Below, one piece after another: positions 1-64,000 of a DNA stretch of 64,000 bases; positions within the stretch are counted from its first letter, which is position 1; the number at the start of each line of letters is the position of its first letter. The position numbers and the translations under genes are program-made. The notes under the pieces are model-generated. The model was not told the origin of the DNA and ran no database searches. It saw nothing but the letters and a program-made list of their open reading frames with translations. This DNA is from Rugalucina vietnamica (lineage: Eukaryota > Mollusca > Bivalvia > Lucinida > Lucinidae), in NCBI GenBank assembly GCA_964017185.1, contig OZ024869.1:65701431-65765430 (forward strand), written 5' to 3'.

Positions 1-1269
1 AACGATTCTGTCCAGATATCGCGAGAGGGTGCTGCAGTATATATAGAAAGTATATATAGAAAATGTAGTTTCCTAAAGACAGTGTATGGACAGTAGATCA
101 TAGACTGAAAATGTACAGTTTGAGTTTCCCGTAGAAATCCCATCACTTTCACTCTTGGAGTAAATAATCATAAGCACTTAACACAGGCCGTGTCCAATTT
201 CACTCGATACATTGCATTGATCAGCAATTAGCCATTCGTAAAGATGAAACTTCCATTGAATAACGTTCGCGAAAATACGTGACAAAAGACTTTTGAAAAG
301 TACTCAGCTCATACACACACCGTAATTTGCGCAAAATACTGTATCAAATCAATGACATACCATTCAATTTCCAAATATCCAACAGTCTGTGTTTTGATGA
401 CCATTCAAATGGGGGAAATAATCCGTTTTCAACTGGTTTCTAATTTGTATCGATTGTCAGATTGCAAATGGCGGCTCATTGGGAAATCCATAGCCGGTTT
501 CCGTTTCATTGATTCGGCAAACGTTTGGCTGCCGGTAACCAGTATACAGGCGCGTGCCAAAAGTCAGGTGACGTGCGCAGAAGTTCGAAAACAAGACCGT
601 CATACATCCTTAAGCTTCAATCTGCTATAAGCAAACTAGTTCTTGTCGTTAATTTACAGCATACTAGGGGTGAGGATTAGGGCCCCTTATTACAATTTAC
701 TTACACCGATACCAAAGTCGGCTGTGTTGTGATTTATCTTGAATTTCATGTTTTCTGATAATAATTTCTACTTCTCTTGTACTTGTCACCTTTGTAATTG
801 CTTCATTGTAGTCGGGTGCCATTGATTAAATCATGGGGAAAAGCTAGTGTTATTGCTCTTTGTCTATGGTGGAATATTTGTTTGACTGTATTTTTTGTTC
901 CTTTCCTATCTGTCGCCTGGGTTGGGATTTGAAATTTGCTTGTATCAATTTCGTGCCTACTATTCATACTTTTTAACACTTTTCCTAACTGTATATTTGT
1001 ATCTAAATCTACAGCTGTATACGCAGCAATCCGTGTAATTTGAAAGAAGAAAGTTTAAGACAACATTGTTTCAATATTGAAAATTGTATTTGTTTTCTGT
1101 GCGTGATTATTGAGCATGTTCAGGCGGTATATCTACGTAATTAAATTCTGACTCGTCATGAAATGTCCTGTATCAAAAAATGTTGACCTGAACGTACCGA
1201 AACAAGCCTGTTCAGTGAGCGAATCAGAGTTTCTTAATGATAGATAAAACTCATTCAGTACTCAATTTG
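1..1269. other. AT-rich intergenic DNA, no gene seen
   Basis: Only short open frames without coding character occur here. I see no splice-bounded exon, no RNA gene and no repeat that recurs clearly elsewhere in the window. Confidence 0.5.

Positions 1270-1310
<41 letters not shown>
1270..1310. repeat. poly(A) run, 41 nt
   Basis: An uninterrupted run of 41 A residues. It could be a retroposon tail, but no retroposon body is recognisable to its left, so it is recorded only as a homopolymer. Confidence 0.95.
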
Positions 1311-1311
<1 letters not shown>

Positions 1312-2018
1312 AATAGTGGTACCTTGGTGTTGCAACGATAAAACGTTATATCCAGTCTCATGTATCCGAAGAATAAGACCAATACTTTTTTTCTGGTCAC
1401 GGGGTAGTTATTCACTTAATGCAACGACGAAAGTCGACATATTTTGCAATAAAACTCACCAGATGTGAGGAAATTTGCTTTTCGGCAGAATTTGTTTATT
1501 TGGTAATTTGGTAAACAGCTCAGCAATCGCTCCGCAGAAGGACTGTTCAAAGTTCGCCATCTGAACAGTACATTTTGTTGATAATTTTTTATTTTTCTTG
1601 TCCATTGTTTCTTCTAAGAAACGCTGCATAACAATGGCGGAGAACGACGCATCAAAACGTCACTAAAATTGACGTCACAAACGCGCTTCTTTTTGGTGCG
1701 TTAAACAAAACTGCAACGCGGTCTATATTTAGTCCGTAGTGGCCTTTGGTTAGTAGCCAAAATGAAAACTCCTTTATTAGGTCGATATTTAGAGTCGTTG
1801 CCTTATAAAGACAAATATCCAGCGGAAGCATTTTCAGCTCTCTCTTCATGGAGCACTCCATCCACACAATTAAAAAAAAAAAAAACACAATGTTACAGAA
1901 GATATCCGATCCATTCCAGTTAACATAAACTTAGAATAAAATCTAAATCACTGCCCCAGAGCAGTCTAACCTTAGACTGACAGATCCATCAAACAGTTTC
2001 AATCTTTTTATATACAAG
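1311..2018. other. Intergenic DNA, no gene seen
   Basis: AT-rich sequence with several short A/T runs. I see no convincing exon or mobile-element motif. Confidence 0.45.
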
Positions 2019-2243
2019 CGGCTCCCGTCGCCGAGCGGTTAAGGGCGCTGTTTCTTAGTCACTCGATTATTTCACCGCTGTGTCTGGTGTGGGTTCGAGC
2101 CCCGCACTGGACACACGTGAGACAAGCCAAGTTCAGCTTGGGTGTGTCAGGTGATTTTTCTCGGGGTTCTCCCGTTTTGTCCACCTACTGATTGACCGGT
2201 TTCATATGAGCTGAAATAATCTTGAAAGGAACGTAAAACTGAA
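2019..2243 (+). mobile_element. tRNA-derived SINE
   Basis: The head reads like a tRNA gene with a long variable arm. A box-A-like GTCGCCGAGCGGTTAAGG is followed about 55 nt later by a box-B-like GGTTCGAGCCCC, the two internal RNA polymerase III promoter elements. The body contains CACACGTGAGACAAGCC, which has a diverged counterpart on the minus strand near 34.4 kb. It ends in AAGGAACGTAAAACTGAAT, similar to mollusc SINE 3' ends. The intervening sequence is too long for a functional tRNA, so a SINE is the better reading. Target-site duplications are not clear. Confidence 0.75.
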
Positions 2244-2253
2244 TTATATATAT

Positions 2254-2357
2254 AGGGGAATTAAACCATGCATAACCGTTAACAGTGCAAGAACAAATCA
2301 AACTGAGCGCTTTAAAGCACTGTTAATGGTTTAATTGTTTAATGGTTTAATCCCCCT
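2254..2357. repeat. Imperfect inverted repeat
   Basis: The left arm GGGGAATTAAACCATG...TTAACAGTGC and the right arm GCACTGTTAATGG...TTTAATCCCCC are complementary. The right arm carries an extra TTTAATTGTTTAATGG duplication. It lies directly after the SINE and may be a small foldback element. Confidence 0.6.
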
Positions 2358-2639
2358 TTATACTTATTTTAATCATTTTTCGAAATTCGATCCTTTCTTA
2401 GGATCCAGTGCTACCATGCCAATAATGTTTTAGGCAGGTTCTCGAAAAAAAAAATTGAGTATATTCAACCCTAAACTCAACAAAACATTTTGATGTCATG
2501 AACGCTGAGACGTCTCACGTCGCGTTACTACATGTATGTGTAAACGCTACTAACGTTGCTGTGTTAAATCCGCCTGATGAGTATAACGAAACCGGTCGTG
2601 GTAATTAGAAAATTTAAAATCCTATAGACAGTATGCAGC

Positions 2640-3486
2640 CGAAAAGGCATTCGTCTTCAGAATCATAAATATTTTGTGCCTTTGGTAATTTTCTGCAAGT
2701 GTTCCCTTCAGATAAAATTTAATCAGTGTTCCCCAATTTAAATGTATTGGCGTTCTACAGTACTGTGTTTCCAAATGCTACATGTAACAGAGTTTCGTTA
2801 AAATCGGCCCCATGGTTCATGAAAGGTAGGTTTTTTCAAATGTTTTACCATACATTTGAAACTTGTCCATGCAATGTACAGATTTGTTTTCAGCTGCAGC
2901 AATTAAAAAAATAAGAAAACCTTTGATATTTATCCCTGAGTCTGTTCTATCGTGTACATCCAATCTATGTTTTGGATCAAAAATAAGAACAATATTTATA
3001 CCAATGTATACCCAAGTTTTACTGTATAAAATTGGAGTTCAGTGGGGTATACTTTTCGCGGACATGTTTTCCTGGTACATGCATATATTGATAAGGTAAT
3101 GGCGGTTATTTTGGTCATGTGGACAGGGAAAATTATAGACATATTCATTCCCCTTTTCCTGCAAAGCCTGTTTGTAAAATTAGTGTTTGATTTGCCTGAC
3201 GGTAGTTAGTCCCATTTCCTACAAGTGTTACCTTTATATGATACACTGCTAATTTCCAAATGCAAACGCCGGACATCTTGGCTATGTGGCCTTGATTATT
3301 AATAATTTCTTGGTCATTTAACTTGGATTATTGATAATTAAACACTTTCGTTCCTCCTTCCAATAGAGGTTATCAATTCAATTTTACGGGTCATGAAATG
3401 GAGTTTTGAACATTCTGGACGACGACCACGGACGTCTGAGAGTTCCTATCGTTAAAGCTCATCTATGAGCCTTGGTTCCGGTGAGC
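2640..3486 (+). mobile_element. Hairpin-ended repeat family, old copy A
   Basis: This degenerate copy shares body phrases with the repeat at 14.1-15.6 kb, such as CAGAATCATAAATATT, CCCTTCA and GGCGGTTATTTTGGTCATGTG. It ends with a purine-rich GGACGACGACCACGGACG stretch followed by AAGCTCATCTATGAGCC and GGTGAGCT, a decayed version of the family's terminal hairpin. No coding capacity is visible, so it is non-autonomous. Confidence 0.7.
2852..3080 (+). repeat. Nested repeat inside copy A (paired with 32.5-32.8 kb)
   Basis: It interrupts the hairpin-family body between a phrase equivalent to TTTTACCATA and one equivalent to GGCATGGCGG. It resembles 32,545-32,815, sharing ATCTATGTTTTGG, AAAAATAAGAA and GTATACTTTTCGCGGACATG in slightly diverged form. 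It is most simply a separate repeat inserted into copy A. Confidence 0.55.
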
Positions 3487-4320
3487 TGATGAAATCACTA
3501 TACATGTATGTTTTATTTGCTGGTTTAATATATATCGATTCTAAAAGTGATGCATGTTCGTGTTTGTTCTGAAAATCAAAGTACTAGAAAGAATTGTGAG
3601 ATATTGTAAAGAGTGGCTAAATGCTCTCTTGGGAATTGGAAGAAAAAAGAGATCACGCGTGACAAATAACAATCAGACTCTATTGTAAGTATGGATAATT
3701 GATTATCAATACGCCAAACGTCATAAACATGCTCTAATTTTATTTCGTATGCTAATCGGGGGGTAGGCTATACGTCTATCAGATTTAGGACACAAAATGT
3801 TGTAATATTGTAGTTAATATACAATTGATTATGGTGGTTTCTTACAAATAAATTGTGATGTTATACATGATATATATACACAGCAACGACCGAAACATGT
3901 CTGTGTGACATTGACCAATATTTATTACTTATGGGGTCTGTTGTGTTACAAAAAGCCCATGATGGAATTTAGGAGAGGAGGTTCAAATAAATTTAGATGT
4001 ATTTGGTTTTAATATTTTCACTTATATTTTCTCTATAATATCCCCATGAAAGTGAATTTCATTATTGACACAGGGGGTTAGAGGGGGTGCAATCTTACAC
4101 CAAAGTTCACTTGACGCTTGAATAGGTTAGCACAAGAACATGTTTACGTCCACTTATGTCAAAAAACAAAAATGAGTTTCGGATGTCACTTCAACATTTA
4201 GTGCAAGACCGTATCTGAATCCGACAAAAGAAAATAAACTGGTCTGCTATTACTAGTAGGATCTTTAGTCATCAACATTATGCAAGTGAGGAAGTACATA
4301 TCTAAAAATCGTGTACTTAA
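3487..4320. other. Intergenic DNA, no gene seen
   Basis: I see no convincing coding exon, RNA gene or recurring repeat in this stretch. Confidence 0.4.
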
Positions 4321-4516
4321 AGTGCTGGTTCCACTGAATCGTAAGCAATCGTATGATTATTCATAAGGTTATTAATTAGACTGTGTATGCAAAATTTGTA
4401 AAATGTGTTCAAACATGTTTCTGCTTTCTTAATTTGCATATCGGGATCAAATAAATGGTGCCTAAATTAATATTGAGACAATCGTATAGCGATCTTAAGC
4501 GCAGTGGGACTCGGAC
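4321..4516 (+). mobile_element. Small TIR element (MITE), copy 1
   Basis: About 196 bp with roughly 40-bp imperfect terminal inverted repeats. The left end begins AGTGCTGGTTCCACTGAATC, and the right end is the complement of GTCCGAGTCCCACTGCGCTT. The inner ends of both TIRs carry the octamer GACAATCG or its complement. A second copy lies in the opposite orientation at 8,688-8,890. No coding capacity and no clear target-site duplication were seen. Confidence 0.7.
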
Positions 4517-5264
4517 TTTTACCTAAATCCAAATAAACAGCATTGGGGATAATTGTCATTGTTGAATATCATGCATTGCCATAATAACGCATTACATAAA
4601 TAGTTGAAGGTTTGAATTTTCTGCGACCTTTTAGACGAATGTAAACGACATTTTTCCCGCAGTTTTCCGTACATGCAAAAAGGGCGAAAAGTTCGGTATA
4701 ATTTTCAAATTGTTTTCTAACGTTTGTCCAGTTCAATTCTTTATTACACTAGGTCAACACATGGTTAACAACAAGTGAATCAAATAATTTTAAAGCAATT
4801 TTCATCATGATATCATGGCAAAATCCAAAGAGTAAAATGGTAGAAAAAGATAGAAAAAGAAAAAGGAGCACAACAGGCGTTGTGAAAAGAACGTATGTAA
4901 AGCAAAATACCACAGGTTATCTAATTTTGCATGTGTACTGTAGAGGCGGATCTAATTGTGTATTGTAACTGTGACAGACATTTGACACAGTAAGGGTCAA
5001 AAATCGTGCACATCGTGCTGCACTTTAGCCATGCGGTTACAACTAGGACAGACATGCAGACTATGAATGGAATTAACTTTCGCTAATAAGGTAGGAATTC
5101 ATCGTTTTTGTACAGTTCATTGTTGTTTTGAGGGATCTTGCACAACTGTGCATAGTGGTAGGTATCAATCTGCATTTGAAGCATCATTATGGGAACCGTT
5201 TGCTTATTCGTTTCATTGAATCAAAGTAGTGGTCTATACAGTTTTGACAACACAAAACACAACT

Positions 5265-5266
<2 letters not shown>
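4517..5266. other. Intergenic DNA, no gene seen
   Basis: AT-rich sequence with short A/G runs (AAAAAGATAGAAAAAG near 4.85 kb). No supported gene or repeat. Confidence 0.4.

Positions 5267-5304
<38 letters not shown>
5267..5304. repeat. (GA)n microsatellite
   Basis: About 19 uninterrupted GA dinucleotides. It lies downstream of the LINE tail at 5,541-6,131 when read on the minus strand. Confidence 0.95.
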
Positions 5305-5309
<5 letters not shown>

Positions 5310-5540
5310 TATATAAACTACGTTGTTCCATCTCGAGATCCTGGTGCGATTTTGGCGGACCATTGTCTGACCTGGGAGGAGCGCCTACAGCGCTAGCGCT
5401 GTAGCAATTATGTATTTGTATGATCGTATAGATAGTATAAAGCACCAGGTTTCTCGGGTTGGCACATATCATATTGACAAACAATTATGACAAACATGCT
5501 GGTTATAACAAATAATGAAAGTATGGAAGCTAATAAATGT

Positions 5541-6131
5541 TTACGTAAAAGATGCGTTTATTATGTTGATGAACTGGCATAATTTCTTCAGTTCGTCTAT
5601 ATCTTCAGAATTCATAAGGCTTTTGAATGTTTGCGTATTCGGTCTGAGAAAATACTGTTGACGAATGAACTTAGGTCGAATCGTTTTAAAGGACTTGCAT
5701 GTTAAAATGTAGTGATATTCATCACCGACGTCAGCTTGACAAAGGGTACAGATACGTTCGTTAAAGGGCGTGCTGTTCCATTGCCCAACTTCTACCGGGA
5801 GTTTTGTGTTTCTGGTTCGAAATCTCATCATTGTTTTACAATAACTATTCGGAAGTAGTGTTAAGTATTTGCTTTTTTGAAAATCTTCCTTAAATAATCT
5901 ATAATTTTTTCCGCTTGATGATTTTTCAATGAGCGAATGCCAGTTTTGCAAAAACTGGTCTTTGAGTTTTTGCTTTATTGCCATTGTTAACCATCGGGGG
6001 TTTGCCGTGTGAGTAGTCTGTGTCTGCCAGATTCCGGAAAATCCACAGGAATTAAAAATATTTTGTATATTTTCTAAGTATTGCGATTTACATTTCTTAG
6101 ACTTATGCAGATTATGGAGAAGTGTGTACAT
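5541..6131 (-). pseudogene. LINE ORF2 C-terminal fragment (5'-truncated)
   Basis: This 196-codon open frame matches the C-terminal third of the LINE at 54.9-55.7 kb. Shared features in order are a YRxFK motif, an RFRTxNxxLPxExGxW block, a zinc-knuckle-like CTLC...GDEYHYILTC (C-x2-C...H...C), and a leucine/lysine-rich end. These features are typical of the region after the reverse transcriptase in non-LTR elements. The reverse transcriptase itself is missing and a stop codon lies immediately upstream, so this is a dead-on-arrival 5'-truncated insertion. The apparent start Met has no biological meaning. The clade cannot be set by eye. Confidence 0.8.
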
Positions 6132-7981
6132 TTGTCATAAGGGTATTACACTTTAAATGGTCAATTAAAATACTGAACAATTAAAACCCTAAACAAAATA
6201 TATCCACAAAAATGCGTATTTGGTTCCAAACCAACTAATCAAGACAAAAGAATGAGACAATTTTAATGTTTACTTTAAGGCTGTTTCGACAAATTTGCAA
6301 TCAAGTTGAGATTCTTTTTTATTTCGTACACATTCAATTTTGAGAACATGTGGAAAATCAACCCTCATATCAATTTGTTTTGAGACCAAAACCTACATCC
6401 TAAGAGATTTATATTAAACGTGATTGCATCTTAAATACCTATGTATCTTTTATCTTGCAAGCGCATTTTTATTTTCTTTCTTTTTTATTTATTTATTTAG
6501 TTATTTATATATAATATATTTTATGAAATCCTTTACTTATTATGTATAATCAAAGGGGAGTAACCTTGATTACTATATATTTCATTTTATATTATTATTT
6601 TGTTTCTAGAAAATTATAGAATGTAGAACTTGATAGAAGTGAGTCATTGATTATTTTCTATAACTGTTATAAAATTAAGAAGTTATTAGCGCATCATAGA
6701 AGTTTCTGGTTGAAACCGGGTGACTTGAACGGGATGATTCATTATTGTCACCATTAAGAATAATACATTTTCTATACTTCTAGAAAACTCTTGGCTTTCA
6801 GTTATACTACTCTGGTATATTAAAAATAATTCTTCACGACCTTTAGTCAATGTCATTTGACCATTTTACAGAACAAACATATTTGTTTTGTACTGTTCTC
6901 GAACAGTTTATTATATAATCTTGCTAGAAGCTAGTAGATGTTTCCTTAGATCCATATATACAGGTCTCAATTCAGACTCAGGGATTCAGAAATTTGAAGT
7001 TAGTTATTGTTTATATTTTGCTTGTTTCACTAGTTCGGATTAGAATAATTTACTGAGGATTTTTATAAATTAACTGTGAACATATTTCTTGTGCTCATAC
7101 GGACTTTAATTTTTGGAACCTGGATTGAGGATATCAGTGAACTGACATTTTGAGGAACAAGGATTTTTAGCACTTTCGCCTTCTTCAGAATCAATGTGTA
7201 TGTACAGGTAAAAACGGGGGAAAATGAAAATAGGTAAAACAAAAAATAATATGATACAAAACCAATGCAAAAATTCACACACAAAAATCACATACGAATG
7301 TGTCAAAACTGACACCACCGTATGTTCTGCAATGGGTATACGACTTAAAACTAATCGGTACGCGTCCTTTGAAAGGGTCCAGAATCTGATTGAAAAAAAG
7401 CGGAACGAACTGCGCGTCTCTTTGCGTAAAGGCCGTTAGTAGCGGTGTGTTTAGTTTTCTCGGTAATTGTGTATAAGCTATGGACTTAAAGACGATATTC
7501 CACGTACTATTTTGATTAAATTTCATATGCGGGTATACTTCTTTAAATATTGCATTACGGAACCAAATTATCGGTTGTTTCCGGGTTTTTCCGCTGTCTT
7601 ACCGGTGTGGGCGTGGATTAGTATCTGTGACGTCATCTCGTACAAGTCCGATAAAGTCAGACCATTGGATAACGTAATAACAAGGCCATTCGTGTCATGA
7701 TTATGTTCATTTTGACCATAAATTATGTAGTTTTGTTTTATTACGAAATGATTTTATATGATGTTTTAAAAATCTAGACAAAAATAACACACTTTCTACA
7801 TTCACACACATGAGGCCTTTAGCACGTTACCAAAGTTTGAATCCAATGGCAGTTATTTCAGATCCGAGTATCAAAGTAATAAGGAATACATGCCGTTTTT
7901 ACCCGTTCTCTCGGAAAAATAATAATTTAATTTTCATTGTTTCACATGTGACATGAAGAATAAAACATCCGTTTTTTTATC
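6132..7981. other. AT-rich intergenic DNA
   Basis: A long AT-rich stretch with TTTATTTATTTAG-like tracts near 6.5 kb. Open frames here are short and overlap on both strands, which argues against coding. No RNA gene was recognised. Confidence 0.45.
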
Positions 7982-8009
7982 TTTTTTTTTTTTTTTTTTT
8001 TTTTTTTTT
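7982..8009. repeat. poly(T) run
   Basis: About 28 T residues preceded by a single C. Homopolymer only. Confidence 0.9.
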
Positions 8010-8216
8010 CATTTTTGTTTTGATACCATTGTCCGTGTTATGCTGATTATGTTGCGTAAGAATACACGAAGTAATTGGCGGCATGCGCGTGTGCGAGAGA
8101 GATCAACGTCTGAACGAATGTATTCAGCGTGAGCGCCGTTACTCGCAAATTAGAGATTATATCTCATGGCATGCATTTGCCAATGTGACGACTAAGTTTT
8201 GCAAATCGAAAATAAA

Positions 8217-8240
8217 CTCTCTCTCTCTCTCTCTCTCTCT
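8217..8240. repeat. (CT)n microsatellite
   Basis: About 12 CT units. It generates a spurious Ser-Leu repeat open frame. Confidence 0.95.
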
Positions 8241-8619
8241 AGTATACAAATCACTTACATCATTTTCCATTCCGGCGAATAAAAAGATGTTCAAGTACAT
8301 TTGCAAGTAATTAATGATAATCAACAAATACAAATCATGTGCAACCAACACGGTTAACCAATAAAACACAAGCCCCGAGGGACCTGATTTAATCCGTACT
8401 TTATTTTGGGGGTTACGCACAATAATAAAGGTACATGTGGTTGTTACAACAATCATCATTAGATACAGAAGTTCAGTTAACAATTACACGTATCGACAAC
8501 AATGTTTTGATCAAGAAGCAAAACCGCAAATATGGGTATATGAGCGCTCATCATGTTTTCATAAGAAAACATAACGATATACTTGTTCATGTAAGTCATA
8601 TGCCGTGTTTACCGAACCA

Positions 8620-8621
<2 letters not shown>

Positions 8622-8662
<41 letters not shown>
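8622..8662. repeat. (CT)n microsatellite
   Basis: About 20 CT units, ending roughly 25 bp before the second copy of the small TIR element. Confidence 0.95.
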
Positions 8663-8665
<3 letters not shown>

Positions 8666-8687
8666 AATATTTTAATGCAGCCGCGTA

Positions 8688-8890
8688 AAGTCCCGGTCCT
8701 ACTGCGCTTAGGATTGCGCTACGATTGTCTTAATATTAATTTGGGAATCATTTCTTTGACACCGATGTGCAAATTAAGAAGGCAGAATAACGTTGGAAAA
8801 GAAAATACATATTTTGCATACGCAGTCTTATCAATAAACTTATAATTAGACAATCGTACGATTCCTTACAATTCAGTGGGACCGGCACTT
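8688..8890 (-). mobile_element. Small TIR element (MITE), copy 2
   Basis: This is the reverse complement of the 4,321-4,516 element along its full length. It begins AAGTCCCGGTCCTACTGCGC and ends GTGGGACCGGCACTT. The centre keeps TATGCAAATTAAG-type sequence shared with copy 1, with scattered substitutions and small indels. The two copies lie 4.2 kb apart in opposite orientation. Confidence 0.7.
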
Positions 8891-11800
8891 AACAGCTAGC
8901 CGGTCATCGTCTCTACCTTTTTAAAAATATAAATAAAGGTCAGGAAGGGCGGGATGAATGAATTACGTGGTGTCTGTGCTTGAACGTCTCATGCGCATAT
9001 GCGTCGTGACTGTATGGGGTTACTACCATTTTAAATACAACTTATACATTCGTCACATAAAATCATTGGAATTCCACCTTGGTTGATACAATTCTTCTCA
9101 TGACGTCGCTTACTTAAAAAGCATATCATAATAAATGCGTGTTCATTTGATTAAATGTAGAAAGAAATATCAAAATAATAGTAGTCTATACTTAATTTTC
9201 AAGCATTAGGATATCTAGAACAAAAGTCAATGTCGGTAGACTCGTTTACTCAATGAGCCTGGAATGTCTTTGAGAATCTGCCACGTGCCGCCGAGTGATA
9301 TATGCCGCAATCTAGCGGCGTGTGTCGGCGTGTGTCACATAAAAAACATCATAGATCACCGACATACACACCGCGTAAGGTAAGGTAATAAAAGTGTCGG
9401 GTATTCAAATTTGTTGTTTTAGCGGCCGTAACAAAAGAAAGATTATGAACTACGAGAAGTTGTCAGTGATATGCGGGACTTTATGCGAAATGCTATTTTC
9501 ACATGCAAGTAATGTACCATAATTTATTTTCCTTTTATGTTTTGTTTATAAAATGTTTCCGATAATGTTGATTAATTATCAAAGAACAAGAAAAAGTAGA
9601 ACGTCGGCGTTGCATGGTGTAAAATTTGTGATAAATGTTTTGTGTAAGCATTTACTTTGTCTGTCTTTTATTTAAATGGCTGATATTTTGTACGACTAAA
9701 CGTCACTTCCAGTTTGGTCTCGCTAGAGTTTTTCCCCTTTGATTTTTCGGCCCTTTTCCGACACCGCGCAAAGCGCATTTTTGTTTTCGATAAAAATGTG
9801 TTCAAAATGTAAAACATTAGAAAATTTGACATTCTAGCCCAATAAGAAACATGTTGTTGATATATTAACGACAAGAGAATCGTCAAATGCGACTATTCGG
9901 TATGGGTCTTTTAAGCTAAACATAAGGGAACCAGGTCTCGGGGCAACCAAAAGAAAACCAAGATTATGAGCAGAAACGAGAGGCAGACAGAGTAAACAGA
10001 TGACTTTACATGAATGCAAAACACCCGAGAACCGCACATGGGCGGTGCTGAGAAGGAGAGACGGCGAAAACGGCCATCCAAAATAAAGAAATATACTAGA
10101 TAAAAATTGGCATTGTGTTCAAATGGCGAACATATGATTTATAAAAGATTGATGCACTTAAATGAAAATGACAATTTATGTGGTTAGAAAAGGTGACGAA
10201 CACTCAGCTACAAGTAAGAAAAAATGGCGGGGGAATGCGAAAAGGTATATATGAAGATTTTAAAATGTCTGAATTTGAATAGCTCGTTAAATGTAGTACC
10301 TGCTTTTAAGCATTTATGGTTGATGTTGGAGGAACACAGAATTTAGTAGGAGATGTGAACTCATAAGCCTGATATTTGAACTCAAACAAATTCCAAAACT
10401 ACCATAACGCTTGGTCAAATCTGGGATTTTTTACCCGTTTGCATTAAATGATTTTTTCATCATTTCCAATGAGGACATAAAACGAATGATAATCAAAATT
10501 TTGAATGCAGGGAATAAATTAATGGGAATTTTGCTGCCACACACATAAATGCATTCTGACACATTTTTCTCTTTCAAAACTAATTCTTGCGCTGTTATCA
10601 ACTTAAGCAAGCTCTTTTTGATTTTATTGAATTTTCATTTGAAATATATTTAACATAATTGATGTAACATGCGAAAAAATAAGTTGTGCAAATTTCTCTA
10701 GATGAGTAAAAAAAAGTATCGCAAAATAGCTTCATGTTTTCATATTTTCCTTCCGAACAGTATTTACGGAAGATTTTGCTGAAATATGATTCATGATCCG
10801 GTACGCTGTCTATGATAATTTCCTTTCCGACTTCTTGGACCTCCCAATCAATACTCAGCAGTTACTACAGTACATGTATATAATGCGAAAAAAACAAAAA
10901 CTAACCTTCTGATTTTAAACTTATTTTGGTCATTTCCCCCCACACATAATATGTGTAAAAATGATTTTATAAGCCAGTCTTTGAACATGGGAACAAAGAA
11001 AACAAACATTCACGTTTACACAAGATACGCTGTTCGGCTGTTTAAGGCCCGTCACACATTTGTCATGCATTGCAATTTCTGGACGAAACATTTTGAAGAA
11101 GATTTATGTAACGAATCATTTAACAGAACGGGAAAAGGTGGATCATAACAATTTGTTGCGAATACTTACGAATCATGACTTCCATCGTTAAAATGTGTTG
11201 GACCGCACAAGTATTATTTAGTTTGTTTCCACTTGTTCTCTAGAGTGTGTTTATATACGAACTTTGGCGCATCGTTGCGTTTACCTCCGAATAATACCGA
11301 TACACCATTTCCGCATCCGACCGGAACGATAGTGTCCTTATCTTAACAAACACATACGCGTGAAGTCGTACATTTGTGAATAAAACCAACAATCGTAAAC
11401 GTACATAAACAACCGGAAATGATCACATTTAAACGCGTCGAATGGCTTTCGTCTATTTATCGTCATGATTTTGGTTAAAATGGTTCGTACTGTATATTTA
11501 TAGCGCACATTGTGTCATATTTAAACCAAATATATTGGCGTACGCGTGTACGAAGGGTTGCCAAGTAAATCGTGGACTATGCTTGCTGTATTAAACTATT
11601 CAATGCATAGGCTTCCAATTTACAAGTATATTACGTACACATGTTCTGGGTATGCATACAAAATTTCAGAAAAATACACCCAAGAATAAAATCTTAGTAC
11701 ACAATACAAAACTACAAGTCATGCAGACCCGGTGCACGCTGACGACGTCGTCTACTGTTAAGCGTCAACTTCATGTACTACATGTACTTACCGTTTACTC

Positions 11801-12969
11801 TTTATAGAGGTACGCTCCGTTGTGTGCGATACACGAGCAATGTTTGTACCAACTTTTGAAACATGTCACTGAACTTTACACTGTGTAACAACCTGTTGAG
11901 TAGCTTACATTAATTTATCTCTGTCCTGAAAACGTTTACACTGATTTCATATGCGGAAATTACGTAATTGTTTCCGTCCATGCTGAACGTGTACTTTTTG
12001 TCTACCCATCTCTAAATCGACCATGCCATTTAAAAACAAGGCTCCTCGAAATACCACTGCTTTTCAGATGCTTGAATGAATCATTTGAGGTCATAACGGT
12101 CTGCACACAGAACTGGATTGCCGTTCGTCGCGCTTTCTCTTCCTCTAACATCGCCATTTTCATTAGGTTGTAAGTTTAACAGACGTTTAACTGTGTGCCA
12201 TTTTCAAACAGATGATATGTAACATTCGAAATTTTCTCTGGTGATGTAAGAAGAATGTTGCTATGTGCAGACAGCTCGTATTGGCGCTAAACATTGAAAT
12301 GGCTGAAAAATAGTACTTTTATTTAAATGTGTTTGTTTGGGTTGCGCCGGGTTCGCATACACTGACCTAATGAATCATGCACATTTTACAAGTTGTACAT
12401 AAACATATACTTTTATGCACCTCTTTGTACCGAATTTAAATTGCGGAAGGTATTTGAAAAGTTAAAATAAAAAGGTGTCAAATAATGAAAATATCAACAA
12501 AGTACACGATTTACCGGGCCACCCGTCGTAAATGTTCGTAAAAAAGAGGCATTTGCGTAGTGCTGCGGGTAATTAGGCCCCGCTTGCGTAGGTTCATAAT
12601 CTAAGCCTTTGTTTATTTTATATATTAGTTTGGAATATAATTATGTTAATGCACCATTTTGCTGAGGAAACGGCTGAACTGTTGGAAAATAATGACATAA
12701 ATTTCTTTGGATACTTGTAGAAACAGCTGCTTCGTTTCACCTACGCCAACTTTAGGCATCTCTTTATACATTTTCGCAAAATTCAATAAACACATTTTCG
12801 GAAAATTGTCTGTGACGTTGTAAAGGCAGAAAAATGTGTACAAAAGTCATATTTGTTCCCAATAATTACTGTCGGTGTCGGTAAGCGTGTTTTCCGTTAT
12901 AACGTAGTAATTTTAATAGGGAAAAATCCGTCCCCACGAAATTTTTGTCGGAAGTCGAATATTCCGTTA
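8891..12969. other. Intergenic DNA with few recognisable features
   Basis: I see no supported gene. The only recurring block recognised is at 10,755-10,890. A short open frame at 9,445-9,520 preceded by a pyrimidine/AG and followed by GTAATG was considered as an exon but is too weak. Confidence 0.4.
10755..10890. repeat. Interspersed repeat (paired with 43,545-43,665)
   Basis: Contains ATTCATGATCCGGTACGCTG, TCTATGATAATTTCC and CCGACTTCTTGG, which recur in the same order and orientation near 43.6 kb with few changes. Non-coding. Confidence 0.65.
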
Positions 12970-13320
12970 TAGCGTTCACCGTTATAAAGAATTCTGACTG
13001 TAACTTCCAATCATGACACGAACTTGATGGCATGGAGTGCGTGTGCAAAAAAGCGAAAAATGTAAGGCAGTAAAACATCATTTAAACAGTAAATGGTTAT
13101 TAATCAAGTATGGGTATATTTCTGCATGACATCATAGCACCGATCTGATCATGATAAATTACAAGGTGTATTAAAACATACTGGTTGATCAGCTGTAAAA
13201 ATGTTGACATATCAGACCGCCAATTTTTATAGCTGCTCGAATTTGACCTCGGACGCGTCAAGAGATCGACAAGTCTATTAGTAGCACTTAGGGTATTTAT
13301 ATTGTAACAGTACAAATACT
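12970..13320. repeat. Interspersed repeat (paired with 45,960-46,440)
   Basis: Shares GTAACTTCCAA, ACTTGATG, ATTTCTGCATGACATC, GTAGCACC-type and TGTTGACATA blocks with 45,960-46,440. The 46-kb copy is interrupted by a MITE at the position that is continuous here (about 13,103-13,130), so this copy is an empty-site relative. Confidence 0.6.
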
Positions 13321-14074
13321 TACTGTGCGTGCAAACGAAATGCCTTTCACAAATGCCTTAATGTTTTACGTGTCACTTCATAAACTCGTCGATCTTTTGA
13401 CGCGTCTGTGGTCAAAATCGAGCTATACCATTTGACATTATGGTTGCATAAAGTTGGAAGTTTAAAAGTAAACAATGAAATGGAACTGATGCAATCAGAA
13501 CCAACGTCTCAACTGAAGCCCCGATGTCAGGAAAAACTGAAATGACAATAACGTACTCAAAGAGTTCATATCGTAAGCTGAGTAAACAGCTAAGTGCAAG
13601 GCGCAAATAAAGCAATAATTGACACAATCAAAACATAACAAATAAAAATAATTGTTCGATCCTTTGGAAGCAGTAAAACATTCAAAGCGAGAAGATGGGC
13701 CATATTGTACAATTTCGGGTAATAAACCTTCATCAGTGACCAAAACCTTCATCAGTGACAATCAAAACATAACAAGTAGCCCAAATTGCAACGATCGCTC
13801 ATCTGAGAACCAACATGATTCGAACCATCAGTAGCACACTAAGTTTTAATATTTCTAACTACAATGAGACCTAACTACAAAGTCACAGGTGGGATAAGTT
13901 TGAATCGCAAAGACTCATCCAAAGCTTCATGTTTGCCCTTGTTACCTGAAAGAATAAAGGCAAAATGTAGCAGTTATGCAAGGCACCTCGTGCAATAAAT
14001 TCTCCCTATAATAAGTCTATAAAGATTTTTCGAGACACAAAATGGTAGGTAACCTGCAGTATGTAACCCAAGGA
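13321..14074. other. Intergenic DNA, no gene seen
   Basis: A short direct repeat, CTTCATCAGTGAC(C/A)A, occurs twice near 13.73-13.76 kb. No gene was recognised. Confidence 0.4.
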
Positions 14075-15602
14075 TAATGATCCTGTAAACGCTCACCTGA
14101 GATCTGAGATATACATGTTCCAATAAATTGGTTTGACTATAATGTTCATATACATGTATTAAGCCCTAGGGCAGGGTAAAAATAACCCCTGTGGTCAATT
14201 TCTTTTTCAAAATCATAAATATTCTGTCCATTTGCCCATTTCCTGAAGTTTTTCCCTTCAATAACATTTTAACAGCTTTCTGCAATATGTGACCTACGTT
14301 GACATTGCCTTAAAATTTGTCAAGGTCATCAAAGGAGTCATGATTTATATACACATTGTAGTACTCTAGTCCCAATGGCTACATGTCTATTTTCATTGCA
14401 ATAAGTTTAGCAAGTCCAGTGAATGAGATTTTTTGAAGGGTTTTTACCTTGTATGGGCATGGCGGCCACCTTAGTCATGTGACCTGGATTATTAATATAC
14501 ACATTGGTTCCCATTTCCTAAAAATGCTTCGTGTAAAGTTTGGCTTTGATTGGTCAAGTGGTTTCAGACAGGAGATCTAAGAATATTTCTGTAGCATACA
14601 TTTATATTGCCACGGGTAGGGGGCAGACTAACCCCTGGAGTCCAAATGTTTTCAGAATCATTGGAATTCTGTCCTCCTGCCCATTACCCTGCAAGTTTTC
14701 ACCTTCAAATGACATTTTAATAGTTTTCCCCATTCAAATGCATGAGTGACCTATGTTGGCCTTGTTGTAAAATATGTCAAGGTCATCCCAGGGCCATGCT
14801 TTATAAACACATTGAATCGTGGTCACTGTTACTACATGCCCAGTTTTGTTGAAATCGGTCCATCAAATCCGGAGAAGATTTTTTAAAGGGTTTTTACCAT
14901 ATATGGGCATGGCGGCAATCTTGGTCATGTGACCAGGATTATTCATAAATACATTGGTTCCCCATTCCTTTAGATGCTTCATGTAAAATTTGGCTTTCAT
15001 TGTTTTCAGAGAAGATCTTTGAATAGTTTTTAGTAATTTACATGTATATTGCTCCGGGGTCTGGGCAGACTAAACCCTGGGGTCTTACGTTATTCAGAAT
15101 CATATATCTTTAGTCTATTTGCCCATTTCCTGCAAGTTATTCCTTTCAAATGGCATTTTAACAACTTCCATTTCTCATTAATGTGTTTTCTGCTCTTAAA
15201 AGATCTCAGTTTTAATTTTTATTCCCCATTCTAATGCAAGGGGGGGGGGCTATGTTGACCTTGCCATAAAATAGATCAAGGTCATGATTTATAAAACATT
15301 GTAGTACTTTCGTCCCCGATGTTTCATGCCAGGTTTCGTTGAAATCGGCCAAGTGGTTCCACAGAAGAAGATTATTGAAGGGTTTTTACCATATACGGGC
15401 ATGGCGGCCATCTTGGTCATGTGACCTGGATTATTTATAAACTGATTGGTTTCCCCTTTATATAAAATTTGGCTTTGATTGGCCAAGCGGTTTCAGAGAA
15501 GATCTTTAAAAATGGTGGACGACGATGGACGGACGGACGGACAACGAACGGACAGACGCCGGATCTTGGCATCCTATAAGCTCACCTTGTGAGCCTAACG
15601 GC
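14075..15602 (+). mobile_element. Hairpin-ended repeat family, copy B
   Basis: The 5' end reads GATCCTGTAAACGCTCACCTGAG and the 3' end is a (GGAC)n tract followed by CCTATAAGCTCACC and GTGAGCC. The interior is three tandem units of about 440 bp beginning near 14,206, 14,648 and 15,092. Each unit runs from an AGAATCAT...TCTGTCC block through TGACCT...TTGACCTTGCC and GGGTTTTTACCAT to GGCATGGCGGCCATCTTGG. There is no open reading frame of note. The outer ends are inverted repeats of each other around the core AGCTCACC. Confidence 0.75.
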
Positions 15603-15921
15603 TAAAAATAAAGGTGCTCGAGCATTTAATATAAATAATTCAAACACTTAAAGACTTATGTGTGGTCACTGTATATACATAATTGAATATTTACCTGTAT
15701 AAAAAAAGCATTGTTTTTTTTTATCAACAATGTTTCATTCTTTAGCATGCGTTACCATGGGGCTTTTGAATATGTTGCAAATACGGAATTGTGTATTCAT
15801 GATTGTGAAATGAGTGGTCAGCTCAAAGCAAGTGAAATCGCGGGACCCATTTTCTTAGCTTTTTGAAAAAATAAGCCAGATTTTCGATGTAGTCATTGAC
15901 TTCAATCATATAAAAACCTGT

Positions 15922-17170
15922 AACACTAGAGGACCATTGGTCCTGTAGCTCACCTGAGAGATTATCACATTGTAAGGTCATGGGATTTAAATTATTTCTA
16001 TTATTTCATTGAGAATCGACCAAGCAGAGTTCCAGTCGATCTGTCCAAAAACAAAATGCAACCTTTCCTTCTGCCCAGTGATGCTGTGTGTGTAATTTGA
16101 TCAAGATTTGCCTACTGGCTTTGGAGATATTGATTGAATTTTGATGTTTTCCTAGTAAAGTCTATGGAGATTATTGACCCCCGGGGCATGGTCAAATTTC
16201 CAGGGGCATGATTGGCAAAATTTATAATGCAGACTACCAAACATTGCTACATACAAAATATAGAAGCTCTGGGCCTTGTAGTTTCAGAGATGTTTTTAGT
16301 TTTTGCCATTGTAAGTCTATGGAGACTATCAACCCCTGGGGCATGGCCAAATTTGACCCCAGGGGCATGGCTGGCACAATTTGAATATTATGGTCAAATA
16401 CATGTATGTAGACCTGGGGCAGGGGCAGACAACCCTCTGGGGCCAAAATGGTTTCATAAAGATAAATTTTCTGTCCATTTGCCCATTCCTAGTAAGTTTT
16501 CTGCCACTACACGATTTTTTTCCAGTTTTCCCTAATAATTCAAAAGCATAGGCAATCTAAGTTGAACATGCTGTAAAATAGGTCAAGGTCTTCTTAAGGT
16601 CATGATTTATACAAGCTTTATAAACTTAGTAGAACTTAATGTCCTGATGCTTTGGGCGGCTTCCTGATGCTTCGTCCTGATGCTTCGGGCGGCTAACTAG
16701 GTGTTGTGAACCACTGCAGAAGCTGAGGGTGAGGTAAGGTGCCTGCATGTGGAGTCGATTTATTTTTACTGGTCATTCCAGGGCAGTACTTCTGTGGTGG
16801 TTTTTGTTGTTATATGTCTTGGTGTTAAATTTTTGTACTATTTGAACCTTATGTATGTTTTCACATTTTTAGTTAAGTTTGGGTAACTGAGTGGCAGCCT
16901 GTTGGGTAAATGGCTGCTCACTTGGCTTACGATATGTTTCCATGGTATGGGTATGTGATTGTTGGTTTCGTTTTTTTCCCACCTCCATTTTTAGATTGTG
17001 CCTTTTCCTGATCATAGCCTACTTGTACCTGTTCATGCCAACTTTCAAAATCATACGCCTTCTGCTTCCGGAGAATAAAATGTTTGAAGGATTTTGGTAT
17101 TTATAGCCATGACAGCCATCTTGGTCATCTATTAGGCTTTGATTGGCCAAGGGAGCAGCTATTGCATTCA
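15922..17170 (+). mobile_element. Hairpin-ended repeat family, copy C (interrupted)
   Basis: The 5' end is well preserved: GGACCATTGGTCC (itself a palindrome) followed by TGTAGCTCACCTGAGAG. The body includes the CCCCTGGGGCATGGCCAAATT and GTAAGTCTATGGAGAC phrases seen at 29-31 kb. It is interrupted at about 16,645 and resumes at about 17,036 with a phrase leading to CAGCCATCTTGGTCAT. The 3' hairpin is absent, so the copy is truncated on the right, close to where the Helentron flank begins. Confidence 0.65.
16645..17035 (+). repeat. Repeat inserted in copy C (paired with 45,400-45,680)
   Basis: Begins with a triplicated CCTGATGCTT-type motif. It then shares with 45,400-45,680 the phrases CCTTATGTATGTTTTCA, GGTAA.TGA, TTGGCTTAC.ATATGTT, TTTTTTCCC.CCTC and TTTCCTGAT.AT in the same order. 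Because it splits a continuous hairpin-family sequence it is a later insertion. Family unknown. Confidence 0.55.
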
Positions 17171-18981
17171 TATTTAATGCATGCTTTACTGAAGGCTGGT
17201 AAAAGATAATGCTTGCAGCTTAGATATTTTTGACTTGCTGATTGTGTTTTGATTCATCTTGGTGCCTCCTTTGACTCTGAAACCCTCTGGCCTTCCCTGC
17301 ATAATTTTATCATAAATGGGTCCAGATCAGCCAAGGGTCATCATTTGAATGATGCAACCAAGGTAAGCGTACTACTGCAAAAGGAGTTTAAGCAAATACA
17401 ACTGGTTTCTTTCATCACATACTTTTATTGTTAAATTGCATAAAACACAGATTCTTACAATTAAAAAACAACTAATATGTACTGCATAAATGAGGACTAT
17501 TGTAACCTTTAATATAAACACATCTTAAAAATGAGAAAAAGATAATAAAGTTTGATCAATCATGGGCTTTGATATATCTAATATCTTAGATTAAATAGAA
17601 GTAATGAGACTGTGTCTAAAACATTAAGAGTGTCATAAAACCCCGAAGACAGGAGTTTTGTATGTGCATCAATGCTCTTAAATATATACCTTGTAAAAGT
17701 CATTGTAACAGTACATACAAGCACAAGAAAACACAATTAAACACCAGTCAACAAACTGGAATGTGTCAAGTGGTCACATTATTATTGAACACAATGTTCA
17801 TAAACTTGTAAATGAACTGTAGCTTGTAGGTTCCAGCAAATTACATGCACTAGCAGCCTATTCCTGTAGTTGTTTCTAAATATGTTTCAACAAACTTATA
17901 TAAATATATCGATAGTACAGGATTTGAATTTTCTATCAACCATTTTCTAAGTCTCTTATGTTCATTTAAATCTAAATACATATTAATACATACATAATCA
18001 ACACCTCTTACATACAATATAATCAAACTAGAATTAAGCTCCAGGTAAATATACTTTTATGCATCTGTCCATAACTCACAACCATTTGTTAATATCTAGC
18101 TCCTTTAAGATCAAAAATGTACACTCCTGCTCACTGTCGACCACTGTGTAACAATATTGTATAGCAAAAAACTTGCAACAAAATCCATGATAAGCATAGC
18201 TCCTTTCCAAATACATGTATTTAGCAAATTATACCATTCTACTTTATCCCAGCTATCACTGTATTGTTACAATGAAACTTTTACAATGCATCTAAATGTG
18301 TGCCTTACTTAAAATAAAATCAGTAGATTAGTTTATATTTCCAGATTTCATTTTCATCTGCTGTTATAGTCACAGTCTCTTTATTTCAAAATCTTAATTA
18401 AGAATACAAATATATGTTTTCCATTTCTTTAGACAGAATATATAATTGCCATTACAACACAACACCCAGAAATTCAAACTAATGTATTTCACCATAGTCA
18501 TAAAGTACATGTGGCTATAAATGTATAATCATAACAAATAGTTTTTAGGGCTTGTGACAGTCTAAAAGTTTACAATAATGAAAAAAGATCAGTTTTTTTT
18601 TTCTTTATTTTTGTTTGATTTGATTTAACATCCCAATCATGTCAAGATAGAATCATCATTTTCTGAGGACTTAACCAATATATTGCCATGTAAAGCTTCT
18701 GTCTCAAGTATAACATGGCACTACAAGGGGTTCAAATCCCTGACCAATAGCCAAGGATCTTATGTGCTACTACTGAATATCCACACTCCCTTAAGAACTA
18801 AGTTAAAAAATAAATGACTGCTGATACAAGGCACCAATAATAGTTACAAAAAACATAGTACTAACAAATGAATAAAAATCATTGAGTGTTACAATTAAAT
18901 TTAAAAAAGGGTGGCATCCCCAAAATAGCTAAAAAAAAAAATAAAAAAATAAAAAAATAAAAAAAAAAAATAAATAAATAA

Positions 18982-19020
<39 letters not shown>

Positions 19021-19366
19021 TGGCAACCCCTTAAAAGCAAAACCACCTAATTTTATTACCTGGCGGGGTTACACCTTCAAATCTTTTGAATCTTCTCTGA
19101 TTAGTAGTTTTGTTTACAGAGAACCAGATCTGAAATAATGTACAAGCTGGAAGGTTTAAGTGATACTATGATGAATGTGTATCAAGCAACAATCCTAGTT
19201 GATAACATAGAAAACAATAGTTAGGCTATAACAAATTTAGCTTTGGATCTTCATAATGGTGTTGTACTTTAATCAATAATATTATTTATCTCAGGAATGG
19301 TTTGCTAATGCATCTTTACACTGATCTGTTTTGCACTTCATGTTCTGCAGCACATCAAAGGATTAT
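17171..19366. other. AT-rich 3' flank of the Helentron gene
   Basis: No coding region recognised. Transcription of the Helentron runs leftward, so this stretch should hold the gene's 3' UTR and probably the transposon's 3' terminus. I could not fix that terminus by eye. Confidence 0.4.
18930..19017. repeat. A-rich low-complexity tract
   Basis: Runs of A interrupted by single T residues (AAAAAAAT and AAAT units) followed by a pure A run of over 30 nt. It lies about 350 bp 3' of the Helentron stop codon, within its presumed 3' region. Confidence 0.9.
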
Positions 19367-22300
19367 CTATTTGTTTATGGCACAATATATAAATTTATGA
19401 TCAGACCAATAAGCCTCGATAACATCACAAAATCCTTCAGAGTTTGAAAATATCAAATCTAGTACTGAGCCAGAGTCAGTCGTACATTGGTTGATTTTCT
19501 GCATACACCCAAACAATGTCTCCACAAAGTCCACAAATCCTGTATTTGCACCATCTATCTGTATGTTGAAGTCCCCTAAGATGACTAATTTGGCATGCAG
19601 ATCAACAGCTGGCCTAAGATGAGAAATAATATCCTTTCGAAAATCAGCTTGTAAACTTTTTGGGTATTTGTACAACACAACAACTTGAATATACCCTCTC
19701 TGAATGCTGAATATGCCAACAAATATGAATTCAAATGACTTGCATTGCAACTTTACAACCTTTTGAATTTGAAAATATTCCTTCACATATAATACAAGTC
19801 CATGATACGGCCTGCTCACTGATTTTTTTCCTGTGTCATCAAGTCTAATAAGTCTGAATCGTTTCAGACCAAAATGTACATTTTCATCCCTTCTACATAA
19901 CCTTGTTTCAGCGAATCCCATGACATCTGCTGCCAACACATTTGGTTCAAATTCAACATCCTTAAAATGTTTATGCAAGGATCTAGCATTGTTGAATGCT
20001 ATTTTGGTTTTGCCAGGATCAATTTTATACAATGGAACATAACACAACTCTAAACAAGCTTCTGTCCGTAGCCTTTCCATCTCAATATTCACCTGATCAT
20101 CTATAGCCATAGTATCTTCATTCATGTTTAATATATATAAATCGTCAAGCTTTTTCACTCTACTGAATGCAACATAATGCATATGTGGCATTATGTACTT
20201 TCTGTCCTTCCCATTTTTGTCCTTCCCCTGGGATAAATCAACAACTACCCTGTCTACTGTTGCACCTTCAGCTTTGTAGACTGTTTTACCTGAAGCTGGT
20301 GTCACTGGGAATTGGCTTCTCTGAAATGTTTTGTAGCTATGTATAAATGTCCGTTGTATTTCAAATACAGGCGTCCAGTTCGGATGAATGCTTGAGTTGT
20401 AGAATTTTCTGTTTTTCTCTCGTGTTGCCCTACCAACTCGAGGGTCATCAAACAATATCCAAATGATGCTTGGACGATTTGTTCCTTCCATCCACCTGAA
20501 GTCAATGTGTTTCACCACACCTGTAGCACCATTGGTTAAACCGTCTTCTACATCTACATTTGCTGTATGAACAACAATCATTCCTTCAACAACTGTCAAT
20601 GATTTCATTAATTGGCCTGTTTTCCCATACTCTTTTGGGAGCCCAGCAATTAAGGACTGGCATCTTTTAGCCGGAATATTTTGAGTGACAACAATATCAT
20701 GGCATGGTATTACGATCTTTTCTCCTGGCAATTGACTCAAAATAGTGTCATTGTGCTGGTCTACAAAACAATTCTCAGCAAACAAATGAAGGGCGTCCTT
20801 TGGATAGTCACCACGGTCAACAACACGTGTTTGCAATTTTTGTTTGTCTTCCTCTGTCATTTCATTCAACCTAAGTCGGTTTAACAGCTGTGCAAATGCA
20901 AGATCATCTTTCTGCCTCATGATATCAACCAATTCATACATTGTAAAGAGCTCTTTCCATAAGTTTCTTCCTAGTGAAGATGCTCCCTCTGCCAAATCAA
21001 GACTTATAAAGAAATCACCTATTGGCTTAAGTTGGTAAAGATCCCCAACAGCAATAACACTTAAACCACCAAACACTTCTTTAGTTCCCATCAGCTGCTG
21101 TAAGCGAGTGTTGATGAAGTTTAATGTCTTGTTGCCTACCATTGATATTTCATCAATAATCACAACTTTCAGATGTCTGTACTTAATTCTGAATGTATTC
21201 AACTCATCAGCTGAAAGGTGATTGGTGTTCTTTTGAAACATTTTTCTGTGGAAAGCAGAGCAAATAGTTTGTCCACTAATATTAAAAGCAGCAAAGCCCA
21301 TGTAAGCGCACAACAGAATCCTTTTATCATCTGGATTTTCTCCCTCTTTCAAATTCAAAATCCTATACAGACTTTGATAAAGTGCTCGAATGACTACTGA
21401 TTTGCCAACACCTGCCCCTCCTGTTAAGAAAGCATAGACTGGTTCATCTTTGCACTTAATCCAGTGCACAATATGGTTAAAGAATTCTCTTTGTCTCAAA
21501 TTAAGACTTCGAAGTAGTTGTAAGTATTCTTCTTCGGGCAATAAGATGGCACTGGTTTCTACTGGGGGCACTGAGCAAGTCGACTGCAGTTCTATTCCAA
21601 TATCATAATGTCTCTGCTCTACAACTCTGCTTGGGTTAAAACAAACAAATTTTTCTGATTCCCCTGGTGTTTCTTCTTCTGCCTCCCGATTTTCTTGCTC
21701 TGCATTCGGTGCAATTTGATCAAAGTCCCTTTCTTCAGCTTCCATCATCTGCCTTGCAAGCTCTAGTTCTTCTGCATGATGCTCGTACTCATTTCTTTTG
21801 GGTATCAATGATATCTGTACAGAGTTATAATGAGCCTCATATGTGTCAAAAGAACCTAGCAAATCTTTTTGTTCATTTCGCCAAGGTACAAAAAGCATAA
21901 GCTGCTCTCTGAAGTAATTTTCTGGGTCCTTTTTCTTGTTGTATTTTACATACCTTATTATTCTAGGTACTTCTCTTGTTTTGTATTTTGTTCCATTTTT
22001 TGCTTTGAACAGCAAATCTGAACTTTGACTTTTACTGTCATCCAAACAGTCATCAGCTTCATCCTCAGAGCTATTGACAAAACTGTCATCATCATTAATG
22101 TCATCAACTTTCTCTGGGAGCTTATTTCCTTTTGGATAAATAATGTCAATCTTTGAGACATAATCAGCTAGGCAAAACTTTCCAAGCTGCCTGGGTCTTT
22201 TAGAGTACCTCTGTATTAAATTTTCCGATTCTACATCTGTAGATTCAGCAGGAAGTTCATCAAGAGCAGCTTTTGACTTTAGCAGAAAGATTCTTTCTTC

Positions 22301-25300
22301 TGGTATAGATGTATTGATGAAAACTATATCCCTTGTGCATTTTGTCAAAGGAATTTGCAGATCAAGATAAACAGCCTCTTGAGCACTAACCTCCACACAG
22401 TTTGAAAATACATTTCCAATATGCCTGACTTGTTTCTTCAGGTCCAGATTTCCTCTTCTAGCCTCTTTTGCTGCTGCATCGAGTTGTGCACTCATACCTC
22501 TTTGTGACTTACTTATATAACCAACTATATATGAAGCACACCCATATGGTTCAAGAACAATCTGAATGTCAAGGTTGGCTTTCCAAGCTACAAGTGTGTT
22601 TTCATTAAATGGATTTATCCTCATTTCCTTTGTTTTGCGTTTTAAGAAAACCTTTGGAGTTTTCAAGGAGCTTCTGATGCAACAAATGTAGTCTCCAAAG
22701 TCCATTTTAGCATTTTTTTCTAGAAACTCCTCAAATGACATATCTTCATTTTCATTACACTCTGTCATTGCTTTTTGTAGCTCTGCATTCTTCTTTTTGT
22801 ACTTTTCAACATTTTCTTCAAGCGGATGTAGCAACATAGTCCTCGGCAATGGTGGCAATGGAAATCCAAACCTACATACTGGTTTTCCCTTTTTTCTGCA
22901 GGTTCTAGAATGTTTGTGACTTTGAAGGTTTATCAGATTTGCTGTTTTCTCATTTTCAATACTGCAAGTAAGGTACCGATCAACAAACTGAACTATTTCC
23001 TCTTCAGAGTTTGTTTCTAAAGTTGGAGCATTTTCTACCCAAACAAGCATATGAATATGAGGTGAGCCACGCTGCTGAAACTCAACTCTATAAAAATAGT
23101 CACGCACATTTCCAATTGGCTGACAACTGCTTTTTAGAATTGTATTTAGGAACTCTTGTACCCTATGATCAAAGTACCTTGAACATGTAACTGGGTCTTT
23201 CTGGACAAGCTTTGTTTTCTCTTGCCAAGTTAGCTTTTCTATTTCATTTTCAGAATATTCAATGCCATCATTCAATTTTGCTAACATTCTCAACAGATCT
23301 GTCCACCTAGTATCAGCAGCTGACAATGACATAAACCAAGTGGGCAAGGAAAGTTGTCTAATCATTGCAAAAATGTCTTTCTTGCGCATTTCCAAATAGG
23401 CTGGTGAATTTCGCAGCTGGCGAAATATATAATAGCCTTCATCAAGATTTACAAGTTTGTCCAAATAATTTGAATCTCTAGCTTCGGCTGCTGTAATTCT
23501 TTGACCTCTCCTTTTACACCTTCTAACAGCTAAGTTGACTTTGTCACTGATTTGTTTCATCTGTAGCTTTTTATGTTTAAAGAATATGTTAGGAACTGAC
23601 TGTGCAGCTCTCCTGTCAGCACTTCGCAATTCCCACTTTACAATGTCACTATAGTGAACTGGCACTAACCTTTCATCATTGCTAGGTGGTTTCTGGCCAC
23701 AAAATATTGTTGGAAAGCATAAATACTCTGCATCTTTATCTTGATATAGGCTTAACGGATGTTGTCCTTCACCTGGGGCAAAAGTGAACACTTTATCGTA
23801 TTTATTGTCAATATCAGCTTCATCCACTAATGTATCTATATTTCCAACATGATCATTGGCATCTATCTCACTGTAATGATCAGAATCATAGCCATTAGAT
23901 ACTTCAGGGACATCTTCACTACTCATATCTTGTTCCTGCTTTTCATTTTCTGTATCATTTCTATCTCTGGATCCTTCATTTGACACTTCCAAAAATTCTC
24001 TGACTGTATCTTCTGCACTTTCAGTAACTTCCTGAAACCAACTATCATTAAGTACAATGCCAGATCTTTTATATAGTTCGCTATTGCTCATAAGCCAATG
24101 TAAAGCAGACAAAACTCTTAGTGGTCTTACACTTTCTTTGAAATCCACTTTTTTATAAGACAACTTCTTTTTCAACTGAATGGCAACTGTAAAATTTTCA
24201 TCCATTGGTCTTGGAAGACTGTTTATAGTAGGTTGAATATCAACAGGCACGTTAATAACATTTCCTTTCAGGGAGTACTGGCCACCACGTGGTAATTCTC
24301 TAATCTGCATAAATGGGATACGCAAAGCTATTAATCTTTCTTCCAGTTGATGTAAATTTAGCTCTAGGGGTTTGTCTGGCCATTTCATGCCATTAGCAAC
24401 TGATAGTTTTGGAATCTTACTATCTCTTAATGCACTCAAGCATGTATGACAAATCCATTCTTCATTGCTGACTGATTTAAAATCAGTACAATACAATCTT
24501 TTACTTTCTTCTGGAATATGTGTGTTTTTTAACATAGAAACGCTTTTCCTGAACCACGTCTGGTGACAACATGAACAAACATATAAAGGTCCAATAGAAA
24601 TATCTGAATGAAATTGTTTTATACTCTCCTCAATAGTTTTAAAGTTTTTCTTGTGAGAGCTTGACAAAGTATCTGTGTCATGCTTATGTTTTTTACTAGG
24701 AATCCTCATTCCAGAATGATCATCCATTTTTCTCTTTTCATGTCTTACATGTTGCTTCTTGATTCTCTCACATTCACGGACATAAGGATTCTCTCTTGCC
24801 TTCTTTTTTGATGCATTTTGGTATTGTTTCTCCTGTTCTCTAAAAGCCTGGTTTTCTCTTGCAAACTGCTTTGATTCTCTCTCTCTTCTTTGAAATACAG
24901 GGTCTTTTCTTGCAGATTGCTTTGATTCTCTCTCTCTTCTTTGAAATACAGGATCTTTTCTTGCAGATTGTTTGGATATCTTCTGATACATGGTTTCTCT
25001 AGACTTGAATAAAGGATCTTTTCTTGCAGATTGTTTGGATATCTTCTGATGCATGGTTTCTCTAGACTTAAATAAAGGATCTTTTCTAACAGACTGCTTT
25101 GATTCTCTCTCTCTTCTTTGAAACACAGGATCTTTTCTTGCCGATTGTTTGGATATCTTCTGATACATGGTTTCTCTAGACTTAAATAAAGTATCTTTTC
25201 TAACAGACTGCTTTGATTCTCTCTCTCTTCTTTGAAACACAGGATCTTTTCTTGCCGATTGTTTGGATATCTTCTGATACATGGTTTCTCTAGACTTAAA

Positions 25301-27580
25301 TAAAGGATCTTTTCTAACAGACTGCTTTGATTCTCTCTCTCTTCTTCGAAACACAGGATCTTTTCTTGCCGATTGTTTGGATATCTTCTGATACATGGTT
25401 TCTCTAGACTTAAATAAAGGATCTTTTCTAACAGACTGCTTTGATTCTCTCTCTCTTCTTCGAAACACATGGTCTTTTCTTGCAGATTGTTTTGATTCCC
25501 TTTGATATATTATTTCATTTGCTTTAAAGGCTGAATTTTGTCTACATTTTTGTTTGTAACTTTTATAATACTCAGTGCGACACTTCTTTTTTTTGTTTGA
25601 GTCTTCAACTGTTGTTTTTGATGCATTGTTAGACATGTTTTTTATGTTTCGTTTTGCTTTGTAAGCTTGTCTCATTTTTTGATCATGGAAGTAAGCTTCC
25701 ATATTAGAATCCATTTGATCTTTAAAGCTCTCTGTATTTTCAAATTTCTTAACAATTATGGGCAAGAAGTCAAACTGTAAACTGGTATCTAGATTCAAAC
25801 TGTCATAGAATGCATACATGTATGTAACTAGGTCATTAATACTTGAGAAAGTTATCAAACAGGATGACCCATCACTTGATGAAAGTCCATTTTGTCCGTG
25901 AGAGTGGGAATCAAAAAACACATACATGCCATTCTTTCTAAATACAGCAGAGCATATTGCGCCAATAGTTAAAAGACCTGCTGATACAGACAAGAATGCT
26001 GATTGCAAAGTATCATGAAGGGTTGGCAAGCCAAGATTTTGATTATCAATAAGAGGACCACTTAGAATAGGCATTTTTTCACAAGTGAATTTTCCCATCT
26101 TTACTTCAAAATAATCTGGGATTTCCTCTAAACTCAACAGCTGATGAATAAATTTTCCACTTGATTTTAATCTTCTGATAACAGTTTGATACAGAGCATC
26201 ACCTTCACAAAGGACTTCATCTAATATCAAACTATTGTCTACATCATGACAAAGAGAGTATGACAACATACATAATGCATTACATGTGCACTGATATCCT
26301 CTTGATTGCTCAGAAAATCTGACATCATTTTGATGAAATCTTCCGAAGACCAAATCACTGGCATTCCACAACTGTTCTGATGATCTTACTGCCTGATAAC
26401 ATACCACATCATTGTCCAAGAATGGTTCTGATGAATCACTGTTAAAATGATGCTCAGCTGTAACATTATTATGCAGTGTATGCTGTTGGAGCATTGCATT
26501 TTTTGGACAAGCAGCTATATCCTCTGTGTCAAACATGTTTTCAACGACTCTTGGATGGTAATCAGCATCCACACCAGGAAAAGTATTCAGAAAGACTGTA
26601 TCAAAATCTGTCTGTACATTTGAGCTAACATTTTCTACAAGCTTGGTGATATCAATAACTAATTGCTTAAACTGATTGATATTAACTTTTTCACTCTCAA
26701 GAGAATTTGCAAATAAGGATTTATCTTCAGCTTCCAGCTTAGTACTACTCAAAGTATCAGACACAGGCTGAGATTCGGTATCAGTTAAAGATTCGATCAA
26801 AGTATCAGGTGTCTGTTCAACTTCAATCACTTTATGAAGCTTATGATCATTTACATTATTTTTCAGTGGTTTAATCAAATTCTCTAGCAAAGTCTCAGTA
26901 AATGTTTCAATCACTATATCAGTATTAGGCTCATTCAAAGGCTCAGGTAAAACATCAGGCAATTTCACAGAAATTTTCGGCGGCTCAATCAAATTCTCTG
27001 GCAAAGTTTCAGGCAATGTATCAATCACAATATCAGCATCAGGCTCAATAAAATTCTCAGGTAAAGTCTCAAGAGTTTTCAAAGTTTTCAAATTCTCTGG
27101 CAATATCTCAGACACAGATGGTTTTGTGGGCTGGGATAGACCCCCATCTGATAGATTCAAGACACCCATATCAATAGCATCAGGCTCAATAAAATTCTCA
27201 GGTAAAGTCTCAAGAGTTTTCAAAGTTTTCAAATTCTCTGGCAATATCTCAGACACAGATGGTTTTGTGGGCTGGGATAGACCCCCATCTGATAGATTCA
27301 AGACACCCATATCAATAGACACAGATGGTTTTGTGGGCTGGGATAGACCCCCATCTGATAGATTCAAGACACCCATATCAAAAGACACAGAAGGTTGTGT
27401 GGGCTGGGATGGACCCCCATCTGATAGTTTCTCATCAAAGAGGACACCCATATCAACAGACACAGATGGTTGTGTGGGCTGGGTCGGACCCCCATCTGAT
27501 AAAGTCATGACCCTCCTTTCCTTCTCATCTTCCAAAGTCTGACGTGCCTTGCTCATCTTCCAGTACTTTCTACGAGGCAT
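19367..27580 (-). CDS. Helentron-type Rep/helicase with protease-like and endonuclease domains
   Basis: A single 2,737-codon frame with no stop, about 1.5-2 times the length of a plain Helitron Rep-Hel. Domains in order, with rough residues: acidic/proline repeats (1-230); a cysteine-protease-like domain with GYQCTCNALC near 430 and FDSHSHGQNG near 558, resembling peptidase C76/OTU folds; a basic 38-residue tandem repeat (about 695-945); a CxxC...CxxC segment like DUF6570 (about 990-1110); the HUH Rep nuclease (GSPHIHMLVW near 1507, SYIVGYISK tyrosines about 130 residues later); and a PIF1/RecD helicase with Walker A GGAGVGKS near 2056, DEISMV, GDLYQL and YVAFSRV. The last 210 residues are an exonuclease-endonuclease-phosphatase domain (NARSL, ETRL, GDFN, SDHKF). 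Rep plus helicase plus this endonuclease is diagnostic of Helentrons, which transpose as rolling-circle elements by single-strand nicking and replicative unwinding in the nucleus. The intact frame suggests a young copy. The transposon termini were not located. Confidence 0.96.
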   Translation of the reverse strand: MPRRKYWKMSKARQTLEDEKERRVMTLSDGGPTQPTQPSVSVDMGVLFDEKLSDGGPSQPTQPSVSFDMGVLNLSDGGLSQPTKPSVSIDMGVLNLSDGGLSQPTKPSVSEILPENLKTLKTLETLPENFIEPDAIDMGVLNLSDGGLSQPTKPSVSEILPENLKTLKTLETLPENFIEPDADIVIDTLPETLPENLIEPPKISVKLPDVLPEPLNEPNTDIVIETFTETLLENLIKPLKNNVNDHKLHKVIEVEQTPDTLIESLTDTESQPVSDTLSSTKLEAEDKSLFANSLESEKVNINQFKQLVIDITKLVENVSSNVQTDFDTVFLNTFPGVDADYHPRVVENMFDTEDIAACPKNAMLQQHTLHNNVTAEHHFNSDSSEPFLDNDVVCYQAVRSSEQLWNASDLVFGRFHQNDVRFSEQSRGYQCTCNALCMLSYSLCHDVDNSLILDEVLCEGDALYQTVIRRLKSSGKFIHQLLSLEEIPDYFEVKMGKFTCEKMPILSGPLIDNQNLGLPTLHDTLQSAFLSVSAGLLTIGAICSAVFRKNGMYVFFDSHSHGQNGLSSSDGSSCLITFSSINDLVTYMYAFYDSLNLDTSLQFDFLPIIVKKFENTESFKDQMDSNMEAYFHDQKMRQAYKAKRNIKNMSNNASKTTVEDSNKKKKCRTEYYKSYKQKCRQNSAFKANEIIYQRESKQSARKDHVFRRRERESKQSVRKDPLFKSRETMYQKISKQSARKDPVFRRRERESKQSVRKDPLFKSRETMYQKISKQSARKDPVFQRRERESKQSVRKDTLFKSRETMYQKISKQSARKDPVFQRRERESKQSVRKDPLFKSRETMHQKISKQSARKDPLFKSRETMYQKISKQSARKDPVFQRRERESKQSARKDPVFQRRERESKQFARENQAFREQEKQYQNASKKKARENPYVRECERIKKQHVRHEKRKMDDHSGMRIPSKKHKHDTDTLSSSHKKNFKTIEESIKQFHSDISIGPLYVCSCCHQTWFRKSVSMLKNTHIPEESKRLYCTDFKSVSNEEWICHTCLSALRDSKIPKLSVANGMKWPDKPLELNLHQLEERLIALRIPFMQIRELPRGGQYSLKGNVINVPVDIQPTINSLPRPMDENFTVAIQLKKKLSYKKVDFKESVRPLRVLSALHWLMSNSELYKRSGIVLNDSWFQEVTESAEDTVREFLEVSNEGSRDRNDTENEKQEQDMSSEDVPEVSNGYDSDHYSEIDANDHVGNIDTLVDEADIDNKYDKVFTFAPGEGQHPLSLYQDKDAEYLCFPTIFCGQKPPSNDERLVPVHYSDIVKWELRSADRRAAQSVPNIFFKHKKLQMKQISDKVNLAVRRCKRRGQRITAAEARDSNYLDKLVNLDEGYYIFRQLRNSPAYLEMRKKDIFAMIRQLSLPTWFMSLSAADTRWTDLLRMLAKLNDGIEYSENEIEKLTWQEKTKLVQKDPVTCSRYFDHRVQEFLNTILKSSCQPIGNVRDYFYRVEFQQRGSPHIHMLVWVENAPTLETNSEEEIVQFVDRYLTCSIENEKTANLINLQSHKHSRTCRKKGKPVCRFGFPLPPLPRTMLLHPLEENVEKYKKKNAELQKAMTECNENEDMSFEEFLEKNAKMDFGDYICCIRSSLKTPKVFLKRKTKEMRINPFNENTLVAWKANLDIQIVLEPYGCASYIVGYISKSQRGMSAQLDAAAKEARRGNLDLKKQVRHIGNVFSNCVEVSAQEAVYLDLQIPLTKCTRDIVFINTSIPEERIFLLKSKAALDELPAESTDVESENLIQRYSKRPRQLGKFCLADYVSKIDIIYPKGNKLPEKVDDINDDDSFVNSSEDEADDCLDDSKSQSSDLLFKAKNGTKYKTREVPRIIRYVKYNKKKDPENYFREQLMLFVPWRNEQKDLLGSFDTYEAHYNSVQISLIPKRNEYEHHAEELELARQMMEAEERDFDQIAPNAEQENREAEEETPGESEKFVCFNPSRVVEQRHYDIGIELQSTCSVPPVETSAILLPEEEYLQLLRSLNLRQREFFNHIVHWIKCKDEPVYAFLTGGAGVGKSVVIRALYQSLYRILNLKEGENPDDKRILLCAYMGFAAFNISGQTICSAFHRKMFQKNTNHLSADELNTFRIKYRHLKVVIIDEISMVGNKTLNFINTRLQQLMGTKEVFGGLSVIAVGDLYQLKPIGDFFISLDLAEGASSLGRNLWKELFTMYELVDIMRQKDDLAFAQLLNRLRLNEMTEEDKQKLQTRVVDRGDYPKDALHLFAENCFVDQHNDTILSQLPGEKIVIPCHDIVVTQNIPAKRCQSLIAGLPKEYGKTGQLMKSLTVVEGMIVVHTANVDVEDGLTNGATGVVKHIDFRWMEGTNRPSIIWILFDDPRVGRATREKNRKFYNSSIHPNWTPVFEIQRTFIHSYKTFQRSQFPVTPASGKTVYKAEGATVDRVVVDLSQGKDKNGKDRKYIMPHMHYVAFSRVKKLDDLYILNMNEDTMAIDDQVNIEMERLRTEACLELCYVPLYKIDPGKTKIAFNNARSLHKHFKDVEFEPNVLAADVMGFAETRLCRRDENVHFGLKRFRLIRLDDTGKKSVSRPYHGLVLYVKEYFQIQKVVKLQCKSFEFIFVGIFSIQRGYIQVVVLYKYPKSLQADFRKDIISHLRPAVDLHAKLVILGDFNIQIDGANTGFVDFVETLFGCMQKINQCTTDSGSVLDLIFSNSEGFCDVIEAYWSDHKFIYCAINK
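24870..25490 (-). repeat. 114-bp in-frame tandem repeat array in the Helentron gene
   Basis: About five to six head-to-tail units of 114 bp encode a 38-residue module rich in KQSARKDP and KQSVRKDPLFKSRE sequence. Neighbouring units differ by only one to a few bases, so the array expanded or was homogenised recently. A few half-units are missing, consistent with unequal exchange. The encoded segment is strongly basic and probably unstructured or helical, between the protease-like and Rep parts. Confidence 0.9.
27037..27505 (-). repeat. N-terminal coding repeats, including a perfect 141-bp duplication
   Basis: Bases 27,037-27,177 and 27,178-27,318 read as near-perfect tandem copies of a 141-bp unit (47 codons). 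Further upstream in the gene a shorter unit encoding LSDGGxxQPTxPSVSxDMGVL occurs about five times in total. Repeat number is therefore likely to vary between copies or individuals. Confidence 0.9.
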
Positions 27581-28476
27581 TGTCTATCTGTTGTCCAGGA
27601 ATCAATTTTATACACAAATATATTGTCACTACACAGTAGCTACACTAAACACTATGGCAATAATGAACTCAGTGTCACAAGGCACAATAAATACACTAAT
27701 CCACTGTCACAAAGCACTTGAATCTATTGTTTATATTTTAAGTGTATGTATAATATAAATATATATCCACAAGAATAATTTATGTCCAAGTAGTATGTGT
27801 ATCTTTCTGATAAATCCAACCTAAAAAAGAAAAGGTAATGTAAATTCTGATTTGTCATGAAAAATTATCAGTGAAAGTTCAAAAAAGCAAAATCTTGATA
27901 CGCGTTAAACGAAAGTAATATTTAAATCCACCTTGATCAACAAGGCTGATCAACAAGGCGGTACTCCCAAGGAAGAGGCCCTCCATAAATTCTGGTGATT
28001 CTCTCATTTCATAATAATGATATAAATTTTGCATTGCATGCTATACTCTTATACAAGTAGAATATTTATTAAACAAAACACTCTGCCTGCTATCAAATGC
28101 TTGTCCATCATAATTCATTGATCATCAAAGCTCAGAACATTGATCAAATCTGTCTTATTATTTTTCTTGGACTTGCCCTATATGCATTTTGCCGGTGCAA
28201 ACAAAAGCTTAACACACAGACAGATAGACATACTTTCCAAAGCCAATATGCATCCAATCATAGAAACAATCATTCAAGAGAAATTCACCAGACATAACTT
28301 ACCCGGTACAGGTTGACGCCTACATAAAAAAAAAAACTTTTAAAAATTTCACTCCTTTAATGATTATAATCATGATTTTTTCCGATTAGAATTTGAAAAA
28401 AAAACTAGTTTAAAAACAGTTATAAATTCCAGTATTTCTGACGTTCATTCAAATTGGGGTACGACTGTTAAGAGAT
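27581..28476. other. 5' flank of the Helentron gene
   Basis: AT-rich sequence upstream of the Helentron start codon. It should contain the promoter and the transposon 5' end, but I see no diagnostic terminus. A small palindrome CCTTGATCAACAAGG lies near 27.95 kb. Confidence 0.4.
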
Positions 28477-28555
28477 TCATAGTGCATTGTTGTCTGTCCA
28501 TTTGACTAAAATAGCATCTTTTACATCTAAGCTAGGAATACCAACATCTGTGAAC
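28477..28555 (-). CDS. Possible terminal exon of an unknown gene
   Basis: On the minus strand a good acceptor (TTTTTCTTTCAG) is followed by one base completing a split codon, then 25 codons ending in TGA. The encoded end contains GIPSLDVKDAIL and VKWTDNNAL. Composition looks coding rather than random, and it would be the 3' exon of a gene whose other exons lie at higher coordinates. None was identified, because 28.9-31.2 kb is repeat. With only 26 codons a chance frame cannot be excluded. No clear poly(A) signal follows. Confidence 0.3.
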
Positions 28556-28866
28556 CTGAAAGAAAAATTATACACATTAAAAATGTTGCAATTTCATGGA
28601 TAAGTTTGACTCAACAGTTCAAAAATTCTATTAAACGCCCACGCTCCAATAAACGCCCATACCCCTATTTGGATGCCAAAACTGGCCATTTTATCCGTGA
28701 GTATTGGAATTCCAGGAACCTCTAATTAACACCCACTTTAAAAATGTTTGAAAAAATCTTCTGTTTAAGCGGTAAATTTCTAATTTTGCTGCTTCATCAC
28801 ATAAAACACTAATCTATTTTTCTCATGTAGTCCAAATAAATGGTAGTACATGTGATACCTGAACAA
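28556..28866. other. Intergenic/repeat DNA with AACGCCCA motifs
   Basis: Contains TTAAACGCCCACGCTCC and AATAAACGCCCATACCCC, a closely spaced direct repeat of AAACGCCCA, and a later AACACCCAC. This may be an unassigned interspersed repeat. No gene seen beyond the possible exon at its left edge. Confidence 0.35.
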
Positions 28867-31230
28867 CTAATTGGAGCAAAAGTCCTGCCTGGGGCAGATT
28901 GAGAGCCACCAATAATTTCAATTCCTGTATATGAATTCTTGAATGTTGCCCTACAGTGTAGCCTCCAATAAATTCTGTATGTAATTTGATCAAGAAGATT
29001 TTTGAATTTTTTGCACTAAAACATATATGTTGCCATGGCAACCAGAGTCCCAGTTCGATCTGACCAAAAGCAATATGCAACCTTTCCTACTGCCCAATGA
29101 CGCTGTGTTGATCCACCTACTGGCTTTGGAGATATTGAATTTTGAAGTGTTTTCTATAGTAAGTCTATGGAGACTATTGACCCCCGGGGCGTGGCCAAAT
29201 TTGACTCCAGGGGCATGATTGGCACAATTTATAATAAGGACTAACAAACATTGCTACATACAAAATATAGAAGCTTTGGGCCTTGTGGTTTCAGAGAAGA
29301 AGGTTTTTTTAGATTTGTCCCATTGTAAGTCTATGGAGACTATCGACCACCGGGGCCTGGCCAAATTTGACCCCAGGGGCATGGCTGGCATAATCTATGT
29401 AGGTAGAGGACCATTAGCTATTGCCATATACCAAATATCATAGCTGTAGGCCCTGTGGTTTCAGAGAAGAAGATTTTTGATTTCTTTCCATCAAAACATA
29501 TATGTTGCCATGGAAACCAGAGTTCCAGTCCGATCTGCCGAAAAACAATATGTAACACTTTCTATTGCACAGTGACGCTGTGTGTGTTCTTTGATCAAGA
29601 TCCGCCAACTGGCTTTGGAGGCAATGATGTTTGAATATTTTCCCATAGTAAGTCTATGGAGACTATCAACCCCCGGGGCATGGCCAAATTAGACCCCAGG
29701 GCCATGATTGGCACAATTTATAATGGGGACTACTAAACATTGCTACATACAAAATATTGTAGCTCTGGGCCTTGTGGTTTCAGAGAAGAAGATTTTTTTA
29801 GTTTTTCCTATTGTAAGTCTATGGAAACTATCCACCCCCGGGGCGTGGCCAAATTTGACCCCAGGGGCATGGCTGGCACAATTTATGTAGAGGACCATTA
29901 GCCATTGCCACATACCAAATATCAAAGCTGTGGGCCCTGTGGTTTCAGAGAAGAAGATTTTTTATTTTTTTTCCCATAGTAAGTCTATGGAGACTATCGA
30001 CCCCCCGGGGCGTGGCCAAATTTGACACCAGGGGCACGAATGGCACAATTTATGTAGAGGACCATTAGCCATTGCTACATACCAAATATCAAAGCTGTGG
30101 GCCTAGTGGTTTCAGAGAAGAAGATTTTTTTAGTTTTTACCATTGTAAGTCTATGGGACCTATCTGTTGCCATGGAAACCACAATTTTGATACAATCTGC
30201 TCCAAAACCTAATGCCATCAATCCCCCACCCCAATTATGGTTCACATTAAATTTGATGAAGATCGGCCTACTAGCTTCAGAAATATTCTTCTTTGAAATT
30301 GTGGACGGATTTTTGATTTCTTTCCATCAAAACATATATGTTGCCATGGAAACCAGAGTTCCAGTCCGATCTGCCGAAAAACAATATGTAACACTTTCTA
30401 TTGCACAGTGACGCTGTGTGTGTTATTTGATCAAGATCCGCCAACTGGCTTTGGAGGCAATGATGTTTGAATATTTTCCCATAGTAAGTCTATGGAGACT
30501 ATCAACCCCCGGGGCATGGCCAAATTAGACCCCAGGGCCATGATTGGCACAATTTGTAATGGGGACTACTAAACATTGCTACATACAAAATATTGTAGCT
30601 CTGGGCCTTGTGGTTTCAGAGAAGAAGATTTTTTTAGTTTTTCCTATTGTAAGTCTATGGAAACTATCCACCCCCGGGGCGTGGCCAAATTTGACCCCAG
30701 GGGCATGGCTGGCACAATTTATGTAGAGGACCATTAGCCATTGCCACAAACCAAATATCAAAGCTGTGGGCCCTGTGGTTTCAGAGAAGAAGATTTTTTA
30801 ATTTTTTTCCCACAGTAAGTCTATGGAGACTATCGACCCCCCGGGGCGTGGCCAAATTTGACCCCAGGGGCACGAATGGCACAATTTATGTAGAGGACCA
30901 TTAGCCATTGCTACATACCAAATATCAAAGCTGTGGGCCTAGTGGTTTCAGAGAAGAAGATTTTTTTAGTTTTTCCCATTGTAAGTCTATGGGACCTATC
31001 TGTTGCCATGGAAACCACAATTTTGATACAATCTGCTCCAAAACCTAATGCCATCAATCCCCCAACCCAATTATGGTTCACATTAAATTTGATGAAGATC
31101 GGCCTACTAGCTTCAGAAATATTCTTCTTTGAAATTGTGGACGGACGACGGACGACGGACGACGACGGACGACGGATGCCTGCCTATCCTATAAGCTCAC
31201 CTGTGAGCCTTCGGCTCAGGTGAGCTAAAA
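28867..31230 (+). mobile_element. Hairpin-ended repeat family, copy D
   Basis: The best preserved 3' end of the family: (GGACGAC)n, then CCTATAAGCTCACC, then the hairpin AGCTCACCTGTGAGCC-TTC-GGCTCAGGTGAGCT, then AAAAA. The body is built from repeated sub-blocks of about 165-200 bp, each with TAAGTCTATGGAGACTATC, CCCCGGGGCGTGGCCAAATT, CCCAGGGGCATG and GTGGTTTCAGAGAAGAAG. It has no coding capacity; the short open frames that recur are by-products of the repeats. Confidence 0.8.
29472..31143 (+). repeat. 836-bp tandem duplication inside copy D
   Basis: Bases 29,472-30,307 and 30,308-31,143 are near-identical direct copies with only a handful of substitutions. The junction joins GTGGACG to GATTTTTGATTTC, while the second copy continues from GTGGACGGA into the ACGG tract. 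The duplication is recent compared with the sub-block repetition. Confidence 0.9.
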
Positions 31231-32039
31231 AGGCATGCCATCTTTCAGCAAACAATAAGCGCACACGAGCCGCCCTAAGTTACCCACTTCGAGAATTGTC
31301 CAGAAAAACATATTTACACTAATTTTTCCCAGAGAAATACATTTTCATGACCCCAAAACAATCCCTAATTTTTCAGATTATATATCCTAGACATGTAGAC
31401 TTTGTGTAATTTTTATTCACATGCTTTATATTTTCCAGGAAATGGGTCCCACGAAAACTAGTTACATTTCCAATTCTAAACCAAGCTATTTAAAATTTTA
31501 AAATAATGACTGAATAACTATATTGAGTCATTCCTAGTATCTGTGACGTTTATTAAATAATTGCACATCATCATTTGATTGACAGATTAAAAAAACAGTA
31601 GATGTCTGTTTAACATACCCCACCCACTCATGTCAATATTGATAAAGTCTTAAGGGCAGCTTTCTCCTCCGTCATTAGTTAGATTTGGCGGAAATTCGAA
31701 ATAAGAAGATATTCCTGTTGTCCTTGTTACTGTATATAAGGTGCTAGAATGTAGTCATTTAGTCGATATGATCGAAATTCAAACTCATCCGTTAAAATCG
31801 TCGTCCTTGTTACTGCCAAGAACCGTGCCGAATCTTGAACTTATTTGCGGTTTTATAGTTGGCATTATTTCCTGCAATAATGAAGAAGATTCAATCAAAC
31901 AAGCGTTAAGAAAATTATTCCCAAAGTACTATGGAGATTTTTCAACACACATCCGACATACTATGGTTGCCCTTGTTGCCAACAAGAATGAAGAAGATCC
32001 AATCAGAAGTGTAGGTGCTAGATTGTTAACAACTTATAA
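31231..32039. other. Intergenic DNA with degenerate repeat
   Basis: An open frame of 146 codons (31,741-32,181) begins here, but its 3' half is hairpin-family sequence and its 5' half contains repeated CTTGTTACTG and AATGAAGAAGATTCAATCA blocks. I therefore do not call it a gene. Confidence 0.45.
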
Positions 32040-32282
32040 CCCTATGGGAGACATCTTTTGCCATGGAAAGCGGAGTTGTGATCCTACCTGCACTGAAACC
32101 TTATGCAGGCAATCCCCCACCACAATGATGCTTTTGATAAAATTTATTGCGACTGGCCTAGTATCTCCGCGATATATTTGAAAGTGTGAACGCACAGACA
32201 GACGCACGAGTTGACGGACGCCCGCTCGAGTTTCATCCTATAAGCTCACCCATGTGAGCCTTCGACTCAGTTGAGCTTAAAT
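32040..32282 (+). mobile_element. Hairpin-ended repeat family, 3' fragment E
   Basis: Starts with TTGCCATGGAAA and TGCAGGCAATCCCCCACC, which match copy D. It ends with CCTATAAGCTCACC, TGTGAGCC and GGTTGAGCTT-like hairpin sequence. The hairpin is more decayed than in D. Confidence 0.7.
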
Positions 32283-32399
32283 CAAAAACGAATCTTAACA
32301 GTCGGCTGAACAACATCTATTATACGATTTTGCTATTATTTCGGCAATGGACTGGCGTGTATGTTGGATGGACTTTGTTAAAACAAATCATGCAATATG

Positions 32400-33130
32400 T
32401 GATCTTGATACATGTACTGTCTTGTTTTCAATCTAAATCTATACCGTTTAAAATTTATGTCTTATTTCCTCTGGGAAACGGACTTATTATGCATCGGATT
32501 TCATGTACAGTACGTCAAGCTCGAAGCCAAGCATGTACTGCATTACGAAAATGTGCCCATGCAATATACTGAGATTTTGTTTTCAGAATCAAAAAAATAA
32601 ATATATATTTGGAAAAAAAAATGATATTTTCAATATTTTTGCTGTGTGTACCGTTAGAACCGCTTCGCCGAGGCGGTTCTACCGAGTACCCGCAATCCAT
32701 GTTTTGGTGCAAAAATAAGAAAAACATGTATACCCCTACAAATCCCAGTTTTTCTATATAAAAGTGGTGTTCAAGGGGGAATACTTTTCATGGACATGTT
32801 TTTCTGTTGTAATGCAGTCGGTTGATATGGGTTGTTCTTGAAAATGACTGTATGAAAGGTGTCAAATAAGCACACATATCGACTGTTATTTTACTACAAA
32901 GATGATTAGCTCATGTAGTTTCGCAAATATGTATAGAGAAGAATCTCAACTTCCTAAGGTCAGATATTGTACGTCTGGTGTGTTTCAGGCTTTGAGAGAA
33001 AAGGTTTTCGTATGAGAAGAGTTTCTATCTGGGTTTGTGTTTGTTCTATTATGTTTAAAGAGCAATTTATTAGAATGGTAATTCGTAATGTTACCTAAGT
33101 ATTTTTGTTCATTTATAACATTCAACTTCT
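32400..33130. repeat. Diverged repeat (paired with 46,540-47,080)
   Basis: Shares CTCGAAGC.AAGCATGT, GTTGATATGGG, CTCA.CT..CTAAGGT and TTACGTTTAA-type blocks, in order, with 46.54-47.08 kb. It contains a perfect 8-bp-stem hairpin (AGAACCGC...GCGGTTCT, near 32.66-32.68 kb) that the other copies lack. Unidentified ancient family. Confidence 0.5.
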
Positions 33131-33825
33131 TTGATGTACTGCATTTATTTCTGTTTCAAGACATGTCACTCCTTTGATATTTTGACCCGACCACATGATT
33201 AAAACCACTACTGACTATCAGTAGGGCACAACCGTTAAATCGATATATTATATCTAGAAGGAGATATGCCTAATTACCATATATTTCGAACGAAATATAC
33301 CCTATTATAATATATCTAAATTGACATATAATATGTCAATCTAAATATCATTATATATTTCGATCGAGATATATTTTTTCCTTCATCTGAACACGTGATC
33401 ATTTTGCGTAATGCGCAGTCTCTCATCGAGTTTCGCATAGCGCGAAGGTTTGAATTTTGTGCAGAAACAAATTTCCAACAAAAAATCCAGCGTCATCGAA
33501 AAGTTCACCAGGGAAGTTATGTACAGTTTGGATTTGAATATACTCGTCGTCCGATTTACATGAGTCAACACTATTTTACTTGCTCAACATAACGACATAA
33601 AGCACTAGAGAAGCTCCAAGAAGTGTTAATTATATCTAAAATGTTTGGACTGGTTAGATTATATGACTTAACGTCCATATCAGCAATTTTACAGTCATAT
33701 TGGGAAGGAGCCAACGCTTTCTGTATGTAAACCAGAAGTCAAGGGAGCTTAAAATTTTGCCCAATGGCTTTTCACGACAAGATAACGTACGATCTCGCCG
33801 GGGACCTCTCTGTACGTAAATAAAT

Positions 33826-33900
33826 AATTCTTCTATTTCTTCTTCTTTTTCTTCTTTTTCTTCTTCTTCTTCTACTTCTTCTTCTTTTTCTTCTTCTTTC
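33826..33900. repeat. (TTC)n-rich low-complexity tract
   Basis: Imperfect TTCTTCTTT repeats. They give a spurious Glu/Lys-rich open frame on the minus strand. Confidence 0.9.
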
Positions 33901-34049
33901 AAAGAGTGACTCTACCACAATGCCAGGCAACAAGCATTTATCTCGATGAACAGACTGTTCAATGAGAGCGTGACTGCAAATGAAACCAGCGATCTCTCAA
34001 TGTTAACTAAACTAAACGGATAAGGGCGGCAAACCGATGCGACTTTGCC

Positions 34050-34312
34050 CATCCCCGCCCGTTGGGGCCGTGAGAAATAGATGGGCTGCCAGACAGAGCT
34101 TATAACTGAGTGATCGACCACACGATAACTGGTTAACCACTTAGGTCTGAAACTGCCTAGGAAAAGTTATAAGCTTTAGTTGTTGTGTGGTTATATGTCT
34201 TCAGCACGTATTTTTAAGCATATCACGACATCTAAATGTTGGGTAGAAGTCCCATTGAAAGGCAGTGACATCCCAATAAGACCATAGATGTTGACTCGAA
34301 CGTAAAGCAACA
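34050..34312 (+). mobile_element. Retroposon with GACGTAAA-type tail, copy 1
   Basis: Homologous to the copies at 34,640 and 35,790 but in the opposite orientation. It reads from CCCGCCC.TTGGGG and AAATAGATGGGCTGCC to CGTAAAGCAACACATTCAAAC. The tail matches the mollusc SINE-like 3' end. No coding capacity. Confidence 0.7.
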
Positions 34313-34329
34313 CATTCAAACAATAAACC

Positions 34330-34626
34330 TATATGATCGAATCCCGGGATCAAACAACATATTCACACTCGTCTCACAAATGCTCGGCGCGGGGCTCGAA
34401 TCAACACTGGCCAGAGCTGTACCATGATGCAACTCGGCAAGGGACAGTCAAACTCGGTTGCAGTTACGCTAAATGGCGATGGGTACATTATTTGCATGGC
34501 TCCTCGTCCTCCAGGGAGTTAATATGCCTTGCTCAAGGACAACACGGTGCTGCCAGTGCCACGGTGATCGATCCCATGACCTCTCGATTCGGATTCCCAT
34601 GCTTTACCACTACGTCACCACGCTCC
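34330..34626 (-). mobile_element. tRNA-derived SINE
   Basis: On the minus strand the head reads GTGGTGACGTAGTGGTAAAGC (box A) then TCATGGGATCGATCACC (box B), followed by TTGAGCAAGGCATATTAACT, a phrase found in many animal tRNA-SINEs. A second B-box-like GATTCGAGCCCCGC lies near its 3' end and resembles the SINE at 2.0 kb. It is wedged between copies 1 and 2 of the retroposon, which point toward it. Confidence 0.65.
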
Positions 34627-34639
34627 CTATTTGTTTTAT

Positions 34640-34946
34640 GTTTGTTTGTTTGTTTGTTTGTTTGTTTGTTTGAATTGGTGTTTAACGTCCCAGTCAAACG
34701 CTAATGGTCATGTCGGGACGCTGCCTCGAGTTGTGTGGGACTTTTACCAAAAATTAGGACGTCATGACATCCAATAAGGGCTTCGAATATAACCACCAAA
34801 CGAACCACTTTTCTGGGCAGGCTCAGACCAGAGCGGTTAACCAGTAATCAGATGGTCAGTCAGTAGCGAAGAAGCTTTGCTTGGAGGCACAGGCAGCCCA
34901 TCTATTTCTTTTAGGTCCCAATGGAAGGACAGTAAACGAGGTCTTA
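34640..34946 (-). mobile_element. Retroposon with GACGTTAAAC tail, copy 2
   Basis: On the minus strand it ends GGGACGTTAAACACCAATTC followed by (AAAC)n, seen as (GTTT)n at 34,640-34,671 on the plus strand. The body shares CGGTTAACCAGTAATCAG and GCAGCCCATCTATTTCTTT with copy 3. Its 5' part lacks a tRNA head. Confidence 0.75.
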
Positions 34947-34984
34947 ACACACAGGAAACGAGGAAAATATCTGACACACATTAG

Positions 34985-35778
34985 CATATAAGCCAAACGC
35001 GCGCCGGTTGTGTTGACAATAATGTAAAATTCAACATACGTCAGGAGCACATCGGAGGCACGTTAGAAACGCGTTACATGCGCGCTTTGTACGCTTGGTG
35101 TACGCCTCGGTGTACGTTGATAGGCCTATAGTATATGCATTTCACACGCCAGGTGATTGCTCATGACATAAATGCAACCATGAAAATGCGTTACATGTAG
35201 GGTATAATTATGACATCACATTAGGTCATTATATTTTTGTCATATTGACGTATTAACCATGAAAATACGTTACATGTAGGGTATAATTATGACATCACAT
35301 TAGGTCATTATATTTTTGTCATATTGACGTTGCATGAAGGTTATACGCCTGACGTCACTTTAGGTCATCATATTTTCGTCACACTGACGTAGTTATAACG
35401 TCGTACGACGTGACCACCATAATGTAACCCTAATGTGACGTCAACTTGACGTCATGTGCCTGCTGGGACGTCGCTGTAGGTCGGTGCGTACTCCACGCGG
35501 GAAGGGCTCAATAGGCTTTTTAAGCATGCTTAAAAATTTTCTTGAATCTCGGCGTGAATCGGTCGTGTGTCTAAGCTGGAAATCACCGTCACTCGGTTAG
35601 TACCATCTACAACAGATTAGCCAGTTAAATACGTTTCGAATAAGTTCCACGCGCGTTACAGGCGCGTTGAATACGCTTTGAACGCGTTTGGCGCATATTT
35701 TTAACAAATATTTGCTCAGTAACGTGCCCCAAGCGTGTATGAGACGCGCGTTTAACGTTTGCTGCGCGCCTATAGCAC
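34985..35778. repeat. GCGT-rich repeat (paired with 42,010-42,480)
   Basis: Contains many ACGCG/GCGTT motifs: GCGCGTT.AA.ACGCTTTGAACG, CCAAGCGTGTATGAGACGCG and CGCCTATAGC. These recur as AAGCTTTGAACGAGTTCGGC, CCAAGCGTGTAAGAGACGCG and CGCATATAGC at 42.2-42.4 kb. The family continues at 36,099 after the copy 3 insertion (CTGCGACGTAAC.....AACGTACT). Unidentified. Confidence 0.55.
35170..35460. repeat. 79-bp tandem repeat with TGACGTCA-like motifs
   Basis: Two near-identical 79-bp units start at about 35,178 and 35,257 (CCATGAAAAT.CGTTACATG). A third diverged unit follows from about 35,335. The array and its right flank contain at least five TGACGT or GACGTCA half/full palindromes, which resemble CREB/ATF sites. 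Regulatory use is not implied. Confidence 0.85.
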
Positions 35779-35789
35779 CTGCTTAGTGT

Positions 35790-36086
35790 TTGTTTGTTTG
35801 AATTGATGCTTTACGTCCCAGTCAACAGCTAAGGTCATGTCGGGACGTTGCCTCCACTTTATGGGACTTTTAACCAAAATGAGGATGTCAAGACATTCAA
35901 CAAGTGCTTAAAATATAACCATCCAACAAAGCCACACATGCTTATATGTGTGGACGGTTTGACTTGTAACCACTTTTCCTGGGAAAGCTAAGACCTGAGC
36001 GGTTAACCAGTAATCAGGTGGAACAAGCTTTGCCTGGAGGCCCAAGCAGCCCATCTATTTCTTTAAGTCCCAATGGGCGGGGTCTT
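35790..36086 (-). mobile_element. Retroposon with GACGTAAA tail, copy 3, with TSD
   Basis: Flanked on both sides by CCTGCTTAGTGT (35,778-35,789 and 36,087-36,098), a perfect 12-bp target-site duplication. It sits inside the GCGT-rich repeat, whose sequence resumes after the duplication. On the minus strand it ends GGGACGTAAAGCATCAATTC then CAAACAAACA. The long duplication and A-rich tail show LINE-type retrotransposition. Confidence 0.85.
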
Positions 36087-36121
36087 CCTGCTTAGTGTGT
36101 CTGCGACGTAACACAAAACGT

Positions 36122-36170
36122 ACTTTATTTTATTTTATTTTATTTATTTTTTTTTTTTTTTTTTTTTTTT
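36122..36170. repeat. T-rich tract
   Basis: (TTTTA)n followed by more than 20 T residues, within the GCGT-rich repeat. Confidence 0.9.
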
Positions 36171-36263
36171 GCGTTTTGAGATTTTCTTTTTTCATACGTC
36201 TGGCAGACGCTTTAGTCACGCGCTAATGTGTGACTGCTAAAACGAGTTTAAGAAACAAATTAT

Positions 36264-36765
36264 TTTTTAATATATTACTCAGTCTCAATATTTCGGCCAG
36301 ATGCCTTTTTCAAGAGAAAAACATTTAAACTTGCAGTTCTTTACATTTTAGCAGCCATTATAGTGTCACTTGTTTATGTTAAATGACGTGACGTCGTGGG
36401 CGACGTCGCGACGTCTTTTCCCTGTGCTATACAAACAATGACGTGGCCTTCGCTGTCCTGGAGAAAACCTTTGAGGCTGAAAGGACTGATCGTCAGCTTC
36501 GAGAAGGAATTTGGATCAAGAAGCTGGCATCTGTTAAACCCCATGGCTGCAATGTGAAAGACTCTTACCAGCAGTGTTTCAATGACGTTTTGGCGCTTTA
36601 ATACGGGAAAAGACGTCGCGACGTCGCCCACGACGTCACGTCATTTAACATAAACAAGTGACACTATAATGGCTGCTAAAATGTAAAGAACTGCAAGTTT
36701 AAATGTTTTTCTCTTGAAAAAGGCCTCTGGCCGAAATATTGAGACTGAGTAATATATTTAAAAAG
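36264..36765. repeat. Large inverted repeat, ~159-bp arms
   Basis: The left arm (36,264-36,422) and right arm (36,605-36,765) are near-perfect reverse complements, with one T/G substitution and a one-base indel noticed. The inner ends are GACGTGACGTCGTGGGCGAC...GACGTCTTTTCCC, themselves locally palindromic around GACGTCGCGACGTC. A 182-bp spacer carries the GIY-YIG-like coding scrap. It may be head-to-head terminal parts of a Penelope-like element. Confidence 0.9.
36407..36601 (+). pseudogene. GIY-YIG-like endonuclease fragment (Penelope-like candidate)
   Basis: A frame open from inside the left palindrome arm to TAA at 36,599-36,601 encodes about 60 residues including DVAFAVLEKTF and RQLREGIWIKKLASVKPHGC. 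The R..RE..WIKxL...P.GxN pattern is that of the C-terminal half of the GIY-YIG endonuclease fused to Penelope-like reverse transcriptases. The catalytic GIY...YIG part and the reverse transcriptase are absent. The match rests on one motif in a short peptide, so it needs a profile search. Confidence 0.45.
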
Positions 36766-37139
36766 TGTGTAATCCATTCCTTCAGGAATATATTTATAAG
36801 AATTATCAAATTATTTTTATACGTCCAAAATCTTCAGCGTGTTGAGAATTTTCATACACCCGGGGCGCGTTTGGGTTATACGCTTATCTGCAGGAAACCA
36901 CGGATTTATAAATTATAACGTTGTATCTCCCGAGACCGCCCGCTGCTTGCAAAATCATGCATTTGTATCAGACCGAGAAGAAAAGCTTATCTTGTGGCTC
37001 TAGTTCAACAAAGATAGTGGAAAATATATAAAACTGTTTGTACCACCCACTAAATTTATATTACTGACCGCTCCGATGCGGTACTTATGTTGTAGTCCTA
37101 CTTGTTTTATGTTTTGCTCCTTTTATCTACGTTTTCAAA

Positions 37140-37720
37140 GCGTTGTTGAATCGCAGATTCCACACGTGTGAAATCGGCGGCACTTAATCATAAAATCTGT
37201 GAATATCTGGTATTATTTTCATATGTGAAAAATTTGTACCAAATTTTCACATGCGGGACGAGTCAGTGTTTTGACGTGTGAAGAATTGGTTTGGATTCAT
37301 CACATCTTTGAAGAACTGGTATCAATTTTACTCAGATGTGAAAGCTTGGTACTTAATGTTCACATATAATGCTATAAATGGAACTAAAGGCAAAACCACT
37401 TCACATGGGTGGTTTTCGTGAGTGCGAAGAATACGTACATGAAATCTGATTACATGCGCCTATCTCACATGCGTGTGAAATGGAATGAAATTCGTTACAT
37501 ACCAATTTGTTACCAATTCTTCGCCGGCTGGGAGGATTTGGTACTAATAATTCACATAAGAACTTTGCGAAATGTGAAAATTGTGGTTCAAGAACGTGTT
37601 TTCGTGTTAGAAGATTTAGTACCGATTTGTGTCAATTCTACACATCTGGAAAAAAATCATACTAGTTCTTCACAGACGTTATATAAATTCGTACCGTCAG
37701 AAACAGAAAAAAAATACGAA
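37140..37720. repeat. Degenerate palindromic satellite (TTCACATGTGAA / TTGGTACCAA)
   Basis: Two palindromic words alternate at roughly 20-40 bp spacing: variants of TTCACATGTGAA and of AATTGGTACCAATT. Examples are TTCATATGTGAAAAATTTG, ACCAAATTTTCACATG, GTGTGAAGAATTGGT, AACTGGTATCAATTTTA and CAGATGTGAAAGCTTGGTAC. An open frame of 120 codons (37,409-37,771) lies across it but simply reads through the satellite, so I do not call it a gene. Related words reappear at 38,050-38,115. Confidence 0.65.
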
Positions 37721-38454
37721 AAGGCAATGATCAGGAAATGGGGCAATCAGAAAGAAATTCCCACTCCATAAACCGAGGGGTGGGAAAAACTAAAATGACA
37801 CTTAGGTACTTATTCCATGAAAATATGTCGTAAGGCGAGTGAGCAGCTATTCCCCAATAGGCGGCCACTCAGTTACCCGAACTGAACTAAAAATATGCAA
37901 AACGCACATAAGGCTCAAACAGCACAAAATTTCGACTCCAAAACACAAAACAACTAGAACCACAACAGAAGTATCGCCTTGGAACGATATTGAAGACATT
38001 TGAAGTTTTAGTATTAATTTCACCGCCTCCACCCCGCCATCGAAATTTAACATACACAAATGTCACACTTCCAAAATGTGCCTTGTTGGTACCTATTTTT
38101 ACACAAATGTGAAATTAAAAAAAAACGGTTCAGCAAGGCTATCATCCATGTCGAGAGCATCAACACGTTATTGGAATGGTGCTGGTACCGGTGAACCAAT
38201 TTCAATTTATGCTTCCTGCGTCTGGATGCCTCAACGTTTTGATATCCCGGAACATCTCTGACATATTGAAACGAGAGAAGGAAATATATAAGAATGATTG
38301 CTAAAAAGCAAGTAGGTCATGGACCAGCATTATTAACGGAGTGGGGACTTGTTAAACGATGACAAAGCTTCATACGATGAGATGGTTCATGTATCTTGGC
38401 GAGTTCTAGCACACTGGAGTTTTCAAAAATAAGCAACTCGATGATCGTGTTCGC

Positions 38455-38700
38455 GTGGCGGGGTAATACAGTCCTCTAAGGCACACAGCGGATAAGCTAA
38501 AGGCACTGTAAAAAAGGAGTCATGAGTTCGATCCCATCCTTCTCCACTCCTCCGGGTGAGACTTTAAGCCGAGGTCCCACGACAATCTTCCATGATAAAC
38601 AGATGACAAGGACGTATTGTGACGAGGCTACAGACTTTGTGACCTTTTGTTAAGTCCAAGGGACCTAGTCTTCAGACCTGACTGTCAGATAAAATCTGAA
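38455..38700 (+). mobile_element. Degenerate tRNA-derived SINE
   Basis: A box-A-like GGCGGGGTAATACAGTCCTCTAAGGC is followed by a box-B-like GAGTTCGATCCCATC and then by GGGTGAGACTTTAAGCCGAGG, a phrase typical of some invertebrate SINE central domains. The 3' end is not clear. Confidence 0.55.
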
Positions 38701-39029
38701 CACACGGAATCGTTTAAACACCAACAAGATGATATTTAAGATGTTTGTCCGTCGCCAGGTTGAACTAGGCCATGTTAGTTGCAGACTAAGTTGCGGGCAT
38801 ATTCCAATCCATAGTATATCTAAATCAACAAATTACGTATATCAGCTAGATAAGCCGCAATCCGTTTCACTTTGTCACCTAGCTCTACTTCCGCGTGGTG
38901 TGGAGAGTTATCAAGGAACACCGATGGGAACATCCTGACTACAAATTACGTATACATGTTGCTATGGGGCGAAAAATTTTGAAAATTTTTGTCAATTGAG
39001 ACATAATATGTCAAACGAAATATATATTT

Positions 39030-39340
39030 TAACCGGATGTAGAGCTGTATATCTCGAAGTAGATATTATATTTAAATTCGAATAGTTTGTGTTTATATCT
39101 AGATTTAGATATGATATCTAGTTTTAGATACTATATTAAAAAGGAGATATTTTGACAATATATGTCAGTTTAGATATAATATGTAAAACGAAGTATAGTT
39201 AAACCGGATGTAGAGTTATATATCTAGAAGGAGATACTATATGTAAATTCAAATATTTTGTGTTTATATCTAGATTTAGATATGATATCTAGTTTTAGAT
39301 ACTATATGAAAAAGGAAATATTATATATCAATTTAACGGT
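39030..39340. repeat. Right subterminal direct repeats of the 6.1-kb element
   Basis: Two direct copies of about 175-bp period start near 39,034 and 39,208. Each runs from AACCGGATGTAGAG through ATATCT.GAAG.AGATA, TTTGTGTTTATATCTAG and GATATGATATCTAGTTTTAG to TACTATAT.AAAAAGGA. The left end of the element has related but less regular ATATATTTCGA/ATATATCTAAA repeats. Subterminal repeats of this sort are often transposase-binding regions. Confidence 0.8.
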
Positions 39341-39789
39341 TGTGCCCTACTGACTATTGGATTATATGTAAAACGAGGGAGCGATATGATACGTTTGAGA
39401 GAGAATGGTATTCTCCTCAATAAATATGCATGTACTGTATGTTTGTAAGATATGTACTCTATAATTTGTCAGATATGTAAGGGGATGTTCATCCCCAACC
39501 CTCTGCTTATCATGGTACGCGGAGATTAAATGGAGGACCGCGACCTTTAAGTTGTTGAAAAAAAATAACTACTGACTCACAGACAACGATAGCAACAACT
39601 ACATGTATAATTGGTGTCTACATGCAAGTATTGAAAGTCTACGATCCGTGTGTATATTCGACTTTGATTTTTATCATCGTATTAATAAAGAAAATACGAA
39701 ACGTTTATGATCATGAATGCTGAAATTAGCTAGGGAAACGTTGGTACATGTATCCGTAATATTTGTCTGTTTGATGCATCGTTATATGT

Positions 39790-40250
39790 TCAGTGCATGT
39801 TAAGGAGTGATCAATCATTGACATTTGAGCCGTCTCGTGGGAAAACCAACAATGTGGTTTTCGAACAGGCCTGACACAAACCGGCCTGTACAGTCACTGA
39901 AAAGAGCTAGAAGCTTCAAATTTCGGATTTAAGTAGAAGAGGAATTGTACTATCCGAGTAGCGAAAACAAAGGCGCTGATCAGCTTCGCGGTTACCGCGA
40001 AGCTGATCTGCGTCTTTGTTTTCGCCTATGCAGATTATTGGTTTTCCCATGAGGTGGCTCATTTAGTGGACTTGATCGGTGACAACCAATAACATACCAG
40101 AACAAATATAGCAGTATTAAACAAGCAAGACACACACGGCGATCGGTAACATGTCAATAATGAGTTAACTGCTGACATTAGAGACATATCTTGTCATTTT
40201 AAGGATGTGATAGCACGTACTTGTAGACTTGGTCAGCAATAAGCAAGGGG
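39790..40250. repeat. Repeat block, MITE-filled copy (paired with 49,505-49,700)
   Basis: Outside the MITE, this block aligns base for base with 49,505-49,700. Shared phrases are GATCAATCATTG, ACTTGAT, GACCAATAACAT-type, CAAATATAG, GTATTAAACAA and AAGACACACAC. A third, shorter match is at 52,915-52,990 (AGAGGCATA, TTTTGTCAGCGATAAGCA). Confidence 0.75.
39827..40060 (+). mobile_element. GAGCC-MITE, full copy M1
   Basis: A 234-bp element with about 24-bp TIRs: GAGCCGTCTCGTGGGAAAAC at the left, and GAGCCACCTCATGGGAAAAC on the minus strand at the right. ATTT is duplicated at both ends (39,823-39,826 and 40,061-40,064). The insertion-free equivalent at 49.5 kb confirms both boundaries and the 4-bp duplication. 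A 65-bp internal palindrome (39,961-40,025) lies near the right end. No coding capacity. Confidence 0.9.
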
Positions 40251-41092
40251 CTGATACAAAATGTACTGATGTGTCTAAACCCCATCTATTGATGTTAATG
40301 CCCTTGCCGTCTTAAAAGACGGACCACTGTCTCAAGGATGTTTGAACAGAGGAGAAATTATATTGAAATCCTTGCTAAAATACATGTAACGCCATGCGCA
40401 ATGATACATGTACATAGAATAAAGATAACCGCGTCCATTTACCTTGCAGTCTGTCACGTTTCTCCCGAACTTTGTAAATGGTGCAAAGATGTGTTCGTCT
40501 TTCCGATTGTGCGGAGGTGCGGAGAGCATGGTTAATAAAGATAAAGAGAAAATTATACTGATTGAAATGCATACTGGAAAACGAATGATGAAAAAGAAAC
40601 AGAAGGAAGTCTATATAACTCAGCAAAACCTGTCCAAAAGAACTTTAACTAGATCTATCTTAATTATTCATTTTAAATGCTTTTTTTCTGCAATTCATAT
40701 GCAGAAATAAACAGTTTTAATTTGATTGTAATGTTTTTCCCATGGGGATTCTTAACCTAGAGGGGGATTTGGATTTTCCACGGGATTTCGAAATTCCGCT
40801 GGGATTTTGATGTTTAAGGCTAAATATTTTCTGGATTTGTGGTCTAAATGGCATAGGATATATCTAATAGACCCCATATTATATGAATCAAGTAAGTATT
40901 CTAGAATTACAATTGCCAAAAACCGGTTTGGCAAAACAAATTCCGGTGGTTGATTTCTCGGTTGATACCGAGGTTGAGTGACACTGTTAGGTGTGCACAT
41001 TTATATATTTCTAAAGGATTTGTTCTCTCTAATATCTATAACAGATTTGTTTTTAATTTAATATTGTTGACTTCTAATTCTTAGACTGGGGT

Positions 41093-41237
41093 GTTCCATG
41101 CGCTCCTTTTTATGTAATGTAGTTCTTTTCCAGACTATTAGAGATTGGAATGACCTCCCTGATTCTCTTCTCTCCTCTGCTGAAATGTCGGATGATTGTG
41201 TATCAAAGTTCACTTATCTTGTGAGAGCTCGGGACTG
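41093..41237 (+). pseudogene. LINE ORF2 extreme C-terminal remnant
   Basis: The frame ending in TGA at 41,237 encodes TIRDWNDLPDSLLSSAEMSD followed by a short tail with FTYLVRARD. The TIRxWNxLP motif is the conserved end of many non-LTR retrotransposon ORF2 proteins. Only about 40 codons remain. A sister remnant near 47.44-47.48 kb keeps GAAATGTCAGATGATTG.GT.TC.AA. Confidence 0.6.
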
Positions 41238-41354
41238 ACCCCTCTGATCAAGCCCCATCCCCCTGGTGTTGTAAATGTCGATTTGACTTTTCACTATTCT
41301 GATTCGTATTGTTTACGGATTTTATACACATTGTAAATATTTCGACATTATTCA

Positions 41355-41490
41355 AAACGATAATTAATCGATACAAAAGAATCGGCCATAATATGAATGT
41401 CATGCAGCATACGTCTTGCTTAGCTTTTAACGAGGACCTTGTAAAAAGCTTTGGTTAATTCTTTAGTTGCACACCAGTGGGTTTGACCTA
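41355..41490. repeat. Interspersed repeat (paired with 50,345-50,480)
   Basis: Shares GATAAT.AATCG.TA.AAAAGAAT.GGCCA, AAT.TAATGCA.CATAC-type and GTTGCACGCC.GTGGGTT blocks with 50.35-50.48 kb, in order. Non-coding. Confidence 0.6.
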
Positions 41491-41629
41491 AATGACGCAC
41501 CAAATTAATTAATCAAGTAATTAAAATAAGGGCAAAACAAGGGTATAGAAACAACCCTGTCATTATTACAACTTCTAAGGAAATGGGATATGAAACCCAT
41601 ATATTTTCTTGAAATAATCTTATAAACAA

Positions 41630-41880
41630 TTGAGGACAATTGGTACTTATGAAAATATGATTCCGTAATTCTATAAAAGTCGATTGATCCCTTTCGTATG
41701 ACAAATTTCATCCCTGAGGACATTTGGTGTCGTAAATTGCTTCCAATTAGTGCTATCGTGTCGTAAATATTGCAATCGTCATTAAAGCTGTTTCACTCAA
41801 TAATATTGTTCAGATAATCAGTTTTTCGGCAAAAACTCGAGCATTTCAAACAAATTTCAAGCCACATAGTAGCAGTGATA
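41630..41880. repeat. Interspersed repeat (paired with 60,445-60,700)
   Basis: Long phrases are shared in order with 60.45-60.70 kb: AATTGGTACTTATGAAA, AAGTCGATTGATCCCTTTCG, TGGTGTCGTAAATTGCTTCC and GTGCTATCGTGTCGT. Identity by eye is high for about 250 bp. Non-coding and unidentified. Confidence 0.75.
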
Positions 41881-42009
41881 TTTGCCGCATAATGACTGGA
41901 GCTAAGACATGATAAAACGATCTTAAAGTGCAATCACACATTGGCAAACATGTATAAGACAAACACGTGCCGGATGTATAGAAAAAAAAAACAAAAAAAA
42001 AACAAATTC

Positions 42010-42480
42010 AACAAACGTCAGAAGCAAGACGGAGATGTGTTAAAAACGCGTTTCACATGTGTTTACGTTGTTTTTGTGCGTTGTTGTACGTCGCAATACG
42101 TCCGTGTTTTCCCCTGGCGTGTTTGGACTCAAAAATTAAGCATGCTTATAATAATGTTCGAGAAGTTCGGCATATCTCGGACGTAAGGCTTATACGTTAC
42201 GAATAAGCTCAGCATTCGTCACCGGTGTGTTGAAAAAGCTTTGAACGAGTTCGGCGCACGCTTATTTTCATGTCATTGTACGGTACATTGCGCGTTCTGA
42301 TTTTCCAAGATATTTGTTTGGGTGCTTGTTGAACGCTTCAGTAAGTGCACCAAGCGTGTAAGAGACGCGGTTTTAGCGTCTGATACGCGCATATAGCGAG
42401 CGCTTAATGCATCTGCGGCGTAACAGAAACGTACTCCAAAATGCGATTGCTAATTGATACGTCCGGCAAAGTCACGCTTA
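42010..42480. repeat. GCGT-rich repeat, second copy
   Basis: Counterpart of 34,985-35,778 and 36,099-36,235. The right part matches beyond the copy 3 insertion: ATCTGCGGCGTAACAGAAACGTACT here against GTCTGCGACGTAACACAAAACGTACT at 36.1 kb. This supports the view that copy 3 landed inside a single older repeat. Confidence 0.55.
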
Positions 42481-42779
42481 ACTCACACGCCAATGCTGTT
42501 AAATTGCATTGATAAAGAGCTCCTGGTGGCTCGTGATTTTTTACTTTTGTGTAGTCATTGGCAAGACTTTGTCGTGGACGAATCTTTGCCACTTGTATCC
42601 GTATACTTTAGGTACAATATTTCTTCCTTGACTGTCATAATACAAATGCAAAAAGTGCGATGAAACAGCAGATCGCCGTCTAGTCCAAGTCATTCTGCGA
42701 ATGTATCCATTATGAATTGATCCGACTTTAACATTTGACCACATATGGTATATAACAAATTTTCTGGAGCAGATTTTTG

Positions 42780-43180
42780 ACACCGGGTTTGAAAATGTAT
42801 GCAATATATTACTAAGCAAATAGGTAACTGTATAGGCGGTACCTTTAATATTTCTTGGCGTGGTCGGCTAGTCCATCGGTTCAAGTAGGGACTGAGATTA
42901 TAGAAAAGTTGAACTTTATGAGCCTGGACCGCTGTCACATATTTACCGTAAGCAATCAGCTGCCTGTATTTCGTCCAATCCAGTGAATTAGACAAACTCG
43001 TATTTCATTCTTATTTTCTAACGAAAAACATGTGAGTTGAATCGTTAAAACTATATACCTTTACTTTAACCTGGTCGAAAGTAGACCACACCCAATAACG
43101 CATTCACAAGGTAATGCCCATACAGTAACCCATTTGCCGAATTATATCTGAATGCTATGTCTTTGAAACTATACCTTGAT
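42780..43180. mobile_element. Inverted-repeat element with TGGTCGGCTAGTCC core
   Basis: The left part (GCAAATAGGTAACTGTATAGG...GGTACCTTT) and right part (AAGGTAATGCCCATACAGTAACCCATTTGC) are imperfect reverse complements, giving a TIR-like layout. The left half also matches 48,905-49,040 in inverse orientation through GCGTGGTCGGCTAGTCCATC and AAGTAGGGA...TTATAGAAAAG. Boundaries are approximate and no target duplication was found. Confidence 0.5.
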
Positions 43181-43544
43181 AAAATTGTGTCATTATTTAT
43201 TATCTAAAATATGAAAAAAATGATTAAAGGTACCATTGCGTTTCTTATTTTGACCGATATAAAATGTACAAGGATAATAGAAAGTGTGTAAATGTATAAT
43301 TAACATTGTATGTCTAGTATTTAAAACTGGCGGTATATTGTTGCATGTTGGATTATTCCCCGAGTGTCTTCGTAACTTAAATTTCTTCAAAATGTCGATT
43401 CAGTTTTGTTTCATTTTTGCTACTTCAAAAGCCAAACCAATATCTAAACTTTATCAAATTCCCTTTTACTCAATGCTTTAATACTAACACTCCTCCATTA
43501 CTCTGAATCAGGGTCTGACGTCTTCGTTCAGGACAGACTATTAC

Positions 43545-43665
43545 AAACAATATTTCCGGATGATTTTGATCAAATGTGATTCATGATCCGGTACGCTGGC
43601 CGTCTATGATAATTTCCTCTCCGACTTCTTGGCCCTCCCAATCAATACCCAGCAGCTACTATATA
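43545..43665. repeat. Interspersed repeat (paired with 10,755-10,890)
   Basis: Same orientation as the 10.8-kb copy, with GATTCATGATCCGGTACGCTG, GTCTATGATAATTTCC, CCGACTTCTTGG and CTCCCAATCAATAC shared. Confidence 0.65.
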
Positions 43666-43699
43666 AAGCGGATATATTAATACAAGACGGTATTGTGAT

Positions 43700-44282
43700 T
43701 TTCATTTGTTTTCGTTGTGTGATTATCGAGTAGCTTCTTCGCTGTGGTTAAACTGTCAATAAGTTGAAGTTTTTACAACAACCTAACTAATGTTCTTTAA
43801 TTTTCAGAGAGTAGTCTAAATCAATTACAATCAATCAAGATTGAAGCTGAGGATATACACAGTTTCCCGGCATTTTTAAACTGCTCATACATTGAATGTT
43901 TGAATGTGTATAAAAATTCATATTACATGTCCGTTGGAGTCATTGAACTGTCTTATTTTAAGTATATAAATGCATAGACAAGGATATTATCTTTAAGAAA
44001 CCAGATCAAACCGAGACATACTATATCTTATGTGAGTATTTATATAATAAGTAATAATGATATTAGAATAGAAACTATTTCATCTAATTACTTATGTCGA
44101 ATGTTTTTTTTGTTTTTTGTTTTCTTTATCTGTTTCATTTATTTTTCAAAACCTCGCCTAAAGCAAATGCATATCTTAATGTATGTCATTTCTTATATGT
44201 ATATCTTAATGTATGTCATTTCTTATATGGAACATTACCAAAATTTGAATATAGGGAATATTTGAAACTTTTAAACTTCCTG

Positions 44283-44314
<32 letters not shown>

Positions 44315-45395
44315 TTGTTGAAAACACTCTTAAACTGCGGCAGATACATTCGTACTATATTATTATTTGAATACCTATTGATGGTAAATATGAGACAAGA
44401 CTTAAATGTTATTTGTCTCCCTATTTTCTGCAAATTATCTGAAAAGTTATCTCGTCTGATAACAGTAGGGGACGGATACAGTAAACAAGATGATATTAAC
44501 CAGCTTGAAAATAAGTGCACTTATTCAAGACTTCTGTAAGCAGTAGAGTTCTTCAAATAAAAAATCTGCCCGGCCTTCATCTATAGGTGTGTATTCTGAA
44601 ATATATGGCGATTTAGAAAAGCCGAAAAAAGGCAAAAAATATATATAATAGAAAGTTTCCTACTTTGATTAGTTTTAAAATTTTGGGTGGTTTTAGGAAA
44701 TGAGTGGTAAGAAAGAAAACAGTCAAAAGGCTAAAATGGCGATTTTCAAGTTGTTGGTTCTCACTCATATGCACACTGCCCTATATTTTCATTCTTTTAT
44801 TCGAAAAATATGAACAAGTTCTGTGTTGCGCGAAAATTAAAGAAAAAGTTTGAATCAAAAATATGGATTTAACACATTTATAAATATTGAATTTTTCAAA
44901 CTTTTCAAGTCAGTGGATATGGTTGTGAAATGAGTCAAAAATGTCATCCACATCCAGATGAAAATTTGTGTTTGTTTTTGGTCCAAAATAGTCAGCGCTA
45001 CTCACAAAAACTGACTATAGAAAGCATTCGTGATGCATTGTTTGTCCAGGAAGGTATATGTGAAAGAATTGAAAATTAAATTATGTCTTCTAATTTTCAA
45101 ACAAGTTGTTTAGAGGTCTCATTCAGAGGCCTATAGCTTTAAGAAATACAGACTACCCTACATTCATTTTGCTTTCATAAATCTTATTTTATATTTTGGA
45201 TTAAGAAAAGTGCGGTTAGAAAAAAAAATTGAATACATTTTCATTGGCAGCGAACATCTTTAATATAAATATTTCAGTTTTCAGTTTAACGCTGCCCTGA
45301 CATACCACTTGCGTAAAATAAGTGATTATTGTAATGTGCTAATTGTGTTTTACGATCAAGTATGTACTCAGAATCCCCTGGTAAATACCACAACG
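43700..45395. other. AT-rich intergenic DNA, no gene seen
   Basis: Contains a short direct repeat (TATATCTTAATGTATGTCATTTC twice, 44,170-44,228) and a 29-nt T run. No supported coding region. Confidence 0.4.
44283..44311. repeat. poly(T) run
   Basis: About 29 T residues. Confidence 0.95.
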
Positions 45396-45399
45396 GATT

Positions 45400-45680
45400 G
45401 TGGGTACACAGTAAAAAATAGTGTTTAATGTTTGTGCTGTTAGCACCTTATGTATGTTTTCATATTATTAGTTATATTAAATTTAGGTAAATGAAGGCCA
45501 CCTTTTGGGGAAATATCTGCCCAATCGGCTTACAATATGTTATCTTAGTAATAGTACTTAATTGTTGATTTAGTTTTTTCCCTCCTCGGCTTTGGAGTTG
45601 GAATTTCTTGCTGATTGCACCATTTCCTGATTATTGCTTACTTTTACTTTCAGTACTAATGCTTCAGACATAATTTTATC
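45400..45680. repeat. Interspersed repeat (paired with the insert at 16,645-17,035)
   Basis: Shares ACCTTATGTATGTTTTCA, TTGGGGAAAT..CTGC, GGCTTACAATATGTT and TTTCCTGATTATTGC-type phrases with the 16.8-kb insert. Non-coding. Confidence 0.55.
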
Positions 45681-45716
45681 GTGTTTAAAAAAGAAAGAAA
45701 AGATACCACCCTTAAG

Positions 45717-45875
45717 TTATTTCGGGTATGTTTCCCAGCATGTATTTGGCACTGCTTGTCCTACTAGCAGTTTTGACCTTTGCTTTCTTTTTGTAATTTT
45801 GTATGTTTGAAATCTTTTCATGTAACTACATAAACATTTTGTAATTTTGTATGTTTGAAATCTTTTTTGTGTAAT
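45717..45875. repeat. Short tandem duplication
   Basis: The phrase TTTTTGTAATTTTGTATGTTTGAAATCTTTT occurs twice about 50-60 bp apart (near 45,789 and 45,838), in shortened form in the second copy. Local duplication without other features. Confidence 0.6.
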
Positions 45876-45959
45876 TGCATACGACAGGACAGACCTTAAA
45901 ATGATACAAAGGTTGTATATTATCCTTGATCCCGAGACCCGTTGCTTCACCTGACTAGC

Positions 45960-46440
45960 TTCTTAATATAACTTCCAACTCAAGACTTGTACTTGATCAT
46001 CTTGATGACATAGAGTGCGAGGGAAATCAAGCGAACAATGTAAGGACGTTAAAGACTTACAAACTGGCAATAGTTTATAATCAATATGAATGTGAACCGC
46101 CGCATAGAAAAATCAACAATCTGCATAGGCGAAAACAAAAGGCAGTAACTGCGAAGCTCATCAGCGCTTTTGTTTTAGCTACACAAAATATTACAATTCC
46201 TCTACGTTCTAGATCCAAATTTTCCAGCCTCTTATCATATTCTGTGACCGTGCAGCCCGGTTTGTGTCGCACCTGCCGTGGTCGGAACCCTAATTGTTTG
46301 GGTTTTTTTTTTTCAAGCATGGGCTCATATATTTCTGCATCACATCGTAGCACCAACGTGATCATGACAAATGACAGCATGTATGAACACTAATAGGTTG
46401 ATTGGTTGTAAGAAATTGTTGACATAGCAGACCATGAACT
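45960..46440. repeat. Repeat block, MITE-filled (paired with 12,970-13,320)
   Basis: The sequences on either side of the MITE at 46,094-46,326 match the uninterrupted 13-kb copy, with GTAGCACC, GATCATGA and TTGTTGACATAGCAGACC shared on the right side. Confidence 0.6.
46094..46326 (-). mobile_element. GAGCC-MITE, full but degraded copy M2
   Basis: Left end GAACCGCCGCATAGAAAAATC. The right end is TTTTTTCAAGCATGGGCTC, a decayed TIR interrupted by a T run. The interior shares TTTGTTTTAGCTACAC, AATTCCTCTACGTTCTAGATCC, CCGGTTTGTGTCGCACCTG with M1 and M3. Half of the internal palindrome is deleted. The flanks ATGT/ATAT are consistent with a 4-bp AT-rich duplication. Confidence 0.75.
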
Positions 46441-46539
46441 AAGCATATTGATACAAAATTTGCCGAGATGCTTCAAATATGAGACCCCAATATTTCTGTA
46501 ATGGCGGTTAACTTGGTTAAAATTAATGATGCACCATAT

Positions 46540-46755
46540 GGTTTTCTACAGTATCGAAATCTTAACAGTTCAAATTGAGGTCTTGCCGTCCAAGATATAT
46601 ATTAGTTGTATTCTTCGGGGACTTTGGAGCCGAACACATTTTAAGTGTATCGGACATTATACAGAGAGTGTCTCGCTCGAAGCTAAGCATGTGCCACATG
46701 GGATTTGAGTAATATGATGGAGTCAGTTGATATGGGCCAGTTTGGAGAAAATCAT

Positions 46756-46793
<38 letters not shown>

Positions 46794-47080
46794 CAGATGC
46801 GAAATCAGGAGCATAGAATGATGATAATCCAGCTATACAGCTTTTTCGCAAAGCATGTATAGAATAGTCCCTCAGCTATCTAAGGTTCTAGCGTTTATGC
46901 ACTTAGTATTCTGTTGCCTTGTGATAATACAACGTTATATGCATTAGGCAATTGGAATGAATATTGGTTTCGCATGACACAGACTAAATCTTGATTTGTT
47001 TTTTCGTTCCATTACGTTTAAGGGGAAATTTCTCAAAATGTTAATTCGTCTATTCCTTGACAGCTTTATGTAATTACCAA
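46540..47080. repeat. Diverged repeat (paired with 32,400-33,130)
   Basis: See the 32.4-kb entry for shared blocks. A run of 37 T residues at 46,757-46,793 is inserted within the copy. Confidence 0.5.
46757..46793. repeat. poly(T) run, 37 nt
   Basis: Uninterrupted T run between TCATG and CAGATGC. Confidence 0.95.
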
Positions 47081-47099
47081 TACTAGAGGTCCATAGTGG

Positions 47100-49500
47100 G
47101 TGGTAGTGTCGGTAGTTGTTGATAGAATTCGCAACCGTTAAAACATGAAATAATGTTTGCAAAACAAAGATGTTCTCCCATGTTGGGCCAGCCAATGTCG
47201 ATGCAACGTGCAGGTGAGGATTGTTTTTGAACGCGGTGCTTCCTACGCTGTGTTTTATATCTTACAACATGTTTTATCTTATTTTGCGCTACCTTTGTTT
47301 TGTTTGTATGAACAAGCTCATGACCACTGAGCACAGAGTCTGTCCAGTGAATTGATACTAAAGCCTAGTCGGCGAGAGTGTGATAAAACAACCATTTAAT
47401 TTGGGAGGCTTTGAAAACATGAGACGTGCATCAGTCACTCTGACTGTGGAAATGTCAGATGATTGCGTGTCCAATGTCGTTTTGCATGTGAAAGGAATGC
47501 CCCACCCACCACAACCTCTGGTAAATGAGTGTCATTTGGCATGTCACCAGTAAACTTTTCAGCTTTATGGGTTAGATCATGTTCATAATTTTGAAGGTAC
47601 ATGATAGATATTGGGACTCAGCCCGTATACTGTATGCACCTGAAAATGTTCAGGTTACTTCCCTGGTAGAGATAACTGTATGATGGGTCCATGTAGAGGG
47701 TTTGAGTGGGTTAACTGGTTTTGCGTGTGGATTTTTTTTTCTTCAGCTATCACTGATTGAAATCTAACGCTTTATGCAGAGTATATGCCGCAGCTGGCGG
47801 CAAATATGCATCGAACACTCCAGGATGCCCGAGGATCGAAATGACACTGAACCTTTCGTGCGGCTTTGCACGATGTCTATGTAAAAAGACTTGAAACCAA
47901 GATTCTCAAAATAGTAAACCGATTCCACAAATACCCAGGCAGTCTTTCCTTAAAAACGTCATCAGTTGTTCTGGTTTCCGTTCGTTACATCTGAAGATTT
48001 GGAGAAATGGGACAAAGACTTGAAACCAAGACTCTAAAAATATATTTAGTATTTATCGGTTCCACTAATCCAAACCAATAGCTTCACGGTGAACGGGGAA
48101 AAAAGCATAAACGCCGACAGAAACAATGGAATGGACAACTGTTGAAAAAATAGCTCGAAAATCAAAGAAATTGTCCATTAACCGCAGCGTTACCCTATAC
48201 AATTTGGAATGTGGATCATATTAGTTTAGTATGCAGTAAAGTTTAAAAATTTAGCCAGTCGGAACGAAATAGATTTAAATTAATGTTTGCCGTAAGGTAA
48301 TATAATGCGATTTAAGTTGAGTATCATAATATTTACTTCAGGTATCCATTTAAAATTACTAGTTGGTAGATCACTGGTCCCTGATCAGATCACGGACAAG
48401 CTGATTAACTTTAAACAAATCGTACCAAGTAGGTTTGGGCCACAGGCTCTGCCAACATTAATTACATCCCGTCCCCTACAGCACATTCACAACAGCGTAT
48501 CCGGTTGGTCTCAAAGGTATAATTTAGCATTTATATCAGTTGCGTTTATAGTAGTGAAACACACTACTACTTAAATGAAGAAAGATATGACATTAGTGTA
48601 CGTAGCATTGGTCCAGTCGTCAATATGATTATTTTTTCCAAATATTTATTCTTTTTATTTATTTATTTATTTACAACGAGTACATTATGAAACTTACGCA
48701 TCAAACGTATCGGTAGCCGTTATTGATTTCCGTAGATATTGACGCCTGGAGACTCCCAGGGTGCTTTACTTTGATAATCCGATAAGTCGATGATCTTATT
48801 ATAATGAAATTGATAACGAGGTGCGATAATGAGAAAGGGGCTGTATTATCAGCCATTGTCAGCATGGAGGCTGGACATTACGCTGGAATGCATTTAGCTC
48901 CGTTTGTCTAAAGAACGCGTCAGCGACTTTTCTATAATCTCCCTACTTGAAAAGATGGACTAGCCGACCACGCCCAGATATGAATATTAAAGTTGCCACC
49001 TACACAGTGACCTATTTGCCCAGTTATATTTAACTTTGAAACTCTGAACTTTATATACTGAGTTTGTTTACCATCTAACCACCTAACAATATATGCACCC
49101 TACGAAACGTCTTGAATTTCAGACGCGTCAAAATCAACTTTCCCCTTGAGGATGTGAAATCTAGCTTTCAAAATCAACTTTCCCCTTGAGGATTTGAAAT
49201 CTAGTTTAAAGTTTGTACGGTCGATTCATAGATGCATGGTAATAAAGCGATACCATTTTTTGTACGAGCAGGTAAATAACGGTAAACAACTGTAATACTT
49301 ACCGATGCATTCTAGCGCCTTGGATAGCGTTGCATGTTGAAATAAGTAGTAGTATTTAAAATTTCATGGTAAATACGCCATACCTGTAAACCCAAAAACG
49401 TGGATGAGTCGATTTTCTTTGTTTATAACGGTTTCCTTAGATCTATGAAAGACTTTTAACAGTTTGAATCCATATTGTTTGTCTTTTTGATTCATCAAAA
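47100..49500. other. Intergenic DNA with old repeat remnants
   Basis: A LINE-tail remnant lies near 47,440-47,480. An inverted match to the 42.8-kb element lies at 48,905-49,040. A 44-bp direct duplication of TCAAAATCAACTTTCCCCTT with flanks occurs at 49,130-49,206. No gene is supported. Confidence 0.45.
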
Positions 49501-49504
49501 TATT

Positions 49505-49700
49505 TTTCAGTGCACGATAAGGCGGGATCAATCATTGGCATCGACTCGACTTGATTGCCGACGACCAATAACATGCGTGAGCAAATATAGTTGTATTAAA
49601 CAAACAAGACACACACAACGATCGGTAAAGTCAATAAACTGCTAAAATCAGAGGCATATCTTGTCATTAATTAAGCTAGAAGAATGTGTCAGCGATGAGC
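49505..49700. repeat. Repeat block, MITE-free copy (empty site)
   Basis: Aligns with 39,791-40,250 minus the 234-bp MITE and one ATTT. The insertion point corresponds to about 49,539-49,542 (CATCGACTC). It proves that the two flanks of M1 were once contiguous. Confidence 0.8.
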
Positions 49701-50027
49701 AAAGGATTTTCTAGATACAGGTAAAAAGTTAAACTGAGTTCCTTTAAGAGCAGGAAAGACATTAATGAGAAAGGAGATGGGCCATGCCCAGAGAATTAGA
49801 TTATCTACCAGTATTGGAGTGTATTTTCCTCAAACGCACTTCAATTGCTCTGCAATCTGAATTTGGATTTGACTAAATATCAAACACATACGGTTTCTAA
49901 TGTGTCCCTCTCCTTGTGCCTTACAAGAACGAAAAATATTAAATAAATCCAAGCAAGTATTTAGATATTAAAGTTGTAATAGCGGAGAAAACGTAATTAT
50001 GGCAACAGTGTTCCATACAAAGTATAT

Positions 50028-50150
50028 GCGAAAACAAAGGCGCAGATCAGCTGTGCAGTAACTGCACAGCTGATCAGCGCCTTTGTTTTCGCTACACGGA
50101 TAGTACATTTTCTATTCTTCTTAAATCCGAAATTTCAAGCTTCGTAAAGC
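50028..50150 (-). mobile_element. GAGCC-MITE fragment M4 with intact palindrome
   Basis: A 65-bp palindrome (50,028-50,092) with 31-bp arms and one mismatch, starting GCGAAAACAAAGGCGC, is followed by GATAGTACATTTTCTATTC and AAATCCGAAATTTCAAGCTT as in the other copies. The TIRs are missing. Confidence 0.75.
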
Positions 50151-50344
50151 GTTTTTTTTTTTCAAATTTTATCGACGCCATTTCGAATTAGTGTCTAAGT
50201 ATAATGTTGGATTGAAAACACTTTTACTACAAGGTACGTGTATATTTGGAACCCGAGTATTATGGAGACTTGAGGTACAAATTTAGAAAAAAATGGAATA
50301 ACTGTAATAAAAATGTAAAATGAGTAAACTTTTAACTAAATCAT

Positions 50345-50480
50345 TTAAAAAGATAATCAATCGGTATAAAAGAATTGGCCACAATTTAAATGTAATGCAA
50401 CATACTGCATGCAGGACCTGGTTAAATGCTTTGCTTTCCTTTTTCGTTGCACGCCGGTGGGTTGGACCTCAGACTCTATG
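50345..50480. repeat. Interspersed repeat (paired with 41,355-41,490)
   Basis: See the 41.36-kb entry. The two copies lie in the same orientation. Confidence 0.6.
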
Positions 50481-51068
50481 ACGGTCCTGACTTATTAAAG
50501 CTGTCTTACAGACGGGAGGGACCTGACTTTGAGTTTGGATAACGGGCTAAAACTCTTGCCTCTAATTGGGTCCACCGGGATTTAAACATAAGCTTTCTTT
50601 TGCTCCAGTATTCCAGTGTCTATATTACTTTTGAGTCCTCGTTTTTGGTGTATCTCGGTGCTTGCACTTGTATTTTAACTATTAATCAATGTCCGATTCA
50701 TCACCGTTCAGTTACATTATAATTTCTCATACGATAGGGTCCAAATTAAAGAAACTCCCGGAAGAAACTGCTTTATATATTTCTTACTTCATAAATACAA
50801 TGTACGCAAGTGACGTCACTTAAACGAGATAGGGAAGCTTTTAATAAAATCGAACGATTATTTCTGTGATAAATATCAACAGGCAAGGGCAAGGATTAGC
50901 GCTCTGTAAAATCGATTTAAGCCCCCAGTTATTCGTTACTGACCGTTCCAAGGCGGTTCTGTTGATATTTATATTCATGTTGCGTGTTTTGTCCGTTTGT
51001 CTGTCTGTTGTGCTCGTCGGGGTGTTTTTTACTTAATATGGTCGAATTGCTGCCTTTCTTGTTGGGCT

Positions 51069-51422
51069 CTCGGAGGGGGGGGGGTAACTACCTATATATG
51101 ACATAGTAGGGATGTGCCGCCCGAAAAGCCCCCTTTTTTCAGCCTCGCCAATATATGAATAGGGTTCAATTTTCAAGTAAAAATATATGGATGGCCCCTT
51201 TTTTTCACACAACAGTATATGAATAGCCCTAAATCAAAGGACAGTATATGAATGGGTATAAAAAATCAAAGGACAGTATATGAATGGGTCAATATTTTGA
51301 TCAATCAAATATATGAATGGGTCTATTTTTTCAATGACCAGATATATGATTGGGGTAGGTTTCAGAAATTTGGGCCACACACCCGTACCACAATTACCCC
51401 TTAGTTACCCCCCCCCCCCGAG
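51069..51422. mobile_element. 354-bp G-run-ended element with 8-bp TSD
   Basis: GTTGGGCT flanks both sides exactly (51,061-51,068 and 51,423-51,430). The ends are inverted repeats: CTCGGAGGGGGGG...GTAACTA at the left and the complement of CTCGGGGGGG...GTAACTA at the right. The interior repeats TATATGAATGGG-type words seven or eight times. An 8-bp duplication is usual for hAT and P-type DNA transposons. No coding capacity. Confidence 0.85.
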
Positions 51423-51430
51423 GTTGGGCT

Positions 51431-52149
51431 CTTGTTTAGTTTCGTGAATGATCATCTTGATGAACCAGTGGAAATGCTCTCCTTCCCGCCTAGTATCTTT
51501 GGGTCGAGGATTTTTGTTTTATTTGCAGCAACATTTGTTCATGTGTTAGCCAGTTCAGATTTTGGTTTATTTTTTATTCTAATCCGTTTTTAATAATCGC
51601 TAATACATTTTCGCTATACTGATAGATATGGTAATTTCGCTGTCCCAGTAAACATGATGTTTTTATATTAATGATAATTATAATCGCTGTATTTCCGATG
51701 TATTTGGTTGGGATTTTAACTTAATTTGTTACATGTGTTCGCCAGTTGAACACTGTTTTTGTTTTTATTTAATATTCTTTCTTTATGATTTCCCCAGGAG
51801 AAGTGGTTTTCGGCGTTGTGCCCGGTAAAAACGTTAAGTTGTGTCCCAGATAGAATGGTTTGTCTTCATATTACTTGTCCCCAGTTAAATTGATAATCGG
51901 TGTCCCAGGAAAGGTGGTTTATCTTCTATATAAACTACTGTTTATTATGCCTACCTCTCCTTTCGTTCCTGATGAAACTTAGCCGGATGGCTACCGTGTT
52001 GTGAAAGAGCTAGTCATTCTGCTCTTCGAGTGTGTTGTCGGAAAATGTTTTGTTGTGTTTTATGTATTTTCTTTCCCTCCCGCTGTCTATGTTGGGACTT
52101 TAAATTCATCGATTCCTGGTCCCTCTATTCTTACTCTCTAACCTTTATC
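51431..52149. other. Intergenic DNA, no gene seen
   Basis: Contains three diverged phrases of the type GTGTCCCAG(A/G)...GGTTT near 51.84, 51.90 and 51.64 kb. They hint at an old tandem structure. No gene. Confidence 0.35.
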
Positions 52150-52222
52150 TGAGACTACACAGACCGGTTTGTGTTAGACCTGATCGGAAACCCCGAAGCC
52201 CGGTTTTCTTGCGTCGCGGCTC
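52150..52222 (+). mobile_element. GAGCC-MITE right-end fragment M5
   Basis: CAGACCGGTTTGTGTTAGACC, GATCGGAAACCCC and the terminal TTTTCTTGCGTCGCGGCTC match the right third of M1/M3. The rest of the element is gone. Confidence 0.65.
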
Positions 52223-52345
52223 ATATGTCACCACAGCAGCCAAATTCTGATCCCATCTGCTCAAAAACCTAATGCGGACAATTCCCATCATTAATGATGT
52301 TTCTTATTATGAACAACCAGCTTGTCTAAGAGATATTTACAGCCC
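52223..52345 (+). mobile_element. Hairpin-ended repeat family, fragment F
   Basis: ATTCTGATCCCATCTGCTC, AAAACCTAATGC and ATTCCCATCATTAATGATG resemble the ATACAATCTGCTCCAAAACC...ATTATGGTTCACATT region of copy D. Truncated on both sides. Confidence 0.5.
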
Positions 52346-52379
52346 CTTTCATTCGAGTTTGCCGTTTTGAGCATTTGCA

Positions 52380-52860
52380 TTACACAAGAAGACCATGTGT
52401 TCTGAAGATCTTAGTTTCTATTCATGTTGTCCACAAAGACATCTGGATTGTTTGATCCGCTGATTTGAGTGACAGTTTCAAACTATTTGACCTTTAAAAC
52501 GGCAAACTCAAGTGTTTTTTTTTTTTTTATTTTACCATGTTGAATTTTGGCCCTGTAGATACCGATAGGTAACTGCTAAAATTTATAAAATTCTGCTTTT
52601 GTCCATATTCTATTTCAAATGTGTGTAATAAATATGCGTTGTATATGTTTTGCAAAGAACTTTGAAATTAAATTGTGCGTTAACCAAACAATTACAATGT
52701 TTTCATCAGAAGCGATGACATCATTACCTAACCGTTATAAATGCATAATAGATTTTAAGAGCACCTGGCACCTGGGACACTATTTCAGTTCTAAAATAGA
52801 ATAAAATGTCACCTGATTTACACACAAACTCGACTGACTCGAGTGAAAGGGGCTATATGT
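52380..52860. repeat. Inverted repeat flanking an AT-rich core
   Basis: Left CCCCTTTCATTCGAGTTTGCCGTTTTGA and right AACTCGACTGACTCGAGTGAAAGGGGCTATATG share an inverted (A)CTCGAGTGAAAGGGG-type end. GGTCAAATAGTTTGAAAC-like words lie near both sides. It may be another foldback element; boundaries are uncertain. Confidence 0.35.
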
Positions 52861-52999
52861 TTCAAAGTGTGGTCGGATGCCCAGACGTCGCATCTGTTCC
52901 AATTACATAACACCAATGCAGAGATTGCTGCTTAAGTCAGAGGCATACCTCTTTTGTCAGCGATAAGCAGGGAATAGTTAAAATACGGATACCGTGTAT

Positions 53000-54581
53000 A
53001 AGTAAACATTTATTATTGCGAAGGTCCGGTCTTCCTTCAGCGAACGGAGGCGATTCAATCTTGTAAAATTTAATCCCTGCCACCATCGATGCGAACCACA
53101 AAGTCAAACTCGGACGTTTTATGTTTACATTAGACCACCCTCATTGCGAAATTAGCTATTCAAATATTTTCCCCATGTTTATGGGATAGTGCAAAATGAT
53201 TTATGTCAAAATCCGCATTATGTTTGGCAAGACCCCTCTTGGTCTGGGACCCGTGGCAATATGGTAACTCCGTGTCGAAACTGTACCGAAAACATGCATT
53301 AATTATACTTGACACGTTCAAGAGATTCATCAACAAGTGTATATCAGAATCATCACGGGTAGTATAACTTACTTATTGCAGACACGTTAAAAAGACAATG
53401 CAGACACCGAAATGCAAATAGAACATTTTAAAGCAATGTGATTTGGTGTCAGTGTATAGAAAGTATAGGTAAAATACGCCGCTTTAACTCATGTGACTGG
53501 ATCGAGCGCATATTGTTATTAGGTAGAACAGTTATCGTAATGCAGACACGTGAGTATTTACCGTTAGTGTTGCGGGGCAATACGCATTCAAGAAATTAAC
53601 ATGTGAATGCTGACATTATAATCATTACATTGTTGACTGTCACCTCCCCGTGACCAACTTCATCCATTTACCCGTTAAGTTAACGGAGCACGGAACCAAA
53701 GTGACCTTTGCCACGTCAACCTGTTTTTCAACATGAAATCTTAGCATGAATATGTATACCGTGGTATCAAGCGGCACGGTCAAAGTATTTAACCTATACT
53801 AAAAATAAAACAAAATATTATGAGTTCAGTCGAGATCTCAATTTATGAAGAAGGTTTAATTAAACAAAACAAAGATTATGAGGATCAGCTCTCAATTTAG
53901 TCTATTACACCATTTGCTTATATACGTGATGGTCAAGTACAAATGTGTTGTCTATTACCTAATATGTACAAGTCGATGGCATATAAGATCCCATGTGAAA
54001 TGATGTCGCAATCGTAGAGGTGTGTTATTTGCTGTGGTATCATGTCATTAATTCGTGTTGTCGTGATATGACCGTACCCTGCCGTGCCTAGAAACTATTT
54101 CCAGAGTTTATGCGTCTGAATCTAGACAGTTTTATGTACCCCACCGATATAAGTCAATATCGGAAATTTTACGAGATCCGATGGGATGCTATTTTAGTTG
54201 ACAAATGTTTACACTCCTAAAGATGCTCAATTAAAAATTAAAGATTTTGTGAGACGAAGTTAGACTATCGCAATGATATTCTTCAGTAGGTGAAATAAGC
54301 AACCATTGGATATTACATAAGCCGCAGGTACCTTTATTTCATTATATGATGTTTCAATAAGTTATCTTATTGCATAAATATCTCTCTTGCATTCCAATTA
54401 GGCACTTATGTATTTACATAATTAAATTCTTAGAAAATAATCTTAACGCGAGGGAGCTACTTGAAAATCCCTCTCTCCTATTAGATTTAAATTATTTAAA
54501 CATGTTGCATGTATGCTAAAATATACGATTCAGGATGATTGCAGAATACAGTTAAATCACATAGCAAAGAATAAACATACC
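53000..54581. other. Intergenic DNA, no gene seen
   Basis: No recognisable coding exon, RNA gene or recurring repeat. Confidence 0.4.
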
Positions 54582-54621
<40 letters not shown>

Positions 54622-54625
54622 TTAC

Positions 54626-54684
<59 letters not shown>
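54582..54684. repeat. (ATTT)n followed by (ATT)n microsatellites
   Basis: About ten ATTT units (to about 54,621) then about twenty ATT units. They yield poly-isoleucine open frames that are not genes. Confidence 0.95.
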
Positions 54685-54688
<4 letters not shown>

Positions 54689-54953
54689 CAAAATACGAAC
54701 CATAGTGTTGGAAATAACTTTGTGTGTGCTCATGTTTGGTGTATGTGCGGTAACCATAAGAACGAATATGGTTGGGAAAATCAGAAATGTCTTAATATTG
54801 TGTGTAACCATAACATAACATAACATAACATAACATAACATAACTTTATTTCTCTCAAACTGTATAATACAATACATGAGGTATTAAACACTGATCAAAT
54901 AATATACGTTGAATGAAATGAAATGATAAAGGTGCGTGCACAGTTTACAGGCA

Positions 54954-55691
54954 CTAAAATTTACTTAGAATATAGTAAATGAACCTACTTAATTGCTTCA
55001 ATAGTTTTACGTTTTTAACAGACATTAATTTTTCAAATTTAATTATATTAATATGGCGTTGATAATACTTAGGTAAGTAAATTGATCTAGTATCATTAAA
55101 GAAATCGCATTCAAACAGGTAGTGAAATTCATCGCCTACAACATTTCTAGTGCACAAAGTACAGACTCTTAAACGTCTGTTAATATCATCCCAGCGTCCC
55201 CTTTCGATAGGTAGTCTATGGTTCGCTGTACGAAATCTAGCAATTGGTATATAGAAATTTGGTTGAAGTTCAGTTAAATAAAACTCTGTTTTAAATTCTG
55301 TCTTGAATATTCTATAGTTACTGCATTTTGAGCTTTCAAAGACGGTTGTGTGCCACACCTGGACGTACTGCATTTGTAGACGCTCCTGAACTTCTTTACA
55401 AAGCCAATTTACATCGTTAACAACATTACTTAACCAAATATAATTTAGTCCAACATCTTGTAAAATCTTTTCTATACACAAAATCCATTTACATGAGTGA
55501 ATATTATTTCTATGCAAATACAACAGTAATAGATACATTTTAAATGATATTTTGCTATTCTTGCCAGTTAAAATCTTTGCCCAGAATTTTACCATTCTTA
55601 CTTTCACTTGTATAGACAAAGGAAAACGACCAAATTCTCCATAAACCATGACCAGTGGAGTATTACTTTTCATTTTTAATATGACGCGCAA
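54954..55691 (-). pseudogene. LINE ORF2 C-terminal part (frameshifted)
   Basis: This 245-codon frame continues ORF2 after the single-base shift. The coding sense changes frame inside the 7-nt homopolymer and overlaps the upstream segment. It contains MVYGEFGRFPLSI, the RFRTANHRLP block and a zinc-knuckle-like CTLC...GDEFHYLFEC, and ends at a natural-looking C-terminus shared with the 5.5-kb fragment. One base too many in the run would explain the break, whether a real mutation or a sequencing error. Confidence 0.88.
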
Positions 55692-57087
55692 AAAGTCGAG
55701 ATGAATTTTTTTCTAGTGGTTGTAATATTTCGAAACCAGTTACTTCGCTGCCATATAAAAGTATGGGCACAATTGTTTGATCAAAGAGTTTCATCTGGCA
55801 ATCAACTGGTAAGTGGAGATTGACAATTCGCTTTCGTAGAAGATGCATGGATTTATTTGCAAGTTTGGATACATTTTTGATATGTTGCACAAAGCGTCCG
55901 TTTTTAGTGAAAAGCACTCCGAGATATTTAAATTCTTTAGCGATTTCAATTTCTTCATCGTCAAATTTGAATGAAAAATGTTGATTTCCAATGCTACCGA
56001 ATATAATAATCTTCGTTTTGCTGATATTTATTTTCAATTTCCACTTTTTACAATATTCATTAAATGCTTTCAATATGTTTTGGAACTCCTTAGCATTATC
56101 GCTAAGAATTATTGTGTCATCTGCGTATAGTAATAAGAAAAGGATAATAAAGATAGTAAATTCGTCATTCTGTATATCAATTTCGATTCCTTTGCAGCCT
56201 GTTGTGTTCATATAATTTTCGAGGTCGTTTAAATAAATTGCAAATAATAAGGGTGACAGGTTTTCTCCCTGCCTGACGCCTTTGTCGCATGTAAAATAAC
56301 CTGACGAGTTTCCGTTAATAGTTATACAAGACTTTATTTCGCTATACATATTTCTTATAATATTAAAGATTTTGCCTTCTATTCCATGTTTTAATATTTT
56401 TTGCCAAAGACCAACTCTCCATATGTTATCGAAAGCCTTCGTAAAATCTACAAAACAACAAAATAAATTTTGTTTTTTACTTTTATAGTATTCAATTAAA
56501 CTATATAATGTCATAATGTTATCGACGGTCGAGTATTCTTTTCGGAAGCCACTCTGCGTTTCATTTAAAATTCTGTTGTCTTCTAAAAAGTTTGTTAATC
56601 TAGTGTTTATGATAGAGGTAAAAAGTTTACCAATACAGCTTAATAGTGTGATTGGTCGATAATTAGCTGGTTCGTTTTTACTGCCTTTATTTTTATATAT
56701 TGGTATTATATTGCCTTTGACCCAATCGCTAGGGATTATTCCATTTTGTAAAATCAAATTAAATATTTTTCTATATATAGGCACAAATGTGTGTTTAGTA
56801 GAGATTATATATTCGTTTAAGATATCGTCGACACCACTTGATTTATTAAGTTTAAGTGATTTAATTGCCGTGTTAATTTCCTTATCATGTATAGGGTCGT
56901 TAAGTGCGTCCTTTGATAGGCGGAATGCTTCGTTATATTCCGGATTTGGCGTTTCAATTAATATTTCCGGTGTACGTTCTTGTTCGGCTAAGGGGACATC
57001 ATTTGAGTTTAGTGACTTAAAATACTCAAACATATCATTCAAGGATATTGGTATTGTTTCATGCTTTTTTGTTAAGCTATTTATCAT
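55663..57087 (-). pseudogene. LINE reverse transcriptase (partial ORF2, N-terminal part)
   Basis: This 474-codon segment contains the non-LTR reverse transcriptase that copies LINE RNA into DNA at a nicked target. Visible motifs are PIYKNKGSKNEPANYRPITL (motif 1 region), LNETQSGFRKEYST, CFVDFTKAFDNIW with the first catalytic Asp, GVRQGENLSPLLFAIYLND, YADDTIIL with the catalytic YADD, and KTKIIIFG followed by FKYLGVLFTKNG. All core motifs are intact. The frame is open upstream of the listed Met to about 57,240, so that Met is not the real start. It ends prematurely at a frameshift in a 7-nt T run (plus strand 55,706-55,712). The clade was not assigned. Confidence 0.92.
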
Positions 57088-57352
57088 TTTCCAGTATTCT
57101 TTCGGCTTTTCAGTCCTGAGTTTTCGAATTTTTTTCTGTAAACCAACAATAAATTTAGCATGGTACTTTTTATTTATCGCTTTGTAGCGTTTAGAAGCAT
57201 TTTTTAATATTCGTAAGGAATAATCACTTTTTTGAATCGAGTGTATCGGTATTATATATAAGCAAACATATCATAATTCTATTGGCTTAATGATTAGCTT
57301 ATTTTGAAATTGGTGATTATAATTTCTAGAACTGTTCATTTACAAAAGCGCT

Positions 57353-58810
57353 CGTTTATGTAAATATTTTACCCTTAAAACCTTTTCTATCAATCTTCAA
57401 TCACCCTCGTCTAAGGGCTGCCGGAAACGCGGTGTCCTAGTTTTATTGGGGCCATGGAATTCCCTGCATCTTAAACTCATAGTTCACCCTTTTACCGTTA
57501 CTTCAATGCTGGCTCTGTACTCATGAGTGTCGATGTAAAAGTTATCCTATAGGCATAGTACAGAGCCTATGGAGACAAAACTATGATTAAATCAGCAAAC
57601 GAAAATTATACCATACTGTTTAATTATGTGTTTACATTGAGTAAACCAACACTTTTTAGACCAATCGGTGAGCATCTCATTTAAATATACCTGTTCTCTT
57701 GTCTTCAGTACACTAGTATTATTCATTTGGGCCGTTACTTCAATGCTGGCTCTGTACTCATGAGTGTCTTTGTAAAAGGTATCATCCATTGCTTTCGTCC
57801 AAAATAAGCATCGCCGTCCGTTAACTTACATTTTATAGAACTGCCTGTCTACTTGTATGGGATCCCGAATGTTTTATTCGCTGACCTGTCGTTTCTAGAA
57901 ATCAGTCGAAGGTTACTGTAAATATAGTTTGAAAGAATTAATCCTATTAGATTATTGTAGTCGCATAGTTGCCATGACACTAGAACAAAAAGTGATATTG
58001 CGGCATCTGATTGGATATTATTGCATAAATACCCGTGTCACACAATATTAACAGCCATTTATTAATGAAGAGAAAGCCATTTATTAATATTGCAATTCAC
58101 GCGCGCACGTGCTGTTAATACATGGCTTTTACTTATGCTCGTTACCGGGCGCCACGCAAAGCGCGTGCTAATAATGAGAAACTGAAGTCGGCCCGGAATG
58201 AGCATAAAAATGAACGCGTATGAAAATGTGATGAGGCTGTAAAATATAGTGCACCATTATTTCTTTCCTTTATGCAGAATTTATGCAATAATAGCGATCA
58301 AAAATAATTTTGTCATTCATTAACATTCGCTAGGTCCCTCGGTGACGCCCTCGGTTTTCAACACCCCTCGGGACCTAGAGAATGTTAATGAATGGAAAAT
58401 CATGTTTGATCCCTATATTAAAGCAACCTAGTATGAAAACCAACATAACACGCGCTAGCGTAATATGTCGTGGGACTAGTGTATCTATAGTAATGTCACG
58501 GCTCGATTGCAAATTTCATCCGGGATGTCTTCCAAATTTGTAGAATGCAGTAATTGTTAAGTTTTCATGGCGGTGATTATTAAGGATGAGGAAAATGGGT
58601 GAGACCTTTTACAAAGACAGTCATAAGTAGACAGCCAGCATTGAAATAACGGTAAAGGGTGAACTATGAGTTTAAGATGCAGGAAATCCCATGACACCAA
58701 TAAAACTAAGACACTGCGTTTCCGTCCTTGTGTATATATAGTAGCCCATAGACGAGGGTTGATTGAAGATTGATAGAAAAGGTTTTAAGGGTAAACTAAT
58801 TGCATAAACG
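57353..58810. mobile_element. Non-autonomous long-TIR element, ~1.46 kb
   Basis: The left end (57,353-57,535) and right end (58,620-58,810) are imperfect reverse complements over about 180 bp. They share TACCCTTAAAACCTTTTC, TATCAATCTTCAATCA, TTAGTTTTATTGG, CCTGCATCTTAAACTCATAG and CAATGCTGGCT. The inner part of the left TIR (CCGTTACTTCAATGCTGGCTC...) is repeated at 57,733, so an insertion with local duplication occurred. The core has an inverted repeat at 58,296-58,411 and an AT-rich fold near 58.05 kb. No transposase was seen and target duplications are unclear. Confidence 0.75.
58296..58411. repeat. Foldback inside the long-TIR element
   Basis: Arms GATCAAAAATAATTTTGTCA and ATTCATTAACATTC..CTAGGTCCC pair with GGGACCTAG.GAATGTTAATG and the complement of the GATCAAA end. 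The loop region contains CCCTCGG twice. It would form a hairpin of about 50 bp with small bulges. Confidence 0.8.
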
Positions 58811-59067
58811 TATCGTTGGAGTCTCCAAACGGGTGAAAATTAAAAACTGAAAACAAAATGGTCCAGTCATCGGGCGCCTGTGTTCGTTTATAGTAATATT
58901 TATTTTGAATGGCCAGAGCGAAGAAAATAATTGCCCCTTTACTTTCCCAGCAGAACACTAGAAAGTTCTAAACTGAAAGCATTCATTACAGACGCAATGT
59001 GTCTAAAATTGCATCGTCTGTGAAACCGGGTGTTCATCATCTTTTTGAACTTTTTTACCACAATAGC

Positions 59068-59593
59068 TAGTCTGGCGGGTCAGCCGTCAAAATGAATTTT
59101 TGATAACTGATTTACCATTTTGACGTCTGACTTCAACACTATCAAAATTTCCCAAGTTCTATTTATATCTTTGCAAGCTGTTTTAGACATTGATTTTATG
59201 GGAATTCCTAATCTGATTGGTTGATGGCTGGGTGCTGAGGTCATGCACTCTCTTAGAGCCAATCAAAAGCTCGCAATTAGAATTATCTCCCCTCTCGAGA
59301 TGACTTTTTGAAGAAAAACATGGCAGCCATGATGAAGGATTTAAAAAAAAAAAATCATCAAAATAAACAAAATTTGGATATGTTTTATGAATTTTTAAAT
59401 GGAGGTTTGTTTATTATTTTGTTTTACAGTGTTTTACACCATTTGTTTTGCATAAAAACTTTGTTATTCTGTAAATAATGGCTTTCACCCAAAAGTGGCT
59501 GACAGCTTCGCTTTTTGATAATGTGCTAGAGTCAGACGGCAAAATGAACCACTGGGTATGATACTTCATTTTGACGGCTGACCAGTCAGACTA
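59068..59593. mobile_element. 526-bp TIR element with 9-bp TSD
   Basis: CACAATAGC flanks both ends exactly (59,059-59,067 and 59,594-59,602). The TIRs are TAGTCTGGCGGGTCAGCCGT at the left, and TAGTCTGACTGGTCAGCCGT on the minus strand at the right, both continuing CAAAATGAA. A second inverted pair (CATTTTGACGTCTGACT / CATTTTGCCGTCTGACT) lies just inside. A 9-bp duplication suits Mutator-like (MULE) or Merlin families. The only open frame (60 codons) is not a transposase. Confidence 0.88.
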
Positions 59594-59616
59594 CACAATA
59601 GCATGTGCAAAAAGGA

Positions 59617-59690
59617 GGGCGGTGGTCTAGTGATAGAGCATTGGACTCCGAATATTGTCTTTGCACGATCTCCAGGGAAATTTCCCATTT
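59617..59690 (+). repeat. tRNA-like / SINE-head remnant
   Basis: GGCGGTGGTCTAGTGATAGAGCATTGGACTC has the box A layout and anticodon-arm spacing of a tRNA gene. The expected box B is degenerate (GCACGATCTCC) and no acceptor stem pairs. It is best read as a decayed tRNA-derived SINE head lying just outside the 9-bp-TSD element. Confidence 0.5.
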
Positions 59691-59699
59691 CCTGTCACA

Positions 59700-60440
59700 T
59701 ATACACAAAGTAATCTGAATATCAGAAAAAAATGTAACTACTTCTTGCTTTCCCTGGGCGATGTTATAAGTTTTACCTGTTGAAATATCAACCTGAATAT
59801 GCTTAACTATACGTAAAACTCATTAAGTTTATTGAAACTCCATTTTAATATCAGACTTAATTTCGTTCATGAAGTTCAAAATACGGTAAGTCATGACATA
59901 GCCATTTGAATTTACTTGGTACAGCATTAATTGCCCTGTTAGCAATTATTTGTTTCCCAACACACATTTGTTCCGAGAACTCTGTCCGCAACACGGACAC
60001 ATCGTAACTGCCACTGTTGTTTTATTTTTAATCACGGTCATTGTCCTTGGCACTGGTCTACATTTAGCCGAGAATCAAACTGCCAATATCATAACATCTC
60101 ATTATATTTTTATTTTGGTCATTTGAGATCAGCGAAAAAATTATGAGAAATAAAAAAAAAATCGGTTTAGATTCTTTTTTCTAACTGACTGTTAAAATTT
60201 GTTGCTCTATATTGCTACTTCTGGTCTTTGAATCGGCGACTTTCGTATAGAACTTTGCAAAAAATATTTTGAATTTACGTAACAAAATCTAAATGGCCAC
60301 TGACGTGGCTTTAGTAGCCGGAATCCCGGCATAATCCACCCCCTTTCCCTCTGATATGTATACTGCTCTTAAAGTACCTCAGATTTGATTTTTTATCATA
60401 TATCGGTATATGTTGCACATATATTTTACAAAGAATAATC
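59700..60440. other. Intergenic DNA, no gene seen
   Basis: No supported gene or recurring repeat. Confidence 0.4.
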
Positions 60441-60444
60441 TTAA

Positions 60445-60700
60445 AACCAGCAGTTGAGGAAAATTGGTACTTATGAAATATTATTTCGTTATTCTATAGA
60501 AGTCGATTGATCCCTTTCGTATGACATATTTCATCCCTTAGGACTTTTGGTGTCGTAAATTGCTTCCAATTAGTGCTATCGTGTCGTTAATATTGTAATT
60601 GTCATTAAAGCTGTTTCAGTCAATAATAACGTTAAGATAATCAGTTATTCTGCAAGCACTCGGGAGTTTCCAACAAATTTTAAGACACATTGTTATATAC
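60445..60700. repeat. Interspersed repeat (paired with 41,630-41,880)
   Basis: See the 41.63-kb entry for shared phrases. Same orientation. Confidence 0.75.
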
Positions 60701-60764
60701 CTAATGTATCTCTACAATAGAAACTTGTCGTGTTGTAACAGACAACACTTTCTGCTGCTAGAAG

Positions 60765-60925
60765 CGTCGTAGGGCATTAATACCATTAATGCCCTGAGAT
60801 GACGTCATAGCAGGGCAATAATGGTGTTAATGCCCTGAGATGACATCATAGCAGGGCAATAATGGTGTTAATGCCCTGAGAGGACATCGTAGCAGGGCAA
60901 TAATGGTGTTATTGCCCTGAGACAA
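60765..60925. repeat. 41-bp tandem repeat of hairpin-forming units
   Basis: About four units of 41 bp, each containing AGGGCAATAATGGTGTTAATGCCCTGAGA-type sequence. Every unit is a palindrome (GGGCA...TGCCC) followed by GATGACATCATAGC. The first unit has GGGCATTAATACCATTAATGCCC, a perfect 10-bp stem with a 3-nt loop. Confidence 0.9.
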
Positions 60926-61436
60926 GGACATACACCTGTTTACATGTAATGGGCACTGGCATGTGTTCATTTCATCTAAATTTAACATGGCAGGTGGGTG
61001 TACATTTCAGATGTATATTTCACCTAAATTTAACGTGTCACTTTGCGGCTAAACACTGACCATTGTGGAATTGTTCAAGACATTGTCTGCATGTCAAAAT
61101 TGCTTCTCTTTCACAACGGATATAAAATTATGGTCAATTAAAATTATTCTTGCTCTACTGTGCCAGCATATGAACGAAATTGAACAAAGTCAAGAAATTT
61201 GGAAAAAATTCAGAGGAGGATTCTAATGCTATCACCAGTTCAGTTTTATGGAAGATTCATGGTTTGTTTTATAGGCAAAAAACATTCTTTTTTTGATAGT
61301 AATCCAGAAATATTCTTATTTGTTCTATTGTTTAGTCTGATCAACCATGTTTTAATCTGAATTTCGTATTTAGCTTGCGCAATAAATTAATTAATAAAAT
61401 ATATGTGTGCTGAAGGAAAGGTATATAACAATGACG

Positions 61437-61583
61437 ATATAACATTCTTTTCCACGTGCATTAACGTTTGCCAAGCCCTTGGGCAATAATGTGTTGCAGC
61501 CCTCACCGCTACGCGGTTCGGGCTGCAACACATTATTGCCCTTGGGCTTGGCAAACGTTAATGCACGGAAAAGAATGCTTTAT
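61437..61583. repeat. Near-perfect ~0.14-kb palindrome
   Basis: The arm CATTCTTTTCCACGTGCATT...GTTTGCCAAGCCC..GGGCAATAATGTGTTGCAGCCC is mirrored on the other side of a central ACCGC-TAC-GCGGT. Fewer than about six mismatches were noticed over arms of about 65 bp. The word GGGCAATAAT is shared with the tandem repeat 0.5 kb to the left. Confidence 0.92.
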
Positions 61584-61589
61584 CCTCTT

Positions 61590-62352
61590 ATTAACTTGAG
61601 CTATATGTAAGATAAGATAGAGGGATCTATGCAAGTACATTTGTCACGGATATGAATGATGAAACGGCTGATAATGTGTTCTTGCTTTTAACCAATGACA
61701 AGAATTCGTCTTTACTGAATATATGCAAAATGTATGCTAGAACTCTGGGTACATGTATTCCTCCTTGAATATCATAAGCCATATTTACAGCCGACAAACG
61801 ATATCATTCAGTACATGTTCCGTTTATGAATTGATCCGAGAACTGTATATTGGTCTCCTTGATTTGCCTTCAATAATGGTCGAGGGTGAATGAAATCAGT
61901 AATCATTTAATGGGATTTAATTAAAAGACATGGAATTGACTTTTGTAACAATAATGAAGCATGACAATAATGTAATTAAACGGCTTCTTTCAAGTGCACT
62001 GTTAAATGTTTACATTAGTCTATTATGAAGTAAATAAATATTTGCATTAATCTGAGAGACAAGGCGAATAAAGACTGGAATTGTGAGCGTTGTCACGGTA
62101 AAATTCAGTATTGTCGGGGCTTGGGTATATATGACTGAAGCAGCTTTGGACGCTTCCAAGTTAGATGAAAGATACGCTTAATGCTGTAACTGTCAAGAGT
62201 CTGAAACAATTACAATGTCTTGATCATCCAACGCAAACTCACAAAAGTCTGACTTTTTTAAGACAAAGAACAAAATGTAGAGGTGCATGATCACAGAATT
62301 AAGCTTTTTGTTACACAGAACATGGACAAAGAGAACAAAGATGAACACGAAC
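61590..62352. other. Intergenic DNA, no gene seen
   Basis: No supported gene or recurring repeat. Confidence 0.4.
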
Positions 62353-62356
62353 AAAT

Positions 62357-62567
62357 GACCCACCTCACGAGAAAACCAACAACAATTTGCATATGCAAAA
62401 GGTCGCGAAGCTGATCAGCGCCTTTGTTTTCGCTATATGGATAGTGCAATTCCTCTACTTTCTAAATCCAAAATTTCAAGCTTCTATTCATTTTCTGTGA
62501 TGGTACAGACCAGTTTGTGTCGGACCTGTTCGGAAACCACATTGTTGATTTTCCCATGAGGCGGCTC
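62357..62567 (-). mobile_element. GAGCC-MITE, full copy M3
   Basis: Ends GACCCACCTCACGAGAAAAC and the complement of GAGCCGCCTCATGGGAAAATC. AAAT is duplicated at 62,353-62,356 and 62,568-62,571. Only the right arm of the internal palindrome remains (GTCGCGAAGCTGATCAGCGC then CTTTGTTTTCGC). The remaining interior matches M1 and M2. Confidence 0.88.
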
Positions 62568-63034
62568 AAATATTAATTTTGCACGACACTACGCTAGAAT
62601 AGCATTAATGCAGGGCTATAGAAAAAACAACATGTTAGTGTATTGAGGATTATACGGACGTCATAAAGAAAACAAAGTGTAAATCACTGCAGTTTTAATC
62701 AATGGCAATTCTGGTTCCAGCATAATCGCGAACGATGTTGACTGTCAACAATTCAGCAATAGAAATGCAAGAATATACATTTTCAAAGCAGTTAACATAG
62801 CACAGAAATAACACTTTTACGTAGCAATAGCCTAACAGAAATGACTACTGGCTCTAGGCTCACAATACAATCTCTCGCGACAAGCGTCATTCTGTTTGAG
62901 AATTTCGTCCTAACAGCTATGTTTCTGACATCCATCTTTCCAATATTGTTTCAGATGCGATGAAGGCTTCACTAATTTTCGTCGTTAATCAGCAGTAAGA
63001 GAGACAGACAGTTATCATCTCGCACGGGTCGATC

Positions 63035-63116
63035 ATGGAGATGTTACAGAGCCATCTATCACTGTCCACAGCTTGTCAATTTCTTGTTCTACTCGTGTTT
63101 TATATAGCCGAATCAG
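63035..63116 (+). CDS. Candidate first exon with signal peptide
   Basis: An ATG in the context GATCATGG starts 27 codons plus one base. They encode a short polar start, then a hydrophobic core ACQFLVLLVFYIAES, typical of a secretory signal peptide. The exon ends at a strong donor, CAG|GTAGGT, leaving phase 1, the common phase after signal-peptide exons. It joins in frame to the candidate exon at 63,666, giving an Ala at the expected cleavage region. The product would be a secreted or membrane protein of unknown family. It is short, so chance cannot be excluded. Confidence 0.4.
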
Positions 63117-63665
63117 GTAGGTAGACCATAACAATGATATAAGATGTTTTACGATTACTGTGTTCCGGAATTATGCCATAAATAGAGAGTTCACTGATCG
63201 CAAAGCTAAGAAGAATTATTTTGAGAACGAGACAGTCAGATAATTACATGTACATGTACATTGCATTGTTGCATATGAACAGCATAGGGGTCTATACGGC
63301 CATAAGACGATATCGAAGAATTCTTGTTCGTGTTCTTGCACACGAGATATAAAGAAATCATTATTTCCCCATGTTATATCACTCAGGTTATCTTACCACG
63401 GGATAACGCCATCTGTTGCATAGGACGCTACAAATGTACGATTTCAAAATTGCGGGCGTGATTGTAGCGTTTTCCAATGTGGTCTTAAAATCTAGTAACG
63501 CCACCAAAAGATGTGAAAGAAAAATGACTTGTTTGTGGATTGTTCCTCAGCTCAACGTTTGGAATCACTTGGCGATCCTTGTGATGCAAAACGGTGACCT
63601 GAATGACGAACTAGTCTATTGTATCCACAAAGTCATGATATGATATTATACTCTTCTATCCTCAG

Positions 63666-63737
63666 CCCAGACACTATGTGCAAAAGCAGAATCACCACAG
63701 GCCGACACATTTATACAAATACGTAAAAACGCAACCA
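63666..63737 (+). CDS. Candidate second exon of the secreted-protein gene
   Basis: A pyrimidine-rich acceptor, CTCTTCTATCCTCAG, is followed by a frame compatible with phase 1. The first two bases complete an Ala codon and the next residues are QTLCAKAESPQADTFIQIRK. A possible donor is A|GTAAAA at 63,738, leaving phase 1 again; without splicing the frame stops at 63,773. An alternative donor lies at 63,722. No family is recognised. Downstream exons would be outside the window. Confidence 0.33.
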
Positions 63738-63975
63738 GTAAAAGTGAATTTCTATATAACCTTTGCAAACGTTGAAACACCAGCTTGCGAGGAAATTGAC
63801 GATTTTCTTCCACAACCAATGAGTTTTAGTACAAACAGTAGTCTATTTCACCAGTAAAAGTGAATTTTCTGAATAGCCTGTCCAAACGTTGAAGCATCAG
63901 GTTGCGAGGAAATTGGCGATTCTTCGCCACAACCAATGAATTTTATTTTTGCAACAAACAGTAGTCTACATTATT
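63733..63975. repeat. ~113-bp tandem duplication at the window edge
   Basis: Two diverged direct copies begin ACCAGTAAAAGTGAATTT (63,733 and about 63,850) and share CAAACGTTGAA.CA.CAG, TTGCGAGGAAATTG.CGATT, CCACAACCAATGA and CAAACAGTAGTCTA. If exon 2 is real, its donor region lies in the first copy. Confidence 0.85.
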
Positions 63976-64000
63976 TTCAACAGTCTAGATGAATAAGCGA

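Follow-up and report, generated by a model that had tools for sequence, protein, structure and literature searches.

Within the hAT superfamily, the hAT5 group is defined by a 5-bp target-site duplication (TSD) (Kapitonov and Jurka 2007, cited in PMC12730594) and has been described on autonomous elements. The hAT element Hermes, according to PMC10368747, is ~3 kb long, encodes its own transposase, generates 8-bp TSDs at targets with the preference nTnnnnAn, and has two ends that differ from each other, each a few hundred bp long, in which short inverted repeats are joined by clustered subterminal repeats, with end requirements that extend beyond the inverted repeats. A non-autonomous counterpart is found in the MITE-like hAT copies of BuT2, which PMC3942097 describes as short, probably by internal deletion, with conserved ends and TSDs, and as thought to be moved in trans. 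The family analyzed here is of the same already known kind, in which a non-autonomous element keeps conserved ends and is mobilized in trans, as has been suggested for the BuT2 derivatives. It is unusual in its length and in having a shared body without recognized genes, as this family, unlike BuT2, has kept a body of ~5.45 kb that bears no recognized relation to a transposase. We interpret the locus as one member of a family of non-autonomous cut-and-paste DNA transposons that share this ~5.45-kb body and contain no recognized gene, and we place the probability of this reading at roughly 85%.

The locus lies in a 64,000-nucleotide stretch of Rugalucina vietnamica contig OZ024869.1 (the window, to which all coordinates refer), where a single 6,134-bp mobile element occupies positions 33219-39352. 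A 36-nt inverted repeat with 94% complementarity links 33218-33253 to 39318-39353. Because its outermost T/A pair falls in the flanks, the limits of the element proper were set at 33219 and 39352, which gives terminal inverted repeats at 33219-33253 on the + strand (beginning CAGTAGGGCACAACCGTTAA) and 39318-39352 on the - strand. Copies of ACTAT in the flanking sequence, at 33214-33218 and 39353-39357, form the TSD. AT-rich subterminal zones follow on both sides, at 33219-33378 (+ strand) and 38993-39352 (- strand), with a GC content of 0.26 in the first 160 bp of the element and 0.24 in the last 360 bp, compared to 0.41 in between. The right zone contains a 129-nt direct repeat (39023-39151 and 39194-39322, 91% identity) and clustered ATATCTA/CTAGAT motifs; in L014, the copy used as the alignment reference, ATATCTA occurs twice in the left zone, eight times in the right zone and twice in the remaining 4,929 bp. 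The original prediction for this DNA, made from the sequence alone, had claimed a ~36-bp inverted repeat at both ends, ACTAT flanks and AT-rich subterminal repeats, and each of these features was recovered.

When the exact 20-bp end was searched against the 1.09-Gb genome, 379 matches were obtained (188 forward and 191 reverse) compared to 0 for the reversed 20-mer used as a control, showing that recurrence of the end is not due to chance. Pairing was analyzed for the 100 end matches listed, all on contigs C1-C3. Seventy-eight of these formed 39 convergent pairs within 40 kb, spanning 3,911 to 30,156 bp with a median of 5,522 bp, and neighboring ends within 40 kb were never in non-convergent order. 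Extrapolating from 61 elements per 100 ends, and provided that C1-C3 are representative, we estimate that ~230 elements in the genome retain one or both perfect ends. The original prediction had proposed such a search for the terminal sequence, and its outcome was convergent pairs with matching 5-bp duplications, the shortest listed pair being 3,911 bp, and not the exclusively independent short elements that would have refuted the prediction.

All 39 listed pairs on C1-C3 are bounded by a perfect 5-bp TSD whose sequence varies by site. One further pair, L050 on contig C11, was met through the variant-end search described below and has no TSD, bringing the overall count to 39/40; L050 may be a recombinant, which is the simplest account of the absent duplication. 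The duplicated sites follow the pattern nTWAn, with T at position 2 in 35/39 and A at position 4 in 27/39, and the symmetry is imperfect in that position 4 is T in 8/39. Several copies sit within other repeats, so that related unoccupied copies of the same repeat, which are repeat relatives and not alleles, could be aligned across the insertion junction. In three of the eight such alignments listed, the identical 5-mer was present as a single copy: TTCAA for L042 (compared to window 2080-2256), CTTAT for L020 (compared to window 32167-32275) and ATTAT for L022 (compared to L006). The other five sites differ inside the 5-mer, one of them with a gap.

The interiors of 36 of the 39 pairs were read, and the remaining three pairs are represented by their ends only. 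All 36 interiors align to L014, a 5,449-bp element, establishing the common body of ~5.45 kb; 34 of the interiors are complete and the other two are parts of the 22.9-kb and 30-kb copies, which were read in part. Together with J38 (9.8 kb), these two make up three long pairs that were considered as candidate autonomous elements and rejected, as all three are family copies broken by other DNA. The common interior also bears on a chance arrangement in which solo ends without relation to each other, or a pair of short elements from the same family, would face each other; the original prediction had raised solo ends of one family as its second possibility. The 22 listed ends lacking an exact partner inside 40 kb would be in keeping with such an arrangement, but the two of them that were read (L005 and L008) continue into the same interior body. 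Combined with exact, site-varying TSDs at every listed pair and the absence of neighbors in any other orientation, this excludes solo ends with near certainty and supports the predicted alternative, a large non-autonomous DNA transposon.

Alignment of the 25 elements shorter than 6,200 bp separated them into five subfamilies of 13, 5, 3, 2 and 2 copies, whose mean within-subfamily K2P divergences are 0.0128, 0.0105, 0.0118, 0.0060 and 0.0101, respectively, or about 1%. The copies are young, and we read these low values as traces of separate recent bursts. In comparisons across subfamilies, divergence is 0-0.8% in the first 150 bp and 0.8-1.6% in the last 100 bp, compared to 1.6-13% (mostly 3-10%) elsewhere. 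Better conservation of the ends than of the body is expected if the ends are what a transposase needs.

Part of the body consists of a dispersed repeat that also has free copies elsewhere in the genome, one of them around insertion L025. Its three internal copies lie at 34053-34323 (- strand, 66% identity to the free copy around L025), 34656-34924 (+ strand, 70%) and 35787-36082 (+ strand, 82%). The first is present in other family copies, the second is deleted in L027, L032 and partly in L015, and the third is deleted in L027 and L032, which are the two shortest aligned copies. Since the three repeats are common to other family members, we take them to be part of the ancestral body, probably carried as cargo. 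Only two features are unique to the window copy among the 25 aligned copies. One is a 540-bp nested insert at 36268-36807, missing from 24/24 other copies and flanked by an 11-bp duplication, AAATTATTTTT, at 36257-36267 and 36808-36818; it has 160-bp inverted arms (36263-36422 and 36605-36764) that match at 99%. The other is a tandem duplication of a 79-bp unit at 35176-35333 (+ strand), which is single in the 12 other copies of the window's subfamily and lies in a region deleted in the rest. Thus, the view of the interior as nested and captured DNA holds for the window-specific insert but over-read the nesting, since a large part of the internal repeats recurs in other copies and therefore looks ancestral. 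The center of the insert contains a frame that we presume to resemble the end of a Penelope-type endonuclease, and no Pfam match was obtained for this center.

Six-frame translation of the window element gave no Pfam family at cut-off, in agreement with the predicted lack of a transposase; a single sub-cut-off match, to DUF1146, had an E value of 0.14. J38 (L038/L039), for which 10 of 12 frames were scanned by Pfam, produced one match above cut-off (DUF3915, 28.1 bits compared to 26.9). DUF3915 was rejected as a body gene because the match covers a tandem-repeat stretch in the extra DNA of J38 and not the shared body. Similarly, a 522-aa frame in L031 was rejected as a family gene because it extends beyond the body into sequence that L014 lacks. 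In 21 copies, surveyed for frame length only, the longest stop-to-stop frame ranged from 119 to 160 aa per copy. A search of Rfam returned only one sub-threshold microRNA match (25 bits compared to a cut-off of 115, E 0.041), which was taken as chance, and a search for tRNA genes found none. These results matter for a further reading in which the family descends from a decayed autonomous element and its body is a dead transposase gene instead of unrelated DNA. A length of ~5.45 kb is roomy enough for a gene with introns, but neither the six frames of the window element nor the scanned frames of J38 placed a Pfam family in the shared body, and no stop-to-stop frame exceeded 160 aa in the 21 copies surveyed. 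Because the copies are young, at ~1% divergence within subfamilies, decay after spreading also fails to explain the missing gene, and we regard this origin as very unlikely.

As no enzyme of its own was recognized in the family, it was probably mobilized in trans by the enzyme of another element. A transposase supplied in this way would recognize the ~35-bp inverted ends together with the AT-rich subterminal repeats and would excise the whole ~5.45-kb body, which would then insert at 5-bp nTWAn targets that become duplicated. The likeliest source of this enzyme, favored by comparison although not demonstrated, is the hAT5 group, because the 5-bp TSD, the target pattern and the end requirements match points described for hAT5 and Hermes. 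A CAG...CTG end motif is a hAT5 trait, and the ends of the element (CAG...CTG), its nTWAn target, its 5-bp TSD and its AT-rich subterminal repeats all fit the known group. The T/A symmetry typical of hAT targets (nT...An) is likewise present, and the family resembles Hermes in having ends that are unlike one another and extend over a few hundred bp, with short inverted repeats and clustered subterminal repeats. It is unlike Hermes in size, coding capacity and TSD length, and unlike the described hAT5 elements in that no transposase was recognized in it or linked to it. Many hAT ends also have G at position 5, whereas position 5 of the family end is A, which counts against a hAT assignment.

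Other sources for the enzyme appear less probable. The family could instead belong, as a non-autonomous member, to a different superfamily that makes 5-bp TSDs and has CA...TG ends (Transib or some other CMCT-clade lineage), although we consider this unlikely. Transib ends begin with CAC and its 5-bp targets are GC-rich, whereas the family ends start with CAG and the nTWAn target is AT-rich. More in its favor, PMC12730594 gives the CMCT clade CA..TG termini and 2-5-bp TSDs, and the TSD here is 5 bp. Quite improbable is a further reading in which something other than an ordinary hAT5 transposase acts on the family. In this reading the large ~5.45-kb body without recognized genes would have been kept through several separate recent bursts because it matters through its size, structure or transcript, and the driver would be either a transposase whose element has lost the shared ends or a member of an as yet undescribed superfamily.

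An autonomous relative, which the original prediction had named as further support for a new family, was not found with these ends in limited searches, consisting of variant-end searches of the genome and a comparison of hAT matches with the listed ends on C1-C3. Patterns differing from the end at base 30, 21 or 17 gave 2, 3 and 7 genome matches, respectively. Both base-30 variants were read and proved to belong to the same family. The seven base-17 variants share 16 bp and all carry one and the same base at that position; since all seven continue into the family's left end, they are one more family variant, not an autonomous partner. Among the three base-21 variants, one marks the end of the family copy L042, and the others lie at C2:25348588 and C5:4993058. 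The hAT dimerization domain has at least 116 matches in the same genome, a lower bound from 150 of 199 candidates scored, and 0/14 control genomes matched. On C1-C3, none of the 21 hAT matches was linked to the 100 listed ends, the smallest distance between a match and an end being 136 kb.

A tentative reading has thereby become a defined family, for which the ends and body, the length of the TSD, the preferred target, the subfamilies and a young age can be given. No match to the opening 15 bases of the end was obtained in the literature searched, and the family may be unreported. Non-autonomous families are often short; the body with which the present one multiplied exceeds many autonomous elements in length and derives in part from captured dispersed repeats, so that each jump moves ~5.5 kb of DNA. 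The value of these findings lies in the repeat annotation of the Rugalucina vietnamica genome, and the general view of transposons is unchanged. As a separate observation, L044, a piece of the 30-kb copy, contains a 1,523-aa frame that we take from its appearance to be retrotransposon-like.

Seven ends from the same genome (L059-L065), which share 16 bp with the inverted repeat of the transposon family and continue into its left end, have one base change in common at position 17 of the repeat. The end carrying the changed base seems to have spread, because L060 matches L061-L063 at 100% and both L059 and L064 at 99.6%, in each case over 270-271 bp. L065 instead matches L014, the 5,449-bp family copy used as the alignment reference, at 99.6% (269/270), with the position-17 change as the difference, which on sequence comparison places the identical change on two subfamily backgrounds. 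Another family copy, L010, adjoins or lies within a tandem array of ~128-bp units found at 1521-3018 of the genomic sequence L004.

An insert nested inside the transposon, at window positions 36268-36807, has arms of 160 bp in inverted orientation and shows a duplication of 11 bp; it had no match in Pfam, and we take it to resemble a Penelope-type fragment. Elsewhere in the window, a repeated block at 28992-31044 has units ~165 bp apart and includes a 300-nt segment present twice, at a spacing of 836 bp, with the two occurrences 99% alike. On the minus strand, domain matches (Helitron_like_N, DUF6570 and PIF1 helicase) identify a long, uninterrupted Helitron-type gene at 19367-27580, whose 2,737 aa are encoded in one open frame that includes a tandemly repeated part. 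A 474-aa frame on the same strand (55663-57087) encodes a reverse transcriptase domain (E = 5.9e-43).
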